In this document: piece after piece, positions 1-31,196 of the stretch
Layout of the letters: each line of letters starts with the position of its first letter
Numbering within the stretch: position 1 is the first letter of the stretch
Source of the DNA: a virus
DNA length: 31,196 nt
Virus record (IMG/VR): IMGVR_UViG_3300036981_000384
Location: 1 to 31,196 of that record
Strand: one strand, 5' to 3'
Translations under genes and position numbers: made by a program
Notes under the pieces: model-generated
Databases searched by the model: none
Seen by the model: only the letters and a program-made list of their open reading frames with translations
Told to the model about the DNA's origin: nothing

Positions 1-28
1 GCGCATACTCCCGGCTTTTTTGTTGGCG

Positions 29-125
29 GTCTAACGGTCGTGGTTCACCTGCCGGGCGGGCAAGTCAACCTGCTGTGCCACGATCCGAGCCGCCCGCCCG
101 GTCAGCGTGGAACCCGTGGTTAGAC
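29..125 (-). repeat. attC: attC site 1 (integron recombination site)
   Basis: On the plus strand the ends are GTCTAAC (29-35) and GTTAGAC (119-125), matching RYYYAAC and GTTRRRY. Inside, GGTTCAC faces GTGGAACC with one unpaired G, and CCGGGCGGG faces CCCGCCCGG. This folded shape with an extrahelical base is the hallmark of attC. It sits just after the stop of the lipoprotein gene. Left of it a further cassette gene appears to begin (ATG at 6-4, after GGGAG), cut by the window edge. Confidence 0.9.
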
Positions 126-134
126 GGGAATGAC

Positions 135-545
135 TCAATCGGCATACGATTTGGCAGTCAGGCGCCCGGTAAATGCCAAATATCCCAACATCAGCCAGCA
201 CAAACCGCCGATGATAATAAGCACAGTCCATCCGATGCCATCATAAACTGGCTCAGGCTCCGGCTCCGGCGCTGCGACCGCAGCGTCCTGTTTCGTGCGT
301 GCTGTCGTGACAACCTGATTATTCGCCTGCGAAATGTTGCATGAGCCGATCACGAACAGCCCAGCGCAGACCGGACGATTGTCATTCTGCGTCTGGTCAG
401 CGGTCAACTCCCCGGTAGCAGTTGCAGTATTGGTGGTTGTCGGCCCCTGCCAATGATAGCTCTCGGATGATGTGTCAGAGAGCACTGGCCCACAACCGGC
501 CAGGGTCACGACCAAAAACGCCAGTACGATTATGGTGCGTTTCAT
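135..545 (-). CDS. cassette lipoprotein with C-terminal membrane segment
   Basis: The protein has 136 residues. It starts MKRTIIVLAFLVVTLAGCG, a lipoprotein signal peptide with a LAGC lipobox, so it should be lipid-anchored after cleavage before Cys. A polar Thr/Asn-rich middle and a PEPEPEP stretch follow, then a hydrophobic segment near the C-terminus (GWTVLIIIGGLCWLMLGYLAF) that could span the membrane. The ATG at 545 was chosen because GGGAGG lies a few bases upstream and the signal peptide begins exactly there. It is the only gene of its cassette, bounded by attC2 upstream and attC1 downstream. The family is not recognised. The short length and anchoring recall small membrane lipoproteins such as lysis proteins or entry-exclusion factors, but that is only a guess. 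Confidence 0.75.
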   Translation of the reverse strand: MKRTIIVLAFLVVTLAGCGPVLSDTSSESYHWQGPTTTNTATATGELTADQTQNDNRPVCAGLFVIGSCNISQANNQVVTTARTKQDAAVAAPEPEPEPVYDGIGWTVLIIIGGLCWLMLGYLAFTGRLTAKSYAD

Positions 546-556
546 CGGACCTCCCT

Positions 557-898
557 CTAAGCCGCACAACGGTCAGGGTTCACCTGCGGCTGCGCCTCGA
601 TCAGGTTCGGTGCGGCGAGTTCCACCGGCGCAGCCGTCACGGTGGAAGCCGTTGTTAGGCCGGACGGAATGAGGATGTAGAACTCCGTCTGTATCGAGCC
701 ACAGTTGCCGCAGATGCCGTAATCGTGAATCGGTGTGCCGAACATTCCGCACGCATCACAGCGCAACACCAGTTGCAACGGCTCGGCCACCAAAGCATAA
801 ACCAGATCGGTATCGTTGATGCGATCCTCGCACCACGTTGTCTCACCGGTTGCGGCGTCATCCTCGTATTGTAGGAAGATTATCTTGTGTACTGGCAC
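557..898 (-). CDS. cassette zinc-ribbon protein; C-terminus encoded by attC2
   Basis: The protein has 113 residues. Two CxxC pairs (CDACGMFG and CGNCG) about 20 residues apart suggest a small zinc ribbon, usually a protein- or nucleic-acid-binding module. The GTG start at 898 has AAGGA six bases upstream; an in-frame TTG at 928 lies inside attC3 and is less likely. The last ~35 residues (from about SGLTTASTV) are translated through attC2, ending seven bases beyond its outer core, so the tail sequence is dictated by the recombination site. It is the only gene in its cassette, between attC3 and attC2. Function unknown. The N-terminus (HKIIFLQYEDD) is acidic and not recognised. Confidence 0.65.
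   Translation of the reverse strand: MPVHKIIFLQYEDDAATGETTWCEDRINDTDLVYALVAEPLQLVLRCDACGMFGTPIHDYGICGNCGSIQTEFYILIPSGLTTASTVTAAPVELAAPNLIEAQPQVNPDRCAA
564..660 (-). repeat. attC: attC site 2
   Basis: Plus-strand ends are GCACAAC (564-570, one mismatch to RYYYAAC) and GTTAGGC (654-660). The inner arms GCGGCTGCGCC and GGCGCAGCCG pair, and GGTTCAC faces GTGGAAGCC. The loop differs from sites 1, 3 and 5, but the fold and the 97 bp length are the same. Confidence 0.85.
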
Positions 899-922
899 GT
901 TTCGATCCTTGCCGGTAGTCCG

Positions 923-1018
923 GTTCAACGGTTGGGTTCACCTGCCGGGCGGGCAAGTCAACCTGCTGTGCCACGATCCGAGCCGCCCGCCCGGTCAGCG
1001 TGGAACCCGTTGTTAGAC
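923..1018 (-). repeat. attC: attC site 3
   Basis: Ends are GTTCAAC (923-929) and GTTAGAC (1012-1018). The interior is almost identical to site 1. Near identity between attC sites at different cassettes is typical of sedentary chromosomal integrons, where one host supplies the attC type. Confidence 0.88.
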
Positions 1019-1197
1019 GGGACGGTACACCATAGCTTCGTGCGCAACTCCCACTCTCTCCCGCATTGATCGCAAGTGACGGCGCTCTCGTCTGACAGGA
1101 AAAAATCCTTCGCTCCGCAGACGCAATCGAACCCGCACCCGCAATCCCACCACAGGATTTTCGGCATCAGTTCAGCCGGAGCAGGCGGCAATTTCAT
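958..1197 (-). CDS. cassette zinc-ribbon protein, second gene of a two-gene cassette
   Basis: The protein has 79 residues. Cys clusters WDCGCGFDCVCG and CDQCG, about 20 residues apart, suggest a zinc ribbon. The start ATG (1197) overlaps the stop of the upstream cassette gene as ATGA, the arrangement used for translational coupling. The C-terminal ~25 residues (from about CTVPSNNG) are read from attC3 and end inside that site. Family not recognised; a role in binding nucleic acid or another protein is a guess from the fold alone. Confidence 0.6.
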   Translation of the reverse strand: MKLPPAPAELMPKILWWDCGCGFDCVCGAKDFFLSDESAVTCDQCGREWELRTKLWCTVPSNNGFHADRAGGSDRGTAG

Positions 1198-1403
1198 ATT
1201 AGCCCGCTCGGCCCAGTGACCACGAGTGCCCCAACGCCATACTCTGTTATCTCGCTGGCATGAATCCACTGGATGTCATCAGCGCCGGGCCGTTGAATGC
1301 CGATCTCGTTGCGGGTATCGTCCCATCGGATGACTAGCCCGAATCCTCCGCCAGGATACATAATCGGGCACTCTCCGAGTTCCATGAGCCGTTGGAATTC
1401 CAT
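1194..1403 (-). CDS. cassette protein, first gene of a two-gene cassette
   Basis: The protein has 69 residues (MEFQRLMELGECPIMYP...). The ATG at 1403 has GGGGAGGGGAG just upstream and lies immediately after attC4. An earlier GTG at 1490 is inside attC4 and would add attC-derived sequence, so it was rejected. No motif is recognised: the middle (GFGLVIRWDDTRNEIGIQ) looks like beta strands and the C-terminus is hydrophobic (GVGALVVTG). Its stop overlaps the start of the next gene as ATGA, so the two proteins are probably made together, as in a toxin-antitoxin or partner pair, though no toxin or antitoxin signature is visible. Confidence 0.6.
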   Translation of the reverse strand: MEFQRLMELGECPIMYPGGGFGLVIRWDDTRNEIGIQRPGADDIQWIHASEITEYGVGALVVTGPSGLI

Positions 1404-1426
1404 GTTCTCCCCTCCCCGGTAGTCCG

Positions 1427-1521
1427 GTCTAACGGCGAGCGTCACCTGCTCGCCACCGTCCGTGATTCTCACTGTCCACGATCTCGCCACGGTGGCGAGT
1501 CAGGTGGACGCAGTGTTAGGC
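1427..1521 (-). repeat. attC: attC site 4
   Basis: Ends are GTCTAAC (1427-1433) and GTTAGGC (1515-1521). The inner arms CTCGCCACCGT and ACGGTGGCGAG pair, with CACCTG facing CAGGTGG and an unpaired T between. The sequence differs from the other sites but the structure is kept, as expected for attC, where structure rather than sequence is recognised. Confidence 0.87.
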
Positions 1522-1691
1522 CGGACGACAGCCAAACAACGCACACACCGGACGACACCCGTCCAGTCTACGAAAACAGCGCCATCATGCGCACAGTATG
1601 CGATCTGACGTTTACATGCCCGCTGATGACTTCCGGCCTTGCGTGCCGTCGTTACTCTGCCGCAATAGGGGCACGTCACGTAGTTGGTCAT
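1500..1691 (-). CDS. cassette zinc-finger protein, second gene of a two-gene cassette
   Basis: The protein has 63 residues (MTNYVTCPYCGRVTTARKAG...). CPYCG, then H and C about 13-17 residues later (SHQRAC), form a C2HC-type zinc finger; a second pair, CVRC, lies near the end. The start at ATG 1691 overlaps the upstream stop as ATGA; a start four codons earlier (1703) is possible. The last residues (RPNTAST) come from attC4. Small C2HC fingers of this sort usually bind nucleic acid. No closer family is recognised. Confidence 0.62.
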   Translation of the reverse strand: MTNYVTCPYCGRVTTARKAGSHQRACKRQIAYCAHDGAVFVDWTGVVRCVRCLAVVRPNTAST

Positions 1692-1912
1692 GGGTTCGCC
1701 CATTCGCTCGGCATCGAGACGCCGGTAATGTTGTGGCGCTGATGCGTCTCACGGTAGATCACATCCACCCACCACGCACCGAGGATGTCATCGTCTCGCC
1801 TGGCAACTACGTGCAGGACGTTCTCCTCACCAATGCGTCGAATGACCTCGGCAGCTTCCTCAAGCGCCTTTGAGATGTCCCCGTTCTGGTAGCATGAATT
1901 CACTTCGTACAT
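1688..1912 (-). CDS. cassette protein, first gene of a two-gene cassette
   Basis: The protein has 74 residues (MYEVNSCYQNGDISKALEEAAEVIRRIG...). GAGGGG lies a few bases before the ATG at 1912, right after attC5. A helix rich in Ala/Glu (ISKALEEAAEVIRRIGEENV) is followed by beta-like segments. It is coupled by an ATGA overlap to the zinc-finger gene downstream. The family is not recognised. Confidence 0.65.
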   Translation of the reverse strand: MYEVNSCYQNGDISKALEEAAEVIRRIGEENVLHVVARRDDDILGAWWVDVIYRETHQRHNITGVSMPSEWANP

Positions 1913-1936
1913 ACGTTTCCCCTCGCCGGTAGTCCG

Positions 1937-2034
1937 GCCTAACGGTTGGGTTCACCTGCCGGGCGGGCTGGCGAACCTGCGATACGACACGATCCGGGCC
2001 GCCCGCCCGGTCAGCGTGGAACTCGTTGTTAGAC
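1937..2034 (-). repeat. attC: attC site 5, proximal end of the array
   Basis: Ends are GCCTAAC (1937-1943) and GTTAGAC (2028-2034). The interior matches sites 1 and 3 except in the loop. Because cassettes are read leftward, this is the end of the array nearest a missing attI or integrase. No integrase or attI is visible to its right before the next operon. Confidence 0.88.
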
Positions 2035-2118
2035 GGGCCACGCACGCAACACCTGTTGCTAAGTTTGCGAAATCCTGCAAGCCTCAAAAAACTCGTTGAA
2101 AACTCGTCCCGAAACCTA

Positions 2119-2147
2119 TTGACAAACCTAGCGATAGGTTGTATAAT
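2119..2147 (+). promoter_or_regulatory. near-consensus sigma-70 promoter with operator-like palindrome in the spacer
   Basis: TTGACA (2119-2124) and TATAAT (2142-2147) are separated by exactly 17 bases. The spacer contains the perfect inverted repeat AACCTA-gcga-TAGGTT (2125-2140), and another AACCTA precedes the -35. A repressor bound there would block polymerase, so this promoter is probably tightly controlled despite its strength. It drives the operon beginning at 2198. Confidence 0.85.
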
Positions 2148-2197
2148 ACGGTCATAGTTAGGTAACAAAACACCCACCCAACACAGAGGAGACCACG

Positions 2198-2527
2198 ATG
2201 AACGACAAACGCCAGATCGCCGGAACGCAACACAGCATTTCGCAGATGGTCGATGCAGCCATCGCCGAGACGGATAGCATGACGCTGAATACCGAGGCCG
2301 CTCGCCAATCTCTCGCCCGTCTGGGGCATCAGAATCCTGATGAGAAACTGGTCATCCGCTACGCTCGCGAGAGCGCCATTCTGAGCATCCTGGGCCATAT
2401 GACCGGGGCCAATTTCGCTGGTCAGATCGGTAAAATCAATTTCGCCAATCGCGAAACAACCATCGACAGCGTACATAGCTATCTGAATCGCCGCATCCAG
2501 GGCCAGCACGCTCGCTGGACTCGCTAG
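2198..2527 (+). CDS. hypothetical protein, first gene of a strong operon
   Basis: The protein has 109 residues. GAGGAG lies upstream of the ATG. The sequence is soluble and mostly helical (SISQMVDAAIAETDSM, AARQSLARLG, EKLVIRYARESAILSILGHM). No known domain is recognised. It is the first of three same-strand genes behind a near-perfect promoter, ahead of a strong terminator, so the product is likely made at high level when derepressed. Its neighbour carries a zinc ribbon, and the third gene ends in a basic tail. The position between the attC array and the recombinase block suggests accessory or early phage genes. Confidence 0.7.
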   Translation: MNDKRQIAGTQHSISQMVDAAIAETDSMTLNTEAARQSLARLGHQNPDEKLVIRYARESAILSILGHMTGANFAGQIGKINFANRETTIDSVHSYLNRRIQGQHARWTR

Positions 2528-2536
2528 GAGGATCAC

Positions 2537-2758
2537 ATGCAGACCGCCAAAACCTGGCACGACACGGACAGCGGACTCGGCATCGGTGGCATCAATAACG
2601 ATCAATCCATGCCGATTATCCCCACGGAGCAGACCATTGCACGGCTGCAACGCATGATGGATACCGATACCATCTGCCGACGCTGCGGCGCATCGAAGAA
2701 TTTCGACGGAGCGATGTTTACCACGGTCGGTGGCAATATCTGCGACGATTGCGCCTGA
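2537..2758 (+). CDS. small zinc-ribbon protein
   Basis: The protein has 73 residues. An excellent ribosome site (AGGAGG) precedes the ATG. Near the C-terminus CRRCG and CDDC flank a ~20 residue loop (ASKNFDGAMFTTVGGNI), a classic zinc ribbon. Such small ribbons in phages are often regulators or adaptors of transcription or replication proteins; which applies here cannot be told. It lies nine bases after the preceding gene, in the same operon. Confidence 0.7.
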   Translation: MQTAKTWHDTDSGLGIGGINNDQSMPIIPTEQTIARLQRMMDTDTICRRCGASKNFDGAMFTTVGGNICDDCA

Positions 2759-2803
2759 GCTACATGCCCCGCTGGTCGGGCCATAGGCCAGCAGAGGGAC
2801 CCC

Positions 2804-3259
2804 ATGAAAACATTTCCCAGGATTGATATGAGCGAATTCGAGGGTATCCGATTTGCCAATGACCAGGATACCTGGGGTGAATTTGTATCTGACGTGAAAC
2901 CCGGCCTGGAGTTTTACGCCGTGGTCATTTTCAACACCAGCACGGGCAACGAGTTCACCCGTGGGCAATCCGAGCCAGCTCGCAAAAACATGAGCGGCGA
3001 ACGGTGCGTGAATGGTTGGTGCGGTACGACCAACAACAGCGATGTAACCGCCATCGGCAAATGGCAGATCGTGTCCGCCAATCGGTTGCCCAACGTCGGA
3101 AATGGCAGTCAGTTCAGAATCGAGGCTGTTCCTGTCGAAACTGAAACCGCCAGTGCCGCGGCCGTCCTCGGCTCGATGACCTCCGAGCGCAAGGCGATCA
3201 GCAGCGCCGCTAACGGGCGCAAGGGGGGCAGACCCCGCAAAATCCAGCCGACTGAGTAG
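2804..3259 (+). CDS. hypothetical protein with basic GRKGGRPRK tail
   Basis: The protein has 151 residues and is the third gene of the operon. The body is acidic to neutral with no recognised fold. The last ~35 residues ([20 protein letters not shown]) form a helix plus basic tail seen at the C-terminus of many small phage and plasmid proteins and probably bind nucleic acid. A strong terminator follows about 20 bases after the stop. Confidence 0.7.
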
Positions 3260-3281
3260 TACGCTCATCATCTCCCCGTCA

Positions 3282-3309
3282 GCCCCTCCCCACGGAGGGG
3301 CTTTGTTTT
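3282..3309 (+). terminator. rho-independent terminator of the 2198-3259 operon
   Basis: GCCCCTCC (3282-3289) and GGAGGGGC (3294-3301) form an 8-bp perfect stem with a 4-base loop, followed by TTTGTTTT. Confidence 0.9.
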
Positions 3310-3312
3310 GGT

Positions 3313-3342
3313 CCGTCTAACTTGTTTGTAGGCGGATTTTTT
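3313..3342 (+). terminator. second hairpin with T-run
   Basis: CCGTCTA (3313-3319) pairs with TAGGCGG (3329-3335) with one G-T wobble, followed by six T. It lies between the convergent operons and may back up the first terminator. Confidence 0.55.
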
Positions 3343-3376
3343 CCGTCTATCTGCGTATCAGCGCGGTCATTGCGGA

Positions 3377-3601
3377 TCACTCCGCTTCCGTGTAGCGGCC
3401 CGCCCGCGCTTCCCGGGCGGTGGTCTCGATCTTGGCGAGATCGTCGCTGACCGTAGCGATTTTCGCCAGCAGGAGCGGGTCCTGGGTGCGCTGCGCACGA
3501 TCCAGGACGATGCGCCAGGCGGTGCGGGCGTTGAGGCAGCCGGCGATAATGTCCTCCAGCGCCCAGCCGGTTTTATTGGCGAGCCGGGTCGGTGTGGCCA
3601 C
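3377..3601 (-). CDS. hypothetical helical protein
   Basis: The protein has 74 residues (VATPTRLANKTGWALEDIIAG...). The GTG start at 3601 has GGAGG seven bases upstream; a longer reading from 3745 gives low-complexity Ser/Pro-rich sequence in a frame overlapping the membrane gene and was rejected. The sequence is nearly all helix (LEDIIAGCLNARTAWRIVLDRAQ, LLLAKIATVSDDLAKIETTAREA), probably a small coiled-coil. It overlaps the end of the upstream membrane protein gene by 29 bases, so the two are likely cotranslated and may work together. No family recognised. Confidence 0.6.
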   Translation of the reverse strand: MATPTRLANKTGWALEDIIAGCLNARTAWRIVLDRAQRTQDPLLLAKIATVSDDLAKIETTAREARAGRYTEAE

Positions 3602-3890
3602 GGGCGGCCTCCAGTTGTTCCCGGTGATCCTGCCATTCGTTGGCGAGTGAACGGACGATGATGCCGATGGCGGAGGCGGCGATGACGGTGCAGACCTGGA
3701 GCCAGAGCGCGACGGGCAGGACGGCCAGCAGGATGAGCAGATCAACGCCGCAGCCGATCACGACGGCGAGCCAGGCGCGGCGGACGGCGAGGAAGCGCCC
3801 CCAGCCGGTGTACTGGAGCAGGGCCGCCCAAACTGCTCCCCAGACTGCGGCCAAAATGACCGCCATGATGATCATCGGTGTAGGCTCCAT
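3573..3890 (-). CDS. small integral membrane protein
   Basis: The protein has 105 residues with about three hydrophobic segments: residues 5-25 (PMIIMAVILAAVWGAVWAAL), 38-62 (RAWLAVVIGCGVDLLILLAVLP) and 62-80 (VALWLQVCTVIAASAIGIIV), then a charged tail (ANEWQDHREQLEAARG). A holin-like role is possible from size and topology, but there is no endolysin beside it. The start ATG at 3890 lacks a clear ribosome site; a GGATAA/TTATCC palindrome (3897-3915) sits just upstream. It overlaps the next gene (3377-3601). Confidence 0.65.
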   Translation of the reverse strand: MEPTPMIIMAVILAAVWGAVWAALLQYTGWGRFLAVRRAWLAVVIGCGVDLLILLAVLPVALWLQVCTVIAASAIGIIVRSLANEWQDHREQLEAARGHTDPARQ

Positions 3891-3896
3891 GTGTAG

Positions 3897-3915
3897 GGAT
3901 AAGCAGATATTATCC
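3897..3915. repeat. GGATAA-N7-TTATCC palindrome
   Basis: GGATAA (3897-3902), a 7-base loop, TTATCC (3910-3915). It is one of several copies in the window (also 6726, 9306, 15395, 19275, 28658). Confidence 0.75.
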
Positions 3916-3926
3916 TCAGATCGAGA

Positions 3927-3966
3927 TCCTTCGACTGCGGGCTGCGGCCCTTCGCTCAGGATGACA
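3927..3966. repeat. TCCTTCGACTGCG...CTCAGGATGACA interspersed repeat
   Basis: The outer parts TCCT and AGGA are inverted, as in other copies. This copy lacks the GGGGTGACCCC insert. It lies between the recombinase stop and the membrane protein gene. Confidence 0.8.
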
Positions 3967-3977
3967 AAGCGGAAAGG

Positions 3978-5192
3978 TTAGATGCCCATAGCCAACTGGA
4001 GGGCCTGGGAGTAGTCGTCGACTGGGGCCTCGAGGGCGTCCAGGTAGATTTGGGTGACGGCGATGGATGAGTGGTGCATCCGTTGCGAGATTTTCAGGAC
4101 GTCGAAGCCGGCTTTGCGCATGCTGTGCGCAAAGGTGTGGCGCAGGTTGTGGACGTGGTAGGTTTGGGCGCGCTCGGCGGCTTCCGCCTGGGTGAGGCCG
4201 GTTTGGCGCAGGGCGCGGCGCAGGTGTTTGCGCAGGATGTTGTTGGCCTGCGTCGGGCTGATGTGGCGTTCTGTGACTGCAGCGTCTCCGTCCGGCGGGC
4301 GGGGTGACCCCGCCCCTACAGCATTGGGGAAATTCTTGGTGCCGTGGTCGCGCAGGGGCTGCCAGATGTGGTCGGCGGGCTGGATGTGGGCGGGGTGGCC
4401 GGGCAGCCAGCGGCCGGCGCATTTGAGATAGGCGACGATGGCGTGGTAGCAGGGGGCAGGGAACGGGTCGTCCTGTTCTTTCGCGCCTTTGCCCTGCCAG
4501 GCGAAGATAAATTCGCCGTCGCGTTCGTCGTTGGGGCGGATGTCGCCCCAGGTCATGGTGAGGACTTCGGTTGAGCGCCAGCCGGTGAGCAGAAAACATT
4601 TGAGCAGGGCGTAGTCGCGGGCGCCGTCCAGGGTTTTGACGTTGATGTCGTTCATCATGTGGACGATGACCGCTTTGGCGAGCGGCCGGGATTTGCCTTT
4701 GCGGTTGACGGCGATGCGTTCGAGGTTGCCGACCTTGAATGGGTTGGCGCGGGTGCGGCCCTGGGCGTCGAAGAAAAGGGAACGCTCGATGCCGTCGGCG
4801 CCGAGCCGCTGCTCGCGCAGGACGTAGGAGTAGAAGGAGGAGACGCTGCTGAGCCGCTGGTTGATGGTGGCGCGGCTGAGAGCCAGGTCTTCCATGTGTG
4901 CCTGCCAGGCGCGGACGTGATCGGAGGTGACGAGCCACCAGTCGAGGCCGGTGTAGGCGGCGAAAAGGTTGGTGGCGGCTTCGTAGGCTTTGCGGGTGGC
5001 GATGGAGTTGGGCCGGCCGCGGCGGTTGGCGCGCAGCCAGCGGTCGCGCATCGCGGACCAGGCCAGACGGAGCTGGTGGATGGCCTGTTCCTGATAGGCG
5101 CCCCCAAAGATGGCGCGGGCCGGGTCGCCGCCGACTGGACCCAGGGCGGTCTCGGTTTCAGGGGGCAGGACTTCTACGGTCTGGTAGTTCAT
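3978..5192 (-). CDS. int: tyrosine recombinase / integrase 1
   Basis: The protein has 404 residues. An N-terminal SAM-like DNA-binding domain (about 55-135: TRKAYEAATNLFAAYTG...INQRLSSVSSFYSYV) is followed by the catalytic domain. The catalytic set is visible: Arg206 (TGWRSTEV), Lys235 (QGKGAK), His348-x-x-Arg351 (VHNLRHTFA), His373/374 and Tyr383 (TQIYLDA). It cuts and rejoins DNA through a 3'-phosphotyrosine. The ATG at 5192 has GAGG about nine bases upstream. Residues 291-302 (AVGAGSPRPPDG) are a translated copy of the mobile GGGGTGACCCC repeat in the loop before the HxxR box, apparently tolerated. It lacks a recognisable integron-integrase insertion and is not next to the tRNA half-site. 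Its target is unknown; it could integrate or resolve the element. Confidence 0.9.
   Translation of the reverse strand: MNYQTVEVLPPETETALGPVGGDPARAIFGGAYQEQAIHQLRLAWSAMRDRWLRANRRGRPNSIATRKAYEAATNLFAAYTGLDWWLVTSDHVRAWQAHMEDLALSRATINQRLSSVSSFYSYVLREQRLGADGIERSLFFDAQGRTRANPFKVGNLERIAVNRKGKSRPLAKAVIVHMMNDINVKTLDGARDYALLKCFLLTGWRSTEVLTMTWGDIRPNDERDGEFIFAWQGKGAKEQDDPFPAPCYHAIVAYLKCAGRWLPGHPAHIQPADHIWQPLRDHGTKNFPNAVGAGSPRPPDGDAAVTERHISPTQANNILRKHLRRALRQTGLTQAEAAERAQTYHVHNLRHTFAHSMRKAGFDVLKISQRMHHSSIAVTQIYLDALEAPVDDYSQALQLAMGI
4294..4320. repeat. intragenic GCGGGGTGACCCCGC repeat in integrase 1
   Basis: The core of the interspersed repeat (GGGGTGACCCC plus CGCCCCTAC) is embedded in the recombinase gene and read as GAGSPRP. 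Confidence 0.8.
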
Positions 5193-5449
5193 GGCTGGCG
5201 GCCTCGATGCGATCAAGTTGTTCGGTGCGGATCAAGTTGCGAATTGCGAATTTCTCCTCGCCGACGGGTGCTCTACGGCTGTCCAGACCGGAGAACGCCC
5301 GCCGGCACACCATGGAGGAAGAACCGAACCGGTGATCACCAATCGCCCGGTCCGAGCCCGGGCTGATGCCTGCGTGAGCGTTCCGCCCTTGTTTCACGAT
5401 CTGACTGTTGTTGCTTTCGGCAGGATCAGTCCGGCCTCGCGCCGGGCGA
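5193..5449. other. gap between integrase 1 and the small-gene block
   Basis: No firm gene. On the minus strand an open frame 5313-5158 (51 residues, MVCRRAFSGLDSRRAP...) ends inside the start of integrase 1 and has a helical stretch (FAIRNLIRTEQLDRIEAASHEL). It has no ribosome site, so it is only a weak candidate for an excisionase-sized protein. Confidence 0.3.
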
Positions 5450-5764
5450 TCAGGTGAGAAGTTCGCGCCAGGTGAAGGTGCAGGCGCACCAGCGGAGCGC
5501 CCGCTGGGTTTTGGGATGGGTCGAGGTCCAGGAGCGGCGGGACATGCTGTCGATGCCGTCGGGCACGCCAAACGCCTCGGCCCAGGTTTCGGCCTCGCTG
5601 AGGGTCGGGTAGGCGGTCTCACGGCGCAGCGTCAGATAGAAGGCGCCGTTGGTGTGGGCGAGATGCAGAAACAGCCCCCGTTCCGGTTCCGCCTCGACGT
5701 GCTCGTCGCGGCTGTGCTGCAAGGCCAGGCGGATGGCGTTGGCGGTGGCGGTCGGCGCGGTCAT
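5450..5764 (-). CDS. hypothetical protein
   Basis: The protein has 104 residues (MTAPTATANAIRLALQHSRDE...). The ATG at 5764 overlaps the stop of the upstream gene as ATGA. The sequence has a beta-rich middle (RGLFLHLAHTNGAFYLTLRRE) and a helix (LSEAETWAEAFGVPDG) and reads like a small single-domain protein. No family recognised. It is last in a four-gene coupled minus-strand operon that starts opposite the repressor, a position typical of phage early genes under repressor control. Confidence 0.65.
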   Translation of the reverse strand: MTAPTATANAIRLALQHSRDEHVEAEPERGLFLHLAHTNGAFYLTLRRETAYPTLSEAETWAEAFGVPDGIDSMSRRSWTSTHPKTQRALRWCACTFTWRELLT

Positions 5765-6288
5765 CGGGATATCCTGATGGGGGCGTAGAGTTCGCTGCCC
5801 AGGCCCTCGCAGCCGTTGACGGTGACGGCCTGGTCGAGGGTGAACGTGCGGCGGGTGCTGACCCGGCTGAACCAGTAGCCATAGTCGCAGGTGCCGCTGA
5901 CGAAACCCTGGCCGGCGTCGGTGACGGTGCAGGCGATGTTGTAGCGCAGGTTGCGGCCGTTGTGGCCGCAGCCGCCCAGGTTGCCGGCGACGGGGCGGGG
6001 CAGCGGGGCAGCGAGGCCGGCGATCCGGCTCTGGCGCGCCGGGCCGCATAAGGTGGCCCGCTGCCACGTGACGCCCACGCGCTGAAACACGGTGCGGCAG
6101 ACGCAGGGCTGCCCGGAGTTGGTGCTGCACGTCCAGACCAGTGGGTCGGCGAGCGGCGCGGCGGCGACTTCGTCGCCCGACAGCGCCAGGATCAGCAGCA
6201 GCAGAAAGCCGACGACGATGATGATGATGCTGCTCAGTAGTGTCTTTTGTGGCGGCGATAGTTTGGGGTTGGGGGCGTCGTTTGGCAT
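5761..6288 (-). CDS. membrane-anchored Cys-rich exported protein
   Basis: The protein has 175 residues. One strong membrane segment lies at 17-41 (TLLSSIIIIVVGFLLLLILALSG), preceded by a short polar N-terminus, so the rest probably faces outward (type II). The outer part carries many Cys (WTCSTNSGQPCVCRTVF, ATLCG, GGCG, IACTV, GTCDYG, NGCEG), likely disulfide-bonded. No domain recognised. A surface protein made from the repressor-controlled operon might alter the cell envelope or block superinfection, but nothing in the sequence proves it. It starts four bases after the preceding gene and overlaps the next by ATGA. Confidence 0.7.
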   Translation of the reverse strand: MPNDAPNPKLSPPQKTLLSSIIIIVVGFLLLLILALSGDEVAAAPLADPLVWTCSTNSGQPCVCRTVFQRVGVTWQRATLCGPARQSRIAGLAAPLPRPVAGNLGGCGHNGRNLRYNIACTVTDAGQGFVSGTCDYGYWFSRVSTRRTFTLDQAVTVNGCEGLGSELYAPIRISR

Positions 6289-6291
6289 GGT

Positions 6292-6708
6292 TTACTCCGC
6301 TTTGAGTGACCGGGTGGGGATGCGCCCAAGCAGTCCCGGCTCGACGGCCAGGAGCCGGGCGTAGCGGCTGGTAAAGATGTTGTTGAGCTGGTAAGTATCT
6401 TCGCCGGTGGCGGTCGGTGTGCCGCCGGCCCGCAATTCCTCGAACAGCAACTTAGGCGAGATGCGCCGGGCGCCCCGCTCGGCTTTCGCCAGGGCCAGGT
6501 CACGCAGGAGGTTATAGACATGCGGATTGCTACGATGAAACTGCATAAACCGGGCTTCGATGGTCAACTCGCCCTGCGCCGGTTGCGCCGGCTCAAACGG
6601 CAGCGCCGGATGATCGGCTGGTACAGGCACGTTTAGCCGGTACTCCACGATCATGCGGCGGGTGCGGCGGGTGCGGGTGGTGGGTTCGTCGTAGCAGTTC
6701 GGGGTCAT
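6292..6708 (-). CDS. conserved phage-type protein with FHxxNPHVY motif
   Basis: The protein has 138 residues. The core RFMQFHRSNPHVYNLLRDLA, followed by RGARRISPKLLFEELR and a C-terminal LNNIFTSRYARLL, matches a pattern I know from uncharacterised small phage proteins; its function is not established and the match is from memory. A winged-helix-like DNA-binding fold is possible. The N-terminus is variable and basic. Start ATG 6708 overlaps the upstream stop as ATGA. Second gene of the operon facing the repressor. Confidence 0.7.
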   Translation of the reverse strand: MTPNCYDEPTTRTRRTRRMIVEYRLNVPVPADHPALPFEPAQPAQGELTIEARFMQFHRSNPHVYNLLRDLALAKAERGARRISPKLLFEELRAGGTPTATGEDTYQLNNIFTSRYARLLAVEPGLLGRIPTRSLKAE

Positions 6709-6956
6709 GCTGGCGTCTCCACTGGGGATAAGACATTCTTATCCTCAGGATTGACGGTGATCAGCAGATCTTCGGCGGTGGGGAATGCGGCCGGCGGCAT
6801 GGCCTGCCAGTGGAGCAGCAGCGCCCGGATCAGGTCCTCATAGCTCCAGAATCGCTGTGTCTTGAGGGCGACGGTGGCCTTCTCGGAGCGAAGCTGGGCG
6901 ACTAACTCACGGCTGAGCGTCATGGTGGTGGGGTAGGGACTCATTTTTCCAGTCAT
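6705..6956 (-). CDS. small protein, first gene of the repressor-opposed operon
   Basis: The protein has 83 residues (MTGKMSPYPTTMTLSREL...). The ATG at 6956 has GGAGG six bases upstream; an ATG two codons earlier would overlap the ribosome site. Residues 13-50 (LSRELVAQLRSEKATVALKTQRFWSYEDLIRALLLHW) look helical and could form a ribbon-helix-helix or similar small DNA-binding fold, fitting a Cro- or excisionase-like position, but no known family is matched. Its 3' half contains an in-frame GGATAAG/CTTATCC palindrome (6726-6744) read as PEDKNVLS. Confidence 0.7.
   Translation of the reverse strand: MTGKMSPYPTTMTLSRELVAQLRSEKATVALKTQRFWSYEDLIRALLLHWQAMPPAAFPTAEDLLITVNPEDKNVLSPVETPA
6726..6744. 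repeat. GGATAAG-N5-CTTATCC palindrome inside a gene
   Basis: Perfect 7-bp arms with a 5-base loop (6726-6732 and 6738-6744), flanked by CTGG and TCAGG. Same family as the intergenic copies, here translated. Confidence 0.75.
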
Positions 6957-6973
6957 ATGCACCTCCTGTTATT

Positions 6974-6986
6974 TCACTGACAGTGA
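6974..6986. promoter_or_regulatory. operator-like palindrome TCACTG-A-CAGTGA
   Basis: A 13-base perfect inverted repeat lies just downstream of the -10 of the minus-strand promoter and before the first gene of that operon. This is the place and size of a lambda-type operator. The adjacent Xre-like protein is the obvious candidate ligand (inference). Confidence 0.7.
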
Positions 6987-6987
6987 T

Positions 6988-7016
6988 ACTATATCATGTA
7001 AACAATAGAAAAGCAA
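6988..7016 (-). promoter_or_regulatory. minus-strand early promoter
   Basis: Read on the minus strand: TTGCTT (7016-7011), a 17-base spacer, TATAGT (6993-6988). It points to the operon 6956-5450. Confidence 0.65.
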
Positions 7017-7051
7017 TACTCAATCTCACCAAAATGCATAATTTTAAGCTT

Positions 7052-7082
7052 CAGTAAGAGATAGTCTTATTGAGGGTAATAT
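7052..7082 (+). promoter_or_regulatory. repressor promoter region with a second palindrome
   Basis: CAGTAAGA (7052-7059) and TCTTATTG (7065-7072) form an inverted repeat with one mismatch. TAATAT (7077-7082) follows, placing a start of transcription at about the ATG of the repressor (7090). There is no ribosome site before that ATG, so the repressor mRNA is probably leaderless, like lambda cI from its maintenance promoter. Confidence 0.5.
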
Positions 7083-7089
7083 AGCCGAG

Positions 7090-7638
7090 ATGGAATTGTT
7101 GAACACGACAGGAAAACGCCTACGGGTTCTCAGACGTGACCTTGATCTCACGCAGACAGAGTTGGCTCGTCAACTCAGTCTGCTCGGCGTCAGGGCCAAT
7201 CCTTCCTACATTTCGACGATAGAAGGATCGAACAAAGTCCCAAGTGGAGAGGTGTTAGGAGGTCTGGCGCGTGTGCTCCGCACGACCACGGACTACCTAC
7301 TGCTATTGACGGATGATCCGCTGATCCCTGGGGAGCCGGACGAGGACGTGCGTGAGGTGGGCGACGAGGAATGGGCGCTGCTGCTGGAGCTGCGCCGGCT
7401 GCCGGAAGTGGACCGGCGCTCACTGGTCAAGGTGTTCTACGAACTGATCGGTCTGGGCCGACAGCAGGCGGAACGGAGCGGGCGGCCGCTCGGTGAATCC
7501 CCGCTGCGCGGGCTGCCGCGGCCGCCTCAGTCGCGCGAGGATCTGGCGGTGCTGTTGATGTCGCTGCCTGATGCGGCGCTCGATGAGTTGGTGGGGCGGG
7601 CAGCCGAGATCCTGCGCAAGAACGAGCGGATGACCTGA
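7090..7638 (+). CDS. Xre-family repressor (cI-like)
   Basis: The protein has 182 residues. The N-terminal 65 residues form a helix-turn-helix of the Xre/HTH_3 type (GKRLRVLRRDLDLTQTELARQLS...NPSYISTIEGSNKVPSGEVLGGLARVLR). The rest is acidic then helical (VREVGDEEWALLLELRRLPEVDRRSLVKVFYELI), without the Ser-Lys protease of LexA-type repressors, so induction would need another signal, such as an antirepressor. It is divergent from the 6956-5450 operon, with palindromes between them, the standard layout of a phage immunity switch. Autoregulation is likely. Its last 112 bases overlap an antisense gene (7527-7742). Confidence 0.85.
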   Translation: MELLNTTGKRLRVLRRDLDLTQTELARQLSLLGVRANPSYISTIEGSNKVPSGEVLGGLARVLRTTTDYLLLLTDDPLIPGEPDEDVREVGDEEWALLLELRRLPEVDRRSLVKVFYELIGLGRQQAERSGRPLGESPLRGLPRPPQSREDLAVLLMSLPDAALDELVGRAAEILRKNERMT

Positions 7639-7742
7639 AGCCAGGTCTCGCGTTCTAGGTCGGCCCGTTGCGCGGAGGTCATCCGATCGTAATCGGCGAG
7701 GATCGTCTCCGCCTTATAGCGGCGGTGTTTCTTTCGGGTCAT
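7527..7742 (-). CDS. small basic protein antisense to the repressor 3' end
   Basis: The protein has 71 residues (MTRKKHRRYKAETILADYDRM...). The ATG at 7742 has GAGGA seven bases upstream and a good promoter at 7780-7808. The N-terminal 42 residues look real (basic RKKHRRYK, then helix TSAQRADLERETWLQVIRSF); the Ser/Ala-rich tail is read antisense to the repressor gene and may be filler. The product might be a small regulator. Transcription into the repressor could also interfere with it. No family recognised. Confidence 0.5.
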   Translation of the reverse strand: MTRKKHRRYKAETILADYDRMTSAQRADLERETWLQVIRSFLRRISAARPTNSSSAASGSDINSTARSSRD

Positions 7743-7756
7743 GGTTGTCCTCAATG

Positions 7757-7777
7757 GCGAACAGAACGCGTGTTCGC
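7757..7777. promoter_or_regulatory. palindrome GCGAACA-N7-TGTTCGC
   Basis: Perfect 7-bp arms with a 7-base spacer directly between the promoter and ribosome site of the small minus-strand gene. A probable operator. Confidence 0.6.
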
Positions 7778-7779
7778 AC

Positions 7780-7808
7780 ATTGTAGAGAATCATATCGCA
7801 GATGGCAA
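7780..7808 (-). promoter_or_regulatory. minus-strand promoter for the gene at 7742
   Basis: On the minus strand: TTGCCA (7808-7803), 17-base spacer, TACAAT (7785-7780). Confidence 0.65.
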
Positions 7809-7927
7809 GGGGTAGTATCCCCAAGTTTATCGCAATTTTGACATTCAATAATGCATAGTGCCGCTCGGTCTGAAATCTTACAGTTGATCGGCAGCCTCGT
7901 CCGGACCCCCACCGGCTGAGGGTATTG

Positions 7928-7960
7928 GGGGTGCGTCGTTCTCCCAGGCGCACCCCGGTT
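7928..7960 (+). terminator. hairpin upstream of the Thr/Pro-rich gene
   Basis: GGGGTGCG (7928-7935) and CGCACCCC (7949-7956) form a perfect 8-bp stem, followed by GGTTTTG. The T-run is short, so it is a weak terminator or an mRNA leader structure. Confidence 0.45.
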
Positions 7961-7977
7961 TTGACCAGGAGGAACAG

Positions 7978-8604
7978 GTGCCTGCAATGGTGCTGGTGCT
8001 CATCATAGCCTTACTCGGCGGCGGATGGAGCCTGTATCTGCCGCTGGTGTTGCAGGGTGGCGTCGCGATGCCGACGGCTACGCCATCGGAAACGGCCACT
8101 GAGATCCCAACGGCCACGGCGACAGCTTCGTCAACTCCCACGGTGACTCCCACCACGACTCCGACGGCCACGGCAACGTTGACGGGGACACCGATCAACA
8201 CGCCCAGCGTCACGCCTGCGGCGACGGCTACGCCGACAGCCACACAGACGAGCACGGTCACGCCGACACCCTCACACACGGCCACATGGACGAGCACGGC
8301 AACGGTCACGCCTACCGAGACGGCGACGGCGACACCAACGGCAACGGTCACACCGACAAGGACGGCGACGGCGACACGGACGGGGACGCCGACGCGAACG
8401 CCTACGGCGACGGCGACAACGTCGCGGACGCCGACGTCCACTCGCACGAGCGCGCCGACGCGCACACGCACACCGACGGCGACGGCAACGACGGCGACAC
8501 AATACTGCTGCAAGCATTGCGCTCCCACCAGCAAACCATGTGGCGATTCGTGTATTTCACTGAGCTACACGTGCCACAAGCCGCCGGGGTGCGCGTGCCC
8601 GTGA
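7978..8604 (+). CDS. anchored Thr/Pro-rich protein with Cys-rich C-terminal module
   Basis: The protein has 208 residues. A hydrophobic N-terminus ([22 protein letters not shown]) is a signal anchor or signal peptide. About 145 residues of Thr-Pro-Thr-Ala low complexity follow, a spacer common in secreted Chloroflexota proteins and probably a wall- or surface-spanning stalk. The C-terminal 35 residues contain eight Cys ([26 protein letters not shown]); I recall similar PCGxSCI...CHKxxGCAC tails in small environmental proteins of unknown role. The GTG start at 7978 has AGGAGG five bases upstream. The stalk DNA is a near-tandem ACGGCNACG repeat, so its length may vary between strains. It could be a lysogenic conversion or surface-display protein (inference). 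Confidence 0.75.
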
Positions 8605-8638
8605 TCACATCAGCGGGTATCACCACACGAGGAGATCC

Positions 8639-9232
8639 ATGCACAGCCTGCACAATGTCGTCGTGGCCGTGATCCTGAGCGTCATGCTCATCAGCGGGAC
8701 GCCGACTCCCACGCCAACGCCGGCCGGCACGCCCACCGTCACGCCGGCGCCCAACGCCAAGGCGAAGAGTGCCGGCAACCTGCGCATGGGACCAGGCATG
8801 ACCTATCCGATTAAGGGCGGCGTCAAAGCTGGCCAAGCCCTCGCCATCGTCGCCCGGAACGAGGCCGGGGATTGGCTCCAGGTGGCCGGGGGGTTGTGGA
8901 TCGCCGCCCAGCTCATCACCAAAGCGCCGTCTGTTCCCGTCGCCCTGGCGATCCCGCCGCTGCCGACGCAAGCGCCGCAACGGGTCGTTCCCGCCGTTGC
9001 CGTCGCGCCCACAGCGCCGCCGGCGCCGGCTGCGCCCGCGGCCAACCAGGGCTACACGTGCGACAAATGCATCAAGGGCAATATCAGCAGCAAGAATGAG
9101 AAGATCTACCACTATCCTGGCTGTCTGTCGTACAAGGTCACTAAGATTGACGAGGGCAAGGGCGAGCGCTGGTTCTCATCGGAGGCCGAGGCCGTCGCCG
9201 CTGGGTGGCGGGGAGCATTGAATTGTCATTGA
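8639..9232 (+). CDS. secreted SH3-domain protein with C-terminal KGNIS/GERWF module
   Basis: The protein has 197 residues. A signal peptide (1-20) is followed by a short TPTPTP linker, an SH3_3-type domain at about 43-95 ([50 protein letters not shown]), a Pro/Ala linker, and a C-terminal module ([38 protein letters not shown]) known from the C-terminus of secreted nucleases and often called a sunset domain (name from memory). Bacterial SH3 domains usually bind cell wall. The protein carries no catalytic domain itself. GAGGAG precedes the ATG. It is likely cotranscribed with the Cys-rich protein upstream. Confidence 0.8.
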
Positions 9233-9305
9233 TCTGAGCATCGCTCGGCGTGGCCCGGCAGTATGAGGCGGCATTGATGGCGGCTGAAGTAGGGGCCGTT
9301 TCTAA

Positions 9306-9324
9306 GGATAATAAAAGGTTATCC
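9306..9324. repeat. GGATAA-N7-TTATCC palindrome
   Basis: GGATAA (9306-9311), 7-base loop, TTATCC (9319-9324). Half-copies reading TTATCCTTAG lie at 9623-9632 and 9694-9703, and TTATCC is repeated directly at about 9411-9422. Confidence 0.75.
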
Positions 9325-9477
9325 GTAGGATTTTGGAAACGGGCGAATTGGACGCGCGAGGTTTGTCCAGGTGCGCGCACATGGATGCGGGTTCGGGGGT
9401 TTTAAGTTATCCCGATTATCCGTAGGAGTTTTGAGTGTTAGTGTTAGGAAGATCGGGTGTGGGTGATGAGTTGGGGA

Positions 9478-9500
9478 CCAGGATCGTTCACATGGCGGGC
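9478..9500 (+). repeat. arm-type direct repeat, left copy
   Basis: ACCAGGATCGTTCACATGG here and ACCAGGATCGTTTGCATG at 9730-9753 share their first 12 bases and most of the rest. Shorter relatives lie at 9510 (GTTCACACGG), 9563 (GTTCACATTG) and 9754 (GTTTACATGG). Direct repeats on both sides of a recombination core suggest integrase arm sites. Confidence 0.55.
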
Positions 9501-9572
9501 GGAAGGAGGGTTCACACGGTAGGCCGATTAGGACAGACATGCGGTTTCCTCTGGGCGGGTTGGTTCACATTG

Positions 9573-9614
9573 TTCGGGTCCGTGAGGCCGGAGGTTCGAA
9601 TCCTCTCTCCCCGA
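9573..9614 (+). other. attP-like core: 3' half of tRNA-Pro(CGG)
   Basis: Anticodon loop TTCGGGT (anticodon CGG, with G37 as usual for Pro) is followed by anticodon stem half CCGTG, a short variable region, T-arm GGAGG-TTCGAAT-CCTCT (9590-9606), acceptor half CTCCCCG (9607-9613) and discriminator A. The 5' half of a tRNA is absent: the bases before the loop do not pair with CCGTG and no CGGGGAG lies upstream. Integrases often recombine at the anticodon loop and carry a 3' half that restores the gene. Confidence 0.75.
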
Positions 9615-9639
9615 CTTAAATATTATCCTTAGACCAGGT

Positions 9640-9675
9640 GGAACCCCATGTACAATCGTGCATGGGGTTCCGTGT
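9640..9675 (+). terminator. hairpin GGAACCCCATG / CATGGGGTTCC
   Basis: Perfect 11-bp stem (9640-9650 with 9661-9671) and a 10-base loop, followed by GTGTTT. It may end transcription entering the att region, or be part of the recombination complex. Confidence 0.5.
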
Positions 9676-9729
9676 TTACTAGGCTGGAATTTATTATCCT
9701 TAGATCTGGGCGCTGCGGTGCAGGGGGAT

Positions 9730-9753
9730 ACCAGGATCGTTTGCATGTTTGGG
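9730..9753 (+). repeat. arm-type direct repeat, right copy
   Basis: Partner of the repeat at 9478-9500, on the other side of the tRNA half. Confidence 0.55.
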
Positions 9754-9776
9754 CGTTTACATGGATGTCAACAAGG

Positions 9777-9831
9777 TGACGATGGGTGGTGTTCACCAGG
9801 CCGCCAGGACGGCGAACGCCACCCATCGTCA
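9777..9831. promoter_or_regulatory. long hairpin before integrase 2
   Basis: TGACGATGGGTGG (9777-9789) and CCACCCATCGTCA (9819-9831) form a perfect 13-bp stem; the 29-base loop can pair further (TTC/GAA, CCG/CGG). It ends 36 bases before the recombinase start and may control its translation or act in recombination. Confidence 0.55.
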
Positions 9832-9866
9832 ACCACTACCGCTACTACCTGAGAGGAGGCAGTGCG

Positions 9867-10844
9867 ATGCGGCTTGATTATGCGCTGGAGGGGTACTGGT
9901 TGTCAAGGCGGCGGGGGTTTTCGCCGCATACGGTGGCGGATTACTCGGTGACGTTCCGGCGGCTGGCTGAGTTTGTGGGGCCGGATCGCGAGTTCGAGAA
10001 GATTGCGACGGTGGATTTGAACCGGTTTCTGAATCACCTGCAGGAGGATATAGGGCTGAGTCCGAAGACGGTGCTGAATGCGTGGACGGCGCTGTCGTCG
10101 CTGTGGACGTGGGCGGAGAACGAGACGGGCGCGCAGCACGTGATGCGGGGGAAGATCCGGAGGCCGGTGTATCATCGTCCACAGGTGGAACCGTTCACTG
10201 AGGAGGAGGTACGCAAATTACTGGCGGCCTGTGAGCATATGCAGGCGTGGGATCGGGCGCACGCGGTGTATGTGCAGGGCGAGCGACCGACGGCGGTGCG
10301 AGATCGAGCAATGCTGCTGATGATGTTGGACTGCGGTCTACGGGTGAGCGAGCTGACGGGGTTGGACGTGAGCGATTATGATCCGAAGCGCGGGGCGATC
10401 ACGATCCGGCATGGGAAGGGCGACAAGAAGCGGGTGATCTCCATTGCGAACACGGCACGCCAGGCGATGTGGAAGTATTTGAAGGGGAGAGCTAAGCCAG
10501 ATTGCGGGCGGGGGCACCCCGCCCCTACGCTCAGGATGACAGCGACGGGAGCGGAGGATCCGTTGTTCTTGTCGTCGATGACGGGGGGACGGATGGATCG
10601 GACGGCGGTGCGGGCGATTGTGATGCGGGCGGGGGCGCGGGCGGGGGTGGCGAAGGCGCATCCGCACCGGTTTCGGCACACGTTCGCGGTGAATTTCTTA
10701 CGTAATGGGGGGAACCCGCTGGCGCTGCAGGACATCCTGGGTCATGAGAAGCTAGACACGGTTAGGATCTATGTCAAGCTGGCTGAGATGGACCTGGTGA
10801 AGGCGCAGCTTGGGGCAAGTCCAGCCGATAGATGGGCATTGTAG
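9867..10844 (+). CDS. int: tyrosine recombinase / integrase 2 (XerC/D-like)
   Basis: The protein has 325 residues. The N-terminal core-binding domain (1-90: LEGYWLSRRRGFSPHTVADYSVTFRRLAEFVG) is followed by the catalytic domain with Arg159 (CGLRVSEL), Lys184 (HGKGDKKR), His267-x-x-Arg270 (HPHRFRHTFA), His293 (LGHEKLDT) and Tyr302 (RIYVKL). AGGAGG lies seven bases before the ATG at 9867. It is next to the tRNA-Pro half and direct repeats, so it most likely integrates the phage at a tRNA-Pro(CGG) gene. Residues about 211-226 (PDCGRGHPAPTLRMTA) are a translated interspersed repeat between the Lys and HxxR boxes, very like the insertion in integrase 1. Confidence 0.92.
   Translation: MRLDYALEGYWLSRRRGFSPHTVADYSVTFRRLAEFVGPDREFEKIATVDLNRFLNHLQEDIGLSPKTVLNAWTALSSLWTWAENETGAQHVMRGKIRRPVYHRPQVEPFTEEEVRKLLAACEHMQAWDRAHAVYVQGERPTAVRDRAMLLMMLDCGLRVSELTGLDVSDYDPKRGAITIRHGKGDKKRVISIANTARQAMWKYLKGRAKPDCGRGHPAPTLRMTATGAEDPLFLSSMTGGRMDRTAVRAIVMRAGARAGVAKAHPHRFRHTFAVNFLRNGGNPLALQDILGHEKLDTVRIYVKLAEMDLVKAQLGASPADRWAL
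10503..10541. repeat. intragenic interspersed repeat in integrase 2
   Basis: TGCGGGCGGGGGCACCCCG... ending CTCAGGATGACA, read in frame as CGRGHPAPTLRMT. It lacks the TCCTTCGAC left end. Confidence 0.85.
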
Positions 10845-10847
10845 GTA

Positions 10848-10877
10848 TTGACAGCCATGCGCGCGAGGCTGTATAAT
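10848..10877 (+). promoter_or_regulatory. consensus sigma-70 promoter with palindrome in spacer
   Basis: TTGACA (10848-10853), 18-base spacer, TATAAT (10872-10877). ACAGCC (10851-10856) and GGCTGT (10867-10872) form an inverted repeat spanning the spacer. Transcription should start at about 10884, one base before the next ATG. Confidence 0.8.
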
Positions 10878-10884
10878 AGGGCAC

Positions 10885-11088
10885 ATGCAGCAAACCTCGG
10901 CGCCCACTACTGGCGAAGATGAACTGATAGCCGAGCTGGTGCAATGGCTCAGGAATGAGGTTGCGCCGGTGGCTCGGAGTGGGGCGAACTGGAAGGCTGT
11001 TTTGAACGGGAAGGGTGTGTCCGACTGGGCGTTCGTGGTCGAGAAGCACGGAGGCCGGCGGAAGTGCCTTCCCCAGGACTCTGAGTAA
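10885..11088 (+). CDS. small protein translated from a leaderless mRNA
   Basis: The protein has 67 residues (MQQTSAPTTGEDELIAELVQWLRNEV...). The ATG falls where the perfect promoter upstream should start transcription and no ribosome site exists, so a leaderless message is likely. The middle is helical (EDELIAELVQWLRNEVAPVARS) and the C-terminus basic (VVEKHGGRRKCLP). A strong terminator follows. No family recognised. With a consensus promoter and its own terminator it is a stand-alone unit, perhaps a lysogenically expressed regulator or conversion gene. Confidence 0.65.
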   Translation: MQQTSAPTTGEDELIAELVQWLRNEVAPVARSGANWKAVLNGKGVSDWAFVVEKHGGRRKCLPQDSE

Positions 11089-11136
11089 GCGAGTTCTGCT
11101 GAGTTAGCGGGTTCGGGATGGGTGTGGCCCGGTGAA

Positions 11137-11175
11137 GCGGGGCATCATCGTGTAGACGATGGTGCCCCGCTTTTT
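11137..11175 (+). terminator. strong rho-independent terminator
   Basis: GCGGGGCATCATCGT (11137-11151) pairs with ACGATGGTGCCCCGC along 15 positions with one wobble, loop GTAG, then TTTTT. It separates the small gene from the late operon. Confidence 0.92.
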
Positions 11176-11210
11176 GTTTGCTACCCAGGGGTGGCGTGAA
11201 GGGGACGGAC

Positions 11211-12581
11211 ATGCTGTTGGTGCAGGCATGGGACAATCAGGGTCTGGCGCCGGCTGGCTGGGGGTCGCACATCATGGTGCGGTGGTGCGATTTCGAGCCG
11301 ACGCCGGGTGTGTATCGCCTTGATCTGTTCACCTCAGCCATCGAGCGGCGCGAGCGGCCGTGCTATGTTCAATTGTGCTTCTCCCTCTACGATCAGACAG
11401 CCGGCGTGCCGGTGGACCTGACCCCCCGCCATCATAAACACAGCCTCAAAATCGTCGTCGGAAGACTGGTCGGCGAGATCCCGAACTATGACGCCGCCTG
11501 GACGGAGGCATATTGCCGGGCGGTGGAGGCATTGGCGGACGGGCTGCGCGAGCGGCCGCAGGTCGTGGGCTATTGGCACGCCGCCGGGTTCAACACTGAG
11601 ACCCAGGCGATGCAGTGGGCGATACGTGGCTGCGCGTGGGGCGCGGCAGTCAAGCCGTTGCTGAATCAGTACGCCTATTACGCGTTCATCACCGAGAGCA
11701 CCAAACGTGCGTTGGCGGCCTGGGGCACAGTACCGGTGTACCTGCCGGGTGCGCCGGCTCCGGGGACGTTGTGGGGCACGCGGAAGCGCGATTTGATCGC
11801 CGATTTGCTGCGCCAGGGCGTGGGGTATTTGAACTGTGCGCTGCTGAGCGACAACGATGCCAGCATCGAGGTCGGGGTGCGGGCGGGGTTGGGCATGTAC
11901 GACATTGCGGCGCTGACGCAGCAGCGTGGGTTCGAGGAGGGGCCGCGGCTGAACCGGGCCGATCCGCTCGAGCTCTATTGGATGCTGCTGCGGGCGCGGC
12001 ACTGGCAGGCGCAATTCGTCAATCTGTACTGGACGCTGAGTGGCAACGACTACGCTGCGATCGTCGATCTGCTGCCGGTGGATGATGCGCGGTGGATCGT
12101 ATTTCGGGGCGCTGAGTTTCCGACCGTGACCTTCACGGCGGCGGGCAAAATTTACGGCAATGGGGGGGAGCCGGGCAACTGGGCGCAGGGGATCACCGCC
12201 GCTGTGACGCCGACACGTGCCGGCGTTGGGTTTAGCTTTGACCGCTGGGTGCTAGACGTGGCAGGGCTGCTGATATTGACGCTGCCGGGGGCGGCGGACG
12301 GTGATTATACGGTGACGATCTGGCGTCCGGATGGCAGTCGCGTGGTAAGCATCTGCCAGGTGGCGGGCGAGCGGCTGGTGCTGCCGGCGGGGCGGTATCA
12401 TCGGGTGGATGTGACGGCGCCGCCGCTGACGATCGAGGAACGGGTGATCAAGCTGGAAGCTCGGGTGGCGGTTTTAGAGGGTAGGCTGGGGGCGGCGGAT
12501 GGAACGAGTTTGCAGGCGGTGCGGGCGGACGTATCGCGGGCTGGTATGCCACGGCTGCCATCCGAGGATCCGAGGCGGTGA
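11211..12581 (+). CDS. glycoside-hydrolase-like TIM-barrel protein with C-terminal coiled coil
   Basis: The protein has 456 residues. The first ~300 resemble the (beta/alpha)8 barrels of GH5/GH42-type hydrolases: MVRWCDFEPTPGVYRLD corresponds to the usual W-x-x-[IF]-E-P-x-x-G-x-Y strand, then PCYVQLCFSLYD, IPNYDAAWTEAYCRAVEALADGLRERPQVVGYW. A beta domain follows (about 320-415), then a short coiled coil (IEERVIKLEARVAVLEGRL) that could trimerise. The exact family and catalytic Glu pair are uncertain. The ATG at 11211 has AAGGGG upstream. It is the first gene of the late block and overlaps an SH3 protein, suggesting a host-surface glycan depolymerase or cell-wall enzyme. Confidence 0.7.
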   Translation: MLLVQAWDNQGLAPAGWGSHIMVRWCDFEPTPGVYRLDLFTSAIERRERPCYVQLCFSLYDQTAGVPVDLTPRHHKHSLKIVVGRLVGEIPNYDAAWTEAYCRAVEALADGLRERPQVVGYWHAAGFNTETQAMQWAIRGCAWGAAVKPLLNQYAYYAFITESTKRALAAWGTVPVYLPGAPAPGTLWGTRKRDLIADLLRQGVGYLNCALLSDNDASIEVGVRAGLGMYDIAALTQQRGFEEGPRLNRADPLELYWMLLRARHWQAQFVNLYWTLSGNDYAAIVDLLPVDDARWIVFRGAEFPTVTFTAAGKIYGNGGEPGNWAQGITAAVTPTRAGVGFSFDRWVLDVAGLLILTLPGAADGDYTVTIWRPDGSRVVSICQVAGERLVLPAGRYHRVDVTAPPLTIEERVIKLEARVAVLEGRLGAADGTSLQAVRADVSRAGMPRLPSEDPRR

Positions 12582-12883
12582 AGCCGGCGGAGTTGGTGGT
12601 GATGGCGTCGTTGGGGTGCTCGCCGGCGCAGGCGGTGAGCGAGCTGGCGCGCTGGGAGCCGGCGTTGATCAATCTGGCGCATCTGCATCCGGTGGCGGGC
12701 GGGATTGTGCGGGCGACGACGTTGAACGTGCGGGCGATGCCGGACACGAATGCGCCAGCGCTGGGGAAACTCGCACAAGATACAGCGGTTGAGGTGTGGG
12801 GCCGATCGGCGGACGGGCGGTGGCTGGTGATCGGGGAGCCGGCGGGCTGGGTGGCGGCCGAGTGGGTGACGTTGCAGGGGTAG
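12578..12883 (+). CDS. SH3-domain protein
   Basis: The protein has 101 residues. A helical N-terminus is followed by an SH3_3 domain at about 42-100 (GIVRATTLNVRAMPDTNAPALGKLAQDTAVEVWGRSADGRWLVIGEPAGWVAAEWVTL), a fold that usually binds peptidoglycan or wall peptides. The GTG start overlaps the previous stop (GTGA), so it is coupled to the glycosidase-like protein, perhaps as its wall-binding partner. No signal peptide. Confidence 0.75.
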   Translation: MKPAELVVMASLGCSPAQAVSELARWEPALINLAHLHPVAGGIVRATTLNVRAMPDTNAPALGKLAQDTAVEVWGRSADGRWLVIGEPAGWVAAEWVTLQG

Positions 12884-12996
12884 GGGTAAACGGGTGACGG
12901 TAACGATCGGGTAGATTCTTTCGTGTAATCAAAACATTATCCTGTGCGACGGGGAGATCCTGTCACGGGAACGCGCGTTTTTGACGGTTTTGGGCC

Positions 12997-13695
12997 ATGT
13001 CTGAGCACGATGAGTTGATAGAGGGTGACTTTCCGGCGGCGGAGAACACGCCCGGCCAGGCGGAGAGCCGGGCGGCACGCAGTCAGCTCGACCGGTGGCT
13101 GAAGGAGCAAGGCGATCAGCAACCGGCCTGGCTGGATTTGTGGAACGATCTGCGGGCGGAGCAGGCGCCGATGGTGGGGCGGGATGGCGAGCTGCTGCTG
13201 AACGAGCGAGGCGAGGCGCGCACGCGGCGGCGCTGGGATTGGCGGAAGGCCTTGTACATCGCCTGGGCGAGCGTGCCGCGGTCGCGGCGGCATCCAGCGA
13301 CGCTGGATGGGCTGTGCGATCTGCTAGGGCTGAGTTCGGCAGGGTCGATTCGGGGCTGGCGACGGAATGATCCGGAGATCGTGGAACGGATCGCGAGTTT
13401 GCCGGCGACGCTGCTGATGGACCACGTGGCTGACGTGTTGGATGCGCTGACGACGGTGGCGAAGTGGAACGATCCACGGGCGCATCCAGATCGTAAGTTA
13501 TTTCTGGAGATAACAAGGATTTATCATCCGAAGGGGATCGTTGAGGTCGAGGGCCGGCTGGGACTCGACGTGGATGATCCGCTGGAGGATGAAGAGCAGG
13601 CGGCCGTAGAGGAGTTGCTGCGGGCGCGAGCCAGGGTGCGGAGCGAGAGCGGTGATGGCGGCAGCGGGGGCGCTACAGCGGGCGGCACGGCGTAA
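12997..13695 (+). CDS. terS: terminase small subunit-like protein
   Basis: The protein has 232 residues. Position directly before and overlapping the large terminase, size, and content support the call: WRKALYIAWASVPRSRRHPATLDGLCDLLGLSSAGSIRGWRRNDPEIVE (about 80-130) looks like the helix-turn-helix of small terminases, followed by a helical oligomerisation part and an acidic C-terminus (DDPLEDEEQAAVEELL). It would recognise the packaging site. No ribosome site is obvious before the ATG. Confidence 0.75.
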   Translation: MSEHDELIEGDFPAAENTPGQAESRAARSQLDRWLKEQGDQQPAWLDLWNDLRAEQAPMVGRDGELLLNERGEARTRRRWDWRKALYIAWASVPRSRRHPATLDGLCDLLGLSSAGSIRGWRRNDPEIVERIASLPATLLMDHVADVLDALTTVAKWNDPRAHPDRKLFLEITRIYHPKGIVEVEGRLGLDVDDPLEDEEQAAVEELLRARARVRSESGDGGSGGATAGGTA

Positions 13696-15142
13696 CTCGG
13701 CGATCTTCGCTCGTTGCTGGCGAGGGCTGGAGCCGGCAGCGCATCAGTACGACATGGCGGCCCGAGTGGATGCGCCAGCTCCGTATCAGGCAGATTTCTG
13801 GCCCAGGGACCACGGCAAAAGCGAGATTTTCTGTATCTCGTATCCGTTGCGACGCATCTGCGAGGATCCGAATGTCCGGGTCCTGATCGTGCAGAAGACG
13901 GCGACCGAGGCCGTCAAGACGCTCGGGGTGATCAAGGCGGAGCTGGAGAGCAATCAGGCGCTGAAGGCGTTTTACCGGCCGCATTGGGAATGCACGGTGG
14001 GCCAGGCGGACATCTGCAATCAGGCCGGGGCGCAGATGGTCGGCGGGAAGAAGGAAGGTTCCTGGCAGCAGCAACGCATCTATGTGAAGCGCCGGCGGCG
14101 CGGGAAGGACCCCACGGTCGAGGCGGTAGGCGTGGGGGGGGCGATCACGGGCGGACATTTTGACGTGATCATCCTGGATGACGTCGAGGACGACGAGAAT
14201 ACCGGGACGGACGACCGGATTGCGGCGATGATCGAGTGGTTCACGGGGACGATCATGCAGCTCCGAGAGCCGCACACGAAGATCATGATTGTCGGCACGT
14301 TGAAAACCAATCGGCGGGACATCTATCAGATCGTGCGTGAGAATCCGGTGTGGGACGTGTTTGTGACGGGGGCGATCCTGAGCCATGCGCTGGATGAGAT
14401 CCAGTATGACCTGGTGCGGAATGCGAACGGGATCGTGGTGGACGTGGATGTGCGGACGCCGGATGTGCGAACGCTGTGGCCGCAGAAGTGGAGCATCCGG
14501 GCGCTGCTGCTGGAGATGGTGGCCAGCCTGGACCGGGCGGTGTGGATCCGGGAGAAGCTGAACGATCTGCGAGCGCTGGCTGGCAAAATCTTCGACCGGG
14601 GGCTGTTCCGTTATTTCGATGTTGAGATGCTGGCTGTGGTGGAGGCATCCGGCGGGTGGGAACGGCTGATTCAGATTTGGGACACGGCCTACGAGGAGAA
14701 GAAGGCGGCGGATTGGTCGGTATGCGGGACGCTGGGGTTGTTCCGAGGTCTGGTGTATTTGCTGGATGTGTTCCGGGCCAAGATGGAACTGCCCCAACTC
14801 CAAACGGCAATCGTGCAGCAGTTCATGGCCTGGCGGCCGACAGAGGTATGCGTGGAAGATGCGGCTTCGGGCAAAAGCGTGCTGCAGGTGTTGGAGCAAC
14901 AGACGGGGCTGCCGTTGGTACGCATTTCTCCGGAGGGGCGGGATAAGGTAGCCCGGGCGCGATCAGCGACGCCCTATTTGCAGGCCGGGCGCATTCTGTT
15001 GCGCGGGGGGGCGAGCTGGGCGCCAACGTTTCTGGATGAGGTGGCGATGTTCCCGGATGGGGCGCATGACGATCAGGTAGACATGCTGGTGTATGGCACG
15101 CTGCGACTGATGTTGGGTTCCGGCAGCGGAATCCATGTGTAA
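13652..15142 (+). CDS. terL: terminase large subunit
   Basis: The protein has 496 residues (GTG at 13652 or ATG one codon later). ATPase: a degenerate Walker A at 50-58 (WPRDHGKSE), Walker B at 171-179 (DVIILDDVE), and motif III around IVGTLKTN (214-221). The nuclease domain has Asp345 (IWDTAYEEKK), Asp404 (VEDAASGKS) and the D474-D475...D478 group (GAHDDQVD). The enzyme pumps DNA into proheads and cuts it. The start lies 44 bases inside the small terminase gene, implying translational coupling. Confidence 0.92.
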   Translation: MMAAAGALQRAARRNSAIFARCWRGLEPAAHQYDMAARVDAPAPYQADFWPRDHGKSEIFCISYPLRRICEDPNVRVLIVQKTATEAVKTLGVIKAELESNQALKAFYRPHWECTVGQADICNQAGAQMVGGKKEGSWQQQRIYVKRRRRGKDPTVEAVGVGGAITGGHFDVIILDDVEDDENTGTDDRIAAMIEWFTGTIMQLREPHTKIMIVGTLKTNRRDIYQIVRENPVWDVFVTGAILSHALDEIQYDLVRNANGIVVDVDVRTPDVRTLWPQKWSIRALLLEMVASLDRAVWIREKLNDLRALAGKIFDRGLFRYFDVEMLAVVEASGGWERLIQIWDTAYEEKKAADWSVCGTLGLFRGLVYLLDVFRAKMELPQLQTAIVQQFMAWRPTEVCVEDAASGKSVLQVLEQQTGLPLVRISPEGRDKVARARSATPYLQAGRILLRGGASWAPTFLDEVAMFPDGAHDDQVDMLVYGTLRLMLGSGSGIHV

Positions 15143-15156
15143 TCGAGGAGGATCAG

Positions 15157-15357
15157 ATGCGTTCGGTGGGTGACTGGGTGGCTCTGGTGTGTTTTGTGAG
15201 CCTGGCGCTGCTGGGCTGGTGGGTGCTGGTGTATGGTCTGTCGTGGCCGGCGGTCGGGGTGGGGGCGTGGTGGCTGATTGTGGGGCTGCTGGCGGGGATC
15301 AAGCCGGGCGAGTGGCAGAAGGCAACGGATAAGAAACGGATAAACGGATCGGGGTGA
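15157..15357 (+). CDS. small two-helix membrane protein
   Basis: The protein has 66 residues. Two membrane segments, about 7-28 (WVALVCFVSLALLGWWVLVYG) and 32-48 (AVGVGAWWLIVGLLAGI), precede a polar tail. GAGGAGG precedes the ATG. The size and topology fit a holin, but the place between terminase and portal is unusual for lysis genes. The 3' end is made of CGGATAA repeats. Confidence 0.7.
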   Translation: MRSVGDWVALVCFVSLALLGWWVLVYGLSWPAVGVGAWWLIVGLLAGIKPGEWQKATDKKRINGSG

Positions 15358-15364
15358 TTGCGCG

Positions 15365-15388
15365 CCATGATTGCGCGCGCAATCATGG
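15365..15388. repeat. 24-bp perfect palindrome
   Basis: CCATGATTGCGC followed at once by GCGCAATCATGG. No loop and no T-run, so not a typical terminator. It lies in the 91-base gap before the portal gene, next to a degenerate GGATAA/TTATCG copy (15395-15413). Confidence 0.85.
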
Positions 15389-15448
15389 GACGGGGGATAA
15401 GGCTTTATTATCGTTAGGATGCGGATGGGGCAGGGGCGGGGTGACGGG

Positions 15449-17752
15449 ATGAGTGTGTTCGAGCTGGTGGCCAGGGCGGTGGGGTTGGAGCGAGCTCCGG
15501 CGGCGAAGGCGGCGGCGCAGGTGGTGGAGACGCCGTATGCGTGGCCGGCGTGGCGTCAGGGCCAGCCGGATTGGACATCGCCGACGCTGCAGGGGTTCGC
15601 TGAGGCAGGGTACGGGGATAATGCCATCGTGTGCGCCTGTATCGCCCGGCGATCGCAGAGCGCGGCGCTGGCGCCCTTGGTGGCGTATACGGGCGAGCGC
15701 ACGAAGCCGACGCGCTTGCCCGATGCTCATCCCTTGGCGGCGCTGTTGTTGCGCCCGAATCCATGGCAGAGTTGGTACGAGTTCATGGAGCTGTTGATCA
15801 CGTACCTGGATCTGGACGGAAATGCGTTCGTGTACAAGGCAGGCCCTTCGACTGCGCTGCGCTCCGCTCAGGGTGCGGTCAAGGGGCTGTTTCCGCTGCG
15901 GTCGGATCGGGTGCGGCCGGTGCCGGGGCTGGGGCGGACAGATCCATTGTTGGGCTACGTCTACGATTCGGCTGATAGTGGGTTCTTCGAGCGGGAGCCG
16001 TTTCTGCCGGAGGAGATCATCCACGTGAAGTTTCCGAATCCGGGCGATCCGTTCGAGGGCTTGGGCCGGGGGACGAGTCGGCTGGCGGCGGCGGCGAAGA
16101 GCACCGATGTGGACAATGCGGCGACCTCGTTTCTGAAGACGTTCTTCGACCAGGCGGTGGTTCCGTTTGGGTTGCTCAAGAGCAAGCAAAAGATGTTGGA
16201 CAGCGAAGTGATACGCGTGCGGGAACGTCTGCGTGCGCAATACGGGGGCGCGCAGAACTGGGGCGATGTGATGATCCTGGACGCGGATGCCGAGTATCAG
16301 CGGTTGGGGCTGAGTATGCAGGAGATGACGTTCGGAGATCTGGACGCACGCAACGAGGCGCGCATCTGCATGGTGTTGGAGGTGCCGCCGATTATCGTGG
16401 GCGCCAAGGTCGGGCTGGATCGGTCCACGTTCGCTAACTACGGGGAGGCGCGGTCGTCGTTCTGGGAGGACTCGCTGATTCCGGGGATCTATCGCCGGTT
16501 CGAGGATGCGTTCAACGGGGGCCTGGCTGGGGATGGGGTTTGGCTGGCGTATGACTACAGCGCCGTGCCGGCGTTGCGGGAGGATCAGACGGCGAAGTGG
16601 GAGTCGGCAGCGCGCGCCTTTATGGGCGGGTTTGCCACTCGGAACGAGGCACGGGCGATTGTGGATCTGGCGCCGGTGCCGGCGGCGCAGGATGGTTTCC
16701 GGCGGGCGGATGAGCAGCGGATCGGGCAGCCGGGGTTGACGCAGACGCCGAATGCGGTGGGGGATGGGACGGCGGAATTGGACGCGGGGACGCGGGGAGA
16801 CGGGGACGCGGGGAAGGATGTGGACGGGGGGGATGAGTACGGCCTCCCTTTCGGTATCCGTAGTTCCTTCGACTGCGGGCTGCGGGCGGGGGGACCCCGC
16901 CCCTACGGTCAGGATGACAAACAGGCGGGGGGGGATGAGGCTCGGCTGACGGAGCGGTTGAAGATCGAGGCAACGGGGACGCGGAGGATTGCGCGGGCGC
17001 TGCGGTCGCAGTTGGCGCTGGCGGCGCCGGCCGGGGCGACGGCCGAGACGCTGATGGGGGCCGAGGAGCGGATGCGGCGGGGCAGCCAGGCGTTGCAGGA
17101 TGAGTGCTACCGGATGATGCGCGAGGCGGCGTTGCTGGGGATCGAGGCGGCGCAGACTGGCGTGGAGGGGATGTGGGGCAAGAGCCTCAGCCATGAGGGC
17201 CTCAGCCATGAGAAGGCCGACGGCATCGGGATCGATTGGTCGCTGGTGAATGCTGATGTGCTGCGCTGGTTGGATGGATACGCGTTCGATCTGGTGCGGT
17301 CGGTGGATGCGAACAGTGCGCGGGCGTTGCGAGAGGCAATCAGCCGGTGGGCGCAGAACGGTTTGCCCTTGCCGGATTTAATAAAGGAGCTGGGGCCCAT
17401 CTTCGGGACGAAGCGGGCCGCGGTGATTGCGGCCACGGAGGTTACCCGGGCGTTTGCCGAGGCGAATTTGCGAGCGTGGAAGGCCAGCGGGGTGGTGAGT
17501 CAGGTGGGCTTTCGGACGGCGAACGATGAAAGGGTGTGTCCGGTTTGTGCGCCGTTGGGTGGTTTGACGTTCGGGGATGAGGCGCAGCCAGGGCGGATCG
17601 AGGATCAGGAGCGCCGGGCGGCGGTGCGGGGGATCGATGATGTGTTCGTGCATCCGGGTGGGGCCGGCCAGGCGGAGCGGTACAGGGGGCAGGAGTTCAG
17701 GGCACCGCCGTTGCATCCGCGGTGTAGGTGCTGGTTGGTGCCGATCGGGTGA
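15449..17752 (+). CDS. portal protein fused to a MuF-type head morphogenesis domain
   Basis: The protein has 767 residues. Residues ~1-430 are an HK97-type portal (YGDNAIVCACIARRSQSAALAPL, HPLAALLLRPNPWQSWYEFMELLITYLDLDGNAFV, FEGLGRGTSRLAAAAKSTDVDN). After a low-complexity linker (~435-510), the C-terminal part (about 515-767) ends with the MuF signature: ATEVTRAFAEANLRAWK, CPVCAPLGG (Cys697) and PPLHPRCRCWL. The portal forms the dodecameric DNA gate; MuF proteins act in early head assembly. They are usually separate genes. The linker is built from mobile repeats (octamers at 16781-16815, a 55-bp repeat at 16865-16919). A further short repeat (15844-15875) is read as PSTALRSAQG in the portal domain. 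ATG at 15449 is preferred; in-frame ATGs exist at 15419 and 15425. Confidence 0.9.
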   Translation: MSVFELVARAVGLERAPAAKAAAQVVETPYAWPAWRQGQPDWTSPTLQGFAEAGYGDNAIVCACIARRSQSAALAPLVAYTGERTKPTRLPDAHPLAALLLRPNPWQSWYEFMELLITYLDLDGNAFVYKAGPSTALRSAQGAVKGLFPLRSDRVRPVPGLGRTDPLLGYVYDSADSGFFEREPFLPEEIIHVKFPNPGDPFEGLGRGTSRLAAAAKSTDVDNAATSFLKTFFDQAVVPFGLLKSKQKMLDSEVIRVRERLRAQYGGAQNWGDVMILDADAEYQRLGLSMQEMTFGDLDARNEARICMVLEVPPIIVGAKVGLDRSTFANYGEARSSFWEDSLIPGIYRRFEDAFNGGLAGDGVWLAYDYSAVPALREDQTAKWESAARAFMGGFATRNEARAIVDLAPVPAAQDGFRRADEQRIGQPGLTQTPNAVGDGTAELDAGTRGDGDAGKDVDGGDEYGLPFGIRSSFDCGLRAGGPRPYGQDDKQAGGDEARLTERLKIEATGTRRIARALRSQLALAAPAGATAETLMGAEERMRRGSQALQDECYRMMREAALLGIEAAQTGVEGMWGKSLSHEGLSHEKADGIGIDWSLVNADVLRWLDGYAFDLVRSVDANSARALREAISRWAQNGLPLPDLIKELGPIFGTKRAAVIAATEVTRAFAEANLRAWKASGVVSQVGFRTANDERVCPVCAPLGGLTFGDEAQPGRIEDQERRAAVRGIDDVFVHPGGAGQAERYRGQEFRAPPLHPRCRCWLVPIG
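15844..15875. repeat. short interspersed repeat inside the portal domain
   Basis: CCCTTCGACTGCGCTGCGCTCC...CTCAGGGTG, a variant without the GGGGTGACCCC core, read as PSTALRSAQG. Confidence 0.7.
16781..16815 (+). repeat. GACGCGGG octamer tandem repeat
   Basis: Four 8-base units (GACGCGGG, GACGCGGG, GAGACGGG, GACGCGGG), read as DAGTRGDGDAGK in the portal-MuF linker. A relative lies at 20709-20758. Confidence 0.75.
16865..16919. repeat. 55-bp interspersed repeat inside the portal-MuF gene
   Basis: TCCTTCGACTGCGGGCTGCG ... CTACGGTCAGGATGACA, identical over 55 bases to the copy at 19023-19077 in the protease gene and read in the same frame (SFDCGLRAGGPRPYGQDD). Confidence 0.9.
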
Positions 17753-17753
17753 T

Positions 17754-17810
17754 CCTTCGACTGGCGTTGAGTCGGGTTCCGGTTTGAGTTGATGGCCCGC
17801 TCAGGATGAC
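17754..17810. repeat. variant interspersed repeat between portal-MuF and gp10-like genes
   Basis: TCCTTCGACTGGCG ... CCCGCTCAGGATGAC with a different centre. It carries the end of the spacer before the next gene. Confidence 0.65.
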
Positions 17811-17826
17811 TTGGGGGCGCGGAGAC

Positions 17827-18225
17827 ATGGCTGCTGGCGAGTTCGTGGTGCAGGTGGAGGGGATCGAGGAGCTGATCGCCAGGCTGGACCGGGCGGCCTC
17901 GACGGCGGTGCTGCAGGCGGCGATGCAGAAGTCGTGCGATCTGGTGCAGCGACAATTGGCGGTGTATCCGCCGGCCAGGTCGGGGAGCACGTACCGGAGG
18001 ACGGGGACACTAGGCCGGCGGTGGACGACGAGCGTGCGAGGCGCGGGTTTGGACATCGAGGGCGTGGTGGGGAATAGCACAAGCTACGGGCCTTATGTGA
18101 TGGATTGGCATCAACAGGCGTGGATGCACGTGGGGGTGTGGCCGATAGCGCAGGATGTGGCGGGACAGGCTGAGGGTGAGATCCTGGGGATCTTTGCGGA
18201 TGCGGTGCAGACGGCGCTTGGTTGA
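17827..18225 (+). CDS. HK97 gp10-like protein (head-tail joining/tail component)
   Basis: The protein has 132 residues. A helical start (VEGIEELIARLDRAASTAVLQAAMQKSCDLVQRQLAVYPP) is followed by TYRRTGTLGRRWTTSV and GVVGNSTSYGPYVMD, the pattern of HK97 gp10-like proteins. GGAG precedes the ATG at 17827; the longer reading from 17806 starts inside a repeat. In most phages this gene follows the capsid and connectors; here it precedes the protease. Confidence 0.75.
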   Translation: MAAGEFVVQVEGIEELIARLDRAASTAVLQAAMQKSCDLVQRQLAVYPPARSGSTYRRTGTLGRRWTTSVRGAGLDIEGVVGNSTSYGPYVMDWHQQAWMHVGVWPIAQDVAGQAEGEILGIFADAVQTALG

Positions 18226-18248
18226 TGGGGAGAGGGGGAGGTGGCGGG

Positions 18249-19142
18249 ATGGCGCATAGTGACGGGGCTGGGATGGAACGGAAAACGACGGTCGAGGCGA
18301 AGCAGATCGAGGGCCGGGTGGTAACGGGGTTCCCGAGCGTGTTAGGGAATGTGGACGACGGCGGGGATCTGATCGAGCCTGGGGCGTATGTGAAGACGCT
18401 GGGGGAGCGCGGGGAGCGGCTGCGCTGGTTGTGGCAGCATGATAATGGCCAGCCCCCGACGGCGAAGATTCTGGCGATCAACGAGGTGGGCCGGGGGGAG
18501 TTGCCATCGGCGGTGTTGGAGCGTTTTCCGGAGGCCAGCGGGGGCCTGCGGGTGATGCGCGAGTATTTGGATACGCCGCGGGGCAATGAAGTGCTGGCGG
18601 GTTTGCAGGCGGGCGCGATCAGCGAGATGAGCATCGGGTACGATGCGATCGCGGCCGAGTTCCCGAAGGCGATGATTCAAGGTGGGCGGCCCGTGCGGCG
18701 CGTCCTGAAGGAGATCCGGCTGTGGGAGATGAGCGACGTGAACTGGGGGATGAACGCGGCGACGGCGAATCTCAAGGCGTTGCTGGCGCAAACCGCCGGG
18801 CGGCCGGAGCAGGTGAAGGCGCTGGCGGAGTGGTTTGAAAGCCGGATTCATTTGTCGTTTACGCAGGTGGCGGATGAGTTGTTCGGGGATGGTTATGTGA
18901 CGCGTGAGGAGCGGATCGCGCTGAGCGGGCTGATCGGCGATGCGCTGGATGCGTTCAATGCGGGGATGCAGGCGAGTCCGGTGTTGGCCGGGGTGCGCGA
19001 GCGCGAGCGGTGGGAGCAGCCGTCCTTCGACTGCGGGCTGCGGGCGGGGGGACCCCGCCCCTACGGTCAGGATGACATGCCCGATGTTGAGATGATGCGC
19101 CGGCGGGTGCTGGTGTTGCGGAAGCGGTTGGCGTTGAACTGA
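18249..19142 (+). CDS. HK97-type prohead protease
   Basis: The protein has 297 residues. Family features: GFPSVLGNVDDGGDLIEPGAY, His64 in LWQHDNGQPP, and Ser128 in AISEMSIGYD (HK97 gp4-type His/Ser peptidase, S78). It cleaves scaffold and capsid delta regions during head maturation. The C-terminal ~125 residues are helical and could act as scaffold. GGAGG lies before ATG 18249. Residues 259-276 (SFDCGLRAGGPRPYGQDD) are a translated 55-bp repeat identical to the one in the portal gene. Confidence 0.9.
   Translation: MAHSDGAGMERKTTVEAKQIEGRVVTGFPSVLGNVDDGGDLIEPGAYVKTLGERGERLRWLWQHDNGQPPTAKILAINEVGRGELPSAVLERFPEASGGLRVMREYLDTPRGNEVLAGLQAGAISEMSIGYDAIAAEFPKAMIQGGRPVRRVLKEIRLWEMSDVNWGMNAATANLKALLAQTAGRPEQVKALAEWFESRIHLSFTQVADELFGDGYVTREERIALSGLIGDALDAFNAGMQASPVLAGVRERERWEQPSFDCGLRAGGPRPYGQDDMPDVEMMRRRVLVLRKRLALN
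19023..19077. repeat. 55-bp interspersed repeat inside the protease gene
   Basis: Identical to 16865-16919. In frame, with no damage to the reading frame. Confidence 0.9.
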
Positions 19143-19224
19143 GCCGTCTGCACGTCAAACGGGGAGTCGTTCCCACCCCAGGGGGCCGGGGACACTCGAC
19201 GGGAGACGCCGGGGCACTCAGAGA

Positions 19225-19263
19225 TGCGGGCGGGGGAACCCCGCCCCTACGATCAGGATAACA
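19225..19263. repeat. interspersed repeat, right part
   Basis: TGCGGGCGGGGGAACCCCGC...GATCAGGATAACA, between protease and capsid. A GGATAA palindrome follows immediately. Confidence 0.75.
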
Positions 19264-19274
19264 GGCGTATCTGG

Positions 19275-19293
19275 GGATAATAGACGATTATCC
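19275..19293. repeat. GGATAA-N7-TTATCC palindrome
   Basis: Perfect arms 19275-19280 and 19288-19293, directly upstream of the capsid gene. Confidence 0.8.
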
Positions 19294-19333
19294 TCCGGTG
19301 ACTTGATCAGAGATGGGTTGAAGGAGCAGGACG

Positions 19334-20701
19334 ATGAAGTACAAAGTGTTGATGGAGCAGGCTCGGGCGGCGCTGGATCAGGCGCAGGGCCTGGTGACGG
19401 ATGGCGAGCTGACCGACGAGACGAAGGGTGAGTTCGACAAGTTGATGGCGCAGGCCGAGTCGCTGCAGGAACGGGCGGTGAAGTTGCGCGCGGTGGAGGA
19501 GCGGGACGCGCAGTTGCAGGCGACGCTGGGCGCGGCAGCCCAGAAGGAAACCGCGGCGACTGAAGACAAGGCTTTCGGGCCGTTGTACACGCTGCGCTTC
19601 GGCGATGAGAGCAAGGCGCAGGAGAGTGTGCTGACGGGCCTGGTGGGGCCGGATTACCGCCAGCAGATCGCCGACCAGAACGTGGCGTTCGCCAAGTACC
19701 TGCGCTGGGGTGATCGCGCCCTCGAGCGCGCGGAATGGCAGAGTCTGCAGAAGCAGATCTTCCCGTGGACGCAGGTCGAGTACTTGCTGAAGAACGGGAT
19801 GACGCTGGCGCAGATCAAGAGCACGATGGTCGAGGCCCAGGGCACGCTGGGCGGCTATGCGGTGCCGCCGAACGTGCAGGCGGGCATCGTGAGCCGGTTG
19901 CCGGGTCTAACGGCCGTGCGCGGCGGCGGGGCGCGGGTGGTCGAGCTGACGGCGGGCAACTCCGTGGATGTGCCGGTCTACACCGGGGGCACGGCGGCCT
20001 ATCGCGGAGCAATCCGGGGCGCGTGGGGCGCGGAGACGCAGACGCCGGCCGAGAAAAACGCCACGCTGGGGATGACGCCGGTGGTGGCGCATGTCTACAC
20101 CTACAAGGTGAGCATGAGCCAGAGCCTGGTGGAGGATGCGGCGAACCTGGTGGACCTGGTGCAGAGCGACATCGGCGACACGCTGGCAATCGACGAGGAC
20201 GTGGCGTTCCTGGTGGGCGATGGCAACGGGAAGCCGATGGGCATCCTGCCGAACAGCGCCAACGACCTGGGCCTGAGCCATGTCCACAGCGGCAGCGGCA
20301 CGGCGCTGCTGGCGGCCGGCATCCGCAGCCTAAAGCGCGCCGTGGGCAGCCAGTACCGGGCCCGGGGCGTGTGGATCGGCAACAGCGCCACGTTCGGGCT
20401 GGTCGAGGGTCTGATCGACGGCGAGGGGAACGTGATCTTCGGCGATCTGAGCGAGACGGGCAAGTTGCTGAACGCCAATATCCGGGAGAGCGAGGCGATG
20501 CCGGATGTGGCGGGAAGTGCGTTCCCGTTGCTCTTCGCCGATCTGAGCGGGTACTGGATCGTCCAGAAGGCCGGTCTGACCATCGTCAGGATGCAGGACA
20601 GCGCCACCGGGATCAATAAGGTGGAGTATCACGTGCGGCGCCGGGTGGGCGGACGCGTGGTGGACACCTGGAAGTTCGCGGTGCAGGAAGTGGCGGCGTA
20701 G
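19334..20701 (+). CDS. HK97-fold major capsid protein
   Basis: The protein has 455 residues. The N-terminal ~100 residues are coiled coil (MEQARAALDQAQGL...ESLQERAVKLRAVEERDAQLQ), a delta scaffold domain that the protease would remove. The HK97 body then shows GTLGGYAVPPNVQAGIVSRL, VEDAANLVDLVQSDIGDTLAIDEDVAFLVGDGNGKPMGIL and the C-terminal P-domain strand. GAAGGAG precedes the ATG. It is preceded by the protease, the canonical order. Confidence 0.92.
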   Translation: MKYKVLMEQARAALDQAQGLVTDGELTDETKGEFDKLMAQAESLQERAVKLRAVEERDAQLQATLGAAAQKETAATEDKAFGPLYTLRFGDESKAQESVLTGLVGPDYRQQIADQNVAFAKYLRWGDRALERAEWQSLQKQIFPWTQVEYLLKNGMTLAQIKSTMVEAQGTLGGYAVPPNVQAGIVSRLPGLTAVRGGGARVVELTAGNSVDVPVYTGGTAAYRGAIRGAWGAETQTPAEKNATLGMTPVVAHVYTYKVSMSQSLVEDAANLVDLVQSDIGDTLAIDEDVAFLVGDGNGKPMGILPNSANDLGLSHVHSGSGTALLAAGIRSLKRAVGSQYRARGVWIGNSATFGLVEGLIDGEGNVIFGDLSETGKLLNANIRESEAMPDVAGSAFPLLFADLSGYWIVQKAGLTIVRMQDSATGINKVEYHVRRRVGGRVVDTWKFAVQEVAA

Positions 20702-20708
20702 GTGGGAC

Positions 20709-20758
20709 GGGGAAACAAGTAGACGGGTAGACAAGGAAACAAGGGGACACGGAGACGC
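20709..20758 (+). repeat. 8-base tandem repeat tract after the capsid gene
   Basis: Units of eight bases ending in AC (GGGGAAAC, AAGTAGAC, GGGTAGAC, AAGGAAAC, AAGGGGAC, ACGGAGAC), the same style as the octamers inside the portal linker. Confidence 0.75.
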
Positions 20759-20788
20759 GTCCCCTCAGAGATGGGAGAGAGGTGGGAT

Positions 20789-21244
20789 ATGAACGGGAGT
20801 TTCTCGGAACGGTTCAAGGTGGTGAGGGGCAGCGCGAAGCCGGAGACGGCGATCAGCGGGGTGGCGGCGTATCCGGCCAGTGGTGCGTTCGTGGACGTGA
20901 CGGGCTATGAGTTCGTGCATGTGATCGCACACCTGGGGACGGTCCACGCCAGCGATACGCCGGTGCTGACGGTGAAGTGCTCCGATGCGAACAACGGGAC
21001 GTTGGACGTGATCAGCTCGACGCTGGCGCATACGGTGGACGTGACGAACGACGACGGCAAAGATGTGATCTGGAGCATCGAGGTGCGCAAGTTGCCGGTG
21101 GATCATCACTTCCTGGCGCTGGCGACTGCTGGGACGCTGACGAACGGCACGTACATCGATGTGACGTTCCTCCTGGAGAACGGCAGCCAGCCGGTGACGC
21201 AGCCGACCACCACGGGGAGCGCGGCGTATCAGTGGCTGGGGTGA
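20789..21244 (+). CDS. putative capsid decoration/minor structural protein
   Basis: The protein has 151 residues. It is beta-rich (FVDVTGYEFVHVIAHLGTV, VLTVKCSDANNG, TYIDVTFLLENGS) with no recognised motif. AGAGGTGG precedes the ATG at 20789. Position directly after the capsid suggests a virion protein, perhaps a capsid decoration protein. Confidence 0.65.
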   Translation: MNGSFSERFKVVRGSAKPETAISGVAAYPASGAFVDVTGYEFVHVIAHLGTVHASDTPVLTVKCSDANNGTLDVISSTLAHTVDVTNDDGKDVIWSIEVRKLPVDHHFLALATAGTLTNGTYIDVTFLLENGSQPVTQPTTTGSAAYQWLG

Positions 21245-21299
21245 TCCTTCGACTGCGGGCTGCGGGCGGGGTGACCCCGCCCCTACGCTCAGGATGACA
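21245..21299. repeat. 55-bp interspersed repeat, full intergenic copy
   Basis: Two differences from the copies in the portal and protease genes. It begins right after the stop of the preceding gene, with the characteristic centre GCGGGGTGACCCCGC. Confidence 0.9.
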
Positions 21300-21345
21300 G
21301 GGACGGGGGCGATTGGGCGACTGATCGCCCCCCGGGAGTGGTGAG

Positions 21346-21966
21346 ATGAGTATGCCAAGCGGAAAGCAGATCACGTGGGCGGTTGTGGTCATTGCGCTGG
21401 TGCTCGGGGCGGCGTTCCTGGGCGTGAAATATCCGCTGCCACCGCAGCCCGAAGAGTTGCCGGCAGCGGCGGCCTACCAGGTGCCGTGTCACACGGAGAT
21501 GGGCGGGGTGGGGTACACGTGCGACGACGGCGGGGCGTTCACGGTGAACAGCGGGGCGAGCCTGGCGCTAAACAACGGGGCGAGCCTGGCGCTAAACAAC
21601 GGGGCGAGCCTGGCGTTCGAGGGTGCGACAGCGGACGCCTACGAGACGACGGTGGCGGTGACTGATCCGACGGCCGACCGCACGATTACGCTGCCGAACC
21701 TGTCGGGAGCCGTGCTGTTGACAACCAATCCGGGTAAAACAGTGTTCGGCAGCAATACGATCACCGGCACACTGAAAATTGCGCACGGGCTGACTACGCC
21801 GGAAGCGGTCTTCTGTGATCTCGGTGCGGATGCCGTAGCCAACGCTGCGACCTGTTCCACTGCGATCAGCGGCAGTGACGTTACGGTGAAGGTTTGGAAA
21901 GCGGACGGGGCGACGGCCGGCTCGGTCGGGGTCCGTGTGGATTGGCTGGTGGCTGGCCAGCCGTAA
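21346..21966 (+). CDS. membrane-anchored fibre-like protein with NNGASLAL repeats
   Basis: The protein has 206 residues. A hydrophobic segment at 9-29 (ITWAVVVIALVLGAAFLGV) is followed by an outer part. Three 8-residue repeats (ASLALNNG; DNA period 24 bases) resemble short beta-helix turns, then TADRTITLPNLSGAVLL, typical of phage tail-fibre and head-fibre stalks, and a beta-rich end. A membrane anchor on a fibre-like protein is unusual for a virion component. The segment may instead be buried in the virion. Confidence 0.65.
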   Translation: MSMPSGKQITWAVVVIALVLGAAFLGVKYPLPPQPEELPAAAAYQVPCHTEMGGVGYTCDDGGAFTVNSGASLALNNGASLALNNGASLAFEGATADAYETTVAVTDPTADRTITLPNLSGAVLLTTNPGKTVFGSNTITGTLKIAHGLTTPEAVFCDLGADAVANAATCSTAISGSDVTVKVWKADGATAGSVGVRVDWLVAGQP

Positions 21967-22013
21967 CGACGCGGCGACGGGACCGAGCATCGGGCGAGGC
22001 GGGGAGGTTACTG

Positions 22014-22325
22014 ATGGCAGTGCAAGCGAAACGGGCCTATCGAACGAAGGCGGCGACAATTTCCAGCGCGGCGGTGGCGATCAGCGCTGCGGGGTGGAGT
22101 TGGACGGCCGGAGACCTGGCGGCGGCAGATGCGGCGGTCGTGTCGGCTATCGGTAACGGCGTGAGCCTGACCTGGGACGGCACGACGCCCACCTCGACGC
22201 TGGGCATGCCGGTGCCGGCGGGATCCACGGTCACTGTGGAAGGGAACGGCAACGTGCAGGCCCTCCAGTTGATCCGTTCGGGGTCTGGTGATGCTACGGT
22301 GAGCATTACACTGGAGAAGTTCTGA
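22014..22325 (+). CDS. small structural-region protein
   Basis: The protein has 103 residues (MAVQAKRAYRTKAATIS...). GGGAGG lies seven bases before the ATG. An Ala-rich helix and beta strands (VSLTWDGTTPTSTLGM, GSTVTVEGNGNVQALQLIRSG) suggest a small virion protein. It shares one base with the next gene (TGATG), so the two are coupled. Family unknown. Confidence 0.65.
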   Translation: MAVQAKRAYRTKAATISSAAVAISAAGWSWTAGDLAAADAAVVSAIGNGVSLTWDGTTPTSTLGMPVPAGSTVTVEGNGNVQALQLIRSGSGDATVSITLEKF

Positions 22326-23062
22326 TGACAGTCAGAAGCGTACTTAACGGCGGCGATGCGTCGGGCCTGGCCATTGCGATCAAGGCGAAGACGGACAATC
22401 TGCCGAGCGATCCGGGCGATCAGAGCGCGATCGAGGCGGCGATCACGGCGGCAGTGGGCGCGCTGGCGAATACCGGCGGCGTGGCAACGCTGGCCGGGAT
22501 CCTGGGGGATGTGGCGAATGTCTCGGTTGCCAGCGTGTTAGCCAAGATCGACGGCGCGGCTGTGCTGGGCCTCCTGGGCGCCAACAACAGTCTAGCCTAT
22601 CGCGTCCATGAGATCGAGCGGCATTTTCACAGTTACGAGAAGTGGTTCGGCGTGGCGGCGACGCCCTCCGGCACGCACAAGGCAGATCGGCTCGCCTCGG
22701 GCATTGCCTCCTTCCAGATTGATGGTGGCAACCTGTTGTTCGGCGAGTGGGTGCAGATTCTCGGCAGCGCCGACACGATCGAGAAGTACGACCCGCACAA
22801 GGTGTACATCACCGACGTGCAAGAAAGTGTACCGTACTTCGTGCAAATCGCTTTTGGCGCGGACGCCGATGTCGCAGTCGCGGCGGAATCTTTCACGGAG
22901 TTTGTCTACCGCGCCGATGCTACCAACTCGGATCGCACTGAGTTTCAATTCAATTGCCGCCGGCAAGCTGCTGGCAGCCCGGCCTGGGCGCGCTGTCTGG
23001 CGTTAGGATCGAATACCGGCACGCTGAATTTCTACTTCGGCCTGCACACGTATGAGGGGTGA
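22325..23062 (+). CDS. structural-region protein, possibly head fibre or decoration
   Basis: The protein has 245 residues. The N-terminal 100 residues are Ala/Leu-rich helices (DQSAIEAAITAAVGALANTGG, VASVLAKIDGAAVLGLLGANNS), which could form a trimeric stalk, and the C-terminal 140 are beta-rich (FQIDGGNLLFGEWVQILGSAD, VPYFVQIAFGADADVAVAAESF), a possible jelly-roll head. The stalk-plus-head layout fits a fibre or decoration protein. No homologous family is recognised. Confidence 0.65.
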   Translation: MTVRSVLNGGDASGLAIAIKAKTDNLPSDPGDQSAIEAAITAAVGALANTGGVATLAGILGDVANVSVASVLAKIDGAAVLGLLGANNSLAYRVHEIERHFHSYEKWFGVAATPSGTHKADRLASGIASFQIDGGNLLFGEWVQILGSADTIEKYDPHKVYITDVQESVPYFVQIAFGADADVAVAAESFTEFVYRADATNSDRTEFQFNCRRQAAGSPAWARCLALGSNTGTLNFYFGLHTYEG

Positions 23063-23066
23063 TGCG

Positions 23067-23318
23067 ATGAAGGTCATGGTGTTGGTGGCTGGGGTGTACA
23101 ACGGGCCGGAGCATCGGGCGCTGCCGTGGGCTGAGGCGGGGGCGGTGGTCGAGGTGGCGGACGGGTGGTATGGGGATACGCTCATCGCGCGGGGGTGCGT
23201 GATGGGGGCGGGGTCACCCCGCCCCTACGAGGTGGGACCCACAGAGGCGCAGGTGGGGGTGGGGCCGGGGGAGATGCCGGGGCGGCCGAAGAAGGCTAAG
23301 GCTAAGGCTGAGGTCTAG
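23067..23318 (+). CDS. small protein with repeat-derived segment and basic tail
   Basis: The protein has 83 residues (MKVMVLVAGVYNGPEHRALPW...). A short beta domain is followed by GAGSPRPYE, translated from the mobile repeat at about 23203-23230, and by a basic tail (RPKKAKAKAEV). GAGGGG lies upstream of ATG 23067. The N-terminal pattern (MVLVAGVYNG...W..AGAVVEV..WYGDTLI) resembles small proteins found before head-tail connector genes; role not established. Confidence 0.6.
   Translation: MKVMVLVAGVYNGPEHRALPWAEAGAVVEVADGWYGDTLIARGCVMGAGSPRPYEVGPTEAQVGVGPGEMPGRPKKAKAKAEV
23203..23230. repeat. intragenic GCGGGGTCACCCCGC repeat
   Basis: The core of the interspersed repeat with centre TCA, without the outer TCCT/AGGA ends. 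Read as GAGSPRPY, the same peptide as in integrase 1. Confidence 0.75.
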
Positions 23319-23340
23319 CGATAAGTGGTTATTATGCCTA

Positions 23341-23373
23341 GAGATTGCTTCGGGCTGCGGCCCTCGCAATGAC
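23341..23373. repeat. ATTGCTTCGGGCTGCGGCCCTCGCAATGACA repeat family
   Basis: A different but related interspersed family (inverted ATTGC / GCAAT). Further copies lie at 28716-28798. Confidence 0.75.
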
Positions 23374-23395
23374 AGGGTAACGGGTGGGGTGAGTC

Positions 23396-24265
23396 ATGGG
23401 GATGAACTTGCTGGCGACGGTGGACCAGGTGAAGCGGGCGCTGGAGATTGCCGGGACGACGTATGATGCGCTGGTGACAGAGGCGCTGCGGGCGACGTCG
23501 CGGTTGATCGAGGATGCGGCTGGGCGGTCGTTCGTGCCGACGCTGGCGACCCGGTATGTCGATGGAAACGGCAAGAGCTCGCTGTGGCTGGATGAGCCGT
23601 GGCTGGACATTACGACGCTGAGCCTGTCGGGCGACGGGGGGACGACGTACACGGCGCTGGGGGCGACGGATTGGTGGGAGAGCGACGGGCTGCATTACGA
23701 GGTGACGCCGATCCAGTTGCTGGTGTTGAATCCGAACGGGAACACCAGCGGGTTCTATGCCGGCCGGCGGACGGTGCGGCTGGTGGGGCTGTTGGGCTGG
23801 CATCGGAATTTTGCGGTGGCGTGGGAGGCCAGCGGGGACAGCGTGCAGGATACGAGCGGGATCACCAGCGCGGCGACGTCGATCACGGTGACGGATGCGG
23901 ATGGGGCGGGCGCGGATGGACTGACGCCCCGTTTCAGCGTAGGCAACCTGGTGCAGGCCGAGAGCGAGATTATGGAGGTCATCGGGGTGAGCGCCTCCAC
24001 GAACAAGCTGACGGTGGTGCGTGGCGTGAACGGGTCTATCGCGGCGACGCACGCCAAGAGCGTGGCGTTGGCGATTTGGCGGCCGGATGATCTGGCGCAC
24101 CAGGCGACACTGATTCAGGCGGTCAGGTTCTTCAAGCGGGCGCAGCAGGGGTTTGCGGACGCGGGGGCGAATCTCGATCTGGGCAAGCTGATTTTCGCCA
24201 AGAAGCTCGATCCGGACGTCGAGGCGATTCTGATGACAGCGGGGCTGAGGAGATTGACGGTATGA
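23396..24265 (+). CDS. head-tail connector protein (gp6-like) with C-terminal extension
   Basis: The protein has 289 residues. The start (ATVDQVKRALEIAGTTYDALVTEALRATSRLIEDAAGRSF) has the helical pattern of phage head-tail connectors of the gp6/gp15 type, here with beta-rich additions in the middle (TSITVTDADGAGADGLTPRFSVGNLVQAESEIMEVIGV, resembling ligand-binding beta sheets of phage baseplates) and a helical end (LAHQATLIQAVRFFKRAQQGF). It would dock on the portal. The next gene overlaps its last four bases (ATGA). Confidence 0.75.
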   Translation: MGMNLLATVDQVKRALEIAGTTYDALVTEALRATSRLIEDAAGRSFVPTLATRYVDGNGKSSLWLDEPWLDITTLSLSGDGGTTYTALGATDWWESDGLHYEVTPIQLLVLNPNGNTSGFYAGRRTVRLVGLLGWHRNFAVAWEASGDSVQDTSGITSAATSITVTDADGAGADGLTPRFSVGNLVQAESEIMEVIGVSASTNKLTVVRGVNGSIAATHAKSVALAIWRPDDLAHQATLIQAVRFFKRAQQGFADAGANLDLGKLIFAKKLDPDVEAILMTAGLRRLTV

Positions 24266-24624
24266 TGGACGACCGAGTAAATCAGCGCGCGATAGGGATC
24301 CTGCTGGGCAGCAGTCGGGGGTTTATCGGGGTTTACATGCTGGCGACGGGTTTCGTCCGCATCCTGACGGGCAGCAACGTGACGACGGTCAACGTATTTT
24401 CGGGCCGTGTCTATGGCATGCTCGTGGTGCTCGGTGCGCTGTGGTTGCTCGCAACGGTGGGTACGCCGTGGCGCGGCCCCAGGGGCCGCGCCGCGGCTAT
24501 TTACTGCGCAGTCCTCTGGCTGCTGGCCATTGCCCAAGCCTGGCCCGCCAAAGCATGGGTCAGCATCATCGGCGCGGTGTGTTTCGTTGCAATTTTGGCA
24601 ATCGAAGTGAGCAGCAATGAATAA
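24262..24624 (+). CDS. multi-pass membrane protein paired with the CHAT-like protein
   Basis: The protein has 120 residues with three or four membrane segments: about 20-37 (FIGVYMLATGFVRILTG), 50-66 (VYGMLVVLGALWLLATV), 78-94 (AAIYCAVLWLLAIAQAW) and 97-116 (AWVSIIGAVCFVAILAI). It overlaps the connector gene by four bases and the CHAT-like gene by eight, so all are cotranslated. In the loop after the second segment lies a perfect GC palindrome (24470-24492), read as WRGPRGRA. A holin-like role is possible, but the pairing with a membrane-anchored caspase-fold protein suggests the two act together at the membrane (inference). No family recognised. Confidence 0.7.
   Translation: MMDDRVNQRAIGILLGSSRGFIGVYMLATGFVRILTGSNVTTVNVFSGRVYGMLVVLGALWLLATVGTPWRGPRGRAAAIYCAVLWLLAIAQAWPAKAWVSIIGAVCFVAILAIEVSSNE
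24470..24492. repeat. 23-bp perfect GC palindrome inside the membrane protein gene
   Basis: GGCGCGGCCCC-A-GGGGCCGCGCC. In mRNA it would make an 11-bp stem with a one-base centre. No other copy was seen in the window. Confidence 0.8.
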
Positions 24625-25408
24625 TGCTAACGTCGCGGGCTGGCTATTCACAGGCATCGGCATGGCCGTGTTGATCGGGCTGGCGATACGTGCTGAACGC
24701 AGGTTGCGGCAAAACGGCCCCGTCGAAAGTCGAGAGCGTATGCTGGATCGCGAAGTAAAAGCGCTGCGCGCCGAAGTCAAAGATCTGAAGACGACAGTCG
24801 AAACGCTGACGAAACAGCTTGTCAGCGCCTTTGAGAAGATCAGGTTACTTGAGGCTGGGCAGATCAGTCTCCCTACGGCATCAGATAAATTCCACCTGCC
24901 GGAGTTGTTGGTGTTGTTCGGGCCGAACCAGGCGATCACGGCGCGTGACAAAAGCGGGCTGCACCAGGAGGGCATTGATTTTGAGAGCCGCAATCCAGCC
25001 ACTCGGGCGAACATCATCGAGGAACTGGTCGCCCGGCGCGAGGATCGGCGCAAACTCCGCTGGTTGCATATCTCCTCGGATGCCGACGCACGCGGCGTGC
25101 TGCTCGCCAAAGAGGACGGCACGCCGGACATTGTCGAGGCGGAGTGGTGGCGGGATCACATCACTGAGGCCGAAGTGATCTTTGTCGCCGCCTGTAAGGG
25201 CACTCGGATTGCGACGCAATTGGCCGCCCTGTGCGAGTGGTTGGTCTATTTTCGCGAGAGCGTGGACAACAACGACGCCGGCGCCTTTGCCGGCTGCTTC
25301 TGGGGTGAGGTCGTTTGCGGCATCCCCGTCGAGGCTGCCTATGCCAAGGCGCGGCAGCGCGTGCCAGCGGTGCGCGATTTCGTGGCGCTACGGCACCGGG
25401 GGAATTGA
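24617..25408 (+). CDS. membrane-anchored coiled-coil protein with CHAT-like (caspase-fold) domain
   Basis: The protein has 263 residues: membrane segment 8-24 (GWLFTGIGMAVLIGLAI), coiled coil about 38-80 (SRERMLDREVKALRAEVKDLKTTVETL), then a domain (~96-250) that I align by eye with CHAT proteases: LLVLFGPNQ...; LRWLHISSDADARGVLLAKEDG; VIFVAACKG (Cys193, the usual ...NAC position); VDNNDAGAFAGCFWGEVVCG and VEAAYAKARQRVP, matching the usual SDEAAxAFAxAFYxAL...VxxAFxxAR end. In typical CHAT domains HG follows the first strand; here the equivalent residues are Asp-Ala (155-156), so the catalytic His seems lost, though His151 is close by. It may be a pseudoprotease or bind a partner. Such domains act in bacterial conflict and cell death. 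Its place among connector genes is unusual. Confidence 0.7.
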   Translation: MNNANVAGWLFTGIGMAVLIGLAIRAERRLRQNGPVESRERMLDREVKALRAEVKDLKTTVETLTKQLVSAFEKIRLLEAGQISLPTASDKFHLPELLVLFGPNQAITARDKSGLHQEGIDFESRNPATRANIIEELVARREDRRKLRWLHISSDADARGVLLAKEDGTPDIVEAEWWRDHITEAEVIFVAACKGTRIATQLAALCEWLVYFRESVDNNDAGAFAGCFWGEVVCGIPVEAAYAKARQRVPAVRDFVALRHRGN

Positions 25409-25411
25409 GCT

Positions 25412-25837
25412 ATGAGTGACCCGCTAGAGGCTGTGCTGACGGCGCTGGGGACGGTGCTGGATGATCTATCCGGGCTGGTGCGCTGGTACGACGAGCCGCC
25501 GGAGAGCATCAATGAGTTTCCGTGCGGGATGGCGCTGATCACGAACGGCGAGCTGACGACGATTTCGGACGGGATGGCGCGCGGGCTGCATACGATCCGC
25601 ATTGCGATCTACTTGCAGCGGCAGGTGCTGCCGGATGCGGTGGCGGCGGCAAAGCCGTGGCCGTATCGGGTGTTCCGGGCGCTGGCGGCGCATCAGAAGT
25701 TGAGCGGGACGTGCGATGCAATTGTGTGGCCGGGCCGGTATCGGGTGGGTCCGATGCAGTATGGGACTGATGTGCATTTCGGCATAGCTATGGATGTGAC
25801 AGTCAAGGTCAATTCGGCTGAGACAACGGGGGTGTAG
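25412..25837 (+). CDS. tail-completion / head-tail joining protein (gp17-like)
   Basis: The protein has 141 residues. The start (DPLEAVLTALGTVLDDLSGLVRWYDEPPESINEFPCGMAL) and the later beta strands (HTIRIAIYLQRQVLPDAVAAAKPWPYRVFRAL, YGTDVHFGIAMDVTVKV) fit the tail-completion proteins found just before tail tube genes in siphoviruses. It starts three bases after the CHAT-like gene. Confidence 0.7.
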   Translation: MSDPLEAVLTALGTVLDDLSGLVRWYDEPPESINEFPCGMALITNGELTTISDGMARGLHTIRIAIYLQRQVLPDAVAAAKPWPYRVFRALAAHQKLSGTCDAIVWPGRYRVGPMQYGTDVHFGIAMDVTVKVNSAETTGV

Positions 25838-25838
25838 G

Positions 25839-26132
25839 ATGACACGGAGAGATCCTTCGGGCGGCGGCCCTCAGGATGACAATCGAACGGCTCAGGATGA
25901 CAAGCGGACGGCGGCTTCCGCTCAGGATGCGGTCGTCGTTCAGGATGACAAGCCCGTCGGTTTGGGTGTGCGGTACCTGGGGGATGGGGAGTTCATTCCG
26001 GGGGTGCCGGCGCGGGATTTGTCGGCGGATGAGGCGTGGCTGTGGAGGTCGGTGTTGATTTCGCCGACGGGGCGGCGGTTGTATGCGGCTGTGGCGGCGA
26101 CGGTCAAGGCGGAGGTTGAGGCCGATGTCTGA
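25839..26132 (+). CDS. small phage protein with repeat-built N-terminus
   Basis: The protein has 97 residues. Residues 4-38 (DPSGGGPQDDNRTAQDD..., then KRTAASAQDAVVVQDDK) are translated from mobile repeats (CTCAGGATGACA gives QDD). The remaining VRYLGDGEFIPGVPARDLSADEAWLW resembles a small conserved phage protein seen near tail genes. The true ancestral start was probably close to Val43. Coupled to the next gene by an eight-base overlap. Confidence 0.65.
   Translation: MTRRDPSGGGPQDDNRTAQDDKRTAASAQDAVVVQDDKPVGLGVRYLGDGEFIPGVPARDLSADEAWLWRSVLISPTGRRLYAAVAATVKAEVEADV
25851..25950. repeat. clustered interspersed repeats in the N-terminus of the 97-residue gene
   Basis: GATCCTTCGGGCGGCGGCCC then CTCAGGATGACA, followed by three further variants of the right end (CTCAGGATGACAAG, GCTCAGGATGCG, TTCAGGATGACAAG). 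Confidence 0.8.
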
Positions 26133-26922
26133 GGATAAGAGGGAGTTAGCACGAGATCCTTCGACTGCGGCTGCGGCCTCCGCTCAGGATGACAGGCGGG
26201 CGGCTCAGGATGACAAGGCGCAGGGCCGGGCCCAGGTGCGGGTGATGGTGGGGGTGCTGCCGGAGCGGAACGGGGTGCCATCGCCGGATATTCTGTTCGA
26301 TCTGATCGCGATTGCGCAGCGGGGGCATCCGTTCGTGAGGATCCCGTATACCCGCACGGATTTGGCCCGGAATTCGCTGGCGGAGCATCTGCTGAGCGAG
26401 GAGCGGTTCACGCACGTGCTGATGTTGGACGCCGATCACCGGCATCCGCATGATATTGTGGAGCGGTTGAGCCGGTGGGTGATCGAGGATCCGAGCCGGC
26501 AGGTGGTGGCGGGGCTGGCGTTTCGACGGGGGGCGCCGTTTGATCCGTGCATGTATATGGAGGCCGACAACGGCCAGGTATACGTGCCGGACGAGTGGCA
26601 GGGGTTGCTGCAGGTTGATCTGGCGGGCACGGCGGCGATGCTGATCAGCCGGGAAGTGTTCGAGCGCATACCCAGGCCGTGGTTTGCGTTCGATTATTCC
26701 GGCGCGGCGAAGCGCGAGTATCCGGGCGAGGATATCTGGTTCTGTCGGCGCTGCAAAGAGCACGGCATTCCGATCTGGGTGGATACCACAACGGTGAGTC
26801 CACATCTGATCGAGAACTGGGTGACGGAGGGGACTTTCCGGTCCTATCTGGAGGTTGCAAAGACACAACCGAACTGGGCGGGGTTGGTGGTGTCCGGTGA
26901 TGACGATCCGCTGACAAAGTAG
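26125..26922 (+). CDS. glycosyltransferase (GT-A type), upstream of tail tube
   Basis: The protein has 265 residues. The GT-A fold is suggested by VMVGVLPERNGVPSPDILFDL, HVLMLDADHRHPHDIVERL with the metal-binding DAD (102-104), DLAGTAAMLISREVFERI and PGEDIWFCRRCKEHG. It would transfer a sugar from a nucleotide-sugar to a protein or glycan. Residues 10-31 (RDPSTAAAASAQDDRRAAQDDK) are repeat-derived; the family core begins near Val38. A second glycosyltransferase lies on the other side of the tail tube gene. Confidence 0.8.
   Translation: MSEDKRELARDPSTAAAASAQDDRRAAQDDKAQGRAQVRVMVGVLPERNGVPSPDILFDLIAIAQRGHPFVRIPYTRTDLARNSLAEHLLSEERFTHVLMLDADHRHPHDIVERLSRWVIEDPSRQVVAGLAFRRGAPFDPCMYMEADNGQVYVPDEWQGLLQVDLAGTAAMLISREVFERIPRPWFAFDYSGAAKREYPGEDIWFCRRCKEHGIPIWVDTTTVSPHLIENWVTEGTFRSYLEVAKTQPNWAGLVVSGDDDPLTK
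26153..26216. repeat. interspersed repeats in the N-terminus of the glycosyltransferase
   Basis: GATCCTTCGACTGCGGCTGC...CTCAGGATGACAGG, then a second GCTCAGGATGACAAGG. Same arrangement as in the preceding gene. Confidence 0.85.
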
Positions 26923-26948
26923 AGACGAGACACGAGGAGGGTAGTGAG

Positions 26949-27950
26949 ATGCCAGGGATTAAGGCACTGAGGAAGATTCAGTTGGGGCAAGAGACCACGG
27001 CGGGCACGCCTGTGGCAGCGACCACGATTTGGCGCGGTGAGGGGGTGCTGAACGACGAGCGCACGATAGAGTTTCCGGCGGAGGATGTCGGTCTCTATGC
27101 GCCGACCGACCGGATGTATATCCCGAAAATCGGCGCGACGCTGAGCATGGACGATACGCCAGCGACGTTCGAACAGTTGGTCTACGTGCTGTCGGGCTGC
27201 CTCAGCAAGGTCACGACCGCGGCGGCCGACGGCGTGGGCAGCGGCAAGGTGTGGACGTACAACGTGGCCTCCACGGCGGCGCCCACCCAGCAGCTCTTCA
27301 CCATCGAGATGGGCGACGACAACCGGGTCGACAAGATGGAGTATGCCTATGTCGAGAAGTTTTCGCTGTCGGGCGCCAAGGGCGAGGCGGTGATGTTGGC
27401 GGCGGATTGGCGCGGCCGCCAGGCCACGGACGGCGATTTCACCGGTGCGCTTTCGATTCCGACAGTGGAAGAGATCCTTTTCTCGAAGGGCAAGCTGTAC
27501 ATCGATCCGACGACGATCGGCACAACGCAGAAGACGGCGACCTGGTTGGGGTTCAACCTGGAGATTCCGGGCGGCTGGAAGGCGGTGTGGACCGGCGACG
27601 GCAACCTGTACTTCACCCAGACGGTGTACAAGGGCACGCGCGAAGAGGAAATGACGGGCGAGCTGACGCTGGAGCACGATGCGACGGCCGAGGCGGAGAT
27701 CGTGGCGGCCCGGGCCGGGACGTTGCGGCTGGTGCGGTTGCTGTTCAACGGGACGGCGTTGACGACGGCGGCGACGTACACGTACAAGACGCTGAAGATC
27801 GACATGGCGATCAAGTACACGGAAGTGCCGCAGATCGAGGACGAGGACGAGGACGACGTCGTGACACTGCCGTTCAAGGTGGTGTACAGCTCGACGGCGG
27901 CGTTGTTCGCGTCGGTTGTGGTGGTGAATCAGTTGGCTACGCTGACGTAG
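26949..27950 (+). CDS. major tail tube protein
   Basis: The protein has 333 residues. It starts MPGIKALRKIQLGQETTAGTPVAATTIWRGEG, a familiar tail tube opening, and is mostly beta strand (KVWTYNVASTAAPTQQLFTIEMGDDNR, KFSLSGAKGEAVMLAADWRGR). Size and place before the assembly chaperones and tape measure support the call. GAGGAGG precedes the ATG. Confidence 0.82.
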   Translation: MPGIKALRKIQLGQETTAGTPVAATTIWRGEGVLNDERTIEFPAEDVGLYAPTDRMYIPKIGATLSMDDTPATFEQLVYVLSGCLSKVTTAAADGVGSGKVWTYNVASTAAPTQQLFTIEMGDDNRVDKMEYAYVEKFSLSGAKGEAVMLAADWRGRQATDGDFTGALSIPTVEEILFSKGKLYIDPTTIGTTQKTATWLGFNLEIPGGWKAVWTGDGNLYFTQTVYKGTREEEMTGELTLEHDATAEAEIVAARAGTLRLVRLLFNGTALTTAATYTYKTLKIDMAIKYTEVPQIEDEDEDDVVTLPFKVVYSSTAALFASVVVVNQLATLT

Positions 27951-27974
27951 ATCGTCGAGCGAGGAGCGTAGAGC

Positions 27975-28667
27975 GTGGAGCGGTTGGTATCGGTGATTAT
28001 GCCGACCCGGGAACGGCCGGAACAGGCGCTGCGCTGTATCGAGCGGCTGCTGCAGACGTCGGTGGGGTATGACGTTGAGGCGATCGTGGTGGCGGACGGG
28101 GATGATACGACGGGGGATGTGATCGCTCGGGCCGGGGTGGCCCGGGTGATCATGCCGCCGGAGCGGCTCAGTGCGCCGCGCTGTTGGAACCTGGGTGCGG
28201 CGGCGGCGACGGGGGATGTGTTGGTGCTGGCGGCCGACGATCTGTGGTGGTTCCATGGCTGGATCGGGGAGATGACCGAGTGGATGGCGGCATTCCCGAA
28301 CGGCGATGGGATGATCGGGTTCAATGATCTGGCCCAGGACGGGAATAAGCTGGCGACGCACTACGCGGTGAGCCGCCGGTTCGCCGTCGAGCAGTTCGGC
28401 GGGGTGCTGGTGTGTCCGCAGTATCGGCATTACTTCATCGACAATGAGGCGACGGCGCGGGGGATGCGCGCGGGGCGGTATCGCTGGGCGCAGAACAGTG
28501 TGGTGGAACATCGGCATCCGGCGTGGCGAAAGGCGAAGTCGGATGGGCTGTATGCGTCAAGAGCGCCGTTGATGGCGGAGGATCAGGCAATGTTTCAGCG
28601 CCGGCGGGCGGCGGGGTTCCCGGATGATTTCGAGGCGGTGATCATGATGCGTTCTGAGGATAACTGA
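27975..28667 (+). CDS. family 2-type glycosyltransferase, downstream of tail tube
   Basis: The protein has 230 residues. RLVSVIMPTRERPEQALRCIERLLQTS is the GT2 nucleotide-binding start; EAIVVADGDDTTGDV, RLSAPRCWNLGAAAATGDVLVLAADDLWW with the DD motif, and a later acidic segment complete the fold. It uses a GTG start with GAGGAG upstream; the spacer is made of heptamers (AGCGAGG, AGCGTAG, AGCGTGG). It is not a homologue of the other glycosyltransferase by eye, so two different sugar transfers are possible. A probable target is the virion or the host envelope. Confidence 0.82.
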   Translation: MERLVSVIMPTRERPEQALRCIERLLQTSVGYDVEAIVVADGDDTTGDVIARAGVARVIMPPERLSAPRCWNLGAAAATGDVLVLAADDLWWFHGWIGEMTEWMAAFPNGDGMIGFNDLAQDGNKLATHYAVSRRFAVEQFGGVLVCPQYRHYFIDNEATARGMRAGRYRWAQNSVVEHRHPAWRKAKSDGLYASRAPLMAEDQAMFQRRRAAGFPDDFEAVIMMRSEDN

Positions 28668-28700
28668 TTGTTATCCTTAGATGACATCAAGTCATCTGAG
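28658..28700. repeat. two overlapping hairpins, TTATCC family
   Basis: GGATAAC-tgatt-GTTATCC (28658-28676), then CTTAGATGAC-atcaa-GTCATCTGAG (28676-28700, one mismatch). The first overlaps the end of the glycosyltransferase gene. Confidence 0.8.
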
Positions 28701-28715
28701 GATGTTATCGCCAGA

Positions 28716-28798
28716 AGATTGCTTCGGGGCTGCGGGCGCTGAAGGCGCTGCGGCCCCTCGCAATGACGGGGCTGCGTGCGGCCCCTCGCAATGACAGG
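28716..28798. repeat. ATTGCTTCGG...CTCGCAATGACA repeats
   Basis: One copy with a second right end in tandem, filling the gap before the tail chaperone gene. Confidence 0.75.
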
Positions 28799-28812
28799 AA
28801 AGGGAGAGACAG

Positions 28813-29211
28813 ATGGGTACGTTTGTGAGCAAGGGAACGGTGAAGGTCACGGTGCCGGAAAGGCCTGATGAGTACATCGAGATCAAGGTGGCGCTGAGCC
28901 AGGGCGAGCGCAATAAGCTGATGAACGCGCTGATGACGGAGCGGGGGAGCGGCACGGAAAACGCTGAACGGTCGTTTCTGATCGGCACGTATAACCAGGA
29001 TCTGGCAGAAGCGGCCATCGTAGGCTGGCGGATATTCGAGCGCGATGAGAATGAGGAGATTGTGCTCGATGCCAGTGGCGCCCCCAAAGCGGTGCCGTTC
29101 CGACGCGCGCTGATCGCGGACTTCAACCCTGACGATGTGTTGATCGACAAGGTGCTGGGAGACATCGCCACCCGCTACCCTTTGGGGGGGAAGAAGAAAA
29201 GCGACGGCTGA
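28813..29211 (+). CDS. tail assembly chaperone (gpG-like)
   Basis: The protein has 132 residues. It starts between the tail tube and tape-measure genes, as lambda G does. TFVSKGTVKVTVPERPDEYIEIKVALSQGERNKLMNALM begins the protein, which ends PLGGKKKSDG. Just before the stop, TTG GGG GGG A is a slippery run; shifting back one base enters the frame of the next ORF. GGGAGAG lies upstream of the ATG. Confidence 0.85.
   Translation: MGTFVSKGTVKVTVPERPDEYIEIKVALSQGERNKLMNALMTERGSGTENAERSFLIGTYNQDLAEAAIVGWRIFERDENEEIVLDASGAPKAVPFRRALIADFNPDDVLIDKVLGDIATRYPLGGKKKSDG
29184..29190 (+). other. -1 ribosomal frameshift site
   Basis: Seven G in a row, read in frame as TTG GGG GGG A: both the A- and P-site codons re-pair after a one-base backward slip. 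The -1 frame is open from here to 29444. Confidence 0.8.
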
Positions 29212-29444
29212 AGACGCTGAGGCAGGAATACTATCTGGCATTCCGGGGCACGGCGCACTCGGTGCCGAGCTCGCGCTACGGGGATGAGATTACGGTCATG
29301 GCTGAGATGGGGTGGAGTTGGGCGGAGTACCTGGCGGCGCCGTGCGATTTGGTGGATGAGATCGAGGAGCGGTTGGCGGGCCGGGCGAAGGCGGAGAAAG
29401 AGCAGCAGCGAAAGAGTGAAGCGGCGGGGAAGCGGGGGCGGTGA
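29187..29444 (+). CDS. tail assembly chaperone extension (gpT-like), made by -1 frameshift
   Basis: Read in the -1 frame the product continues GEEEKRRLKTLRQEYYLAFRG...SSRYGDEITVMAEMGWSWAEYLAAPCDLVDEIEERLAGRAKAEKEQQRKSEAAGKRGR. It would be made as a fusion to the gpG-like protein, a minor share of the product. Such G-GT pairs chaperone tape-measure assembly. An independent ATG start within this part (29262) has no ribosome site. Confidence 0.8.
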   Translation, partial: GEEEKRRLKTLRQEYYLAFRGTAHSVPSSRYGDEITVMAEMGWSWAEYLAAPCDLVDEIEERLAGRAKAEKEQQRKSEAAGKRGR

Positions 29445-29446
29445 CG

Positions 29447-29512
29447 AGATTCTTCGCGCTGCGGCGCTCAGAATGACAAGCGGGCTGCGGCGCGAAGAAT
29501 GACAAGCGGGCG
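29447..29512. repeat. ATTCTTCGCGCTGCGGCGCTCAGAATGACA repeat
   Basis: A third relative of the interspersed family (ATTCTT / AGAAT ends), with a second partial copy, between the chaperone and tape-measure genes. Confidence 0.75.
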
Positions 29513-29519
29513 GTGAGCG

Positions 29520-31196
29520 ATGGGGGCAGGGGCTGAGGCGGCGCTGGCGGTGGTGTTGCGGCTGCGCAATGAGATGGCGCAGCAGTTGGACGGGGTCAGG
29601 GGCAGCCTGACCAATTTCGCAAACGAGGCGGGCAAGGTCGGCATGGTGTTGTCGGCCGGGGTGTCGCTGCCGCTGATCGCCATCGGGAAGCAGGCGGTGG
29701 AGGTGGCCAGCACGTTCGAAAGTCAGATGAACGTGCTGGGCGTGGCGGCGCGCAGCTCGGGCACGGCGATGAACGATCTGAGCAAGGCGGCGCTCCTGGT
29801 CGGCTCGGATACGCAGCTCGTGGGGATCAACGCCTCGCAGGCGGCCGACGCGATGACCAACTTCTATAAAGCGGGCATGACGACCTCGGACATTTTCAGC
29901 GACCTCAACGGCTATCTGCAAACAGGCACGGGACTGACGGGCGCGCTGCGGGCGGCGATCGACCTGACGGCGGCCAGCGAGATGGACCTGAATTCTGCGT
30001 CCATGCTGGTGGCGTCCAGTATGGCGACGTTCGGGTTGAGTGCGGCGGACGCGACCCGGATATCCAATTCGTTCGTGGGCGCAGCGGACGCCTCGCTGGC
30101 CAGCGTCAACGATCTGGCGCAGGCGATGAATAACATCGGGCCGACGGCGGCGGCGTTCGGGTGGAGCCTGGAAGAGACGAACACGGCGCTGGCGGTGCTG
30201 AGCACGCGGGGCATCATGGGGGCCGAGGCGGGCACGGCGCTGAAATCCATGATGATCACCCTGATGTCGGGGACAAAGGGTACGAAGGCGGCGCTGGAAG
30301 AGCTGAACGTGTCGCTGTACGATCAGAAGGGAGCGATGCTGCCGCTGCCGAATATCATCGGGCAGCTCTCCAAGGCGATGGCCGGGATGACGGATGAGCA
30401 GCGTTTAGGGTACATCCAGACGCTGGCGGGGTCCTACGGCCAAAAGGCAATGAACACGCTGCTGGCCGAGGGGGTGCCGGGCTGGAATGCGATGGCGACG
30501 GCAGTGGCGAACGCGGCGACGGCGCAGGAGGTGGCGGCGGCGCGCACGCAGGGCTTCAAGGCGGCGATGGAGCAGTTGAAGGGCGCCGTCGAGAGCGTGT
30601 TTATCCAGACGGTGACGCCGATCCTGCAGGGCATCCTGACGCCATTCATCCGGCTGCTGACCGAGGCGACGAGCAGCATCCTGACGCTGAATCCGGCGCT
30701 GCTGAACGCGGGAATCGCGTTCGGGGCGGTGGTGGCGGCGGCGGGGCCGGTGCTGCTGGCGATCAAGGGGATCGCCGAGGTAGTCGGGGCGTTGACGACG
30801 CCCATCGGGGCGGTGGTGTTGGCGCTGGCGGCGCTGGCGGCGGCCTGGACCGGCGACTTCCTGGGGATGCGCACGACCATTACAGCGTGGTGGGCGGGGG
30901 TGCAGCCGCAGTTGCAGGCGGCGGCGACGGGGATCACGACCTGGATCGGGACGGCGCTGACGACGCTGCGGGGTTGGTGGGATGCGCACTGGCCGGGGCT
31001 GCAGGCGACCCTGACGACCTGGTGGGCGGGGGCGCAAACGATCCTGACCACGGCGGCGACGAACATCGGGACGGTGATCGGCACGGCGTTGACGACGCTG
31101 CGGGGTTTGTGGGATGCGCATTGGCCCGGGATGCAGGCGACGCTGACGACCTGGTGGACGGGGGCGCAGACGATCATCACCACGGCAGAGACGACC
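29520..31196 (+). CDS. tape-measure protein, 5' part
   Basis: The gene runs beyond the window; at least 559 residues. The start MGAGAEAALAVVLRLRNEM, a hydrophobic stretch (VLSAGVSLPLIAIGKQAVEVASTFESQMN), and a region similar to the tape-measure core (GTALKSMMITLMS, QTLAGSYGQKAMNTLL) support the call. From about 30950 a 44-residue repeat (132 bases) appears twice: TTLRGWWDAHWPGLQ, then TTLRGLWDAHWPGMQ, with a TTWW motif in each unit. It sets tail length and helps eject DNA. Confidence 0.88.
   Translation, partial: MGAGAEAALAVVLRLRNEMAQQLDGVRGSLTNFANEAGKVGMVLSAGVSLPLIAIGKQAVEVASTFESQMNVLGVAARSSGTAMNDLSKAALLVGSDTQLVGINASQAADAMTNFYKAGMTTSDIFSDLNGYLQTGTGLTGALRAAIDLTAASEMDLNSASMLVASSMATFGLSAADATRISNSFVGAADASLASVNDLAQAMNNIGPTAAAFGWSLEETNTALAVLSTRGIMGAEAGTALKSMMITLMSGTKGTKAALEELNVSLYDQKGAMLPLPNIIGQLSKAMAGMTDEQRLGYIQTLAGSYGQKAMNTLLAEGVPGWNAMATAVANAATAQEVAAARTQGFKAAMEQLKGAVESVFIQTVTPILQGILTPFIRLLTEATSSILTLNPALLNAGIAFGAVVAAAGPVLLAIKGIAEVVGALTTPIGAVVLALAALAAAWTGDFLGMRTTITAWWAGVQPQLQAAATGITTWIGTALTTLRGWWDAHWPGLQATLTTWWAGAQTILTTAATNIGTVIGTALTTLRGLWDAHWPGMQATLTTWWTGAQTIITTAETT
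30951..31196 (+). repeat. 132-bp tandem repeat in the tape-measure gene
   Basis: Units beginning ACGGCG(C/T)TGACGACGCTG at 30951 and 31083. A third unit may follow outside the window. Confidence 0.75.

Follow-up and report, generated by a model that had tools for sequence, protein, structure and literature searches.

So far, integron cassettes have mainly been described on chromosomes, plasmids and transposons. Qi et al. 2023 (PMC9892861) described 17 CALINs (attC clusters lacking an integrase) in phages and found five of six tested attC sites to be active with IntI1; the attCs of Tetrasphaera phage TJE1 recombine with IntI1 (PMC9892861). Phage-borne cassette arrays, which the original prediction for the DNA considered here had not known to be established, were thus already published.

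We analysed the whole of a linear IMG/VR virus record, IMGVR_UViG_3300036981_000384 (31,196 bases; hereafter the window), and find that this tailed-phage record carries an authentic attC array with no IntI, of the kind first reported in 2023. As in the phage CALINs of Qi et al. 2023 and TJE1, an attC array, the lack of IntI, a tailed phage and a cargo of the small-protein and methylase kind come together here. Unlike in the 2023 set, one attC family here spans several unrelated or distantly related phages, three of these phages have related attI-like blocks, and in two near-identical records one cassette lies within the head-gene region. The combination of a single attC family shared by several environmental phages, a conserved attI-like block and the lack of an integrase appears to be new; we found no report of it in the open-access literature, subscription papers lying outside that search.

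The phage background is clear from gene content, as terminase, portal, head and tail genes lie within the one record (PHROGs). The features that define it are:

3978-5216, minus strand: phage tyrosine integrase (PF00589, E 7e-17; TIGR02249, 41.9 bits, cut-off 265)
7090-7638: helix-turn-helix, repressor-like gene
9786-10844, plus strand: XerC/D-like tyrosine recombinase (TIGR02249, 83.2 bits, cut-off 265)
13652-31196, plus strand: siphovirus packaging, head and tail genes (PHROGs), with terminase, portal, protease, major head protein, adaptor and a truncated tape measure toward the right end

The repressor-like gene and the two tyrosine recombinases mark the phage as temperate by gene content. 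Both recombinases score far below the TIGR02249 cut-off and were rejected as IntI, so that no IntI is present in the 31-kb window by this model, which bears out, for integron integrases, the earlier statement that no integrase is visible. The locus therefore lacks the intI of a complete integron and has the make-up of a CALIN, for which two or more attCs near one another and no adjacent integron integrase suffice: it has five attCs within 2 kb, its far side being cut by the contig end. The original prediction had set the array beside the phage late region; its neighbours are instead the integrase at 3978-5216 and the early-gene side. A tRNA scan of the window returned no tRNA, and hence no tRNA-linked att site was found. 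An Rfam scan of the window gave no family up to its cut-off, positions 1-8000 had no useful nucleotide relatives among GenBank phages and plasmids, and the window integrase had no relatives in viral contigs. The sole return of a scan of bacterial genome contigs for the host was an Acidobacteriota match that we treated as chance.

The left end of the window holds the five attC sites, whose canonical strand is in every case the minus strand, the one that also carries the cassette genes:

29-125, minus strand: attC1, R'' GTCTAAC, R' GTTAGAC; R2 45.8 bits, E 2.2e-9; R1 99.5 bits; fold z -3.9
564-660, minus strand: attC2, R'' GCCTAAC, R' GTTGTGC; R2 54.1 bits, E 2e-11
923-1018, minus strand: attC3, R'' GTCTAAC, R' GTTGAAC; R2 50.2 bits, E 1.8e-10
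1427-1521, minus strand: attC4, R'' GCCTAAC, R' GTTAGAC; R2 75.3 bits, E 1.4e-16; fold z about -6
1937-2034, minus strand: attC5, R'' GTCTAAC, R' GTTAGGC; R2 46.8 bits, E 1.2e-9

A first, over-strict attC pattern gave no matches. Covariance model R1 was built from 14 phage sites, the window sites included; on the window it scored 80-101 bits on the minus strand, while the plus strand gave matches at three of the five sites only, with 18-29 bits. Because R1 contains the window sites, we built a second model, R2, from sites of other phages, the class 1 attC-aadA1, aadA2 and cmlA sites and an attC of TJE1, with no window sequence. Searched against the 31 kb, this held-out model detected exactly the five sites, all on the minus strand, with E-values of 1.4e-16 to 2.2e-9 and a next-best match at 0.25 (the tool describes its E-values for such models as approximate). 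With these models in place of the HattCI or IntegronFinder ones proposed with the original prediction, the covariance search had the outcome that the prediction anticipated.

Folded as single-stranded DNA, each attC takes the imperfect-hairpin shape expected of such sites, with paired L'' and L' arms. The predicted folds beat nearly all dinucleotide shuffles (z -2.1 to -6.9; 0 to 4 of 200 shuffles as good), and across 14 related sites, five from the window and nine from other phages, compensatory change is seen in the inner stem at 10 of 19 predicted pairs. The L'' arm carries an extra unpaired base on the minus strand (GTTCCAC vs GTGAAC), so that the cassettes read leftward, as do their genes, and the strand bias of the model agrees. 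Homology, fold and polarity thus show the five sites to be attCs. The original prediction had placed sites with paired inner arms and an unpaired base at these five positions, and both features are there; the RYYYAAC/GTTRRRY ends that it described are present in every box except the R' box of attC2, the low-coordinate box of that site, which is degenerate in reading GTTGTGC on the minus strand. The sites are not uniform in sequence. attC3 and attC1 are 99% identical over 88 nt, attC2 is about 90% identical to the single attC of phage records L019 and L020, and attC4 belongs to a second attC subtype, with 90-92% identity to two attCs of phage L017.

Built from phage attCs alone, R1 also recovers sites in known elements. 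In 91 kb of known elements, the two best R1 matches were attC-aadA1 and attC-aadA2, and R1 also detects an attC in phage TJE1; it gave no match in a Vibrio phage (L024), and therefore does not cover all attC types. With the class 1 mobile integron (attI1, attC-aadA) the window shares attC architecture, polarity and the G/TT recombination point, its resemblance to attI1 being weak; unlike that integron it has no intI, no called Pc promoter at its attI-like site and no recognised resistance genes. Bacterial chromosomal arrays offer a further comparison. R1 gave matches at E <= 0.001 in 32 of 297 Acidobacteriota genomes and detects multi-site arrays in some of them, like that of the window; by contrast, these sites score lower (best 50.8 bits vs 80-101 for the window sites), and the phage arrays are short and without IntI. 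One 6.6-kb contig (L038) of an Acidobacteriota-group genome has at least ten attC matches on one strand and is an unannotated bacterial cassette array.

Cassettes 2 to 5 each hold one or two small genes, several of which begin closely behind the R' box, and a further cassette starts at the left edge:

4-28, minus strand: start of the sixth cassette, with a leader behind the R' box, a GGGAG ribosome site and an ATG at 4-6; cut by the contig end
135-545, minus strand: cassette 5 gene, probable lipoprotein with lipobox LAGC and a C-terminal hydrophobic stretch
557-928, minus strand: cassette 4 gene, CxxC-rich zinc-ribbon-like small protein; start codon uncertain; frame enters attC2
958-1197, minus strand: second gene of cassette 3, small Cys-rich zinc-ribbon-like protein, with its start overlapping the first gene's stop
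1194-1403, minus strand: first gene of cassette 3, 69 aa, no assigned function
1500-1703, minus strand: second gene of cassette 2, zinc-ribbon-like protein
1688-1912, minus strand: first gene of cassette 2, 74 aa, no assigned function

The products of the cassette 5 and cassette 4 genes matched no family above cut-off and no curated family, respectively, and the second cassette 2 protein shares 18 identities with an L017 cassette protein in a 26-residue stretch. This arrangement, with minus-strand genes between minus-strand attCs, agrees with the cassette array that was predicted, with one change in extent: the array does not end at 1 and 2034 but is longer, given the sixth cassette at the left edge and, to the right, an attI-like block at 3315-3376 that implies a first cassette at 2035-3321. 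A leader, GTTRRRCCGGACTACCGG, is common to three window cassettes and also occurs in phage L015. The shared leader consists of the R' box plus CCGGACTACCGG and stands ahead of different genes (window 1408-1426, 904-922 and 1918-1936; L015 343-362).

The right-hand part of the array comprises:

2035-3321: inferred cassette 1, from the R box of the attI-like site to attC5; reverse-oriented transcription unit
2119-2147, plus strand: sigma-70 promoter TTGACA-17-TATAAT (12/12), with palindrome AACCTAgcgaTAGGTT in the spacer
2198-2527, plus strand: cassette 1 ORF a, no assigned function
2537-2758, plus strand: cassette 1 ORF b, small zinc-finger-like protein (ClpX-type zinc finger below cut-off)
2804-3259, plus strand: cassette 1 ORF c, with a 92% identical ortholog beside tail genes in phage L002
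3281-3302, plus strand: intrinsic terminator of the reverse unit (terminator prediction)
3315-3376, minus strand: attI-like site at the promoter-proximal end of the array; conserved upstream block

The attI-like block comprises an R box, GTTAGAC (3315-3321), an L-box-like GCCTACA (3327-3333) and an inverted repeat (3329-3336/3342-3349). It is identical to the L017 block at 49 of 60 positions, and the match ends at the R box, beyond which the cassette side differs. Block alignments gave z values of 11 for the window with L017 and 5.6 for the window with L015, and in all three phages the inverted repeat lies about 6 nt before GTTAGRC. In each of the three, the genes adjoining the site run toward the cassettes. 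Resemblance to attI1, whose query sequence was checked against plasmid records, is weak (p 0.007 for the window and 0.005 for L017), and the L015 block showed no similarity to it. No Pc promoter was called at the window site. On these sequence comparisons, the 3315-3376 block would serve as attI, and with this candidate site the array is probably more than a CALIN.

If the block is attI, 2035-3321 is probably the first cassette, and a reversed one, since the block match stops at the recombination box. It is a complete unit in reverse, with three plus-strand genes, a perfect promoter and a terminator. The promoter with its palindrome-bearing spacer looks like a repressor-controlled phage promoter. 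A close relative of it lies at 2670-2700 of L002, a phage in which R1 found no attC. Cassette 1 may have been placed either by integrase action or by phage recombination.

Three further phage types, represented by L015, L017 and the pair L019/L020, carry attCs of the same family. In the 107.5-kb L015 record the array lies at 17-18 kb, next to a replication operon that includes a DnaB-like helicase, and a truncated attC remnant marks its left end. A Hint/LAGLIDADG intein (L029, 1570-3621) interrupts the DnaB-like helicase of the 107.5-kb phage. L017 is a 42.9-kb record that contributed six sites to R1 and whose cargo includes a C5-cytosine methylase (PF00145, E 6e-71); the window has only a few proteins in common with it, in addition to the array features. 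L019 and L020 are two records 98% alike; each has just one cassette, which separates head genes from the head protease. L015 and L019 come from related phages, with 76% identity between their terminases, yet differ in where the cassettes sit. The L020 cassette is complete: an R box bounds it on the left, and on the right it ends directly behind the G of the expected cut. After the attC stands GTAACTG in place of GTTRRRY, which is what one insertion into a secondary site would leave. The insertion point in L020 shows no clear relationship to the window, L015 and L017 blocks. Instead of genes running toward the cassette, a Pc-like TTGCAT-17-TATAAT stands upstream of it by reading, and the L020 cargo gives a weak GIY-YIG match (E 0.002, below cut-off). 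The L015, L017, L019 and L020 records, which may be fragments, had no detected Phage_integrase domain, and the integron integrase family had no match in L015 and L017. Pattern matches in two further records, L014 and L016, had no convincing attC or array and were taken as chance.

We consider it probable that the left end of the window is a phage-owned, integron-type cassette platform into which an IntI supplied in trans inserts cassettes. The minus-strand order would then be the attI-like site at 3315-3376, cassette 1 (2035-3321) and cassettes 2 to 6, split by attC5 to attC1. A recombinase acting in trans would be the likeliest mechanism: an integron integrase, most simply from a host with its own integron, would act on the folded bottom strand of an attC and recombine it into the attI-like site of the phage, and in L019/L020 would have put a cassette into a secondary site. 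The minus-strand cassette genes may be expressed by read-through from the neighbouring same-strand operon. The cargo would consist of swappable accessory genes, such as the small Cys-rich proteins and the lipoprotein of the window and, in its relatives, the C5-cytosine methylase and the weak GIY-YIG match. A counterpoint is cassette 1, which could be ordinary phage genes in reverse, placed by phage recombination.

The original prediction had allowed for a CALIN either in the phage or in flanking host DNA, and a chromosomal integron or CALIN beside an integrated prophage might indeed have been taken in when the virus record was cut, given a temperate phage with its integrase near the array end, a contig whose first position lies inside the array, so that phage genes bound the window array on one side only, and a GC content of 0.59 in the array vs 0.64 in the rest of the window. 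However, the attI-like block is on the phage side of the array and common to L017, no host gene was recognised in 1-3376, and the cassettes of L015 and L019/L020 have phage genes to either side. We regard a host origin as improbable. It is more improbable still that an integron contig was joined to a phage contig in assembly, a misjoin that attC repeats could cause: the combination recurs in separate records of three other phage types, and the joined sequence has a continuous block in common with L017. With this attC family present in three further phage types, and with phage genes to the left and right of the cassettes in two of these, neither flanking host DNA nor misassembly is a likely general explanation, although the window array itself is cut off on its left; of the two places originally named the phage is favoured.

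The inverted repeat of the 3315-3376 block, its position near the phage integrase and its weak likeness to attI1 would also suit an attP, an operator or a terminator-like hairpin beside which cassettes happened to land; but related blocks mark the same boundary in L015 and L017, both without a detected tyrosine recombinase, terminator prediction does not call the block, and the match ends at the R box. We rate such an element as rather unlikely, though a serious contender. A somewhat smaller chance falls to the array pieces having been gained by illegitimate or homologous recombination, routes proposed by Qi et al. 2023 (PMC9892861), with no integrase acting in the phage since. The lack of IntI in all of the records, the truncated attC remnant in L015 and the degenerate attC2 box are in keeping with such a history; against it, compensatory change has kept the arms, arrays with different content begin at the same 60-bp block, and the complete L020 cassette has the edges expected of integrase action. 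Movement of cassettes by one of the phage's own tyrosine recombinases is very unlikely: the gene at 3978-5216 is about 600 bp from the attI-like block and on the same strand, yet it falls well short of the IntI cut-off, as does the one at 9786-10844, and related arrays occur in records in which no tyrosine recombinase was detected.

The platform reading can be extended beyond the window, if tentatively. It is possible, at odds we would put somewhat short of even, that some environmental phages carry an integrase-less phage integron: a dedicated attI-like capture site with no integrase gene, at which the integron integrase of the host, acting in trans, would let the phage gather, rearrange and spread cassettes. 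As several phages carry such cassettes at different genome places, phages may collect and pass on genes by means of the cassette-shuffling machinery of their hosts. A recurring phage platform with a conserved candidate docking site would, if real, let cassettes travel from one bacterium to another by infection and offer phages a ready supply of accessory genes, for example a DNA methylase.

Two further features of the phage genome were noted. Thr/Pro-rich low-complexity proteins are encoded mid-phage at 7978-8604 and 8639-9232. A dispersed repeat of about ten copies, up to about 55 bp long and ending in CAGGATGACA, occurs at 3957, 10532, 16910, 19068, 21290, 25872-25941 and 26185-26206, with some copies in frame inside the portal and protease genes.
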